Positions 1-44,580 of a stretch of DNA of 44,580 bases are shown piece after piece (the stretch's first letter is position 1; each line of letters opens with the position of its first letter). The notes beneath the pieces are model-generated. The model made no database searches. It was not told the DNA's origin and saw only the letters and a program-made list of their open reading frames with translations. A program made the position numbers and the translations under genes. Origin of the DNA: a virus; the IMG/VR virus record IMGVR_UViG_3300031974_001064, positions 1-44,580 of that record; one strand, given 5' to 3'.

Positions 1-74
1 ACAAGACTAAGTTTAGTAAGCTAGGTGAAGTCAAAGGTTTAGTAATACATTGGTCTGCTTATCCTATAGCTGTA
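1..74. repeat. Left copy of 74-bp terminal direct repeat
   Basis: The first 74 bases are identical to the last 74 bases. The amidase reading frame continues through the repeat from the right end to the left end, so the repeat is the overlap of a circular assembly or a true terminal redundancy. An overlap of this size inside a coding gene is more typical of an assembler closing a circular or permuted genome than of a phage packaging terminus. Confidence 0.95.
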
Positions 75-578
75 GGTAATCAAGCAGAGATAGACCAATG
101 TAAGAAGATACAAAGACTACATCAAGTCGACAGAGGTTGGAATGATGTAGCATATAACTTTTTAGTAGGAGATACAGGACAGATTTATGAAGGCAGAGGA
201 TTTGGAAACAGAAGTGCGGCACAGGGTGGCAACAGTAGGCAAGAGATTAACTTTAATAACAAGCATTATGTTGCTGTGTGTTGGCTTGGTGGTAGCAAAC
301 CTACCGACAAACCTTCAGATAAAGCTATTGAATCTGTTAAGTGGCTCTACGAACAAGTCGGTGGAGAGCTAAGACCTCACTCCTCGTTCAAACAAACTGC
401 TTGTCCTGGTGATGCTTGGCGACAACATATCATAGAAGGCTTAGCTACTAGCACAGTTAGTAATGAAAGTCCACCTGATATGGTGCATCCTAGTACTATA
501 CAAAAGAAATTAGATACAATTATTGCTAAACTAGAGAACATTGAAAACAAATTAAAGTTAGGAAAACTAATACAATGA
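1..578 (+). CDS. N-acetylmuramoyl-L-alanine amidase (PGRP/Amidase_2 endolysin), C-terminal 192 codons; N-terminus at right end
   Basis: This is the main part of an endolysin whose start codon lies at 44467. Joined across the junction the protein is 205 aa. It should cleave the bond between MurNAc and L-Ala of host peptidoglycan at lysis. Visible T7-lysozyme/PGRP features are an N-terminal RDSWGAKP, zinc ligands His30 (in VIHWSA), His140 and Cys148 (HSSFKQTACPG), and catalytic Tyr65 (WNDVAYNFLV). The T7 Lys128 position is Thr146, as in many PGRPs. A short amphipathic helix with repeated Lys and Leu ends the protein. The in-frame codons start at base 3. The stop overlaps the holin start by 4 bases, so the two are translationally coupled. 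Confidence 0.93.
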   Translation, partial: KTKFSKLGEVKGLVIHWSAYPIAVGNQAEIDQCKKIQRLHQVDRGWNDVAYNFLVGDTGQIYEGRGFGNRSAAQGGNSRQEINFNNKHYVAVCWLGGSKPTDKPSDKAIESVKWLYEQVGGELRPHSSFKQTACPGDAWRQHIIEGLATSTVSNESPPDMVHPSTIQKKLDTIIAKLENIENKLKLGKLIQ

Positions 579-784
579 ATGAAGAATATAAAGACTTATT
601 AGAGAGATGCCTTTGGACATTCGTTGAAACATTTGCTTCTACATTAGTAATCACACCAGCATTAGGTGTTGATATTAGTACATTAGAAGTTGCTGCTTTA
701 GCTGGTGGTGCTGCAGTACTTTCTGTATTGAAATCTTTTGCGAAGAATAAAGTTTCACCTACTCCAAAGAAAGCAAGTAGATAA
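575..784 (+). CDS. Putative holin (r1t-like), 69 aa
   Basis: This small protein has an N-terminal charged helix, then a hydrophobic stretch (WTFVETFASTLVITPALGV), a short turn with Asp, a second hydrophobic Ala/Gly/Val-rich stretch (residues about 37-52) and a basic Lys/Ser tail. The order and size match the phage r1t-type holin architecture. It starts inside the last codons of the amidase gene and is the last gene of the rightward late unit. Role by family and context: forming membrane lesions that release the endolysin. Two other small membrane proteins at 44005 and 44163 could share or take this role. Confidence 0.72.
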   Translation: MNEEYKDLLERCLWTFVETFASTLVITPALGVDISTLEVAALAGGAAVLSVLKSFAKNKVSPTPKKASR

Positions 785-790
785 TCTTAT

Positions 791-832
791 AGCAAAGCCG
801 AGGGTGTTATCCTTTCTACCTCGGCTCTTGCT
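791..832. terminator. Hairpin between converging transcription units
   Basis: AGCAA-AGCCGAGG at 791-803 pairs with CCTCGGCT-C-TTGCT at 819-832, giving a 13-bp stem with one bulged C and a loop of about 15 nt. It sits in the 60-base gap where the rightward lysis genes and the leftward arm converge, so it can act on both strands. No U-tract follows on either side, so it may need a factor or serve mainly as a 3-prime stabiliser. Confidence 0.6.
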
Positions 833-844
833 GTTATACGGCTA

Positions 845-970
845 TTAATGTTCACCATAGTAATCTGATACTTCCCATTGTTTTTGGCAAGTATGACAGG
901 CTACTAAGTCTTCATCCTTATCACCATTACGCCACCCTGTTGATAGTTTATCACCACATCTTTTACACAT
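845..970 (-). CDS. Zinc-ribbon microprotein, 41 aa
   Basis: The ATG at 970 overlaps the TAA of the upstream gene (TAATG), which is the coupling style used throughout this arm. The peptide carries two knuckles, Cys2-x2-Cys5 and Cys25-x2-Cys28, separated by a charged linker, a standard zinc-ribbon layout. Its function is unknown; nucleic-acid or protein binding is likely for this shape. It is the last gene of the leftward unit. Confidence 0.7.
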   Translation of the reverse strand: MCKRCGDKLSTGWRNGDKDEDLVACHTCQKQWEVSDYYGEH

Positions 971-1767
971 TAGAAAGGTGCCTCGCCTTCCTTAACATCA
1001 TCCATTGATTTAATCTCTGGCATAACTATACCATTCTGTACACCTGCATAGTCATTCCAAGACTTAGGAGTTATTTTGTTATCTACCCACCAAGACTTAG
1101 AGAATACCTTTCCATCTACAGTATCACCTGCTGTACACTTAGATGCCATAATACATCTAAAGTCTGGTGACTTATCAGATTTCTTTTCTGCTACTGGTAC
1201 ATACTTAACTGCACCACCACAAGGACACCATAGACCAACTTCATCTATAGCAAGTTCTCCAGTTGGGTGGCTTCTATCTGTAACCTTATACCCTGCATCT
1301 TGTAGTTCTTTAATAGGACCACGAGCAGGGGATGAAGGAGTAGTAGATGAGGCGGCTACCACTCCTTCTTTTGCTGGTTGCGTTGCGTTAGTCTTTGGCT
1401 TGACAGTGGTTTTACCCTGCGTGTTTGAGCCACTACTCTTTGACATTTCTTCTTTACTAGGTCTAGCTTTGTCAGTACCTTGATACTTCCAGTTAGCCAA
1501 TGCACGCCCAATGCTAGAGGTTTCGCAATTTTCTAACCAAGCCTCGTTATTAGCAAAGCCACCTTGACCTTTGTATTCTTGTGCATACCCTGTTGCTACG
1601 GCTCTATCATCATCAAAGTCTTTATATACTAAAGCCTTAACAATTACCATAGTTCCCTCATCATTAATTTTTGCAACGTGAGTTTCTATCCTACCATTAG
1701 GATAATCAGACCAAAATTTCTTTAGCCTATCTTCTACTGTTTCGTAGTTATCTAAATTAAAAGCCAT
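970..1767 (-). CDS. Rad52/ERF-like ssDNA-annealing or ssDNA-binding candidate with C-terminal zinc ribbon, 265 aa
   Basis: Residues 1-100 look like a compact beta-beta-beta-alpha domain: alternating strands (RIETHVAKI, TMVIVKALVY, VATGYAQEY) followed by a helix containing CETSSIGRALANWKY. That helix resembles the signature helix of Rad52/ERF/Sak-type single-strand annealing proteins. Residues about 105-160 are a low-complexity Lys/Thr/Ser/Pro/Ala linker. Residues about 175-220 hold Cys pairs (WCPCGG and later Cys) typical of a zinc ribbon. An SD (GGAGG) lies 6 bases before the ATG. Neighbours include an Mre11-like phosphoesterase, which fits a recombination module. The fold assignment is by eye; a plain ssDNA-binding protein is the main alternative. 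Confidence 0.5.
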   Translation of the reverse strand: MAFNLDNYETVEDRLKKFWSDYPNGRIETHVAKINDEGTMVIVKALVYKDFDDDRAVATGYAQEYKGQGGFANNEAWLENCETSSIGRALANWKYQGTDKARPSKEEMSKSSGSNTQGKTTVKPKTNATQPAKEGVVAASSTTPSSPARGPIKELQDAGYKVTDRSHPTGELAIDEVGLWCPCGGAVKYVPVAEKKSDKSPDFRCIMASKCTAGDTVDGKVFSKSWWVDNKITPKSWNDYAGVQNGIVMPEIKSMDDVKEGEAPF

Positions 1768-1789
1768 ATAGCCTCCTTCTTAATTGTAT

Positions 1790-1921
1790 TTATATAATAG
1801 CTGTGTCTAAATTTAATGTGAATTGTTTTTCTTTAAACCTATGGCAAGTAGGGTTTAAGCATTGCAAAAACCCTGCCTTACTATATAAAGGTTTACCACA
1901 ACTCATACATATGTGTGACAT
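1790..1921 (-). CDS. Zinc-ribbon microprotein, 43 aa
   Basis: The start at 1921 lies one base beyond the stop of the upstream phosphoesterase and is served by the SD GAGGAG, which also encodes that protein's last Glu codons. Cys5-x2-Cys8 and Cys21-x4-Cys26 form a zinc ribbon around an aromatic centre. The C-terminus is a short hydrophobic strand. It is unrecognised beyond the zinc-binding shape. Confidence 0.7.
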   Translation of the reverse strand: MSHICMSCGKPLYSKAGFLQCLNPTCHRFKEKQFTLNLDTAII

Positions 1922-1922
1922 A

Positions 1923-2963
1923 CTACTCCTCTAAGTTAACTAGATACTCAGCAGTTACTCCCTTATCAGGTTTCACAAACAAACAATGCTGTGATGGTCT
2001 ACCCATACTAGCTAGTTGTTCCAACGCATACCCATTGTGGCTTTCAGTACTACCATTTACCCATACTCTTGTGTCGTTAATGTACAAGTTTGTTGGTGTG
2101 TGATAGTGACCACATACTGCGTGAGTAAAGTCTTCCATTAAATTATTAGCGGCTAAGGATTTCCAACCTAGAATTTTTTTATTGTATCCATAGAAAGGTA
2201 ATCCCATACTACCTCTAATATTATCTCCGTGAAAACAAAGGAACTTTGCTTTCTTTCCCAAGTCTGCTACTAGATACCAAGTCTTGTCAGGTACTATGAA
2301 CTTTATTCTCTTTTCATTAGCGAACATAGTTTCTAGTATCTTACCTAACATACGGTCAGCGTTGCTTTCAGGATTATAATCTCTACGAGAACGACCCCCT
2401 AAAGCACCGTGATTACCTATTACCCAGTAGACTTCTACTTCTTCAAACTCTGTTAGCAGTAAGCTAAAGAATTTATGAAGTATTCGTGGACCATCAACAG
2501 TAACCTGCTTGTATAGGGAACTGTCAATTTCGTGGGCTTGTCCTGGGAATATGAGTTCACCCTCCACGATGTCGCCAAGACAAAGAACTGCACACTTCTT
2601 TACTGTATGGCTTGCTCTCTGTATGCGTGCTAATTTAATTATCTTTTCTGCATAACGAACTACTCTTTCTTCAGCAATCTCGCTGTTATAAGTAGAAGTT
2701 CTTTTTGCTAATTGAATATCGCTTAATAGAGGTACACATATTTCTTCTCCTTTACCTCTGGTTTTAGCTGGTGCTTTTACTGTTGGTAAATCAAGAGTTG
2801 ATATACCATCTTTTGCACCCTTATATACTGCTTCAACAAGGTCAGCTTTCTTATCTTTCAGCTTGTCGATTTGTTTTAGTAAGCGTTGATTAGTTTCTTT
2901 TAGTTCCTTAATCTTATCGCTTTCAGCTTCGGCTAATAACTTAGCTAGTTCTTTGTTCATCAT
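1923..2963 (-). CDS. Calcineurin-like metallophosphoesterase (Mre11/SbcD-like), 346 aa
   Basis: The N-terminal 55 residues are a charged coiled coil. The two-metal phosphoesterase core follows with all expected motifs in order: Asp82 (LLSDIQ), Gly130-Asp131 (LGDIVEGE), Gly183-Asn184-His185 (IGNHGALGG), His245 (FHGD) and Gly285-His-Tyr-His288. This set is shared by Mre11/SbcD nucleases and phage phosphoesterases. A role in end processing or recombination of phage DNA is likely from the family and from the Rad52-like neighbour. The substrate is not determined. The start overlaps the upstream gene by 23 bases; two adjacent ATGs (2963 and 2960) are possible. There is no SbcC partner. Confidence 0.85.
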   Translation of the reverse strand: MMNKELAKLLAEAESDKIKELKETNQRLLKQIDKLKDKKADLVEAVYKGAKDGISTLDLPTVKAPAKTRGKGEEICVPLLSDIQLAKRTSTYNSEIAEERVVRYAEKIIKLARIQRASHTVKKCAVLCLGDIVEGELIFPGQAHEIDSSLYKQVTVDGPRILHKFFSLLLTEFEEVEVYWVIGNHGALGGRSRRDYNPESNADRMLGKILETMFANEKRIKFIVPDKTWYLVADLGKKAKFLCFHGDNIRGSMGLPFYGYNKKILGWKSLAANNLMEDFTHAVCGHYHTPTNLYINDTRVWVNGSTESHNGYALEQLASMGRPSQHCLFVKPDKGVTAEYLVNLEE

Positions 2964-3201
2964 CTAACTTTGTTAACCATACTGCGACACGACTTCTTGA
3001 TACTGGAATATTAAATTCATCATTCAGTATTCTAGTAACGCTAGTAGCTACTGGTTTCTTACCAGCTTTTACCATATCAGTTATGCCTTTTATAAAAGGT
3101 TTTGCTTCTTCTGGTACATCTTCATACCAAGCAGAAACACCACCTTGTTTCTTTTCTAGTGCTTTTTTAAGCAACGTGTTTATATCTATGTTTGTATTCA
3201 T
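2941..3201 (-). CDS. Small HTH-like DNA-binding protein, 86 aa
   Basis: After an acidic, helical N-terminal half, residues about 45-82 (including VATSVTRILNDEFNIPVSRS followed by a VAVWLTKL helix) read as a helix-turn-helix in which the second helix is Ser/Arg-rich. The product could be a repressor or a DNA-bound cofactor of the following phosphoesterase, with which it overlaps by 23 bases. It is the first gene of its unit and lies directly downstream of two TATGCATATGCATA palindromes that would make good operators. Confidence 0.6.
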   Translation of the reverse strand: MNTNIDINTLLKKALEKKQGGVSAWYEDVPEEAKPFIKGITDMVKAGKKPVATSVTRILNDEFNIPVSRSRVAVWLTKLDDEQRTS

Positions 3202-3222
3202 AGTTGTATTCTATCACACAAG

Positions 3223-3276
3223 TATGCATATGCATATGCATAAGAAAAAAATAAAAAAATTATATGCATATGCATA
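3223..3276. promoter_or_regulatory. Two ATGCAT-repeat palindromes flanking an A-tract (operator candidates)
   Basis: The palindrome TATGCATATGCATATGCATA at 3223-3242 and the shorter TATGCATATGCATA at 3263-3276 are separated by 20 bases of almost pure A/T. Both are perfect dyads and are built of ATGCAT units (three and two). They sit just upstream of the HTH gene that starts at 3201, in the only real gap of this part of the arm. Binding by a dimeric regulator, perhaps the adjacent HTH protein, is an inference. Confidence 0.55.
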
Positions 3277-3284
3277 AGGGATTT

Positions 3285-3334
3285 AAAAAAAGGGGGAGGG
3301 ATAGTAGGTAACGAAAGGGAAACCCTACTACCCC
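3285..3334 (-). terminator. Intrinsic terminator of the VWA gene
   Basis: On the minus strand a stem pairs GGG-x-TAGTAGG with CCTACTA-x-CCC (plus-strand arms 3298-3308 and 3324-3334, one mismatch). It is followed by a C-run and seven T (A-run 3285-3291 on the plus strand). It lies 14 bases after the stop of the 590-aa VWA gene, so it closes the MoxR/VWA unit before the next operon. Confidence 0.75.
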
Positions 3335-3347
3335 TCTTACAAATTAA

Positions 3348-5120
3348 TTACTTAGCTAATTGTTTAGCTACTTTCTTTACATCTTCCACTACTCTAATAG
3401 GGATAATGTTATTTCGTTTCATAAATCTAGCAATCTCTTTTCTATCTTCTTTGTTAAGATTACTTGCGTGTCCAGTTTTAGCATCTACACCTACGACTTG
3501 TTGGTCGCTAATCCAGATACGTGGCTCTGGTTGTTGTGCTAACCACTTCAAACCATCATAGTCTACAGAGTTAGCACCATAGTATCCTAGTTCATCTATA
3601 GCTTTTGTGTCTATACGACCATCTGAAGCAATGATTTTAATCATACCATCATAGCCATCTATCTTATCGTGATAGCCTACATAACCTGCTATGTTAGCAG
3701 CAGGTAAGTCATCAATGATTTCTCGTACATCATCAGCAGTAAATCCCATAGAACCACTAAAGTCTACTAACATACTGCCACCTGCGACAGTTGATTTGTT
3801 AGTAAATACTTTCTTATCAGTAGTCATACGATACATATTCTTAGGAACTACACCTCTATCACTATTACGTTTAGCAATTTCTCTAACTGCTTTGTGTATT
3901 GTATTAGTAGGTGTAAACCTTTTGATAATAGCTTTGCCGTGAACACCACTAGGATTAGACCAGTAATCTACTAGGTGTCTTTGGAATTGTTTATCAGCAT
4001 CTTCCATTATACGTTCAGCTAACTCATCACTAATACCTTCTGGTAGTGTTAAGGTTTCATCATACTCATCTGCCATAGTGTCATACTTAGCAAGTTCCTC
4101 TAAGTATTCATCACTATTAAGTGCAATTGTTCCATCATCTAGTACTAGACTATCTAATCTCCACGATTGCCAGTAATCAGAATTGTTAACTACACTACTA
4201 AGCATACTTGTTAGCTTGTTAATTCTACGCCTAATCTGGCTAGCAGAAAGTTTCTTATACCTATAACCACCAGTATAATTTTCTGTATTATCCCAATTAC
4301 TATGTACATAGTCTTTATCCCAGTATGTACCACCATCTAATTTCATATAGTTTGCATATCGTTTAGCATAATATACAGCATCTTTGAATTGAGATAGTAT
4401 AGACAATACGTGTTCAACATCTTTCTTTATAATAGTATCTGGTATTCTTGTACCTACTGGATATCTATTACTCAAACGTTGCCTAATGTATCTTTCTAAA
4501 TTATCTGTAGTACCATTGGTATTTGCTGTATCAGTAAAGCCTGTTGCAACAACATACTTTCTGTAGCAAGTATCAATATCAACGTTGTTAAGAATATCTC
4601 TAACAATACTCTCGTGCAAACTAACAGTTGTAGAAAAATCTACAGGTGCAAGTGCCTGTCGTAAAGACATAAACTTGCTTTCATTCTTATCAATAGGAAT
4701 GTTGTCCTGCATTTTTTGTTCTATTACTAACTCATATTCGTGAGGATTTTCGTATCCTAAAGAACGTGCAATAGTTCTACACAAGTCATAGTTCTGGTTT
4801 TGAACTAATCTGTTAGCGTAGATAAATTGTGCTATGTGTAGTATTTCTGGATACTTAGCACGAAACTTCATATCACGAAACACTTTCATTTTCTTTATAG
4901 CAATCTTAACTAACAACTGTTCGTTCCAATCGCTGTCTTTGTAGTCATAGAGTGGTATTACTAATTCATTCCTATTAGTAGGTACTAAATTCTTTCTCCT
5001 AACTACAAAGAACTTCATTACTTTGTTACCTCTAAGTGCAAGATTAACTAGAGTAGGTGGCACGTAACCACCTACATTAGCTTTCTTTCTAAATAGACTA
5101 TTCATCTTTATCTTGCTCAC
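3348..5120 (-). CDS. VWA-domain protein, partner of the AAA+ ATPase (CobT-like), 590 aa
   Basis: The N-terminal two thirds are helical and unrecognised, with acidic patches around residues 340-390. The C-terminal third is a von Willebrand A domain: the MIDAS metal site is VDFSGSMG (Asp-x-Ser-x-Ser, near residue 448), with a later strand ending in WISDQQ near residue 533. The layout (long helical region then C-terminal VWA) is that of CobT-type proteins that work with a MoxR/CobS AAA+ ring. The gene overlaps the ATPase gene by 23 bases, so the pair is co-expressed. Family role: chaperone-like remodelling or metal insertion powered by the ATPase. The target here is unknown, and a cobalamin role is not supported. 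Confidence 0.82.
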   Translation of the reverse strand: MSKIKMNSLFRKKANVGGYVPPTLVNLALRGNKVMKFFVVRRKNLVPTNRNELVIPLYDYKDSDWNEQLLVKIAIKKMKVFRDMKFRAKYPEILHIAQFIYANRLVQNQNYDLCRTIARSLGYENPHEYELVIEQKMQDNIPIDKNESKFMSLRQALAPVDFSTTVSLHESIVRDILNNVDIDTCYRKYVVATGFTDTANTNGTTDNLERYIRQRLSNRYPVGTRIPDTIIKKDVEHVLSILSQFKDAVYYAKRYANYMKLDGGTYWDKDYVHSNWDNTENYTGGYRYKKLSASQIRRRINKLTSMLSSVVNNSDYWQSWRLDSLVLDDGTIALNSDEYLEELAKYDTMADEYDETLTLPEGISDELAERIMEDADKQFQRHLVDYWSNPSGVHGKAIIKRFTPTNTIHKAVREIAKRNSDRGVVPKNMYRMTTDKKVFTNKSTVAGGSMLVDFSGSMGFTADDVREIIDDLPAANIAGYVGYHDKIDGYDGMIKIIASDGRIDTKAIDELGYYGANSVDYDGLKWLAQQPEPRIWISDQQVVGVDAKTGHASNLNKEDRKEIARFMKRNNIIPIRVVEDVKKVAKQLAK

Positions 5121-5790
5121 TTAAAGCATCAATAATATCTGCACAGTTGTCAGTAAATACTACGTTAGCAGCAGTAGTTAACTCGCAACCTTTGTCTAGT
5201 AGTTCTGCAAAAGCAGACCACTTACGTACAGAGAAGTTGCCTTCGTTGTAATCTTGATATACAGATTGCAATTTCTTAGGCAGACTTTCTAGTGCAGATG
5301 GGTGTACTTCGTTAATGGCTAGATTAACTGGGAACCTATCTCTAAGTGCATCAGGCAAGTCAGCAGGTACACCATTCATAGTGGCTACTACTTGAAAGCC
5401 TTCCTTAGGTCTAACAGTTTCTTTTGCCCTGTTGGGAAGTGTGAACTTTGCAAACTTAGGGTCGTCTAACAAAGCGTGTAAGAATGTCATAACATCTACA
5501 CCAGCGTGGTCTATCTCGTTAATAACAAGTCTTGCACCTTCTTTCCAAGCACGAACACCTACACCATCAAGCCACTCAAAGCCACCATTGTCAGTAGCTA
5601 CATAGTGACCCATAAGTTCTGCTGCAGTACTATCGTGTGTAAGTGTAATGTTGTACACTTCTTGATTTTCTCTTAGTCCAAGAGTATTTGCTTGATAGGT
5701 TTTACCTGTACCAGGCTTACCATAAAGCAATATTCTTGGTGTATAAGGAACAACTTCTTCAAGTAATTCCCATATCCTTCCTTCTCTCAT
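5098..5790 (-). CDS. MoxR/CobS-type AAA+ ATPase, 230 aa
   Basis: Walker A is GKPGTGKT at residues 24-31. Walker B is RLVINEID at 87-94, where the usual first Asp is Asn91 and Glu92 is kept. Sensor 1 is ATMN at 136-139 and the Arg-finger region is LRDRF at 149-153. The glycine-rich insert after helix 2 (MGHYVATDNGGFEW) is typical of MoxR/CobS enzymes. It is short for the family because the C-terminal lid is reduced. The SD GAGGAGG, which encodes the Glu tail of the upstream protein, precedes the ATG. The immediate VWA neighbour defines a classical MoxR-VWA pair. Confidence 0.88.
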   Translation of the reverse strand: MREGRIWELLEEVVPYTPRILLYGKPGTGKTYQANTLGLRENQEVYNITLTHDSTAAELMGHYVATDNGGFEWLDGVGVRAWKEGARLVINEIDHAGVDVMTFLHALLDDPKFAKFTLPNRAKETVRPKEGFQVVATMNGVPADLPDALRDRFPVNLAINEVHPSALESLPKKLQSVYQDYNEGNFSVRKWSAFAELLDKGCELTTAANVVFTDNCADIIDALSEQDKDE

Positions 5791-6249
5791 TTATTCCTCC
5801 TCGTTTAGTAATAACTTCTCTACATCTTGTATGAAGTTTTTTGTCATTTCTTCTGTCGCTATGTTATCCCATACCTCTACTACATCATCATCTATAGATG
5901 TAACAGTAGGTACTTCTGGTAGCATATCGAACGCTTCTTGTGGAATATCTACAATGACAGTAGTTGTACTGTCATCTTTACTTCCCATCATTACTACTTC
6001 CCATATAGTTCTGTAGTGCATATCAGTACGCACACCTTCTTTGTGATAGTGTGGCATTGACAGTTTCAAGAACACAGGAAATCTAGCGTCAATACAATCT
6101 AGTTCTCCCATAGGTGTAGCAGAAAATATCCACTCTGCTAGTTGCCTATTGTATCCGTTCTTAATTGCTAGAGTATTCAGATACTCTAGTATTGACTTAG
6201 TAATAGCAACGTGTCGTTTTACTTTAACGAACTCTGTATTATCAGCCAT
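5791..6249 (-). CDS. Unknown protein of the MoxR-VWA operon, 152 aa
   Basis: I do not recognise it. It is acidic, with an N-terminal Lys/Arg-rich helix, a central beta-rich part and a strongly acidic C-terminus ending in Asn-Glu-Glu-Glu. That end is created by the SD of the next gene (GAGGAGG). It stands immediately upstream of the AAA+ gene, so it may be an adaptor or substrate of that machine. Confidence 0.78.
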   Translation of the reverse strand: MADNTEFVKVKRHVAITKSILEYLNTLAIKNGYNRQLAEWIFSATPMGELDCIDARFPVFLKLSMPHYHKEGVRTDMHYRTIWEVVMMGSKDDSTTTVIVDIPQEAFDMLPEVPTVTSIDDDVVEVWDNIATEEMTKNFIQDVEKLLLNEEE

Positions 6250-6251
6250 AT

Positions 6252-6950
6252 CTATTCCTCCTCATTTTTCATTACTTCATTAAGAAACTTCTCAATGTCT
6301 TTGTCAGTAACTTTTTGTTTCATACCTTCTAGGTATTCTTCTTTAGTAATTGTGTCGCTAGTGTAACCACCTTGTATGATTGAACTCACAGTACGAGGGT
6401 CGCCAATAGTAATTAATTCTGGTTCCTCGTGTTCTACGACTTGTTCATACATCTTATGAAAAGCAGCTTGATTTCCTATAATCAACTCTAAGCAAGTTAC
6501 TATAGTGTATGAAGCTATAGCAAATTCATCTGGTTCTTCATTAGGGTGTTCTTCTTTGTAAGCACCAATAGCATCTGCTTTTAAGCTAACGTGTTCTCCT
6601 GTACTCATTTCCATAAGTAGATTTGCTGCGAACATAACAACACCAGTAGCAAAGTCTTTCATACGATTTTGCCACAGATGTTCCTCTACCCACTGCATAG
6701 CTTTCACTACATCATTAGCAGGTAAATGATACTTGCCGTTCTTAGGGCTAGGCTCTGTGTTATCCTTTTCATCTACTAACCCAGGATAGAACATACCAAT
6801 ACCTTGAACTCTCATACTTGATAAGGCTAACTTTCTAGTAAAGTCCTCAAGTCCTAGTTCTTGTGCTCTATTAATTAGCTTCTCCATACCTTCTTTGAAC
6901 TCATCATACTGGTCACCACTAGGCATAGTGAAGTCGTTTCTATTTCCCAT
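6252..6950 (-). CDS. Unknown helical protein of the MoxR-VWA operon, 232 aa
   Basis: I chose the ATG at 6950 because AAAGGA lies 6 bases before it; a longer frame from 7001 would overlap the upstream gene by 62 bases. The product is mostly alpha-helical and acidic with several Met-rich helices (MQWVEEHLWQNRMKDF, VVMFAANLLMEM). It has no recognisable catalytic motif and ends in Asn-Glu-Glu-Glu through the next gene's SD. It is followed after 2 bases by the 152-aa gene. Confidence 0.75.
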   Translation of the reverse strand: MGNRNDFTMPSGDQYDEFKEGMEKLINRAQELGLEDFTRKLALSSMRVQGIGMFYPGLVDEKDNTEPSPKNGKYHLPANDVVKAMQWVEEHLWQNRMKDFATGVVMFAANLLMEMSTGEHVSLKADAIGAYKEEHPNEEPDEFAIASYTIVTCLELIIGNQAAFHKMYEQVVEHEEPELITIGDPRTVSSIIQGGYTSDTITKEEYLEGMKQKVTDKDIEKFLNEVMKNEEE

Positions 6951-7308
6951 TGCTTTCCTTTCCACTACAACCACATCTGCAATCGTAGGTTTCATCATCA
7001 TCAGTAGATACTTGTGATTTCCACTTTGTTAAGCATCTTTCACATAAGGCTCTACTGTTATTCCATATCGTTATAGAAAGATTGTTTCCTTCGTTATCTT
7101 TTACTGGTATTTGTTCGTTACAAAAATCACATACCCATAGGTCGTGTGATAATCCAGTATCTAATAGTGTGTCAATAACAAAGACACCTTCCTGTTTTGT
7201 TTGTACTTTTCTGTACTCTAGTGCTATTTGTGTAGCGATTTCTCTGTGCTTAATAGGGTCTTTTACTATTACCCAATCGTTGCACTCATCATCATAAATA
7301 CCACTCAT
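6940..7308 (-). CDS. Zinc-finger protein with Cys-rich tail, 122 aa
   Basis: Cys60-x2-Cys63 (VCDFCNEQIP) and Cys89-x2-Cys92 (ALCERC) form a treble-clef or ribbon. A second cluster, Cys110, Cys112 and Cys114, lies near the C-terminus. The first 55 residues are a helical domain. An SD (AAGGAGGAAG) precedes the ATG at 7308. Its stop overlaps the start region of the next gene. Function unknown. Confidence 0.75.
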   Translation of the reverse strand: MSGIYDDECNDWVIVKDPIKHREIATQIALEYRKVQTKQEGVFVIDTLLDTGLSHDLWVCDFCNEQIPVKDNEGNNLSITIWNNSRALCERCLTKWKSQVSTDDDETYDCRCGCSGKESNGK

Positions 7309-7517
7309 TCTTCCTCCTTTTCTCTATTAATAACATTAGCTACTTTGTTAAAGTCAATAGCTACTATGTTAGTGTCGTGTCTATTGCACCATACTTGTAA
7401 GCCGTATGCTGTCCAACCTGCTTGTTGGTCAGACCACTCAGCAGGGGATACCCCTTTGGGTAGTTCTAATAGACACTTCTTACAATGAAAGTATGATACT
7501 ATTTCATTACTTGCCAT
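7305..7517 (-). CDS. CCCH zinc-ribbon phage protein, about 70 aa
   Basis: From the ATG at 7517 the ligands are Cys12, Cys15, Cys44 and His47 in the pattern HCKKC and LQVWCNRHDTNI. This is a common small phage zinc ribbon in which a conserved Gly-Leu-Gln-Val-Trp-Cys precedes the last pair. A TTG at 7529 would add four residues; neither start has a strong SD, and translation is probably coupled to the upstream gene. It ends in Lys-Glu-Glu-Glu, produced by the next SD. Confidence 0.72.
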   Translation of the reverse strand: MASNEIVSYFHCKKCLLELPKGVSPAEWSDQQAGWTAYGLQVWCNRHDTNIVAIDFNKVANVINREKEEE

Positions 7518-7704
7518 AGTGATACTCAATCTTCAATAGTACATTCTGTATAATTTCTTCACTTGCACTACATTTACCGATTGTATTCTCAACAATCTCA
7601 GTAATATCATCACGTATGGAAGTAGTTTCGTTATTAGAATTATCAAAGTATTCTTTAGCCCTTTGTTCTAATAACTTCTTTTTAGCTTCATCTGATAAAG
7701 CCAT
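7507..7704 (-). CDS. Unknown helical protein, 65 aa
   Basis: It is a small charged protein with two predicted helices and no recognised motif. The start at 7704 overlaps the upstream stop (TAATG) and follows a GGAGGAG SD. Its stop lies inside the beginning of the next gene. It is part of the same leftward operon. Confidence 0.65.
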   Translation of the reverse strand: MALSDEAKKKLLEQRAKEYFDNSNNETTSIRDDITEIVENTIGKCSASEEIIQNVLLKIEYHYGK

Positions 7705-7928
7705 TACTCCTCCTCATCTTTAGACCACCTACTCTTAGTAAAGAACGTAGGCATATGGTCGTACATTTCTTTTGCAGTAGCATCAGTACTATCATCTAGC
7801 ATTGATACCATATTGTCTATACAAGCTACTGCACTATTCTTATCAACTTCACTACTGAATGTAAAATCTACTGTTAGTACATTTACATCATCATTAGTAG
7901 TACTTGTCATTTCGTATACTTCACTCAT
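7704..7928 (-). CDS. Unknown acidic protein, 74 aa
   Basis: It is very acidic (Asp/Glu-rich), with a beta-strand pair (VNVLTVDFTFSS) followed by a helix. The size and acidity recall small inhibitor or DNA-mimic-like proteins, but nothing specific is recognised. A perfect GAGGAGG SD lies before the ATG. The C-terminal Asp-Glu-Glu-Glu is encoded by the next gene's SD. Confidence 0.68.
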   Translation of the reverse strand: MSEVYEMTSTTNDDVNVLTVDFTFSSEVDKNSAVACIDNMVSMLDDSTDATAKEMYDHMPTFFTKSRWSKDEEE

Positions 7929-8077
7929 ATACTTTCTAACCTCCTCTTACTATTCTGTTTCTTTATAGTTTGATAGCCACATCTGAAGCACTGTACAATA
8001 ACGTGAACACTACTCTTAACGTTGCTATGTATTGCAACTTGGGTATATTTACCCTGCCTACAATTATCACATTCCAT
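7925..8077 (-). CDS. Zinc-ribbon microprotein, 50 aa
   Basis: The ATG at 8077 has AAAGGA 9 bases upstream. Cys3-x2-Cys6 and Cys30-x2-Cys33 flank a beta-hairpin (KYTQVAIHSNVKSSVHVIVQ), a full zinc ribbon, followed by a basic tail. Its TGA overlaps the next ATG (ATGA). The SD of the next gene encodes Lys-Arg-Arg here. Nucleic-acid binding is plausible. Confidence 0.7.
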   Translation of the reverse strand: MECDNCRQGKYTQVAIHSNVKSSVHVIVQCFRCGYQTIKKQNSKRRLESI

Positions 8078-8089
8078 ATAGATTTCCTT

Positions 8090-8200
8090 TCATTGATAAG
8101 GTGATACCTTAGCTTTCGGTGGTAGGGTATGAACAGGGTTATGTAAGAACCTACTCCTACTTACTAAGGTTTCACCACACGTACAAGTATCCGATAACAT
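8090..8200 (-). CDS. Possible 36-aa peptide with Cys-x-Cys
   Basis: This is a short frame from ATG 8200 with Cys6-Thr-Cys8 and a basic, Pro-rich tail. It lies just upstream of the 50-aa zinc protein. The nearest SD-like GAGGAG is 14 bases from the ATG, inside a small hairpin, which is too far for comfort. It is kept because it would continue the chain of tiny genes; it may equally be the 5-prime leader of that operon. Confidence 0.3.
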   Translation of the reverse strand: MLSDTCTCGETLVSRSRFLHNPVHTLPPKAKVSPYQ

Positions 8201-8212
8201 ATCGTATACTTA

Positions 8213-8348
8213 CTATCTCCTCAGATAGCACGATAGGTACAAGTTGTAGTTGTAGTAAATACTAGAACACTTATACATATCGTGCTACCTACTGTACTTT
8301 GCCTATACGTACTATATATAGGGGTTGGACAAGTGAGTTGTACAGTAG
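8213..8348. repeat. Nested inverted repeats in an intergenic control region
   Basis: Three dyads fall in one gap. CTATCT-CCTC-AGATAG is at 8213-8228. TAGCACGATA (8226-8235) pairs with TATCGTGCTA (8278-8287). CTACTGTAC (8289-8297) pairs with GTACAGTAG (8340-8348). All are perfect. A minus-strand TATATATA box near 8311-8318 is enclosed by the third pair. The gap between 8201 and 8362 is otherwise without genes and should hold the promoter of the 8077 to 845 operon. Confidence 0.6.
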
Positions 8349-8362
8349 ATAGCAATTAAATA

Positions 8363-8797
8363 TTAATTACAATACTCACAAGCCTTTAGTTTAGGTGCGA
8401 TATTAATACCACAACTCTTACAAAAGTTATCTATAGTTTCTAATACACTAGCTTTCTCTATGGTATTGTTCGCCATATCATCTTGTCTTATAGCACTTTC
8501 GTTAGCACGTATCTGTGCTAATAAGCGTAAGCCTTCTTCTATAGCAAGTCTTTCTTCTATAGTCTTTCGTTTTACAGGGGCTTCTAACTCCCTGCAATCG
8601 TAGCATATATAGCCACGAACTAAGTTCTTGCTACAGTACTTGCATACTGAAGTCTTGTCCTTAGCGTTATGTACTGGTTGTATATACTCACGTACTCCGT
8701 TTAGATTAGGAATACCTGTGTCTACAATAGTATTATCCTTGTCGTTAAATACTCTTTTGTTACGTGGAACACTAGAGTGCTTGTATTTCTTAGGCAT
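8363..8797 (-). CDS. Protein with two zinc ribbons, 144 aa
   Basis: The first 50 residues are basic and unstructured. Zinc knuckles follow at Cys52/Cys55 with Cys65/Cys68 (VCKYCSKN, YICYDC), then a long helix (residues about 72-118), and a second ribbon at Cys126/Cys129 with Cys140/Cys143 that runs to the last residue. Two zinc modules joined by a helix suggest a nucleic-acid-binding or bridging protein. It has its own promoter region and an AAAGGA SD, and shares its leader with the gene at 9591. Confidence 0.78.
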   Translation of the reverse strand: MPKKYKHSSVPRNKRVFNDKDNTIVDTGIPNLNGVREYIQPVHNAKDKTSVCKYCSKNLVRGYICYDCRELEAPVKRKTIEERLAIEEGLRLLAQIRANESAIRQDDMANNTIEKASVLETIDNFCKSCGINIAPKLKACEYCN

Positions 8798-8869
8798 ATA
8801 TAATCACCTGTCCTTTCATAGTCTAAATATATAAGCTAAAGAAAAGTCAAAGAATTGACTTGAGAAAAA
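8798..8869 (-). promoter_or_regulatory. Promoter/leader of the 144-aa zinc protein
   Basis: On the minus strand a TTGACT box is followed by AGCTTATATATTT, then AAAGGA and TGATTA just before the ATG. The same order occurs upstream of the gene starting at 9591. The dyad AAGTCAA-AGAA-TTGACTT (near 8844-8861) overlaps the -35-like box and could be an operator. The exact -10 hexamer cannot be fixed by eye. Confidence 0.5.
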
Positions 8870-9101
8870 TTTAACACATCTCAGTAATATTACTTCAGTA
8901 TATATTGAGTCGACTTGACAACCCCAATGCATAACTCCAGTAGACGCGGCAAGGATATATATTTAAATATATATCAAGAAAAAAAATTAAAAAAAAATTT
9001 TAATTCAAGTGTAAGAGAATAAACATACTAGCAGTATATAGACAAACTAAATAGGAACAGATTATGGTGTAAATGACTTCACTACCATAGGGAATATATA
9101 T
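8870..9101. other. Gene-free AT-rich segment with a perfect 22-bp palindrome
   Basis: No coding frame is convincing here. GATATATATTTAAATATATATC at 8954-8975 is a perfect palindrome. It is followed by about 30 bases of A and T runs (8976-9005). A GGGGTTGTCAAG element is on the minus strand near 8912-8923. AT-rich palindrome plus A-tracts fits an unwinding element or a protein-binding site, but nothing proves an origin. Confidence 0.4.
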
Positions 9102-9140
9102 AAAAAAAAAGCAGTAGCCGACAATTAAGCCGACTACTGC
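9102..9140 (-). terminator. Intrinsic terminator of the 147-aa gene
   Basis: On the minus strand GCAGTAGTCG pairs with CGGCTACTGC (10 bp including one G-U) around a 10-nt loop. It is followed at once by a run of nine T (plus-strand A-run 9102-9110). It lies 8 bases past the stop of the gene at 9148-9591, so that gene is a separate short transcript. Confidence 0.85.
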
Positions 9141-9147
9141 AATTAAA

Positions 9148-9591
9148 TTAGGACATGTAGTCCTGTACACTACCTTTGAAACGTGCATTCATAAAGGCTT
9201 TACATTCTTGCAAAGATGGTACTTCTTCAAATCGCTCTGCGATAGCGTTGGTACCAACTTCTGCAATGAACTCTGCACTCATAGAACCATCTTTGTTAGG
9301 CTTAAAAGCCTTACGTGTAAGAACTTTGGGATATGCTTTGAACAATTCTTGCAATTGAATAACTGCCTCGTATTGTTTAAGTATCCCTAAGTTCTTGAAT
9401 TTTCCATCATTAGTTTGAGTAGCTATCATATAGCGTGTTTTACCCTCACTCTCAGGGGAAAATTCAAAAGAGGAAAATCCTCTAAGTTTAACTAATACCA
9501 TACCAGTAGGTAGATACTTCTTAGAAGATGGATATACTTGACATATATTTTCCTCTTGTTTCACGTAGTATTTATGTGTAGTTTTAGCCAT
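9148..9591 (-). CDS. Unknown protein, 147 aa, monocistronic
   Basis: I do not recognise the product. It is basic, beta-rich in the middle (MVLVKLRGFSSFEF, KTRYMIATQT) and has a C-terminal helix. It is the first leftward gene from the 9.6-10.6 kb control region, with its own promoter element and terminator. That is a typical position for an immediate-early host-takeover protein. One of the genome's few CATG sites lies in its last codons. Confidence 0.75.
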   Translation of the reverse strand: MAKTTHKYYVKQEENICQVYPSSKKYLPTGMVLVKLRGFSSFEFSPESEGKTRYMIATQTNDGKFKNLGILKQYEAVIQLQELFKAYPKVLTRKAFKPNKDGSMSAEFIAEVGTNAIAERFEEVPSLQECKAFMNARFKGSVQDYMS

Positions 9592-9616
9592 AATTAATCA
9601 CTTATCCTTTCTATCG

Positions 9617-9635
9617 ATATATATAGCTTGACACC
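9617..9635 (-). promoter_or_regulatory. Leftward copy of a 19-bp divergent element
   Basis: Read on the minus strand this is GGTGTCAAGCTATATATAT. It matches the rightward element at 9793-9811 in 18 of 19 positions and lies 26 bases before the ATG of the 147-aa gene. The TATATATAT half would sit at the -10 region of a leftward promoter, and a TTGACT box lies farther upstream. It may be a promoter, an operator shared by both directions, or both. Confidence 0.6.
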
Positions 9636-9792
9636 AACATACTACGATAAGTCAAGTTAAACCGCCTATTAGAAGTACTTTCTTATTGAAGTTAAGTAAG
9701 CTAGTTGAGAGTTGTAATGTAGTACTTCTATAGGAATTTAACTTTACTATTGTAGTAAAAGGTTATTTGCAACTGCAAATGTTCTTGTTGGG

Positions 9793-9811
9793 GGTGTCAA
9801 ACTATATATAT
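9793..9811 (+). promoter_or_regulatory. Rightward copy of the 19-bp divergent element
   Basis: GGTGTCAAACTATATATAT is the inverted partner of 9617-9635 with one difference, 157 bases away. It points into about 770 bases without genes before the nuclease gene at 10582. If it is a promoter, that whole stretch is transcribed as a leader or a non-coding RNA. Confidence 0.55.
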
Positions 9812-9847
9812 AACGTCCAGTAAATAGATAATAGCAAAATAACAACG

Positions 9848-9919
9848 AAAAAAACACAACACTATAAAGTAGCGGTGGTGGTTGGGTTGTGGCTACGTAA
9901 ATACCTATTGTGTTTTTTT
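9848..9919 (+). ncRNA. Long hairpin with G-rich loop and terminal T-run (candidate ncRNA or attenuator)
   Basis: AAAAAAACACAA at 9848-9859 pairs exactly with TTGTGTTTTTTT at 9908-9919. Inside, GTAGC (9869-9873) pairs with GCTAC (9892-9896), enclosing the G-rich loop GGTGGTGGTTGGGTTGTGG. The loop fits a two-layer G-quadruplex pattern. The distal T-run resembles a terminator tail. It lies about 35 bases downstream of the rightward 19-bp element. Its RNA nature is an inference. Confidence 0.4.
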
Positions 9920-10193
9920 TGGCTGTATATTTTTCATTAGCTATTGGTTAGCTACTTACAATTATGTATGGTGTAAATCAAAGGGTATCGTTTCTAAGGA
10001 AAGGTAGGACAAATTAGGTATATAGTAAGTTATGTCTGTGCAGTATTACATATTAGTTAGTATATAGTACCCTATCGTACTTGCACTGTGCGTTACTTAC
10101 GCTTGTATGTTAAGTGGGGGGATTTAACCTAGCCTCCCCTATATATCATTACGTAAGTAGAGAAAAGATTGCTGGTAAATGTGGAAGGAAAAG
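9920..10193. other. Non-coding stretch between the two stem-loops
   Basis: Only frames shorter than 20 codons occur. A small hairpin GCGT-TACTT-ACGC lies near 10091-10103, and a G6 run (about 10116-10121) can pair with a C-rich run ending at 10139. No gene is supported. Confidence 0.4.
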
Positions 10194-10265
10194 AACTGTG
10201 GTGTAGTTTGTTACAGGCATTGTGAACAATCAAGAAGGTATAGATTGATAATCTACACCACCGTT
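10194..10265 (+). ncRNA. Stem-loop closing a small multi-branch structure (candidate ncRNA)
   Basis: AACTGTGGTGTAG at 10194-10206 pairs with CTACACCACCGTT at 10253-10265 with a single mismatch in 13. Within the enclosed 46 bases, ATTG-TGAA-CAAT and GATT-GAT-AATC can form two further hairpins, giving a three-way junction. The size recalls a tRNA, but there is no T-loop consensus and no 7-bp anticodon arm, so I do not call a tRNA. No gene overlaps it. Confidence 0.45.
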
Positions 10266-10581
10266 CCTATTGTCCAATGTTAGCACACTATTGCTAGTAA
10301 GAGAAAGAAAAAAAGAACTTTTTTCTATAGTACGCTTGGGGTGTGTGTGAGTACGCAACTAACCCTGTGTCACTCCCTCCCAACCAGAATGAACTAAAGT
10401 TTAGTAACAAATAAATGTGTGAAGTAATAGCCTATAACGCTAGTTACCACCGTGTAGCTAGTCGGCTTAATCCTTCTAATTATGTTCTTTGAAACCATTT
10501 CTATGAGCTACTGATTTCAAATGCCTATGTATATAAATATAACACTACTAGAATTATAAGCAAGTTACAGGAAGGATTTAA
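10266..10581. other. Leader region before the PD-(D/E)XK nuclease gene
   Basis: There is no gene here. AAAAAAG-AA-CTTTTTT (10309-10324) is a short A/T hairpin resembling a weak terminator. ACTAAA-G-TTTAGT follows near 10394. The last 80 bases are AT-rich with TATATAAATATAAC about 40 bases before the ATG, a possible -10 region. The SD AGGAAGGA precedes the start at 10582. Confidence 0.4.
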
Positions 10582-11112
10582 ATGTTCGATTTTAAAGAAC
10601 AACTAGCTATAGGCGAAAAAGGAGAAAAGTTAGTTAAGTTATTTTACGAAAGCCAAACAGATGACGGTAAGACAAAGTTTGTAGTACGTAAAACAAGAAT
10701 GGAGGAACAGCTAAAGGGTGCGGACCTATTCATACTTAATAATGAACTAGGTATGAAGTATATAGAAGTTAAAACTGACACACAAACTGTAGAAACAGGT
10801 AATGTAGCACTAGAGATACAGATTGTACAGGATGACGGCACAATGCAAGCAGGGTGCCAGTTCAAGACCTTTACTGACTATATGTTTTACTGGGCTTACC
10901 CTTCTAACCAGCTTTATTACTGGAAACCAGAGGAACTAATACCTTTTATTGTTAACTGGATTATGGAAGGTAAATACAGAATTGTAGATGCTGAAAATAA
11001 AAATTTTTTTTCACGCAATCTTCTCGTGCCTGTGGAGGACCTGCTCGCTACGCAAGTCGTAAGTACGATTAACTTGAGTTATCATCTTTTAGATAAGGTA
11101 GAAGTGGGGTAA
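10582..11112 (+). CDS. PD-(D/E)XK nuclease (Holliday-junction-resolvase/RecB-like fold), 176 aa
   Basis: The catalytic layout is Glu15 in the first helix (GEKGEKLVKLFYE), Asp48 (KGADLFIL) and Glu62-x-Lys64 (KYIEVKTD), the E-D-ExK signature of the superfamily. The rest is beta-rich with many aromatics (DYMFYWAYPSNQLYYWK). Cleavage of branched or foreign DNA is expected. It is the first gene of the rightward packaging unit, with the SD AGGAAGGA. A resolvase clearing branched DNA before packaging fits the position, but the family is broad. Confidence 0.75.
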   Translation: MFDFKEQLAIGEKGEKLVKLFYESQTDDGKTKFVVRKTRMEEQLKGADLFILNNELGMKYIEVKTDTQTVETGNVALEIQIVQDDGTMQAGCQFKTFTDYMFYWAYPSNQLYYWKPEELIPFIVNWIMEGKYRIVDAENKNFFSRNLLVPVEDLLATQVVSTINLSYHLLDKVEVG

Positions 11113-11137
11113 GGAGGCAAACCCCACAACCACCTTA
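11104..11137 (+). promoter_or_regulatory. Two mutually exclusive hairpins after the nuclease gene
   Basis: GTGGGG (11104-11109) can pair with CCCCAC (11122-11127). TAAGGAGG (11110-11117) can pair with CCACCTTA (11130-11137), with one A-A mismatch. The arms interleave, so both cannot form fully without an over-tight pseudoknot. The stop codon lies in the shared part. It could tune read-through or protect RNA ends between the nuclease gene and the downstream genes. Confidence 0.4.
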
Positions 11138-11156
11138 ATTCTATTATAATAAACTA

Positions 11157-11306
11157 ATGAGAAAATTGACACATTGTAAGAAGTGTAAAAAACAATTTGA
11201 AATATGGCGTAGTTATAGAATGTGTACTAATCTTGGGTGTATAGAATATAACAAACCAGTAGGAGCTAAAATTGTACGGAAAAAAGATGTCGAAGAAGAA
11301 GAGTAA
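11157..11306 (+). CDS. Zinc-ribbon microprotein, 49 aa
   Basis: Cys7-x2-Cys10 and Cys23-x4-Cys28 form a small zinc ribbon in a basic peptide with an acidic Glu4 tail. No strong SD is seen; a TATAAT-like box (TATTATAATA) lies 5-15 bases before the ATG, so the message could be nearly leaderless. The function is unknown. Its position before the terminase suggests a DNA-packaging or late-regulation accessory. Confidence 0.6.
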   Translation: MRKLTHCKKCKKQFEIWRSYRMCTNLGCIEYNKPVGAKIVRKKDVEEEE

Positions 11307-11337
11307 AAAATCTTATGGGAAAAAGAAAAAAAAATAA
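11287..11337 (+). CDS. Possible 16-aa poly-Lys peptide
   Basis: The frame from ATG 11287 encodes MSKKKSKKSYGKKKKK, overlapping the end of the zinc-ribbon gene and the start of the next gene. Ten of its 16 residues are Lys. It may be a real DNA-binding micropeptide or a by-product of the A-rich coding sequence. No independent SD supports it beyond AAAAGATG. Confidence 0.22.
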   Translation: MSKKKSKKSYGKKKKK

Positions 11338-11506
11338 AAACATATTTGAAAATCCTAATATCTTAAAATCGTGGGGTATGGATTTAGTAGAGAACTGCGG
11401 TAGTATGATTACACAGACACCGCCTAATATGGAAAACTTGGATAAATTAATTAAAGAGTTTGTACACGATTATAACGAACAAATGGAGAATGTAAATGCC
11501 ACATAG
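11315..11506 (+). CDS. Unknown protein with Lys-rich N-terminus, 63 aa
   Basis: A basic start (MGKRKKNKN) is followed by a helical, mildly acidic body (FENPNILKSWGMDLVENCGS then LDKLIKEFVHDYNEQMENV). No motif is recognised. It overlaps the next gene's start by 11 bases (coupled). It belongs to the run of small genes directly before the terminase. Confidence 0.62.
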   Translation: MGKRKKNKNIFENPNILKSWGMDLVENCGSMITQTPPNMENLDKLIKEFVHDYNEQMENVNAT

Positions 11507-11630
11507 TAAAGGTAAAAATAGTTTAGTAGCTAATATACATAGACGTAAAAAAGCAGGTACTTCTCGTAGTAAAAAAAATAGTACTATATCTAAAAAAGCA
11601 TATAAGCAAATGCAAAAAGGTTGGAAGTAA
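11496..11630 (+). CDS. Very basic small protein, 44 aa
   Basis: The frame from ATG 11496 encodes a peptide with 15 Lys/Arg residues (for example HRRKKAGTSRSKK) and ends KGWK. GGAGAATGTAA precedes the start. Its stop overlaps the next ATG (TAATG). Such Lys/Arg-rich proteins beside terminase genes occur in marine phages. Binding to packaged DNA is an inference. Confidence 0.6.
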   Translation: MPHSKGKNSLVANIHRRKKAGTSRSKKNSTISKKAYKQMQKGWK

Positions 11631-11758
11631 TGCCTTACTATACAAAAGCAGGAAAATTGTACAAAGGTAAGTACCATAAAATGAAAGATGGTAGTATACA
11701 CACAGGTGCTAAGCATACAAAAAATTCTAAAAAATTATATAAGAGGAAACCAAAATAA
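11630..11758 (+). CDS. Basic small protein with YTKAGK/YKGKYHKM motif, 42 aa
   Basis: The frame from ATG 11630 gives a Lys/Tyr/His-rich peptide beginning MPYYTKAGKLYKGKYHKMKD and ending in a KRKPK tail. This looks like the short MPYYTKAGKLYKG-type peptides of marine phages. Both its start and its stop overlap neighbours in TAATG form, so it is translated by reinitiation within the chain of small genes. Confidence 0.65.
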   Translation: MPYYTKAGKLYKGKYHKMKDGSIHTGAKHTKNSKKLYKRKPK

Positions 11759-12012
11759 TGGCTGTTACATATAGGGGAGAAAAGTTTTCAGGTTACAACA
11801 AACCTAAACGTACACCTAAAGCTAGTAAGTCACACGCTGTATTAGCTAAAAAAGGTGACAAAGTTAAATTAGTAAGATTTGGACAACAGGGTGTTAGTGG
11901 TGATGGAAAAAAGAATACAGCAAGAAGAAGGTCATTCCACGCTAGACATAATTGTTCCGCTAAAAAAGATAAATTTACTGCAGGCTATTGGGCTTGTAGG
12001 CATAAGTGGTAG
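11758..12012 (+). CDS. Conserved basic phage protein with RRRSFHARHNC and YWACRHKW motifs, 84 aa
   Basis: A Lys-rich N-terminal half is followed by VKLVRFGQQGVSG, RRRSFHARHNC and a C-terminal TAGYWACRHKW. This combination is a recurrent small-protein family in cyanophages, pelagiphages and other marine phages; its role is not established. The Cys and His could bind metal. It ends inside the GTG start of the terminase gene (7-base overlap). Confidence 0.75.
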   Translation: MAVTYRGEKFSGYNKPKRTPKASKSHAVLAKKGDKVKLVRFGQQGVSGDGKKNTARRRSFHARHNCSAKKDKFTAGYWACRHKW

Positions 12013-13922
12013 CAAAAAATATAATATGTATTTCGCCTGATTGCGAAGAGAAACTACCAGCAAATAAAAGAAAATATTGTTCTGATACTTGTATGTGGCG
12101 TGAACAAAAAAGAAAAGCACGTTATAAAGAACAAGGTAGAGAATATACACCTGAAATAAAAGAAGCTAACAAAGGTAAAGTTACACAAGTTAGACGTGGT
12201 GCTTTATACGATAAGTTTGTAAATCAAGGATATGCATTAGACCTTATACAAGGAAGAATGGATAGACAAGAGATAGCTAAGGAACTAGGTTGTACTGCTG
12301 CACACATTTCTAGATTATTAGGTGCATTCCAGGAAGATTACGAGAAAGATAAACAAGCTGAGAACTGGGAAGTATCTGATGATGCTAAACAATCATTAGA
12401 AGATTTTCAAAATTTTAGAGATAGGTATTTTTTAACAGAACAAGGTATACCTTTTGAAACAGCAAATTTTCATCATAGATGGATAAAATCTATCAACAAG
12501 GCTTTACTTAATGGTGGTCAGCAAATGATACTTAGTCCACCAAGACACGGTAAAACTGAGTTGTTAATACATTTTGTTATTTGGCTTATTTGTAGAAATC
12601 CAAACATAAGAATTATGTGGGTAGGTGGTAACGAAGATATTGCTATGAACTCTGTAATGTCTGTTATGGATACTTTAGAACAAAACGAAAAATTAAAAGA
12701 AGATTTTTGTGGACCAGGTGGTAGCTTTAAACCTGCAACTAGAGCAGGTAAGATGTGGTCAAGAAATGGTTTTACTGTATCTACTAGAACAGTATCAGGT
12801 ATTAAATCTCCAACAATGATTGGTATTGGACGTGGTGGTAAGATACTTTCACGAGATTGTGATTTAATTATTGCAGATGACATTGAGGACCATAGCTCTA
12901 CTATGCAACCTGCATCAAGAGAAAATACAAAGAATTGGTGGACTACTACATTAGGTTCCAGAAAAGAGGAACATACAGCTATGGTGCTTATAGGTTCTAG
13001 ACAGCACCCTGAAGATTTATATTCTGCAATTTTAGAGAATGATGCTTGGGAACATATAGTAGAAGAAGCTCACGATAGTATGTGTGACATAGCAGAGTTT
13101 GAAGAAGAAGAACACGTTGATTGTATGTTATGGTCAGGTAAAAGAACTTTTAAATGGTTAATGAACCGTAAGAAAGATGCTATGACTACTGGTGGTTTAA
13201 AGAACTTTGAAATGGTATATCTTAATAAAGCATTTAACGATAGCCTTAGATTATTTAATCCAGAACAAATACAAGAATGTTATGACCAAAATATGAGATT
13301 AGGTTATGTACCTCCAGGTTCTTACTTAGTTGCAGGATTAGACCCAGCAGCTACAGGTTATCAAGCAGGTTTCTTATGGGCTGTTGAAACTAAAAATGGT
13401 CAAATAAAACTTACAATGGTTGATTTAGAAAATCATCACGGTGGTGGATTAGAAGAAGCATTTAATTTAATTAAGTTGTGGTATGAAAAATATAATTGTT
13501 ATCACTGGGTTATTGAAGAGAATGGTTTTCAGAAAGCTATTAGACAAGATAAACACACAAAAGATTATTGCAATGTGCAGGGTATAAAGTTAGAAGGACA
13601 CGAAACTCATAAAAATAAATGGGATGAAAGATTTGGTGTAACTGCACTTGCTCCAATGTTTAGTGATAAAATGATTACATTGCCTTTTGCAGATGCAGAT
13701 GCACAAAGTAAGACAATCGCTTATACTAAACAGCTTACTTATTTTGCAAGTAAAAATTCTGCAAGAGGTAAGGCAAAGTCAGATATAGTAATGGCAAGTT
13801 GGTTTCCAATGAAAGTCGTTAGAACCTTGACAAAGCTAACTTACAGTGATATGGAATTAGAATACAATCCTAGCTTTATGGGTTATAATAGTACTGATTG
13901 GAACGAGGTACCTTGGAGTTAA
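12006..13922 (+). CDS. terL: Large terminase subunit with N-terminal zinc and HTH modules, 638 aa
   Basis: It starts at GTG 12006, overlapping the previous gene. Residues 8-30 are a zinc knuckle (CISPDC and YCSDTC). Residues about 80-105 form a helix-turn-helix (RQEIAKELGCTAAHISRLL). The packaging ATPase follows, with Walker A PPRHGKTE near residue 176 and Walker B DLIIADDIED near 285. The RNase H-like nuclease has GLDPAATG near 444, then VIEENGF and a C-terminal KSDIVMA acidic site. It should translocate DNA into the prohead and cut it. No separate small terminase gene is evident, so the N-terminal HTH may recognise the packaging site itself. Confidence 0.93.
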   Translation: MVAKNIICISPDCEEKLPANKRKYCSDTCMWREQKRKARYKEQGREYTPEIKEANKGKVTQVRRGALYDKFVNQGYALDLIQGRMDRQEIAKELGCTAAHISRLLGAFQEDYEKDKQAENWEVSDDAKQSLEDFQNFRDRYFLTEQGIPFETANFHHRWIKSINKALLNGGQQMILSPPRHGKTELLIHFVIWLICRNPNIRIMWVGGNEDIAMNSVMSVMDTLEQNEKLKEDFCGPGGSFKPATRAGKMWSRNGFTVSTRTVSGIKSPTMIGIGRGGKILSRDCDLIIADDIEDHSSTMQPASRENTKNWWTTTLGSRKEEHTAMVLIGSRQHPEDLYSAILENDAWEHIVEEAHDSMCDIAEFEEEEHVDCMLWSGKRTFKWLMNRKKDAMTTGGLKNFEMVYLNKAFNDSLRLFNPEQIQECYDQNMRLGYVPPGSYLVAGLDPAATGYQAGFLWAVETKNGQIKLTMVDLENHHGGGLEEAFNLIKLWYEKYNCYHWVIEENGFQKAIRQDKHTKDYCNVQGIKLEGHETHKNKWDERFGVTALAPMFSDKMITLPFADADAQSKTIAYTKQLTYFASKNSARGKAKSDIVMASWFPMKVVRTLTKLTYSDMELEYNPSFMGYNSTDWNEVPWS

Positions 13923-15644
13923 ATGACACCTGAACAAATTGTAGACAGAGCAACAATACTTAAAGAGATGCACGATGATGCATTACCTGATAGAGCTAGA
14001 TTTAGAGCTATATTAAATGGTGGTGCTGATGGCATTAGAGAATTACTTGGTCCTAATATGGACAGAATGGATAGCAGTTTAATACCTGCACCTAATTTAA
14101 TTTTATCTGCATTAGATAGACTTGCACAAAAACTAGGTAAGCAACCTACACTTGATGTACACATTACTAATGGTAGAGATAGTTCTAGAAATAAAATTAA
14201 AAAAGAAAAACTAGAACGAATAATAACTTCTTACGATAGATTACAAGAGTTAGATGCACAGTTACCACAAGTAGCTAGATGGCTTCCTGGATATGGTTTT
14301 GCTGTTTGGGTAATTACTACAAAGAAAAGTATAGATGGAAATATATATCCTACAGCAGAATTAAGAAACCCATACGATTGTTTTCCTGGATATTTTGGTA
14401 ATGGTCAAGACCCTAAAGAATTAGCAATTATACAAAGAGTACCAATTAAAAATTTACTTGAGATGTATCCTGAATTAAGTTCTTGGTTTAAATCTAGAGA
14501 AGAAAATAAAGCAGCCAATAATTACAACGTATATAACTTTAATAATGATGGTAGCTGGGAAAACTCAGATGAAAGCGGTGATGTACTTCTTGAGTATATG
14601 AATGAAGAAGGTACATACATTATGCACGTTGCATCTAGAAGAATTGTAGATTTTGTACCTAACCCATTAAAGTCAGGTCCATCATTTGTAGTAGCTAAAA
14701 GATATAGCTTTGATAGATTACAAGGTCAGTTTGACCAAGTAATTGGTTTGATGGCACAAATGGCTAAGATAAATATTTTGTCATCTATTGCTATGGAAGA
14801 TGCTGTATTTACAGAAACAAACGTAGTAGGTGAAATTGAAAGTGGACAGTACAGAAAAGGTAGAAATGCAATTAACTATTTGTCACCAGGTTCACAAGTT
14901 ATAAAACCTGTAACTAATTTACCTTATCAATTATTTGAAAGCGTAGGTAGATTAGAAAGACAATTAAGAGTTGTTGCAGGATATCCTGTACAAGATGATG
15001 CTATATCACCTAACTCATTTGTAACTGGTAGAGGTTTAGAAGAACTTACTGCTGGTGTTGGTCAAATGGTTACTGAGTATCACACAATACTTTCTAAAGC
15101 ATTACAAGAAGTAGATGCTAAAAGATTAGAACTTGATGAAGTTTTATTAGGCAAAAAAAGAAAACCATTATCTGGAACATACAAGGGTGCTGCATTTGCA
15201 GAGTTTTATACACCTAAGAATGATATTGATAAAAACTATATAACAAGACGTAAGTATGGTGCTATGGCTTCTTTTGATGCACCTAATAAAATAATTACAG
15301 GATTACAGTTATTACAAGCTGGAATTATAGATAGAGAAACTATGCAACAAGAGATGGATGGTTTAGAAAATCTTACACAAATTAATGAAAGAATTACTAA
15401 ACAGAAATCAGAAGATATTATGGACCAAATGTTAATACAGGCTTCTCAACAGGGCGATAGGTCTGCAATGATGGCTATAGTAGAAATTTATAATAATCCA
15501 AAAAATAAAGGTGAAATACTAGAAAAGTATTTTACAGCACAAGGTGAACAACCATCTATGCAGGAACAAGCTCTAATGCAACAAGCTGCAGCACAACAAC
15601 AAGCTGGTCCACCTAATTTACAAGCACTACTTGGAGGTGGATAA
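13923..15644 (+). CDS. Portal protein, 573 aa
   Basis: It lies directly after terL with no gap (ATG follows the terL TAA). It is large, helical, with a hydrophobic-poor N-terminus, a central mixed region (residues about 130-260) and a helical hairpin around residues 275-400 (LIGLMAQMAKINILSS onward), consistent with the portal clip, wing and stem. The C-terminus is Gln/Ala-rich (MQQAAAQQQAGPP) as in many podovirus portals. The family call rests on position, size and composition. Confidence 0.85.
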   Translation: MTPEQIVDRATILKEMHDDALPDRARFRAILNGGADGIRELLGPNMDRMDSSLIPAPNLILSALDRLAQKLGKQPTLDVHITNGRDSSRNKIKKEKLERIITSYDRLQELDAQLPQVARWLPGYGFAVWVITTKKSIDGNIYPTAELRNPYDCFPGYFGNGQDPKELAIIQRVPIKNLLEMYPELSSWFKSREENKAANNYNVYNFNNDGSWENSDESGDVLLEYMNEEGTYIMHVASRRIVDFVPNPLKSGPSFVVAKRYSFDRLQGQFDQVIGLMAQMAKINILSSIAMEDAVFTETNVVGEIESGQYRKGRNAINYLSPGSQVIKPVTNLPYQLFESVGRLERQLRVVAGYPVQDDAISPNSFVTGRGLEELTAGVGQMVTEYHTILSKALQEVDAKRLELDEVLLGKKRKPLSGTYKGAAFAEFYTPKNDIDKNYITRRKYGAMASFDAPNKIITGLQLLQAGIIDRETMQQEMDGLENLTQINERITKQKSEDIMDQMLIQASQQGDRSAMMAIVEIYNNPKNKGEILEKYFTAQGEQPSMQEQALMQQAAAQQQAGPPNLQALLGGG

Positions 15645-15850
15645 TGCCAGAAGATTTTGTAGAATTTGCAAAAATTATAGCTAGAAATTTTCCAGAAGAA
15701 ATAATACACGAAGAAGTAGAAAGTGAGTATATACACATACAAGATATGGATTTTACAGAGATGAGAAATTCAGGCAAACCTGAAACATTTACAGTTGCTT
15801 GGATACCTGGTCTTGGCAAAATAGATATAGTGTTTACACCAGATTATTAA
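15644..15850 (+). CDS. Unknown acidic protein, 68 aa
   Basis: Its ATG overlaps the portal stop (TAATG). It is acidic and helical in the first half (EDFVEFAKIIARNFPEEIIHEEVESEYIH) and beta-like in the second (TFTVAWIPGLGKIDIVFTP). It is not recognised; a head-assembly accessory is possible from position. Confidence 0.7.
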   Translation: MPEDFVEFAKIIARNFPEEIIHEEVESEYIHIQDMDFTEMRNSGKPETFTVAWIPGLGKIDIVFTPDY

Positions 15851-15851
15851 T

Positions 15852-16178
15852 ATGAGTAGAGTAAGAAAAAACAAAGCAGAATATAAAGCAGAAGACTTTA
15901 AAGGTCAGGCTCAAGAATTAGAAACATTGCAGGATGCTGCACCTTTAGAGGTAGCAGAAACACCTGTAGTTGAAGCACGACCAGCACCTGCACAGAACTT
16001 AGGTCAATTTGTACAAGATGCAACTAGACCTGAAGAAGACCCAATGATGAGTCCACTAGCAGGTATAGAAGATAGTACTAGCAGATTTGCTGCTGCTCCA
16101 GATGCAGATATGATTTTGCAAGCTATGTATAAAGTTTTACCTAGCAAGGAGATTGCAGCCTTACTAAAGAATTTATAA
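15852..16178 (+). CDS. Unknown Ala/Pro/Glu-rich protein, 108 aa
   Basis: It has a basic N-terminal 25 residues, a low-complexity central part (VAETPVVEARPAPAQNLGQ) and a helical C-terminus (ADMILQAMYKVLPSKEIAALL). The disorder plus terminal helix suggests an adaptor or a partner of the portal. It begins 1 base after the previous stop and ends 1 base before the giant gene. Confidence 0.7.
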   Translation: MSRVRKNKAEYKAEDFKGQAQELETLQDAAPLEVAETPVVEARPAPAQNLGQFVQDATRPEEDPMMSPLAGIEDSTSRFAAAPDADMILQAMYKVLPSKEIAALLKNL

Positions 16179-16179
16179 A

Positions 16180-19100
16180 ATGGCTGAAATAAGATGGTGG
16201 TGGCAATCACCTGTACAAGATGAGATAGAAGAAACTCAACAAAATAATCGTATCGAACAAGCTAAGGTTATTGAAGGTATGATTAACTCTGTACCTCAAA
16301 CAGCACAGAATTTAAAATCATTAGTTGATGAACATTTTTATTTACCTAAAGATGTATTAGTTGGTGCATCTTTAATGAATTTAACTGCTGATTCGCCAGA
16401 GATAGCAACAATAGTTGAACGTTGGTTAGATGTAGAAAAGACTTGGTGGGATAGAGTTAAAGCAGTTGGTAGAGGAACAATCAGAACAGCATTTACTGCA
16501 TTTGATTCTTTACAAGATGAGATAGTTAAAAAACCAGTATTAGCCTATCAAAAATATTTAAATCAAAAAAAATATAGAGATAGTACTGGTATTTTAGGTG
16601 CTTCATTACAACTCTTAATTAGTGATGATGCTAGAAAAGAACTAGGTGCTGTAAGAGATAAGCTAGGTCCTTCTACAGGTAGAATAGCTTTACAAAATTT
16701 AGCAGCAGGAAAAAAAGTAAATTTAGGTGAAGGTTACTTTCCAAATTCTACTTTGGCTGAAGATACAGATGTATATAAAGAATTAGTAGGTAGAGGGATA
16801 GATGACCAATCTGCAAAGAACATTGTTCAAACTTATTATGGTCAAGACATTACAAATAGAGAAAGAGAACGTGATGAAAGTCTTACTATACAAACTAGAT
16901 TTGGTACTACTAAATTAACACCTGCTGCACCATTAACTGCATCTATATTAGAACCTGGCACTAAAGGTTATAACATAATGTCTGGTCTTATTGACGGTGC
17001 TTTTACTTTAGTTGCAGACCCATCAATACTTATAGGAAGTTATTTAAATAAAGCAGGTAAAGCAGTTAGGTCATTATCACAAGCTGATGTACTTAAAAGT
17101 GCAGGAGTAATTGATAAAGCAGTTAGAAAAACTATACACGTTCCATCTGCTACAGAATATTTAACTAGCACAAAAGGTGGTACTAGAATTGTTGACCAAT
17201 TAGTTTTAGCAGAAGATTTTGATACTGTTGGTAGATTGTTAAAAAACCAAGGTGATGCTGCATTACATAAAGGATTAAAGAATGCAAAGTCAAGAGAAGA
17301 AGTTACCAATTTATTAATACCAGCTATAGAAGAACAAGTTAAGTTTAAGAGATTAGACCCTAATTCATTATTAATGCGTGGTTCTGTATCAAGTACATTA
17401 GGTGGATTTGTAGCTGGTGATTTTGGTAGAGCAACAGGTTTAGTAGGTGCAATTAAAAAAACACAAGCAGATTCTGCATTAGGTAGATTATTCTCTGAGT
17501 TTCCTGTACCAAAATTAAATGTTAAAGATATGAACCAATCATTCTTTGATTTAAAACAATGGATGAAGTGGGCAAAAGTAGATGATAGTATAGCTAATCC
17601 TGCTTTAGATAAATTAGCAGACTTAGCAGAAAATCAAATGCTAAATCCTGATGAAGCACAATCATTACAAAATATGGGTGACATTCTTGATATATGGAAT
17701 GATGTACTTAATCACATTGGAGAAAAGTTTGAAGCAATAGATTTACCTCCACAACTTATGAAAGGTATTAAACGATGGATGGCATCTGTAGATGAAACAC
17801 ATAGATACTTTGTAAACGAACTAGGTGAACTTGAATGGTTTCCTGGTTCTAAATTTGAAGAAATACCTAAGTTAATTAAACAAGACTTTTCTGAATTTTT
17901 AACTGATGATGATACTGTAACTGTTATTGAAAAAGTACTTAGTAAATTTAAAGGTAGTTCTGAAGTAATAACAAAAGATGTAGAAGATATAGTTGCACAA
18001 GTAAAAGAAATATCTAATGACCAAACTGCTGTAGAAACTAGATTGTTAATTGATGAATTGTGGTCAGGTTTTTATAACGGTGCAGAACGTGAAGCATTAA
18101 ATATTGCAGAAGAGATAGGTATAAATACTAAAGGTAGAGTATCTAAAGGTATGACAGTGCCTGATGCAGATATACCTAATAAACAAAATTTACAAGATAT
18201 AAGTTTAAAATATGCTGCAACTACACCTATAGAAAAAATTGCTGATGGTTCTGTATCTGCAATACCTGATACAGTAGATGGATTAAAAACATTTAAAAAT
18301 GTAAAAAAAGGTGAAAAGTTTTTATACGATAGTGCAGTTGTTGAAATATCAAAAATAAGAAGTATACCTATGGATATATTTACAAATCCTAATAAAGGTG
18401 TTTTGCTAGAAGATACATTAACTAAAACTGGATTAACTAGAGAACAATTATTTGATGCAGTTAAAACTGAAAAAGGTACAACTTTTAGATTAATAGAAGT
18501 TGACGTAGCACAAGGTTCAAGATTTGATAATTTGTCTAGAAGAATGAAAGAGTTAGGTCTAGATGATTTTAAAGATGCAGACGAATATAAAGCACAAGTT
18601 GAATACGGAAAAATTAGAGAAGAAGCATTACAAGGTAGTAAAGATGAAATTAATTCTTTACCTAGAAAAGAACGTACTGCTGTACAAAATAAAATACAAC
18701 AAATAGAAGATGCTAAAAAAGTAATTAATTCTATTGATAATGCTATAGAAAATATAAATGCTGATATTGCACGTATTGAAGCTGAGTATGCAGTTAATCC
18801 TACAAATATGGAATGGTATAGAAAAACTTATATGCAGGTTAGCGAAGTTGAAGCAAATCCAGAAGAAATAATTATTGGATTAAATAAATTAAAAGAAGAT
18901 GCTCTTAATCAAATTACAAAAGAAATACAAACAAATATCAGATATAGAACAAGAGATTATAGAAAAGGTATTGAACCAAAAAATACAGTACAAGATGAAT
19001 TAGGTGACGTTACAAAAGTAGCAGCAGGTCCACCTATTAAAACAGTTAGAGAAAATTTAGTTAACGATAGAAAACTTATAGCACAAAGAATAGCTAAGTT

Positions 19101-22100
19101 AGATAAAGAGATTGGTGAAACACTACCTTCTTATAAGAAAGCTAATGAAATATTAGAAAGCAAAGAAGTTTATGACCCTGATTATTGGAGTAAAGATTGG
19201 GGTGCAATAAATCCTAAAGATGAATTAGGTAATGTTGTTAAATCTAATATAGAACAAACTGATGGTACTTTGATATTTACTACAGGTACAGCAAGTAAAA
19301 ATCTAAATTCTATTAAGAATTACTTAGACACAGGTACTTTACAAGATGTACCAGGAAAATTAAAGACAGGTGTATATCAGGGTAATAAACCATACGCTGT
19401 AATTAATTTATCTAAAACTACTTCTAAAGAACAAATAAAAGAGATACAACAATTTTTGTACAGAAATAAAGTAAGAAAATTAAATATTGTTGGTAGTTCA
19501 GAAATAGATAATGTTCAAAAAACATTAATGAAAAATGTAATGGAAGATTTAATGTACTTCCAAACAAAAAATCAAAGAGTAACTTTAGGTAAATTAAATA
19601 CAGTATTAGAAGAAAATCTATCACAACTTAGGAAGATTTCTACTTTAGAAGATGATACAGCAGATGTACTTAACTCTGTATATGAAGAATTTCTTTTAAC
19701 TAAATCTGGTAAAAGAACTGAAAGAGCATACAATCCTAGAGCTACAGCTCATTTGCTTTCTGAGTATTGGGATGAAGGTTATATACCTATGCCTGATGCA
19801 AGATTATTTTTAAGAGTATTTAGACCTATGAGAGATTTACATCTAAGACTTACTGGTAGAGCTAAGAACATTACAGATGAAGCATATGACAAGTTATTAG
19901 CTAAACCTATAACTGATTTAGCAAAACTAGAAGTTAAAGGTGCTGATAGAAATATGTACGAAAGCATAAGAAGATTAGTAGGTAAGACTAGAACTAATAT
20001 TAAATTAAATACTGATGGTACAGATGTAGCAAAGATTACTGAAGGTATGCTTACAACTATTGGTGATGGCTATATGCAGTTACTATGGAAACCTTCTATT
20101 CTATTACGTCCAGCTTGGGTTACAAGGGTCGTAGGAGAAGAGCAAATAAGAATGTGGGCAGATGGACTAGACAATGTATTTGCACATCCTTTATCTGCTT
20201 TTGCTTGGATATTTGGTAGAACACCACAAAGAAATAGACAGTTCTTTTTAAGTAGTAGAGAAAAAGGTAGACATTGGTTAACAGAAAATTGGGGTAGAGG
20301 TAATACAGATATATTAGATGACACAATGGAAAATAGTTTCTTTCATCAAGAAGCTATGTCTAATACACATAATGGTGTTATGTTTGGTATTGACCCAAGA
20401 AGAAGTCGTGGATTTGTAACTAAGAAAGTTGGTGACCCTGGATTTTATGGTGGTTGGGCATCTGAATTATTACAATTAGCTGATGACCCTATTGCACCTC
20501 TTATAGCAAAAATAAATGTAGACCCTGTAAAAGACCCAGTTAAATTTAGAGAGTCAGTTGCACAAATTAAACAATCATTTTGGGATGGTGAATTAAGTAA
20601 ATGGCGTAAAGCATATGTAGGTAACTCAGATGATACAAGTAGATTTTTAAAGAACTTAATAAATAAAAACAGAGCATACTCTGATTCTTATGTTGATTCG
20701 ATAGTTGCAAGAATACACGTGAAAACAGGTGGTAAGTATGAAGCATACGAAATATTACCTAATGGTGTAGAAAAACTAATAGATGCAACTAATCCTGCTG
20801 TAACTGAAATTAAAAACCCAATAAAATATGTAATTAAAGAAAGTGGTGACAGAGAACTTATAGAACATATATCAACAGGTGCATTTGAAAAACCTGGTGA
20901 AAGAGTTGTAAATATATTTAGTAAGAAAGCTAATGACTATGTGACTAGAAACTTTACACGTAATATGACACGTAGTGAATTTAACTCATATAGTACTTGG
21001 CTTAAAAACTTTAAGACAGATGTTATTGATAGTAAAAACTTTAAGGTCAAAGCATCTAGATACGATATGGATGGAGATAGATTAAGTCAATACAATCAAG
21101 TATTAGAAACTTTATTCTCTACTTTAATGGGTGCATCTACTAATGAATTATCTAGGTCAACAGCTTTTAGACAGTATTACTGGAGATTTATTGAAAGTGC
21201 CTATGCAAATATGGATGATGCAGCTAGAGCATATATATTACCAAGAGCTAAACAAGCTATGGGTAAATATAGAAAAGGTTCTAGAGCAGATAAATATATT
21301 AAGAACTTAGAAGGTATGGGTTTTGCAGATGTATCTAAACAAGTAGGAATTAACGATATAGAACAAATAGATACATTAGCTAAAGCCTATGCATTAGAGG
21401 AAACTAAATCTTTACTATATGATTTAAATAAACGTCACGCTATATCTGATATGTTACGTTTAGCATTTCCATTCGCAGAAGTTTATCTAGAAATAGCTGG
21501 TACTTGGACTAGATTACTTAAAGGTCAAAAGACTTTATTCGGTAGAAAAATACAAAGAGGTGTAGAAGGTGCAAGAGAACCTAGCATATTTGGAGAACAA
21601 GATGATGAAGGTTTTTTTACTACTGACCCACAAACAGGGGAAGAAATGTACAATGCACCTGGATTTGGTTTGAATAATAAATTAGATAGAGAATTAAAAA
21701 ATCTTAGTCCTGAAAATGCAATAACAAATCCTGTAACAGGTGAAAAAGATATTACAGCACCTAACGTTAATGCACGTATTGAAGGATACGCTAGTGGTTT
21801 AAATATGGTTGCAGGTTCTGTAGTACCTGGTTTAGGACCTTTAGTATCTTTACCTGCATCAGCAGTATTACCTTCTACTAAAGGAATTGACCAAGCGTTG
21901 TTCCCATATGGTAGACCACAGTATTCACCAGCAGACCCAACTTATTATGTTGATGCTGCATTGCCTACTTGGATAAATAGATTACGTTCATTAGGTGGTA
22001 GTTCTAGTCCTGAGCTACAAAGGGCTTATGCAAATAGAGTTAAAGATATACAGAGAGCTATGTTTATATCTGGTATTTATGACGATAGTACTCCTGAAGC

Positions 22101-23133
22101 AGAACAAAAAAGTTTAGAACAAGCTAGAAAGTTAGCTAACTCAATGCTTAAATACCAAGCATTTATTGCATTCGTTGCACCATCTCCTGCTGTAGTTAAT
22201 TATGAATATGAAGTAGGTCCAGAAGGTGTAGCATTCTTAGACCCTTGGAAAGCAAAGAATACAGACCCAGGTCATAAATACTTTGCAGATACTTTATTTT
22301 CAGATGCTTACTATCAAATGTTAGCTGGTAGAGGTGGAGATAGAGTTACTGCTACTGCAGACTTTATTAGAACATTCGGCTTTGACCCTTCAGCATTGCT
22401 TGTATCTAAATCTAAAAAAATACAAGCTACAAGTTACACAATAGAAGGTGGATATTTTTACAAACAAAATAAAGAAATAATGGATAGATACCCAGATATA
22501 TCATATTACTTATTCCCTGATAGTCCTTTAGGTGAATTTGATTATCAAGCCTGGGCTGATTCATTTACAGAAGGTAAAAGAGTAGACCTAACTGATACAC
22601 AATTTAAACAAGCTGTTAGACAAGCACAAGGTTCTTTAGCTTATGAGAATGCTAGAAGATTGTTATTAGATACAAATGTTTATGCCTCTATACCAATTGA
22701 CAAAAAATTTGAACAATTGTATTTAACTAAATTAGATTTACAAAACAAGTTTGTAGGATATGGAACTACATCTACTGTACAAAGACCTATGCAAACAGAA
22801 GCTAAGATACAACAATTTGTTTCAATGATAAATAATGAAGCAGGTAAAACAGTTACATTGCCTGATGGTTCATCTGTAAAGATAGAAGATTTACCATCAG
22901 TACAAGGTGCTATGCAATACTTAGCAGCAAGACAAAGCATACTTAATGGTATACAATCAGAGTTTGGTGCTAATGCATCTTTAAATAGGTCTGAAGCTAA
23001 ACAGGCAAGACAGTATTTAAGTACAATATCTAAACAACTTATGATGCAGTACCCTGACTTCTACTATATATGGTATGATTTATTTAGACTTGAAATAGAA
23101 GAAGAGAACCTCGGAGGAGTTTATAGTGGCTGA
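16180..23133 (+). CDS. Giant virion/ejection-type protein, 2317 aa
   Basis: It is the largest gene (16% of the genome). The N-terminus is WRWWWQ-like and helical. Coiled coils are clear around residues 810-930 (Glu/Lys/Ile heptads). Residues near 1300-1360 carry Trp-rich segments (RPAWVTRVVGEEQIRMWADG). A hydrophobic Gly/Pro/Val stretch (SGLNMVAGSVVPGLGPLVSL) is near residue 1875. No catalytic signature is secure; DTVGR near residue 347 matches the T7/N4 RNA polymerase T/DxxGR motif by chance only, since other polymerase motifs are missing. Its place between portal and scaffold, followed by a lytic transglycosylase, fits an internal capsid protein ejected with the DNA. No homology can be claimed by eye. 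Confidence 0.85.
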   Translation: MAEIRWWWQSPVQDEIEETQQNNRIEQAKVIEGMINSVPQTAQNLKSLVDEHFYLPKDVLVGASLMNLTADSPEIATIVERWLDVEKTWWDRVKAVGRGTIRTAFTAFDSLQDEIVKKPVLAYQKYLNQKKYRDSTGILGASLQLLISDDARKELGAVRDKLGPSTGRIALQNLAAGKKVNLGEGYFPNSTLAEDTDVYKELVGRGIDDQSAKNIVQTYYGQDITNRERERDESLTIQTRFGTTKLTPAAPLTASILEPGTKGYNIMSGLIDGAFTLVADPSILIGSYLNKAGKAVRSLSQADVLKSAGVIDKAVRKTIHVPSATEYLTSTKGGTRIVDQLVLAEDFDTVGRLLKNQGDAALHKGLKNAKSREEVTNLLIPAIEEQVKFKRLDPNSLLMRGSVSSTLGGFVAGDFGRATGLVGAIKKTQADSALGRLFSEFPVPKLNVKDMNQSFFDLKQWMKWAKVDDSIANPALDKLADLAENQMLNPDEAQSLQNMGDILDIWNDVLNHIGEKFEAIDLPPQLMKGIKRWMASVDETHRYFVNELGELEWFPGSKFEEIPKLIKQDFSEFLTDDDTVTVIEKVLSKFKGSSEVITKDVEDIVAQVKEISNDQTAVETRLLIDELWSGFYNGAEREALNIAEEIGINTKGRVSKGMTVPDADIPNKQNLQDISLKYAATTPIEKIADGSVSAIPDTVDGLKTFKNVKKGEKFLYDSAVVEISKIRSIPMDIFTNPNKGVLLEDTLTKTGLTREQLFDAVKTEKGTTFRLIEVDVAQGSRFDNLSRRMKELGLDDFKDADEYKAQVEYGKIREEALQGSKDEINSLPRKERTAVQNKIQQIEDAKKVINSIDNAIENINADIARIEAEYAVNPTNMEWYRKTYMQVSEVEANPEEIIIGLNKLKEDALNQITKEIQTNIRYRTRDYRKGIEPKNTVQDELGDVTKVAAGPPIKTVRENLVNDRKLIAQRIAKLDKEIGETLPSYKKANEILESKEVYDPDYWSKDWGAINPKDELGNVVKSNIEQTDGTLIFTTGTASKNLNSIKNYLDTGTLQDVPGKLKTGVYQGNKPYAVINLSKTTSKEQIKEIQQFLYRNKVRKLNIVGSSEIDNVQKTLMKNVMEDLMYFQTKNQRVTLGKLNTVLEENLSQLRKISTLEDDTADVLNSVYEEFLLTKSGKRTERAYNPRATAHLLSEYWDEGYIPMPDARLFLRVFRPMRDLHLRLTGRAKNITDEAYDKLLAKPITDLAKLEVKGADRNMYESIRRLVGKTRTNIKLNTDGTDVAKITEGMLTTIGDGYMQLLWKPSILLRPAWVTRVVGEEQIRMWADGLDNVFAHPLSAFAWIFGRTPQRNRQFFLSSREKGRHWLTENWGRGNTDILDDTMENSFFHQEAMSNTHNGVMFGIDPRRSRGFVTKKVGDPGFYGGWASELLQLADDPIAPLIAKINVDPVKDPVKFRESVAQIKQSFWDGELSKWRKAYVGNSDDTSRFLKNLINKNRAYSDSYVDSIVARIHVKTGGKYEAYEILPNGVEKLIDATNPAVTEIKNPIKYVIKESGDRELIEHISTGAFEKPGERVVNIFSKKANDYVTRNFTRNMTRSEFNSYSTWLKNFKTDVIDSKNFKVKASRYDMDGDRLSQYNQVLETLFSTLMGASTNELSRSTAFRQYYWRFIESAYANMDDAARAYILPRAKQAMGKYRKGSRADKYIKNLEGMGFADVSKQVGINDIEQIDTLAKAYALEETKSLLYDLNKRHAISDMLRLAFPFAEVYLEIAGTWTRLLKGQKTLFGRKIQRGVEGAREPSIFGEQDDEGFFTTDPQTGEEMYNAPGFGLNNKLDRELKNLSPENAITNPVTGEKDITAPNVNARIEGYASGLNMVAGSVVPGLGPLVSLPASAVLPSTKGIDQALFPYGRPQYSPADPTYYVDAALPTWINRLRSLGGSSSPELQRAYANRVKDIQRAMFISGIYDDSTPEAEQKSLEQARKLANSMLKYQAFIAFVAPSPAVVNYEYEVGPEGVAFLDPWKAKNTDPGHKYFADTLFSDAYYQMLAGRGGDRVTATADFIRTFGFDPSALLVSKSKKIQATSYTIEGGYFYKQNKEIMDRYPDISYYLFPDSPLGEFDYQAWADSFTEGKRVDLTDTQFKQAVRQAQGSLAYENARRLLLDTNVYASIPIDKKFEQLYLTKLDLQNKFVGYGTTSTVQRPMQTEAKIQQFVSMINNEAGKTVTLPDGSSVKIEDLPSVQGAMQYLAARQSILNGIQSEFGANASLNRSEAKQARQYLSTISKQLMMQYPDFYYIWYDLFRLEIEEENLGGVYSG

Positions 23134-24874
23134 AGATAATGAATTAACGCCTGAACAACAAGATGTTTTAGAAGATATTTTAAATAACAGAAAAAACATA
23201 CCATATCAAAGTTATAGAAGAACAATACTTGATATTATGCGTGACATTAAATTCAATAGAAAAAATATAGATGAAGATAAATTAGCAGACTTTTGGAAAG
23301 TATTTGGTTGGGTTCCTAATATTCTTTGGAAAGAAATTGTTGCTGATGGTATAGCTGCAATAGGTAGAGGCGTATCAGAAGTAGGTTTGGCACCTGAAGG
23401 TGTTGATGTGCCTAAGCCTACAGAAGATATAGGTATGAGTTATCAGCAATATATTAATATGATTTCTTATAGCTTAGGTAGAAATTGGGATAGTTTAGAA
23501 CCAGAGATACAAGAAGGTTTTAACTATTTATATGAAATTACACCTGCTAAAGATTTAAGAACTATTGCTAATGCAGCAGGTGACCATCACGATAAAATGA
23601 TAGACGCTGTATTACAAGGTAAAGACCCAGCAGATTTAGTTATATCAGTAGAAGATGCTTCTATAGAACTTGTTGGTAATTATTCACAAGAATCAGACTT
23701 AGCAAGAAAAGCATATTTATCTAAAGATTTAAGAGATGATTTGTATAAACAACAAGCATTGCAATACTATGACAGAGAAAATGCTGAAACATTATTAGCT
23801 AAATTAGAAAGCGGTGAAATAAATAAAGAAACTTATTTACGTGAAATAGACAGAATACTTAGTGTAAACAATATAGACCCTGAAGTATTTATAAAAACAT
23901 TAGAAGGTCAAGTAATTTCTGAAGGTAGTACTGCAGGTATAACAGCAGGATTAGCACAAATAAATGAAAACATTACAGATAACTATTTAAGAAGTCAAGC
24001 TCTAGGTTTAACTGGTACAGATTACTATGGTATTACTACACCATTAATACAAGAAGTATACGGAGATGGTGAAGAACCATTATATGAATATGGATTAGGT
24101 AGGCAATTGTTTGCTAATGCAAGTCCTGATGAAATAATGGAAATACAGTTGTTATTAGTTGAAGCAGGATTTTTACAACCATTTAGTTTTGTTTATGGAG
24201 TACTAGATGATAATGATGGTGGAACAATACAGGCTATTGAATCTGCAATGTCTAGATTCAATTTAAATGGTGAAACTATATCGCAAGAAGATTTATATTC
24301 TATCTTGTTGACACCAGGTGCAACTGCACAAAACTTAACAGTATTTATTAAAGAGTTCTTTAAAGATACTTTAGAAGATTATAGTTATGGTAATGATAAG
24401 TTTGAAGCCTCAGAAGGCTCAGGTTTAAATTACCAATCTTTATTTAAATATATTAATCCAAGTCCTTATTCAGTTAAAAGTACTATTGGTGCTGCAATTG
24501 AAGAAGGACTAGGAAGACCTGCAAGTGATTACGAACTAGCAGCTTATGCAGATTATGTAAGTAAGTTATCTTACGATATACAGAAATCTAACTTTGATAT
24601 TAATCAAAGCAACACAGAAGCATTGATTGCTGCTGAAAGAGATAGAGCTATGTTAGCTAGAACTGGTTCTGATTATCAACAAGAAGTAGAATTGCAGGGA
24701 GTAGTTCCACAGGAACAAATGGGTGCAGCTATAGGTCAAGAGTTTGACCAGTTTGTGAGAGATAAATATGGTCCAATGTTGGAAGGTCAGAGAGCTACAG
24801 GTCTTTATAATAATACTTTTGCTAATCTTCTTACCAACCTCGGTAACATTGGCAGATACATTAAAGGTAGATAG
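23126..24874 (+). CDS. Unknown virion-type protein with peptidoglycan-binding-like segment, 582 aa
   Basis: It starts at GTG 23126, supported by GGAGGAG 7 bases upstream, and overlaps the giant gene by 8 bases. It is mostly helical and acidic. Residues about 333-385 (IMEIQLLLVEAGFL, then GTIQAIESAMSRFNLNG) follow the pattern of a PG_binding_1 repeat: Gln, Leu, Ala-Gly, then Thr and Ala-Ile in the second helix. With the transglycosylase next to it, a role in crossing the cell wall during infection is likely. The domain call is moderate. Confidence 0.75.
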   Translation: MAEDNELTPEQQDVLEDILNNRKNIPYQSYRRTILDIMRDIKFNRKNIDEDKLADFWKVFGWVPNILWKEIVADGIAAIGRGVSEVGLAPEGVDVPKPTEDIGMSYQQYINMISYSLGRNWDSLEPEIQEGFNYLYEITPAKDLRTIANAAGDHHDKMIDAVLQGKDPADLVISVEDASIELVGNYSQESDLARKAYLSKDLRDDLYKQQALQYYDRENAETLLAKLESGEINKETYLREIDRILSVNNIDPEVFIKTLEGQVISEGSTAGITAGLAQINENITDNYLRSQALGLTGTDYYGITTPLIQEVYGDGEEPLYEYGLGRQLFANASPDEIMEIQLLLVEAGFLQPFSFVYGVLDDNDGGTIQAIESAMSRFNLNGETISQEDLYSILLTPGATAQNLTVFIKEFFKDTLEDYSYGNDKFEASEGSGLNYQSLFKYINPSPYSVKSTIGAAIEEGLGRPASDYELAAYADYVSKLSYDIQKSNFDINQSNTEALIAAERDRAMLARTGSDYQQEVELQGVVPQEQMGAAIGQEFDQFVRDKYGPMLEGQRATGLYNNTFANLLTNLGNIGRYIKGR

Positions 24875-24875
24875 A

Positions 24876-25748
24876 ATGCACTCTCCTTATCACAAAGAGT
24901 ATTCTGCTAAAGATTTATATTATGTATTAATTGGTGCTGTTCATTATTTAGAAAGCACTGGTATGAATTTACAAAGTAATGAAGTAAATAAAAATCCTAG
25001 AGAGTTAGAAGATATGTACTCTTTAATTGCTATTGCATTAGCTGAACATAGAGCAGGTGATAATCAAACTACTGGATATGCTAAGAATGTCAAAGGTGCT
25101 AGGAATAGTAATGGTACTTATGACCACGGATTGTGGCAGATAAATATGAACGATAGTATATATACTTATCTAACATCACAACAAGGTAAAGATGGAACTA
25201 ATGCAAATATACCTATGTTTATAGGATTAAGTAAAGAACAAATGATAAACCAGATGTATGACCCATTTGCTAATGCTGTAGCTGCTATAGCTATATCTCA
25301 GTTAACAGTAGGTCCTGAAAATACACAGGGTATAAACAACTGGAGTACAGTAGGAATGATTGATACATCTAAAGCATTTTATCAAGAAGCTAAAAAAGAT
25401 TTAGAAAATCATTTAGCAGCATTAGACTTTGAAAAAGATATGATGGATAGAAAGATACAAGAATCATACAATATAGATTTATCAGGCATAGGACCTACAG
25501 TTAATCCTGGTACAGTTGATGTAACAGAGTTTGATGAAAAAGCAAAAGTTATTTGGGGTAGAAGTGATTACTCTAATTTAAACTTAGTAGATAGATTTAT
25601 GGTTAAGAATGTAGTAGAACCTGCAGTTGAAACTTATCAAAGAGTTAAACCAATGTTCAAAGAAGCATTTAATAATTTTAGAGATAGTGTTACTGAAAAT
25701 CCAATTGACAAACAACAAGAATTTAATAGGCAAGTTTATGGAAAATAA
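24876..25748 (+). CDS. Virion lytic transglycosylase (SLT/lysozyme-like), 290 aa
   Basis: Residues about 12-140 show the lysozyme-like layout: a catalytic Glu candidate at 57 (IALAEHRAGD), then DHGLWQIN at 83-90, and later DPFANAVAAIAIS for the closing helix. It should open peptidoglycan locally during DNA entry, being placed among virion genes rather than in the lysis cassette. The C-terminal half is helical with no motif. I chose ATG 24876 (AAAGGTAG upstream, 1 base after the previous stop). A longer frame from 24768 adds a signal-peptide-like segment but lies inside the upstream gene. Confidence 0.85.
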   Translation: MHSPYHKEYSAKDLYYVLIGAVHYLESTGMNLQSNEVNKNPRELEDMYSLIAIALAEHRAGDNQTTGYAKNVKGARNSNGTYDHGLWQINMNDSIYTYLTSQQGKDGTNANIPMFIGLSKEQMINQMYDPFANAVAAIAISQLTVGPENTQGINNWSTVGMIDTSKAFYQEAKKDLENHLAALDFEKDMMDRKIQESYNIDLSGIGPTVNPGTVDVTEFDEKAKVIWGRSDYSNLNLVDRFMVKNVVEPAVETYQRVKPMFKEAFNNFRDSVTENPIDKQQEFNRQVYGK

Positions 25749-25830
25749 TAGAAAAGAAATTATGGATATGAAAGTTACTTTAGCTAAATTAAAGAAGCAA
25801 CTTGCAAAGGCACGTAATGGACGAAAATAA
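25738..25830 (+). CDS. Possible 30-aa coiled-coil peptide
   Basis: The frame from ATG 25738 gives a very basic amphipathic helix (MDMKVTLAKLKKQLAKARNG). It overlaps the transglycosylase by 11 bases and the next gene by 14 bases, the usual spacing for coupled genes here, and it fills an otherwise empty 70-base gap. The SD is weak (TAGG). Confidence 0.5.
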   Translation: MENNRKEIMDMKVTLAKLKKQLAKARNGRK

Positions 25831-28800
25831 ATTAGACCAGTATATAGCAAATTTTCTAAATGGTAAAAAACTCACAGGAGAAGAAACTAGAGCAGATTAT
25901 ATAGGTCAAGAAGGAAAACGATTAGCAGAAGATTTAAAAATTCTTTATGGTCAAGATGAACAAATTAACATAGCTTTATATGCTTATTACAAAGAACTTC
26001 TTGTTTGGGCTACAAACAATGGAGTAACTAGCAGTTATGATTTAGCTACGATACTTAAAGAAGGAACAAGTTTAATAAATAGACATTTCCCTTCTAGTCC
26101 TAAAGGACCTGAAGATTTATCAAAGATGATTGTTGATATGCCTAATGGAGTACAGGATGTTAAATTTCAAAATATGATTGAAAATGCAATTCATATAATG
26201 ACACAACAAATGGATGCAAATTCTTGGAAAGATTATATAAATTATGTAGATTATTTTAATGACCATTGGGTAAATCAAATGGAAAATTATAACTTTGATA
26301 TAACTTTACCTTTAGAAGAAAATATAGAAAAAGGTGAATATGCAATGCCTATTATGTCTGATGACGAATTAATAGAAACATACAATAATGAATTTTTAAT
26401 TAAACAAAGAGAAGAATTAACAAATTTATTAGTAGGAGAAAATGCAGCAATACAATATGCTGGTGGTAAATACAATGGATTAATTGCTGTAAAAAATACA
26501 TATGGAACTTATGATTTGTATGAACCAAAACCAAGGTACTATACAGATTATACTGACCCTGACAATCTTGTAGAAGATGTATTTGTTGAAATAGAAAGTT
26601 TATCTTACAGTGTAGACCCAGGTGAACCTGATGAAAATTTTCCACGGTTTACAAACTTAACTGCTAGAGAAATATATCACGAACCAATGAACCGTAGAGA
26701 AAGACTACGTTGGAATAAACAAAATAAATTGCGACCTGGCAATACAGCATTTGGTTCTACAAGTAGTGATGATGATGTACTGTCACGTAGAATAAAACAA
26801 TTAGAAGAAGATTTAAAAGCAGTAGAAAATGTTTTAAGAACAGCAGGATTATCTCAAGAAGAAATTAAAGTAGCTAATGATAAGATAAATCAACTTACTG
26901 ATGAGATAGAAGAATTATCTAGATTGCAAACATCTCAAGGAGAAAGACGTACTCCTACTGTAGCAGCAGAACCAGATTTAGGAGAAGATGTACTTGATGC
27001 ATTTGATGAATATGAATTAGAACTAGTACAAAATACTGAATTAGAAAAGAAAACAGCTAAGTTTGAACAGATGCTACTCAATAAATATAAAGAGTATATA
27101 GCTGATAAGCCACAAGATACTGAACCTTTTAGAAATATGCCTGAAGGAAGTCAACCTTTAGAAATATCTATAATAGACGATAAATTTTTGTATGTAGATT
27201 TAGTAACTATTAAACCTGAAATGCAAGGTCAACAAGGTGGAAGTATGATTATGGGTGAAATTGTAAGGTATGCGGATGAAAATAATTTACACGTTATATC
27301 TGTACCAGTTAATGATACTGTTCAACGTTCTATGAGAAAATACGGTGGTAGACAACTTTTATCAGGTTACCATTACTTTGGTTGGAAACTAGAAGAAGCA
27401 CAAGCTGCTGAAGATGAAGTATTTCAAGTACAAATAGATAGGTTTAGAAATGAATTTACACAATACACTACTGAAATAAATGCATTAAATAATGAAGAAT
27501 ACAAAGCATTAATTGCAACTGCTGAATCATCAGGTGATAGTAAACTTGTTAATTTATTTAAAGAAATAAAAGAAGGATTAACATTTGAAGATTTTAGAAT
27601 GGGTATGGCTGAAAATAAATACCATACATATGAAATAAATCCACAGGATACTCCTACACCAGGATTAGCAAGAGGCGGTTCGCCTAACAAAGATTTAATT
27701 GATTTCTTTGAAGAAATGAATAAAGAAGCTAAGTCAATACAGCTTGATAGTTATACAAATTTTGATGAGCTTTCTGGTAGACCTTCACAAGCAGGAACTT
27801 TCTTTCACTGGGTTACAAATACTAAAGTTGGCACTATGTATTTATGGCATATGTTACACAGAATGGATGAAAAAAATATTACTGCTACAGCTACACAAAT
27901 AAAACAACAAATTGAAAAAGATTTACAAAGTTTTATGGATGCTAATAGTCCTGGTCAAGGTGGACAAAATATGATTAGCAATCCACAAGCACAAGCGTAT
28001 CTCAATGCAGGTAAACAAGATACACCTATGATACTTAAAGATATAGATTTTAAAGAAGTTACTAATAGAGAAGCTAACTGGTTAGCAAGTAAAATAGGCA
28101 CACCTGAATTAAGAAATAGTTTATCTTATGAAATGTTATGGGTTGATAGTACTATAGAAGATTTAAAAGATGCTGGTGTAATAAACTATAGATTTCCTAC
28201 ACAATTAGATTTTAATGCAGACGGTAATCTAGTTATATACAGAGCTATGACCCCTATTGATGCAGCATTAGGTATTAGAGCTTACCAACCATATAGGCAA
28301 TCTGGTTTTAGTGGTAGAGTTGCAGGTTATGGTAGTGTATCTTACGCATCATCTAATGCTAATTATCCATATGAATATATAAGTTCTGTTGGTATGAACA
28401 GACAAGTGTTTGCATTAGAGATTACAGATATAACTCCAGATAATATTTTAAATATGCAAGCACCAGTAGTAATATATCCTGAAATAATGGACGCATTATC
28501 TATACCTTATACTGATAAATTAGCTATGAAGAGTGTAGATTATTTATTACATTCAAAGAATTTATTAGTTGACAAAGGATATATACCTGCAAATTTTGAT
28601 ATGGGTAGATTTAAAAAAGATTTACCACTTCTAGGAAATTTTAAAATTGTATTAAATCCTCATACAGGTCCAGGTCGCACTAAACAAATTACATATTTAG
28701 ATAATACAGGAGCAGTACAAACATATGGAGTAAGTGATAGTGGTCAATGGAAAGACTCTAGAAGAAAAATTTTTGATGAAGTATTAATTGTTGATGACAG

Positions 28801-31426
28801 TGTTGGTGTAAGAATACAAGGTATTGTAGACACAAGAAGACCAGATGATGAAATAGGTCCTAAAGATATAAAACCATTTGATGCTAATAAAGCAGTACAA
28901 AATGAAATAGACAACATTGTTAAAAATATAAGTTCTGAAGCATACCCAAATTTTTTAGTTATGGATACTGTAATAGGTAGAGTAGAAGATTTAAAAAGAG
29001 AACTTACTAATGAAATAACTAATAGGAAAAATAGTATTTTAGAACAACAATTAGGATTGTTTACTGCAGGTAGTCCATTTGACCCTGAGCTAGACATTGA
29101 GCAACTTAATAAACATATAAATGAAGAATTAAATGTACTACTACAAAACCTAAGAGCGTTTAGAAATAAGAACCCTAAAGCATCATATGAAGAATTAACA
29201 AAAGAAATTAATTTTAATTTAGAAAACCAAACAGAGTATCTTACACCTGGTGTATACAATCCAAAGTATAGTGAATATACAATTATACAACCTGGTTCAG
29301 TACTTGGTGGAGCTCCAGTTATCGATAGAAATATTTACATAAAAGAATCTATAACATTACCTAATGGAAATATAGGTTATAAACTTTGGAAGTTAATAGA
29401 TATGGAAATGCAATCTATGATATTAATAGATGAATTTGCGAATACTAAAAATGCATTGCCATCATCAAGATATGAAGTTGCTTACATACCTGAAGATAAA
29501 TTAGATTATTACAATTCTCTTTATGATGAGTTTAATAATATACAAACTGGTAAAGTTTTAAATCCTATACTTGGAGCATCAATTCAAGGTGTAATGAGAG
29601 AAGATATACTTCTTAATCCAACTTTAAAACATTTGTTAAATGAAACTGGAAATGTCATAGAGTTAGGTTTAGTACATAGCTCTCCTTATGTACCAGTTAG
29701 TATTAATGAGTTTACATCAGGTGCATTATCACCACGTGTACCAGTTGTTGACCCTACAACAGGTGATGTAAAATTTATTAATGTCGGTGGTGATGGAAGA
29801 AATAAACAACTGTTAGTTGGTATGAGTGCATCATTTGAAAATAATATTATTAAATATGAAGCAAATAAAATAACAGGTAAGTCTACAAGAGGCGTACCTA
29901 ATTATTTTCTTACAAGATTAAATTCAAATAATGTATTGACACAAGCTAATGTAATAAATGGTAGTTGGTTAAACAAGTTTAGTATTGTTGATGCTGCTGC
30001 ATCATTAGATGTATCACCAGTAGAAGTATACAAAGCATTAGAAGAAACTGGTTTAATTAGTTTATCTGATACTGGTGGCTATTACGGTACTTCATTTTCA
30101 CAAAGAGGTTCAAGACAATTCTTAGAGAGTATGGAAAAAGTATACAATAGGATTATTGGAGTACCACCTTTAAATAGTGATGGTGTAGGTTTAACTAGAT
30201 TTTTAAGAAGTGGTGGTATTGATGCCATAATAGACAACCCTAATATTAACTTTAGAAACTTTCAAGAGTTGATGATATTAGACCCTAATGACCAATCACA
30301 AATAGGTAGAGCTTTAGATATTATAGATATAACAGAGGATGACTTTAAAGAATTAAACGGAAGTTACAGAGTTGTAGACCCTGACACTGAGCCACTAAGA
30401 AACTATGAAGATATAAATACTAATCTTAGACAAACTGCTTTAGACGAAGCATATGATGTAAGAATAAATTTTGAGCAAGGATTTAGAAATGCTGAATTAG
30501 AAGCTATGGGATTATTAAGTGATGAAGCAATAGAGGAGATAAGACACTCTAGTATAATTCCTTCACAAGCAGTAGAGCTTGTGAAAGCTGGTCAACAAAC
30601 ACCAATACCTACACAATTTATAGAAGATGTAACTGAGGCATCAAGAATTATTACAGCAATAGCTGAAGATGAATACTATCAAACATTAGGAAAAATAGAT
30701 GCACTAAGAAAATCTGGTGTTGAAGGTACTGAACAAGTACTAGAAATGATTACATATCACAATCAAGCTAGTAGTAAATGGAGAGCTATACAAGCATCTA
30801 AGAATAAACTAGCTTACTCTTTTGGTAAACGTGGCGTAAGACCAACAGGATTTATGTTATTAGATATATACGAACTATCTTTGTGGGGTGGTGCTTTAGC
30901 TTATGGTACTTCAGACAAATGGACAGTATGGTTTGAGAATATAGTTAAAGATATATCTAATAATGTATTAAATACAAACTACACATTAGATGAACCTGGT
31001 CAAATAGATTATGAAAAGCTAGACAATACAATTAAGTTTGCTGAAAAGATTGACCCATTTAATATATTAGTAGGTCCAATGATAGATGATATTAAGGGAG
31101 TTAAAGAATTGTATCCTAGTTCTGTAGATGACTACGTTACTCGTGGACTAACAGATACAGAAAGAATAACAATGCCTGGATATGAATATGCACCAGGATA
31201 TAAAACTAGCGATAAAACAATTGCTGAATACTCACCAGCATTTGCAGAAATAAATGCATCTGAAATAAGTCAAGGAAAACCTATAAATAGATTTGGTGCA
31301 TTCTTTCAAAACCAAACAGCAAAATATAAAGACAATAAAGACAATGATAAGAGTAAATACTATAATACTTACAGCAGTAATTATTTAAATTTATATGAAG
31401 ATGAACCAATGGATGTGGATTTTTAA
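25817..31426 (+). CDS. Giant multidomain (polyvalent-type) protein with GNAT-like and ART-like segments, about 1869 aa
   Basis: I chose ATG 25817 (AAAGG 7 bases upstream); a TTG at 25802 would add five residues. Residues about 315-380 are a coiled coil. Residues about 445-520 resemble a GNAT acetyltransferase: a strand ending VDLVTIKPEMQGQQGGS, a helix GEIVRYADENN, then HVISVPVNDTVQ and MRKYGG. Residues about 800-990 resemble the R-S-E layout of ADP-ribosyltransferases: LVIYRAMTP, then GSVSYASSNANYPYEYIS, then FDEVLIVDD. A later SIVDAAASLDVSPVEVYKAL (about residue 1385) looks like an HTH. Polyvalent proteins with such domain strings are known from phages and are delivered with the DNA. Domain calls are by eye and moderate; the gene itself is certain. 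Confidence 0.85.
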   Translation: MDENKLDQYIANFLNGKKLTGEETRADYIGQEGKRLAEDLKILYGQDEQINIALYAYYKELLVWATNNGVTSSYDLATILKEGTSLINRHFPSSPKGPEDLSKMIVDMPNGVQDVKFQNMIENAIHIMTQQMDANSWKDYINYVDYFNDHWVNQMENYNFDITLPLEENIEKGEYAMPIMSDDELIETYNNEFLIKQREELTNLLVGENAAIQYAGGKYNGLIAVKNTYGTYDLYEPKPRYYTDYTDPDNLVEDVFVEIESLSYSVDPGEPDENFPRFTNLTAREIYHEPMNRRERLRWNKQNKLRPGNTAFGSTSSDDDVLSRRIKQLEEDLKAVENVLRTAGLSQEEIKVANDKINQLTDEIEELSRLQTSQGERRTPTVAAEPDLGEDVLDAFDEYELELVQNTELEKKTAKFEQMLLNKYKEYIADKPQDTEPFRNMPEGSQPLEISIIDDKFLYVDLVTIKPEMQGQQGGSMIMGEIVRYADENNLHVISVPVNDTVQRSMRKYGGRQLLSGYHYFGWKLEEAQAAEDEVFQVQIDRFRNEFTQYTTEINALNNEEYKALIATAESSGDSKLVNLFKEIKEGLTFEDFRMGMAENKYHTYEINPQDTPTPGLARGGSPNKDLIDFFEEMNKEAKSIQLDSYTNFDELSGRPSQAGTFFHWVTNTKVGTMYLWHMLHRMDEKNITATATQIKQQIEKDLQSFMDANSPGQGGQNMISNPQAQAYLNAGKQDTPMILKDIDFKEVTNREANWLASKIGTPELRNSLSYEMLWVDSTIEDLKDAGVINYRFPTQLDFNADGNLVIYRAMTPIDAALGIRAYQPYRQSGFSGRVAGYGSVSYASSNANYPYEYISSVGMNRQVFALEITDITPDNILNMQAPVVIYPEIMDALSIPYTDKLAMKSVDYLLHSKNLLVDKGYIPANFDMGRFKKDLPLLGNFKIVLNPHTGPGRTKQITYLDNTGAVQTYGVSDSGQWKDSRRKIFDEVLIVDDSVGVRIQGIVDTRRPDDEIGPKDIKPFDANKAVQNEIDNIVKNISSEAYPNFLVMDTVIGRVEDLKRELTNEITNRKNSILEQQLGLFTAGSPFDPELDIEQLNKHINEELNVLLQNLRAFRNKNPKASYEELTKEINFNLENQTEYLTPGVYNPKYSEYTIIQPGSVLGGAPVIDRNIYIKESITLPNGNIGYKLWKLIDMEMQSMILIDEFANTKNALPSSRYEVAYIPEDKLDYYNSLYDEFNNIQTGKVLNPILGASIQGVMREDILLNPTLKHLLNETGNVIELGLVHSSPYVPVSINEFTSGALSPRVPVVDPTTGDVKFINVGGDGRNKQLLVGMSASFENNIIKYEANKITGKSTRGVPNYFLTRLNSNNVLTQANVINGSWLNKFSIVDAAASLDVSPVEVYKALEETGLISLSDTGGYYGTSFSQRGSRQFLESMEKVYNRIIGVPPLNSDGVGLTRFLRSGGIDAIIDNPNINFRNFQELMILDPNDQSQIGRALDIIDITEDDFKELNGSYRVVDPDTEPLRNYEDINTNLRQTALDEAYDVRINFEQGFRNAELEAMGLLSDEAIEEIRHSSIIPSQAVELVKAGQQTPIPTQFIEDVTEASRIITAIAEDEYYQTLGKIDALRKSGVEGTEQVLEMITYHNQASSKWRAIQASKNKLAYSFGKRGVRPTGFMLLDIYELSLWGGALAYGTSDKWTVWFENIVKDISNNVLNTNYTLDEPGQIDYEKLDNTIKFAEKIDPFNILVGPMIDDIKGVKELYPSSVDDYVTRGLTDTERITMPGYEYAPGYKTSDKTIAEYSPAFAEINASEISQGKPINRFGAFFQNQTAKYKDNKDNDKSKYYNTYSSNYLNLYEDEPMDVDF

Positions 31427-32892
31427 TGAGTGATAGAGGTAAATATTATATAGAAGATGGTGTAATTAAAGGACCTTTAGATAAAAGCGTTATACCACAA
31501 GGTGTTACTCAGATATACGATACTGTAGAAGAAGCATCACAAGCATTAAATCCTCCAGCATCTAGAAATACTGGTTGGCTATATTCAGACAGAATGGTTG
31601 CTGATTATGTTTATTACAATCGTGATAACGGAAAAGTTTATTTTTTATATGATATAAGTTCTCTTACAGGAGAAGAAACTTTTATATCTTATGAAGCTAC
31701 AGGATTAAAACCTGGTGACTACTCAACATATTGGGATGCAGATAGTTTAGGTAACGAGAGAGTTGGACCTGCACTACAAACAGTATTGCCTGCAGGAGAA
31801 ATAATTACATCAGAAGGTGTTGTTGGTCCTAAACTTACAATGCAAAACTTTACTGTAGCAAGAACTGCACAGGGAATAAACCTAGGTAATTACATAGGTG
31901 AAACTATGGAAAGCCTTGAAGAAATGTATCCATTTATATTTGATGAAGTTGAAGGTAGACTACCTGCATTAGGTTTAATATTTAACTCTATTACAAGTGG
32001 TAAAGAAATTACTACTGAACAGCTAACTGCTGCAGGTGTAGGTAAAGGATTTACAAAACTTAAACTAGATTACTTAAATGCAACGATAGCATCTATAGAA
32101 GGTGAAAGTCATTTCTATAATAAAGTAGATGAGAATGGTAATAAAGTTAAAACACTTAACCAAGCCTATGTTGCATTAGAGAATACAGTTAGCTCTGCTA
32201 TAGATAGAGCATTAGGAAACATAGGTATTAATGCTGATGTGTTTAAACAAGATAACGTTGAATTGTATCAACAAATACTAAGTGCATTAGTTATGGGTGA
32301 TGTTGAGTATGATAGCACTACAGGTGATACTACAGATTTTGAAAAGTACTTAGGTTATAGACTAGGTATTGATGGATACAATATAGATAAAGAAAGCATA
32401 CTGCACGATACTTATAAAAAGATAGATACTATTGTAGATAATCCTGGTCAGTTTAATGCTTTTATAGATTTCGATTCGTTTAAATTATCTAATACTGCTA
32501 TATCAGAACTTAAAAGAATAATAGGTCCTGGTAAATATAATGCTTTAGATGAAGCAGAAAAGCAAAGACTTATAGGTTTATATGCAAGAGATACTAATGC
32601 TGCAATGCAAGAGTATCAAAAGATATTTGATGGTGACCCATTGTTTGAAAGATATGCTAACAAAGGTTTGAACTATTCATTAATTGTAGGTAATTATAGA
32701 AATAATTATTCAACTATATTAGGTGATGCTGCAGATGAAACAAGTAATATCTTTATGGATTCATTGAATATGTCATATGAGGATGCAAAGAAATCATATA
32801 TGGAGTACGGTTATAAAACTGGTAACAAAAAATATATGAAAGACTTAGCAAACTCTATATCACAATCACTTGGAGGAGTAGTAATTAGATAA
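31426..32892 (+). CDS. Unknown virion-type protein, 488 aa
   Basis: Its ATG overlaps the previous stop (TAATG). The N-terminal 130 residues look beta-rich (GKYYIEDGVIKGPL, KVYFLYDISSL); the rest is helical and acidic. No motif is recognised. It continues the portal-to-scaffold block, so an internal or ejected virion protein is the best guess. Confidence 0.78.
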   Translation: MSDRGKYYIEDGVIKGPLDKSVIPQGVTQIYDTVEEASQALNPPASRNTGWLYSDRMVADYVYYNRDNGKVYFLYDISSLTGEETFISYEATGLKPGDYSTYWDADSLGNERVGPALQTVLPAGEIITSEGVVGPKLTMQNFTVARTAQGINLGNYIGETMESLEEMYPFIFDEVEGRLPALGLIFNSITSGKEITTEQLTAAGVGKGFTKLKLDYLNATIASIEGESHFYNKVDENGNKVKTLNQAYVALENTVSSAIDRALGNIGINADVFKQDNVELYQQILSALVMGDVEYDSTTGDTTDFEKYLGYRLGIDGYNIDKESILHDTYKKIDTIVDNPGQFNAFIDFDSFKLSNTAISELKRIIGPGKYNALDEAEKQRLIGLYARDTNAAMQEYQKIFDGDPLFERYANKGLNYSLIVGNYRNNYSTILGDAADETSNIFMDSLNMSYEDAKKSYMEYGYKTGNKKYMKDLANSISQSLGGVVIR

Positions 32893-34010
32893 TGGCAAAG
32901 TATACATTATATAGAAGAGATGACTTATCAGGTAATGTTGTAGCTGATGATAGTAAATATATTGTTGGTGATGATGGTATTAAAAGAAATGAGTTAGAAC
33001 ATTATACAAAAAAGGCTGGTTATACAGTTGATAAAGAAGAAGCAGAAGGTTTAGCAGCAGCATATGCTAATACTTCTAGTTCATCTACACAAAGTACTAC
33101 TACTGATGGCAAGACTACAACTAGGTCACAGGTTTATACATTACTTCCTTGGCTACAAAAGTATGCTGGTGCTGATGCTAATACTTTAGTTGATGCATAT
33201 GTAAAAGGATATAACGATAGTGGTGGTCAATCAGAATTTGCATTAGCTGAAATGAGATTTGGTAAAGATAGTGCAGAAGCATACAAAAGAGTATTTGCTA
33301 ATATTGTAGACCCTGATACAGGTGCATTAAAGATGACAGAATCAGAATACATATCAGGACTAGAAAAAGTTTTAACTACTCTTACAGAGTATAACTTAAA
33401 TGGTTATGCATCTGCTAAAGGTAAATCAGTATGGGCTACATTGGTAGGTAATAATGTATCTGCTGAAAGTTATACTAATAGAATTGGATTGGTATATAAC
33501 AGAGTTGTCAACAGAATGGATGATGAATTAAAAACTTCTATCATTAATCAATACAATGAATACTTTACACAAGCTACTGGTACTCCTGTGAGTATGGGTA
33601 ATGAAAGTATTTTAGCTATAGCTATAGACCCAAATATAAATGAAGATGTATTAGCTGGTAGATTAAATGCATCAGAGATAGGTGCTGTTTACACTGGTGT
33701 AACTGGGGATGCATTAGATTTAGGTTCAGTACAAAGACTTACTGGTGCTGGTGTTACTACACAAACTGCTGAAAGACAGTTTGCTACTGCATCTGCTACA
33801 GCTAAAGCATTAGCTAGAATGCAGAGAAGACAACGTAGAGATGTTACTTTAGGTAAAGCTACTGCTGTATTAGAAGCACAGTTGTTTGGTGATGAGCTTA
33901 TATCTGGTCAAATTAAATCAATAGGTGCTCAAGCATTGTCTGCTAGTTCAGTACAAGTAGGTGCAGCTAAAACACAAACAGGTGGCGTAATAGGCTTGAC
34001 AGAAATTTAA
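32892..34010 (+). CDS. Unknown virion-type protein with Ala/Thr/Gln-rich C-terminus, 372 aa
   Basis: It begins with a beta-rich 50 residues (MAKYTLYRRDDLSGN), then a Ser/Thr linker (TSSSSTQSTTTDGKTTT), then helical domains. The last 100 residues are Ala/Thr/Gln-rich amphipathic helices (TAERQFATASATAKALARMQ with RRQRRD). This type of C-terminus is frequent in ejection proteins that assemble on the portal. It is the last gene of the 17.8-kb block and is followed by a 194-base gap. Confidence 0.78.
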   Translation: MAKYTLYRRDDLSGNVVADDSKYIVGDDGIKRNELEHYTKKAGYTVDKEEAEGLAAAYANTSSSSTQSTTTDGKTTTRSQVYTLLPWLQKYAGADANTLVDAYVKGYNDSGGQSEFALAEMRFGKDSAEAYKRVFANIVDPDTGALKMTESEYISGLEKVLTTLTEYNLNGYASAKGKSVWATLVGNNVSAESYTNRIGLVYNRVVNRMDDELKTSIINQYNEYFTQATGTPVSMGNESILAIAIDPNINEDVLAGRLNASEIGAVYTGVTGDALDLGSVQRLTGAGVTTQTAERQFATASATAKALARMQRRQRRDVTLGKATAVLEAQLFGDELISGQIKSIGAQALSASSVQVGAAKTQTGGVIGLTEI

Positions 34011-34204
34011 AACATAGTACCATATATAGTACTGCGTGGTGAGTTCCGCAGGTTATAAATAGGGTCACAAGATACAACAGAAAAATCCAAGGTATTCTGT
34101 TAGTTGTTCAAAATCCTTGTCGTAAAACAATTCCCTTTTCAATTTCCAAGCAATTGAATGTATATAGGGTTAGTAATGCTTGAGATAACTAGGAGAGATA
34201 AATT
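34011..34204 (+). promoter_or_regulatory. Intergenic structured region before scaffold and capsid genes
   Basis: This is the longest gap on the right side. It holds CTGCG/CGCAG (34032-34051), AACAGAA/TTCTGTT (34076-34101, 7 bp, loop of 12), and an AT-rich segment with TGTATATAG near 34160 that could be a -10 box. The scaffold SD AGGAGAG follows. A processing site plus a strong promoter for the highly expressed capsid genes is the likely content. No single promoter can be fixed. Confidence 0.45.
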
Positions 34205-34672
34205 ATGTCAGAAGAACAAAACCAAGATGATTTTCAGGGAGGAATATCAGAGTTAAGGGCTGAGTTCAAAAAGCTAAAAGCTGAGAACAAAGAACTTAGA
34301 AATTCTGCTATGCACTCTGCACTATCATCATTAGGACTAGAAGCAGATAAAGGTATAGGTAAAGCTGTATCTAAGATGTATGACGGTCCAGTTACTGTTG
34401 ATGCTATCAAACAATATGCATCTGAAGAATTTGGTTTAGGCGACAGTGAAGTTGCAGCCGAACCACAAACTGCAGAAGAAGCTAGCGTTGTTGATAACAC
34501 AGTATCAGCACAACAAAGAGTTCAAAACTTGCAGAACTTAGGAGTATCTAATAATTCGCAAGATATATTAGATGTCTTTAGTGAAGTCTTGAAACAATCT
34601 GACGGAGATATTAGGTCATCTATCAAAGCTAAAATGCAAATGATAGAAGGCATTAAAAGACAAGAACAATAA
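34205..34672 (+). CDS. Capsid scaffolding protein, 155 aa
   Basis: An N-terminal coiled coil (ISELRAEFKKLKAENKELRN) is followed by a conserved helical part (LGLEADKGIGKAVSKMYDG and AIKQYASEEFGLG), an acidic linker and a C-terminal helix with basic residues. The middle segment closely resembles scaffolding proteins of actinobacteriophages. It is directly before the major capsid gene. It should template prohead assembly and leave before or during packaging. Confidence 0.85.
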   Translation: MSEEQNQDDFQGGISELRAEFKKLKAENKELRNSAMHSALSSLGLEADKGIGKAVSKMYDGPVTVDAIKQYASEEFGLGDSEVAAEPQTAEEASVVDNTVSAQQRVQNLQNLGVSNNSQDILDVFSEVLKQSDGDIRSSIKAKMQMIEGIKRQEQ

Positions 34673-34695
34673 CTATAAGTTAGGAGATAATTAAA

Positions 34696-35775
34696 ATGGC
34701 AGCATTAGGTTCAGCCAACCCAATTTACTCTAAGTACATCAACAACTTTGCTGGTGAATTATTTAGAGTTGGTGGTCAAAGAACTCCTTTTACAGCCGCA
34801 GTAGGTGGTATGTCAGGTGGAGGTAAAGTATTACAATCCACATTCTGGCAATTCCAAACTGCTGATACAGCATCTGTTACCTCAGCTCCATCAGTTGGAA
34901 CTGAAGGTGGACAACCTACAGAATGGCTTGGAAGAGATAGAGTATCATACACAGCCGTTACTCAAATCTTTCAAAAAGGTGTTAAAATGTCATACACAGC
35001 TATGGCAGCTACTAACCACCAAAATGTATTTGACGTTAGTGCAAATGCTTTCAACATATCAGACGGAAACGCAGGAAACACTGCTGGTGACAAACTAGCA
35101 TTGTTTGGTGGTTCCCCAATTACTGATGAGTTTGCAGAGCAAATGGAACTAGCATTAGACAAACTTGCAAAAGAAGTTGAATGGTTTGCTATCAACGGTG
35201 TTTACAACGATGGTACAGCAGCAGACTTCGCAGGTGTAAACGATAGACAAATGAGAGGTCTATTAGCACACTGTGGATTAACTGGAGGAAACTCTTATGA
35301 TAATCAATCAGGTGGTGTTGACCAACCTCTACACTGGGATACTATTGCAAACTCATTGAAGGTTTTGTATGATGCAAAAGCAGCAATGAAGCAACCAGTT
35401 CTATTGATTAACCCTTCACAATTACTTGCACTTAATAAAGAATTAATTGCACCAACAGTATCAGGGGTTATTACACCTGCTATCTTACCAAGAGATAGAA
35501 ACGTTGGTGGTGTTGATATTGATACCATTATCACACCATTTGGAAATATCGGATTAATGGTCGTAGACCCTGATATTCTTCCAGACAATACTTGCTTCAT
35601 CGCAGATTTAGCATTTATTTCACCAGTGTTTACAAACATTCCTGGTAAGGGTACAGTTTTTGTTCGTGACGTAGACCAAGATGACTATGCACGAGTAGCA
35701 AAAGCAATTTATATGGAGATGGGATTTGACTTCGGTCCTCCTCAGAACCATCTAAAGATTACAGGTGTTCAATAA
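34696..35775 (+). CDS. Major capsid protein (HK97 fold, SU10/DUF5309-like), 359 aa
   Basis: It follows the scaffold after 23 bases, with SD TAGGAGATAA. It has the expected order: N-terminal arm, a Gly-rich loop (GGMSGGGKVLQST), the Glu-rich EGGQPTEW, a long spine helix (EFAEQMELALDKLAKEVEWFA), and the C-terminal A-domain (VLLINPSQLLALNKEL, then FGNIGLMVVDPDIL). The arrangement resembles SU10/DUF5309 capsid proteins. The codon choice is the least A/T-biased in the genome, as expected for the most expressed gene. A hairpin terminator follows. Confidence 0.92.
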   Translation: MAALGSANPIYSKYINNFAGELFRVGGQRTPFTAAVGGMSGGGKVLQSTFWQFQTADTASVTSAPSVGTEGGQPTEWLGRDRVSYTAVTQIFQKGVKMSYTAMAATNHQNVFDVSANAFNISDGNAGNTAGDKLALFGGSPITDEFAEQMELALDKLAKEVEWFAINGVYNDGTAADFAGVNDRQMRGLLAHCGLTGGNSYDNQSGGVDQPLHWDTIANSLKVLYDAKAAMKQPVLLINPSQLLALNKELIAPTVSGVITPAILPRDRNVGGVDIDTIITPFGNIGLMVVDPDILPDNTCFIADLAFISPVFTNIPGKGTVFVRDVDQDDYARVAKAIYMEMGFDFGPPQNHLKITGVQ

Positions 35776-35801
35776 ACCCTGTTAAATAATTAATACTTAT
35801 T

Positions 35802-35825
35802 GGGGAGTTTCCACCACTCCCCTTT
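35802..35825 (+). terminator. Terminator after the major capsid gene
   Basis: GGGGAGT (35802-35808) pairs perfectly with ACTCCCC (35816-35822) around a 7-nt loop, followed by only three T. It is likely a partial terminator that lowers expression of the downstream tail genes relative to capsid. Confidence 0.75.
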
Positions 35826-35826
35826 A

Positions 35827-35848
35827 AGTATGGTATGATAAGGACGAT
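35827..35848 (+). promoter_or_regulatory. Candidate extended -10 promoter before the 112-aa gene
   Basis: AGTATGGTATGATAAGGA fits an extended -10 (TGGTATGAT) 9 bases before the ATG. Similar strings, AGTATGTTATTATAGGA at about 43656 and TTATGTTATAATCC at about 43987, sit in the same position before other genes. AAGGA also serves as SD, so a short-leader or leaderless message is possible. No clear -35 is seen. Confidence 0.45.
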
Positions 35849-36187
35849 ATGATTAGAACAATAGGTAAAGACGCTGTTATTACAGTTGCTACAGATGCTA
35901 GTAATTCTGCTGGTGTTAAAACAGACGCTATGTTATTAACAGGAATATTATTTCCTGCAACAATGACAGGAACAAGCGTAACATTTGATTTTTCATTTGA
36001 TGGAACTAACTGGGTAGATGTAGTAGAAACAGATGGAACAGAAGTTTCATATGTTGTTACTGCAGGAGATGTTGTAAGAGTAGACCCTAGTGGTTGGGCA
36101 TTTGCTTCATCAGGTTATTTAAGAATTACATCAAGTGCAACAGAAGCAGCAGACAGAACAATATCATTAATATTTAGAACAAGTTAG
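35849..36187 (+). CDS. Beta-sandwich virion protein (capsid decoration candidate), 112 aa
   Basis: It is built of beta-strands alternating with Gly/Asp/Thr turns (VTFDFSFDGTNWVDVVETDG, VVRVDPSGWAF), with a C-terminal TISLIFRTS strand. FSFDGTNWVDV is a common phage virion strand motif. Its position after the capsid gene and the small jelly-roll-like size suggest capsid decoration or a head fibre. Unproven. Confidence 0.72.
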   Translation: MIRTIGKDAVITVATDASNSAGVKTDAMLLTGILFPATMTGTSVTFDFSFDGTNWVDVVETDGTEVSYVVTAGDVVRVDPSGWAFASSGYLRITSSATEAADRTISLIFRTS

Positions 36188-36195
36188 GAGAGCCA

Positions 36196-37221
36196 ATGAG
36201 TAATCTTGGTAATCTTGTAGATAGAACTTTTAGAGAGTATCTAGAACCATTAGATAATCTAAATAGTTACACTACCTTAACAACAGGTATAAACAATAGT
36301 GAAACTTCTATTGCATTTAATGGAGATTTATTATCTGTTGAGGAAGAAGATGCACTAGACGCAGGTACAGTAATAGAGATAGGTAGAGAGTTAATGCTTT
36401 GTACAGATTTAAATGCTGTAACAAATACTATTACTGTAGTTAGAGGAGTAAGAGGAACTACAGCAGTAAGTCATACAGCAGGAGAAATTATTAAAATAGC
36501 TCCAACATTTCCAAGACAAAATGTTTTTGATGCAGTAGTTGACCAAATAGAAACTTTGTACCCTACTTTGTTTGCAGTAGAAACTTTAACCGTTACAAAC
36601 AAAGAAGGATATACAATTCTTGGTAGCTATGATACACCTGGTACTTACAACTATTTAGTAGCACCTATTAAAGCTATATCACAATACACCCAATGGGATG
36701 GTAATGCAGATAGCACATCAGTACAATGGCGTGGTGTTTCAGTAGAGTTAGTAGACCTACCTAATCCTTATACATACAATGATGAGAATGGAGTAGAAAG
36801 AACTATAACTTATAGTGCTGGTCCAAATGTTGTACACGCATTACAAACATATGGTATATCTAGTGGATTTCAAGTACACGTTACATTTAAAAAAAAGTTT
36901 TTAGACAAAGATAGTTATACATATGTCAGTGATATAGAAGAAACTACTCTTACTTCAATAGGATTACAAACAGAATACGAACCAATTATTATGGCTGGTG
37001 TAGCTGCACAGTTGTTAGCTGGTAGAGATATACCAACTTCTACTGCAAATTATATTACAGACCAAATGGGTGTTCAGAATTTTCCTGTTAACTCTGCGTC
37101 AAACATTCGTAATAGTTTATTACAATATAAGCAACAACTTATACAACAAGCTAGAAAAGATTTAAGAGCTAGATATCCAGAACCAGTAACAATAAATAGT
37201 ATTTCCTATCCAAGTTCATAA
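36196..37221 (+). CDS. Head-tail adaptor / tail tube-like protein, 341 aa
   Basis: Residues about 25-100 form a beta domain ending TITVVRGVRGTTAVSHTAGE, a module also found in the 182-aa protein at 39196. The remaining part mixes helices and strands. It lies between the capsid and nozzle genes, matching the gp11-like adaptor slot of podoviruses. SD GGAGAGCC precedes the ATG. The last codon overlaps the next ATG. Confidence 0.7.
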   Translation: MSNLGNLVDRTFREYLEPLDNLNSYTTLTTGINNSETSIAFNGDLLSVEEEDALDAGTVIEIGRELMLCTDLNAVTNTITVVRGVRGTTAVSHTAGEIIKIAPTFPRQNVFDAVVDQIETLYPTLFAVETLTVTNKEGYTILGSYDTPGTYNYLVAPIKAISQYTQWDGNADSTSVQWRGVSVELVDLPNPYTYNDENGVERTITYSAGPNVVHALQTYGISSGFQVHVTFKKKFLDKDSYTYVSDIEETTLTSIGLQTEYEPIIMAGVAAQLLAGRDIPTSTANYITDQMGVQNFPVNSASNIRNSLLQYKQQLIQQARKDLRARYPEPVTINSISYPSS

Positions 37222-39188
37222 TGCCTAGAGTAGCTACCACTTCTAACATAAACAATCCTAAAAGATATGGGTATGATGTCAGGATAGATAACATATTACT
37301 TCGTTCTGCTGTTGGTCCTGGTAGAGAGATGCAAATACAATCATCTGATGTACAAGAACAACAGATTAATGTTAAACAAAACCCAGAAGATTTTACATCT
37401 AACTTAGGTCGTATCTATTCGAGAAATAACTTTGCAGGTGGACAAGGTTTAGATACAGCACATAGAGCTAATGGTACGCCTAAAGATACAACAAGATTTT
37501 TTGATAGCAAAGGTGTAGATGTATTTCATGGAGATGATGAAACTTCTTATCACACTCATTTGTTATACACAATGGAAACTAAAGGATTAACATTTACGAC
37601 TTCTGAACAATACTTAGTTCAAACTACTAATGGGCATTTATATGTTTCTGATGGTTTAGTAATTTATAAAAGCACAGACTATGGCGACAACTGGTCAACA
37701 GTACCAAGTACAAATGTATTGTATGCAATAAAAGGTATGGTTGCTTTTGGTAATAATGTTTTTGTTGTAACTGGAGATGGTGGAACAAATAAACAACTTA
37801 TACATTTTGATGAAACAACTTGGACAAATGAAAGTTTAGGAACATCTATTAGTGGATACTTTACTGGTATTTGGTTTGTTAAAGGTAGATTAATTGTTAC
37901 AGGTAAAAGCACTACAGCAGAATATTTATGGGAAGCAGACCCTTATACAGGAAACTTTACAAATGTATTTCAAACTGCACAAGCAATAATAACTGTAGAA
38001 CCTACACACAATATTTCAGCAGTTATTGATGCAGGTGCGGTTATATTAGCTTCTAGTACAGATGGCAATATATATTCTTTAAAAGATAATGCAGGAACTT
38101 TAGAATCTAAAGGACAATCAAGAATAGGAGATGAAGAAGTACATTCCATTGAAGCACTAGAAGGTATTATATTTTTTGGTACACAAGAAGTAAGTACAAA
38201 TAAAGGCAGATTATATAGAAGTGATTTGGTAGTAGCAGATGACTTGTATGTATTAGCTAACAGACAATTATTAAAAGAATGGAATAATGGTGTAGCAGGT
38301 TCTCCTCACTCTATGTTTGCATCAAGAGATAGTATCTATGTAGGTGTCAGAGAAAGTGATACTGATACTTATTTGTGGAGATATTACTTACCTACTGCAG
38401 GTTTAGCTAGAGATTTAAAAGTACCTGGACAAGGTTTAGTAGGTGGAATTAAACAAGTACAAGGTAAATACTTTGTATTAGTTGAAGGAACAACTGGTGG
38501 TGTTTATAAAGAAACATCTACTTACGAAAACGAAGGTTATGTTATTATGTCTGCTGCAGATTTTTATACAGCTGAACATAAACAATTTGTAGGTGCAGAA
38601 ACTTCTACATTTACTATGCCTAGTAATACAAGTATAGAATTATATTATTCAACTAAGTTTGAAGCATTAGACAATCCTGATGACACATCATTTAAGTTAG
38701 CATTTACACAAGCTACTGGTGTTGGTGATGAAGAAAAACAAATAGCAGATATTGCTAGATACATTATAGGTAAAGTTGTTTTAAAGTCAGAAAATGGTGC
38801 AAATACACCTAAAGTTAAATCAGTACAGTTTCGTGCATTAGCTAGACCAGAACTTGTAGTAGCACAAATACCTATAAACATTAGTGATAGAGTAGAAAGA
38901 CCAGGTAGAAAACCCATAAAGGTTAAAGGTCTTGGAAATACATTGTACAATACACTTCGTGCAAAAGAAGGTGATAGTGTTACCTTAGAATTATATGACC
39001 CTGCAGAAATTATTAGAGGTGTAGTAGAAAGAATTAGTTATCCAATAAATTCTAATGTTGAAAGAGGAAGCGTAACACAGTATGCTATAATAACTGTGCG
39101 TGGTACTAGACAACCAACTGTTACTGATGTAACAGGTGTAAACTTGTTTGGTATAAACGCACTAGGATTTATAAGATTTGGTGCTTAG
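37221..39188 (+). CDS. Tail nozzle-like beta-propeller protein, 655 aa
   Basis: After a polar N-terminus, residues about 125-420 repeat a blade-like pattern (GHLYVSDGLVIYKSTDYGDNW, NNVFVVTGDGG, GRLIVTGKST, GRLYRSDLV). The first includes an Asp-box (STDYGDNW) near residue 151. The C-terminal third is beta-rich. The size, propeller and position after the adaptor agree with P22 gp10/T7 gp12-type nozzles. The Asp-box is structural here; a sialidase activity is not implied. One of the few CATG sites lies at 37527. Confidence 0.75.
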   Translation: MPRVATTSNINNPKRYGYDVRIDNILLRSAVGPGREMQIQSSDVQEQQINVKQNPEDFTSNLGRIYSRNNFAGGQGLDTAHRANGTPKDTTRFFDSKGVDVFHGDDETSYHTHLLYTMETKGLTFTTSEQYLVQTTNGHLYVSDGLVIYKSTDYGDNWSTVPSTNVLYAIKGMVAFGNNVFVVTGDGGTNKQLIHFDETTWTNESLGTSISGYFTGIWFVKGRLIVTGKSTTAEYLWEADPYTGNFTNVFQTAQAIITVEPTHNISAVIDAGAVILASSTDGNIYSLKDNAGTLESKGQSRIGDEEVHSIEALEGIIFFGTQEVSTNKGRLYRSDLVVADDLYVLANRQLLKEWNNGVAGSPHSMFASRDSIYVGVRESDTDTYLWRYYLPTAGLARDLKVPGQGLVGGIKQVQGKYFVLVEGTTGGVYKETSTYENEGYVIMSAADFYTAEHKQFVGAETSTFTMPSNTSIELYYSTKFEALDNPDDTSFKLAFTQATGVGDEEKQIADIARYIIGKVVLKSENGANTPKVKSVQFRALARPELVVAQIPINISDRVERPGRKPIKVKGLGNTLYNTLRAKEGDSVTLELYDPAEIIRGVVERISYPINSNVERGSVTQYAIITVRGTRQPTVTDVTGVNLFGINALGFIRFGA

Positions 39189-39195
39189 GAGATAA

Positions 39196-39744
39196 ATGGC
39201 AGACCAAGAAGTTAATTTTTCGAATTTTTATGAAAGCAGGTTAGCACCTGGTGGTGGTGGCTTACCTACAAATGTGACAACAGCTACATTAGAAGTAGCA
39301 CCTACATCAGATGGAACAAATACTATTGGTGCAAATTATTATTTAGTTGTTGACCCAGATACAGTTGGCAAAAGAGAAGTAATAGAAGTAACTGCAGCTA
39401 CAGGAACTACATTAACTACCATAACTAGAGATGTTGAAGGTAGATATGGAACACCTGGAGATGCTTCTACTGCACCTAATCACGCTGCTGAAGCTGTTGT
39501 TCGTATGGCAGTTGTTAAACAAATGTTTGAAGATGTACACGACAGAATAGATGCAGATGAAAGTACAAATGCTGCACATAGGGCAGATAGTACAATTCAC
39601 TTTTCTATAATTGATGAAGATGATATGTCATCTAATAGTGCTACTGCTGCACCATCACAACAATCTGTTAAAGCCTATGTTGATGCACAAAATGCTGCAC
39701 AACAATTAGGTGCAAGTCTTGGTATAGTAATAGCTTTGTCATAA
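39196..39744 (+). CDS. Tail-fibre N-terminal adaptor, 182 aa
   Basis: Residues 1-20 (SNFYESRLAPGGGGLP) look like a virion-attachment segment. Then comes a beta domain (REVIEVTAATGTTLTTITRD then HAAEAVVRMAVV) related to that in the 36196 protein. A helix and a short trimerisation-like part (DEDDMSSNSATAAPSQQSVK, then AYVDAQNAAQQL) follow, ending in a hydrophobic strand. This fits a short fibre adaptor that holds separate receptor-binding subunits. SD GGAGATAA. Confidence 0.72.
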   Translation: MADQEVNFSNFYESRLAPGGGGLPTNVTTATLEVAPTSDGTNTIGANYYLVVDPDTVGKREVIEVTAATGTTLTTITRDVEGRYGTPGDASTAPNHAAEAVVRMAVVKQMFEDVHDRIDADESTNAAHRADSTIHFSIIDEDDMSSNSATAAPSQQSVKAYVDAQNAAQQLGASLGIVIALS

Positions 39745-39944
39745 TGGGATTATTACTCACTCTTAAAGAAGGTGGAAGTTTAGTTATAGATACTATTGGA
39801 AATAAACCAATAGATGAAGATTTAGATTTATTACCAGATGTAGGTGGTGGTGCTTTATCATTTGCATTTAGGTCAGTAACAAATAGTATTCCTGTTACAA
39901 ATAGTACAAGCACACAAAGTCGTGCTATAGTAATGGGAGTATAG
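39744..39944 (+). CDS. Small beta-rich tail protein, 66 aa
   Basis: It starts in the stop codon of the previous gene (TAATGG). Hydrophobic strand LLLTLKEGGSLVIDTIG, an acidic loop, then SFAFRSV and a Ser/Thr tail. Unrecognised; most likely a tail-fibre component or its linker. Confidence 0.62.
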   Translation: MGLLLTLKEGGSLVIDTIGNKPIDEDLDLLPDVGGGALSFAFRSVTNSIPVTNSTSTQSRAIVMGV

Positions 39945-39963
39945 AAATATATTGGAGATATAA

Positions 39964-40311
39964 ATGGCAACAGAAGTATTTAATAGTGCAAGTCAAGCTG
40001 TAACAAGTTCTGAAACTACTATATTTACTGCACCATCAGATGCAGGTGATATTGCTATTATTTTGTCATTAAGAATTACCAACATTGATGGTACAAATGA
40101 TGACACAATTACAGCAAATATTTATCAAAGTGATGGCACAACAAAAAAAGCTGCAATAGCATCAACAATTAATGTTCCTGCTAACAGCTCTATTGAATTA
40201 GCAGGTACAAGTAAAATAGTTCTTGAAGCAGGAGAGATTGTAAAATTACAAGGTGCTGCTGCATCAGGTGATTTAGAAGCATACTGTAGCGTATTAGAGT
40301 TACAAGCATAG
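39964..40311 (+). CDS. Beta-sandwich tail or decoration protein, 115 aa
   Basis: All-beta pattern with Asp/Asn/Thr turns (IAIILSLRITNIDGTNDD, TITANIYQSDGTTKKA), reminiscent of fibronectin-like or head-fibre domains of marine phages. SD GGAGATATAA. It lies immediately before the paralog array and still follows the genome-wide CATG avoidance. Confidence 0.7.
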   Translation: MATEVFNSASQAVTSSETTIFTAPSDAGDIAIILSLRITNIDGTNDDTITANIYQSDGTTKKAAIASTINVPANSSIELAGTSKIVLEAGEIVKLQGAAASGDLEAYCSVLELQA

Positions 40312-40320
40312 GAGTAGTTT

Positions 40321-40938
40321 ATGTCCTATGGATATTTAGGTAATGAACCTAGTCAGCTAAAATCAAATACAGGAATATTTACTGTAAATGATGCAGCAGA
40401 TTTAGAACAAGATAATGAATTTGGTGGTGCTATGGAACTAATAGAAAGCATTACTGTATCTAATGAACCTGCTGATTTTGAAACATTACATTTAAATAAA
40501 TACGCATTTCATGTTTTAGTATTTAAAGGAATACAACTTACTAATGACCAATCATATTTAGCACTTCGTTTTAATAATGGTTCAGGTTATCAAGCAGGTA
40601 CTGCTTATGTTTCATCAATGATAAACTATGGTCCTACAAACTGGGGAACATATAAAAGTAATGGACAAGGTTATATTTATTTATCAAGAAAAGCAGGTAA
40701 TCAAAACAAAGAAAGAATTAATGGTATTGCTTGGATATATGGTTTAAGTAGTGGTCAGTTTCCTCATGTTCAAATGAACTCTGTTTACCAAGACCAAAAT
40801 GGTCAAAATCAAGGTGTCTATGGTGGTGGTACTTATGACTTAGATACAAATGAAATAACAGGTATTAGAGTATGTCAATATTTAACTACTGATAATTTAA
40901 TTGAAGGACAAGCAACTTTATATGGAGTAAAAGGATGA
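40321..40938 (+). CDS. Receptor-binding candidate, array member 1, 205 aa
   Basis: It begins SYGYLGNEPSQ..., very like the start of array member 4 (HNYIGTKPTQ...SGVFSVND). It is all beta with many Gly/Asn/Tyr and ends ATLYGVKG, the array's Tyr-Gly-hydrophobic terminus. SD GGAGTAG. It contains two CATG sites (40510, 40765), the first cluster in the genome. The short N-terminal segment may be the docking part to the adaptor, the rest the host-recognition body. Confidence 0.72.
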   Translation: MSYGYLGNEPSQLKSNTGIFTVNDAADLEQDNEFGGAMELIESITVSNEPADFETLHLNKYAFHVLVFKGIQLTNDQSYLALRFNNGSGYQAGTAYVSSMINYGPTNWGTYKSNGQGYIYLSRKAGNQNKERINGIAWIYGLSSGQFPHVQMNSVYQDQNGQNQGVYGGGTYDLDTNEITGIRVCQYLTTDNLIEGQATLYGVKG

Positions 40939-41429
40939 GTGCATTAAGACTTATTAGAAGTGGAACTGTTACTGATGGTTCACAACACCATGATGTACAA
41001 GATGTATTTTCAGATAAATTTGATGCCTATGAAATACATACCATATGGAGTGGTTCTAATAATGGTGATGCTGATATGAAATTTTTAAGCGAAGATGGTC
41101 AATGGGTACACTATGTTAGAGGTTCTAAAATAATAGCTTATACACATACAACTGATGCTGATAGTGCTAATCCTTCTACAAGACAAATAGAAAGTGGACT
41201 AACTTCATCAGTTAAAGGTGCAGCTAGAATAATTGTTTTAAATCCATACTCAAAAACAACTGATACTGTTGTGCATAAAAGTGTAATGTCTTACTCTAGT
41301 ACAACAGTTGCAGCAACTAGAGATGGTAATTCTGTTGTTTACGAACCTGCAAGAATAACTGGTTTTGCTTTTGCAGGAGAATATAGTGCATTAAATAACA
41401 TTAATTATTATGTTTATGGGTTGGCATAA
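40935..41429 (+). CDS. Receptor-binding candidate, array member 2, 164 aa
   Basis: It overlaps member 1 by 4 bases (ATGA). All-beta sequence beginning SALRLIRSGTVTDGSQ and ending NNINYYVYGLA, keeping the terminal Tyr-Gly-Leu. It is similar in length and layout to members 3, 5 and 6. One CATG site (40989). Host-surface binding is an inference from the array and its place at the end of the tail module. Confidence 0.7.
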   Translation: MSALRLIRSGTVTDGSQHHDVQDVFSDKFDAYEIHTIWSGSNNGDADMKFLSEDGQWVHYVRGSKIIAYTHTTDADSANPSTRQIESGLTSSVKGAARIIVLNPYSKTTDTVVHKSVMSYSSTTVAATRDGNSVVYEPARITGFAFAGEYSALNNINYYVYGLA

Positions 41430-41939
41430 ATGAGTTTTGTAAAAGTAAATGAAGTGTTAGCAGATGGTTCAACAACTGTACTGCTTGATGGCATAGATAG
41501 TAATGAAGTATATTACTTTACTGGTACAGGAATAAAAGCTGATACAACAACACAGCATGGAATAATTAGATTACATGATGGTACTTCTGCTTTAACAACA
41601 GGTTATGTATCAGGTTCAGGTCATCAAAGAAGGCATGATGCAGCAAGTAATGTATTTACTATGTCTGGTTCTTATATTCATTATGCTTGGCATCATGCTA
41701 TGCCAAGTGATGCTACTGGTAATGTAGAAGGTTGGTTATATGGATTATATGATGCTTCAGTAGCAGCTTATGTAGCTACTAGATGTACAAATCGTTACTC
41801 TACAAACACACAACTTGGCTCATTAACAGCATCAAGTAATAATACTGCAACATCATTTACAGGAATAGAGTTTGACAATACAACTTCTGTTAATATTACA
41901 GAAGGTAAGTTTAAATTATATAGATTTGTAGGTTCATAA
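41430..41939 (+). CDS. Receptor-binding candidate, array member 3, 169 aa
   Basis: It starts directly after the stop of member 2. Beta-rich with His-rich stretches (SGHQRRHDAAS, YIHYAWHHAMP) and a terminus KLYRFVGS that departs slightly from Tyr-Gly-Leu. Four CATG sites in 510 bases (41556, 41574, 41634, 41694), the densest in the genome, because His is written CAT before G here instead of CAC. Confidence 0.7.
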   Translation: MSFVKVNEVLADGSTTVLLDGIDSNEVYYFTGTGIKADTTTQHGIIRLHDGTSALTTGYVSGSGHQRRHDAASNVFTMSGSYIHYAWHHAMPSDATGNVEGWLYGLYDASVAAYVATRCTNRYSTNTQLGSLTASSNNTATSFTGIEFDNTTSVNITEGKFKLYRFVGS

Positions 41940-42598
41940 TGAAACATAATTATATAGGAACAAAACCAACACAATCTTGGAAAAATAATTCAGGTGTGTT
42001 TAGTGTTAATGACCATAAAAATTTAAAAGAAGAAGATAAAATAGCATCTACTTATGGATTAGAGTTTATATCTAAAACAAGTTTTAGTAACAATACAATA
42101 GAAATTACATTTCCACAAAACTATGAAACATTTATGTTAGTCATAAACAATATGTCTTGTGGAGGTGGTATTCAAACTCCTAGTTTTAGAGTTAAATTTG
42201 AAGGAGAAAGTTCTTTTCATACTGCTTCACAATATAAACATATGTATAGATTGTATGATGATGCAGGTACTGCTATTGATGATGGTTCACGAGGTCAAGC
42301 CTATGGAGAGTTTGGTCCAAGAACTGCTAATACACAACCTAAATCTACACAAGTAGTTTCATGGCTTATGAATTTTACTACTGCAGGAATACCTGCAACT
42401 ATGATTTCACAAGGACATTCTACTTATGTAGTAGGAACACATTATGGAAGTCATGGTGGAAATCAAATAGAAAATACAGCAAACATTGTTGCTATGGAAA
42501 TCAATAGTAATAATGGAACTAGCGTTATATCAGGTGATGTAATTCTTTATGGGTTAAAAGCACCTAAGCTAGACAACGCAACGATTGTAGGTGCATAA
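41939..42598 (+). CDS. Receptor-binding candidate, array member 4, 219 aa
   Basis: The N-terminal about 30 residues (NYIGTKPTQSWKNNSGVFSV) match member 1, so these two share a docking segment. The body is beta-rich (TFPQNYETFMLVINNMSC) and ends VILYGLKA. It overlaps member 3 by one base. Two CATG sites (42360, 42452). Confidence 0.72.
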   Translation: MKHNYIGTKPTQSWKNNSGVFSVNDHKNLKEEDKIASTYGLEFISKTSFSNNTIEITFPQNYETFMLVINNMSCGGGIQTPSFRVKFEGESSFHTASQYKHMYRLYDDAGTAIDDGSRGQAYGEFGPRTANTQPKSTQVVSWLMNFTTAGIPATMISQGHSTYVVGTHYGSHGGNQIENTANIVAMEINSNNGTSVISGDVILYGLKAPKLDNATIVGA

Positions 42599-43116
42599 TG
42601 GAATTGTTATATACAGCTACATTAAACAAAGATTTAGATAATGCTCATAGTATATTTGAATGCAATAATATTTTTACAACTGAATACCATACTTATAAAA
42701 TATTTATTAGAGCAGTTGGTAATCAATCTACATATAAACAATACAGACTTATGAACGCTAGTGGACAAATATCTACTGTAACTTATGCAGCCGATAGTAT
42801 ACATTTTAGAAGTTCTGGTGCAGCTAATACTGATGGTGCAGCTAGCGTTGGCGGTATGATGGCAGATGTACATACTCTTAGAGATATTCGTTTTCAACCT
42901 GGTATAGTTTTTACTGTTTTTAATCCTGCTGATGCTAATTACAAAACTGTGTGTAGAGTAGAAGGTATAAGTGATTATGATGCAAATTATATTACATTTG
43001 AAAGTAATGCTTCAAGAGAAGTTACATTACAAGCAGTAACAGGATTTACTTATAATGCCTATGGTATTGGAGAAGATATAGAAGGTATGCAGATAGAAGT
43101 GTATGGTATAAAATAA
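42598..43116 (+). CDS. Receptor-binding candidate, array member 5, 172 aa
   Basis: It overlaps member 4 by one base. All-beta, with YHTYKIFIRAVGNQS early and the ending MQIEVYGIK. It has no CATG site, unlike the other members, although it is flanked by them. SD is weak; translation is probably coupled. Confidence 0.7.
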   Translation: MELLYTATLNKDLDNAHSIFECNNIFTTEYHTYKIFIRAVGNQSTYKQYRLMNASGQISTVTYAADSIHFRSSGAANTDGAASVGGMMADVHTLRDIRFQPGIVFTVFNPADANYKTVCRVEGISDYDANYITFESNASREVTLQAVTGFTYNAYGIGEDIEGMQIEVYGIK

Positions 43117-43655
43117 TGAGTGCATTAGTAAAAATTTCAGAACAAACTTTTTCAACAGCAGCAGATATAACTATTACAGGTTTTACTACAGACTATGATA
43201 TTTATTATTTAAGCGTACAAAAAGCTAGAACTACACAAGCTAATGCTTATTTAGATTTTAGATTTACAACAAATACTCCTAGTGCAGGTACACCAATAAC
43301 TACTACTGATTATCAACAAAGTGGATATGTAGGACACGCAGCTTTTGCATCACCTGCTGCATGGAGCGTTTCAGGAACTAGCTCACCTAAGTGGACATAT
43401 ATATCACAAAATAATAATGGTGAGGGTTATTACAATGAAGCATGGATATTTAATCCTGCAGATGCAACACAAGAAACAACAATGTTAGTAACAGCTACTG
43501 GTAATGCTAGAAGTGATGCTGTAGGACACATGTTTGGAAGTATACGATTAACACAAAATAGTGTAGTAGATGGTATACAAATTTACCCTTCAGGTGGTGC
43601 TTCATATTCTGTACAAGAAGCTGAAGTTTATTTATATGGTTTAAAAACAAGTTAA
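43116..43655 (+). CDS. Receptor-binding candidate, array member 6, 179 aa
   Basis: Typical of a broadly spread phage tail protein family: TITGFTTDYDIYYLSVQKAR, then LDFRFTTNT, then a variable middle (SGYVGHAAFASPAAWSVSG), and the end EAEVYLYGLKTS. Three CATG sites (43370, 43441, 43529). It is the last of the six and is followed by the chaperone-like gene, as expected for the end of a tail-fibre cassette. Confidence 0.75.
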   Translation: MSALVKISEQTFSTAADITITGFTTDYDIYYLSVQKARTTQANAYLDFRFTTNTPSAGTPITTTDYQQSGYVGHAAFASPAAWSVSGTSSPKWTYISQNNNGEGYYNEAWIFNPADATQETTMLVTATGNARSDAVGHMFGSIRLTQNSVVDGIQIYPSGGASYSVQEAEVYLYGLKTS

Positions 43656-43678
43656 AGTATGTTATTATAGGAGATATT

Positions 43679-43981
43679 ATGGCGACATTAGAAGAACTTA
43701 CAGTAGAAGCACAAGCAGAAGTTGATGCTGCTAAACCATTAATGAAAAATGTTGATGGTGAAGTTAGAGAATTAACTGAAGAAGAATATGCACAAAGAGT
43801 TATTGATACTGCAAATTCCAAATGGGAAATACAACAGTTTTCATACAAGGAACTTCGACAAGCAGGTTATGGTTCTATTCAAGACCAGTTAGATATGCAA
43901 TACTGGGATTTAGTAAATGGTACTACTGTTTGGAAAGACCATATCGCACAAGTTAAATCAGATAATCCAAAACCTGAATAA
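43679..43981 (+). CDS. XkdW-like tail-fibre chaperone/assembly protein, 100 aa
   Basis: The C-terminal half (LRQAGYGSIQDQLDMQYWDL, then VNGTTVWKDHIAQVKSDNPK) is the conserved XkdW-type pattern seen at the end of many phage tail-fibre operons. The N-terminal half is acidic and helical. Promoter-like AGTATGTTATTATAGGAGA directly precedes it. It may help fold or attach the receptor-binding array. Confidence 0.75.
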   Translation: MATLEELTVEAQAEVDAAKPLMKNVDGEVRELTEEEYAQRVIDTANSKWEIQQFSYKELRQAGYGSIQDQLDMQYWDLVNGTTVWKDHIAQVKSDNPKPE

Positions 43982-44004
43982 AGTTTTATGTTATAATCCT
44001 GCTT

Positions 44005-44163
44005 ATGGATTTTATAATTGGTTTTTTACTAGGTATTTTTTTAAAAGATATTGGTAAACATCTTAAAAGATTAAGCACTTGGGATTGGGAAAATCGTAAC
44101 TACTACGATAAAGCCTACACTTGGAGTGATGATATCTATATGTCAGAGGATGACCTTCCATAA
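44005..44163 (+). CDS. Membrane-anchored small protein, 52 aa
   Basis: The frame from ATG 44005 begins with one hydrophobic segment (MDFIIGFLLGIFLKDIG), then a basic stretch and an acidic, Trp/Tyr-rich cytoplasmic-type tail. TATGTTATAAT lies just upstream, a good extended -10. A spanin-like, antiholin or small-holin role is possible; nothing specific is recognised. It is the first gene of the lysis cassette. Confidence 0.65.
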   Translation: MDFIIGFLLGIFLKDIGKHLKRLSTWDWENRNYYDKAYTWSDDIYMSEDDLP

Positions 44164-44342
44164 TGGCTACTTCAAAATCTGGTAATGGATATACACAGAA
44201 GGAGTTAAATCAAATGATATTTGATAAACTAGAAAAGATTGAAGAGAAGCTAGACCAAAAATTAGATAAGTCAGAGTTTTATAAAGTACTTGCATTAATA
44301 GGTACTGTTGTTTCATTAGTAGGTTTGTTTGCAACAATATAA
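44163..44342 (+). CDS. Coiled-coil plus C-terminal membrane segment (XhlA-like), 59 aa
   Basis: The ATG overlaps the previous stop (TAATGG). Residues about 12-38 form a heptad coil (FDKLEKIEEKLDQKLDKSE) and residues about 41-59 a single hydrophobic helix ending the protein (VLALIGTVVSLVGLFATI). This is the layout of XhlA-type lysis accessory proteins found next to holins and amidases. Confidence 0.7.
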   Translation: MATSKSGNGYTQKELNQMIFDKLEKIEEKLDQKLDKSEFYKVLALIGTVVSLVGLFATI

Positions 44343-44344
44343 GT

Positions 44345-44470
44345 ATGTGTAAGGTATGTATAGATGAAATGGGAAAGACCTGTAGTTGCAATAGTTATAA
44401 GAATGATGCAGGTACTCATATTACTTTATGCGATTGTAAGTATGGTTCGGAAGGTAATGTAAGACCATGA
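44345..44470 (+). CDS. Cys-rich microprotein, 41 aa
   Basis: Cys2, Cys5, Cys13, Cys15, Cys29 and Cys31 are arranged as CxxC, CxC and CxC, a metal-binding pattern. The TGA overlaps the amidase ATG (ATGA). It is odd to find a metal peptide inside a lysis cassette; it might regulate the amidase or be unrelated. Confidence 0.6.
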   Translation: MCKVCIDEMGKTCSCNSYKNDAGTHITLCDCKYGSEGNVRP

Positions 44471-44580
44471 ATATAATATCAAGAGATAGTTGGGGTGCTA
44501 AACCTAACAAGACTAAGTTTAGTAAGCTAGGTGAAGTCAAAGGTTTAGTAATACATTGGTCTGCTTATCCTATAGCTGTA
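44467..44580 (+). CDS. Amidase endolysin, N-terminal 38 codons (continues at base 75)
   Basis: The start codon and first 38 codons of the PGRP amidase include the RDSWGAKP motif and zinc ligand His30. The frame runs to the window end and continues at base 75 of the left end without a break, which proves the ends join. The first 14 codons are unique to this end; the rest are in the terminal repeat. One of the three CATG sites outside the receptor-binding array spans its start. Confidence 0.93.
   Translation, partial: MNIISRDSWGAKPNKTKFSKLGEVKGLVIHWSAYPIAV
44507..44580. repeat. Right copy of 74-bp terminal direct repeat
   Basis: Identical to bases 1-74. See the left copy. Confidence 0.95.

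Follow-up and report, generated by a model that had tools for sequence, protein, structure and literature searches.

The window, the whole 44,580 bp stretch of DNA analysed here, has two ends that overlap by 74 bp and looks like a complete genome, either circularly permuted or terminally repeated. It is best explained as belonging to a marine tailed phage, so far uncultured, of a family purged of GATC. An array of six tandem genes lies between two conserved anchor genes, together with a further small gene (table 1). Two very long genes, 16180–23133 (2317 aa) and 25802–31426 (1874 aa), are also found in this 44.6 kb genome.

Table 1. Features of the window. L002 and L003 are its backbone siblings (see text).
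Feature	Coordinates	Strand	Description
CATG-purged backbone	1..37220		one CATG (9154)
Tail gene, mosaic	37221..39188	+	655 aa; one CATG (37527)
5′ anchor gene	39964..40311	+	about 110 aa; common to array-type and fibre-type relatives; L002 and L003 similarity stops at its end
Array member 1	40321..40938	+	205 aa; two CATG; predicted beta-sandwich (model pLDDT 80.5); family homologues 23–33% identical
Array member 2	40935..41429	+	164 aa; one CATG; predicted all-beta (model pLDDT 74)
Array member 3	41430..41939	+	169 aa; four CATG, every one an in-frame CAT-Gxx codon pair
Array member 4	41939..42598	+	219 aa; paralogue of member 1; two CATG
Array member 5	42598..43116	+	172 aa; zero CATG
Array member 6	43116..43655	+	179 aa; three CATG
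100 aa gene	43679..43981	+	almost exclusively beside array-type cassettes; belongs to exchanged unit
3′ anchor	43988..44297	+	short conserved ORF, starts ATGTTATAATCCTGCTTATGG

The array proteins would probably bind receptors. Searches of the array members against Pfam and PHROGs returned nothing significant. Many uncharacterised phage proteins, some of them named side tail fibre or glycine-rich domain proteins, have predicted folds that match the model of member 1 (best E 5e-14). Comparison of the same model with the PDB gave weak matches to galectin-like lectin domains (E 0.006, TM at most 0.5).

CATG and GATC in the window

Fifteen CATG sites occur in the window: one at 9154, one at 37527, twelve at 40510–43529 and one at 44466. 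The preliminary description had counted about 15, with 12 of them in 40321–43655, four in member 3 and none in member 5, and a recount bears these figures out. The array stretch makes up 7.5% of the window. Its 12 sites compare with 9.7 expected from base composition or 20 from a Markov model, whereas the remaining 41.2 kb holds 3 sites against 127–129 expected. Random placement of 15 sites produced such clustering in 0 of 20,000 trials (binomial value 1e-11). GATC is missing from the whole window (about 115–137 expected) and, as had been stated, from the array as well (6–10 expected). GC content is nearly equal in array and backbone (32.4% and 33.8%), so that ordinary composition hardly marks the array. 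The window also lacks AAGCTT, GAATTC and CTTAAG and contains ACTAGT once (expected 12, 9, 6 and 17); this pattern is partly common to the siblings and variable across the family.

The contrast is also seen at the level of codons. Under codon control, the array has 12 CATG observed for 11.0 expected and the backbone 2 for 67.6 (Fisher p ~1e-11). The earlier claims of a near-random count inside the array and of an observed/expected contrast with the rest of the genome hold on this measure too. Restriction-site avoidance is evident in the backbone after compositional and codon control, for GATC (0/115) as well as for CATG. Where a G follows, histidine is encoded 40 times by CAC and once by CAT in the backbone, and once by CAC and eight times by CAT in the array (Fisher p 1.5e-7). 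Codons for Ser, Pro, Thr and Ala that precede TGN end in A in 0 of 28 cases in the backbone and in 3 of 7 in the array. The CATG contrast between array and backbone is synonymous and does not stem from the protein sequences.

One slot, different cassettes

Relatives were collected by a scan with the tail protein encoded at 36196–37221, which yielded 67 loci. L002 and L003, from other metagenomes, are backbone siblings of the window, with 83–98% nucleotide identity over most of the backbone and 74–79% in some early-gene stretches; L026 is the same virus as L002 (99.9%). All 15 CATG of the 38.9 kb L002 contig, and all 8 of the 24.7 kb L003 contig, lie inside the slot that in the window is taken up by the array. 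The slot is occupied there by a glycine-rich fibre (phrog_2295; 333 or 299 aa), a 153–157 aa gene (phrog_7759), phrog_7084 genes and others. Codon-controlled counts for the window, L002 and L003 together are 2/93 in the backbones and 32/35 in the cassettes (observed/expected). Dinucleotide and tetranucleotide signatures are clear for the L002 and L003 cassettes; they are a weak import marker for the window array, whose values do not stand out from those of other segments.

The slot behaves as an exchangeable module, since backbones that are closely similar carry different contents in it and the transitions are sharp. L002 and L003 are 92–93% identical on either flank of the slot and have little similarity within it, and the 5′ break falls just before the first cassette gene. 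Between the window and L002, similarity breaks already at about 37.2 kb. Sharp boundaries had been predicted near 40.3 and 43.7 kb: breaks at the cassette edge are indeed present between L002 and L003, but only there, and on the 3′ side the cassette extends up to the anchor ORF at about 43,988, which makes the gene at 43679–43981 part of it. Homologues of this gene are found in L019, L038, L041, L042, L045, L047, L051, L053, L056/57 and L068.

The window's tail gene is itself assembled from pieces. Those at 37221–37521 and 38535–39188 are L023-like (91–97% nt), and that at 37521–38535 is L057-like (84–97%). A gene adjoining this tail gene has 92% protein identity to L002. Despite the mosaicism, 37.6–40.3 kb of the window is CATG-free; L023 is itself CATG-poor (5/46). 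On the simplest reading of these sequences, the tail-gene exchange would be older or differently sourced and the array exchange newer.

Array-type cassettes like the window's are present at the same place in more distant family members. Across the rest of the family, codon-controlled CATG amounts to 219/245 in cassettes and 563/660 in backbones (observed/expected), and there is no strong avoidance outside the sub-clade in either compartment. In L031 and L064 the corresponding values are 0/18 in cassettes and 0/49 in backbones. In a capsid tree, the five phages with CATG-free backbones (window, L002, L003, L030 and L031) form one supported clade. A tail-protein tree does not place L030/L031 with the other three, and this conflict indicates that the backbones themselves are mosaic. 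L030/L031 share 88% identity with the window in the capsid protein and 67% in the tail protein, a case of backbone mosaicism between CATG-free phages.

The scanned relative loci and the closer capsid relatives, cassettes included, have no GATC or almost none. Because this absence is common to almost all contigs of the clade, the donor would lie inside it, and the cassette pool looks, from the sequences, confined to a GATC-purged clade most of which tolerates CATG. GATC is at or above expectation in L094–L108, L112 and L113 (about 50–52% capsid identity), so that sister clades differ in this word in an all-or-none fashion. A further word, GGCC, is well above Markov expectation in L038, L041, L048, L052–L054, L057–L060, L063, L064 and L073, and absent from most other members, window included.

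For L003, a related cassette was found in another phage. L134 tolerates CATG (35 of 52 expected) and is free of GATC, and its cassette is colinear with that of L003 (fibre 76% aa identity; others 47–80%, most 67–80%). Its backbone genes are 53–65% identical to the focal clade, so the contrast with cassette identity is modest. Two CATG in gene L003:7358 stand at the same codons in L134, and none of the nine CATG in L134's aligned backbone is kept in L003. Of all the observations, this match points most directly to a CATG-tolerant source for the L003 cassette. For the window's own array, the direction of transfer is one that we infer. Single-protein scans with members 1, 3, 4 and 6 found no source, the member 1 alignment contained no stretch conserved enough for scanning, and arrays in the family are only about 21–33% identical to the window's. 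A megablast of window positions 20001–44580 against isolated phages gave no match.

The preliminary description had proposed one recent import from a phage that avoids GATC and tolerates CATG. The type of donor stands, since the rest of the family consists of such phages, with L134 the example for L003. The single event does not: three different cassettes, none of them purged, sit on the closely similar backbones of the window, L002 and L003.

Probable recurrent exchange and its alternatives

The best explanation, to which we give a probability of about 0.85 as a whole, is recurrent exchange of host-recognition cassettes with CATG-tolerant, GATC-avoiding members of the same family, outpacing the CATG purge. 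The following steps are envisaged. (i) The family would have purged GATC, and the window's sub-clade would also have purged CATG from its backbone, most simply because its hosts cut that site. (ii) An exchangeable host-recognition cassette would sit between the two conserved anchor genes. In the window, this putative cassette comprises six tandem proteins of predicted beta-sandwich fold and the 100 aa gene; in the siblings, it comprises one glycine-rich fibre, a possible chaperone and accessory genes. (iii) Recombination with GATC-avoiding, CATG-tolerant family members would replace the cassette. (iv) Replacement would be faster than the clearing of CATG from the incoming cassette by selection, so that CATG content would report how recently a piece arrived.

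Selection against CATG might instead have lapsed recently, in which case a fast-evolving cassette would have regained the word by in-place mutation while the slow backbone preserved a fossil purge. No part of the genome diverges more than the cassette, which speaks for this explanation, yet it is very improbable. When the 2,487 backbone substitutions between the window and L002 were placed at random (300 trials), 33 new CATG arose on average, with a minimum of 18, against none in L002 and a single one in the window. Tetramers that are not avoided turned over normally across the same divergence (27–57 gained each), and the cassettes differ in gene content, beyond sequence. CATG avoidance is still acting on the backbone, and the cassettes were replaced within this same divergence.

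An exemption of the slot from CATG selection, through late cell entry or shielding for example, would account for three different cassettes that are all unpurged. It is very improbable, however, because the slot is CATG-free in L030/L031 (0/9) and L064 (0/22) and is therefore not exempt; moreover, nearly all members have lost GATC from the slot. Cassettes can be purged, as in L030/L031 and L063/L064, although the L030/L031 cassette could instead stem from a CATG-avoiding donor. The record is a metagenome contig, and its array could in principle be an assembly chimera, but the window ends overlap, the anchors that flank the array do so in many relatives as well, and contigs from other metagenomes repeat the pattern, which leaves this reading a very slight chance. 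Histidine-rich protein sequence, codon usage or base composition as the origin of the array sites, suggested by the finding that eight of the nine CATG in members 1–4 are in-frame His-Gxx codon pairs, is refuted by the synonymous test (CAC before G in 40 of 41 cases in the backbone, CAT in 8 of 9 in the array) and opposed by the near-equal GC.

Hosts, restriction and significance

Host scanning found MCP homologues in a single Actinomycetota MAG, which has two, and none in the other 41 genomes of that MAG's order. Genomes of the order are about 1 Mb in size. From genome size and habitat, the candidate host order would be Actinomarinales, the host link being weak. Marine Actinomarinales phages with a variable part tied to host-receptor access have been described (PMC7771536). 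D12-class methyltransferase matches are present in 7 of the 42 genomes of the candidate order; most are of Dam type, and some stand beside nuclease-like genes. Nothing comparable was found for CATG, and no CATG-cutting system came to light. In one genome of the order, a NADAR-DarT1 type antitoxin gene adjoins a Dam-family methyltransferase gene (L119:647-1360). Restriction–modification would be the selective agent against CATG and GATC. Growth of the donor in a different host strain, as first proposed, is plausible as a candidate idea.

Marine phage genomes, conserved for the rest, have variable parts that include host-recognition genes, the metaviromic islands of Mizuno et al. (2014, PMC3909814). 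The window resembles these in carrying variable host-recognition genes on a conserved genome. Those islands were found by read under-recruitment, whereas the present one is marked as a newcomer independently, by a purged restriction-type word. Phages have likewise been described in which short palindromes of the sort expected for Type II restriction–modification sites are strongly depleted, GATC among the most so (BMC Genomics 2018, PMC6286503), and the window's losses are of this kind. As far as that account goes, avoidance is a property of whole genomes; in the present case one module departs from it, the avoidance is nested (GATC across the family, CATG within a sub-clade), and it serves to time exchange. 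Alteromonas phages exchange a fibre and chaperone module between backbones (PMC10579305), a comparable traffic to judge by what that source sets out. In the siblings studied here, differing architectures, a six-gene array or a single fibre, share one slot. The literature searched yielded no previous study that dates module exchange by word avoidance, which is no proof of absence. Swapping of receptor genes and avoidance of restriction sites are both familiar; here one is read through the other.

Lost restriction words may serve as nested passports and clocks, with cassettes circulating only among GATC-purged phages and the remaining CATG fraction dating swaps relative to backbone divergence; we hold the chances of this to be even. 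The purged word provides an internal time stamp, by which host-recognition genes are seen, in sibling genomes and without cultures, to turn over faster than selection cleans them. In any phage clade that strongly avoids a word, it becomes possible to measure how fast swapping proceeds relative to purging. A newly arrived cassette that still carries its sites should expose the phage once more to cutting in hosts that restrict CATG, a testable cost of exchange.
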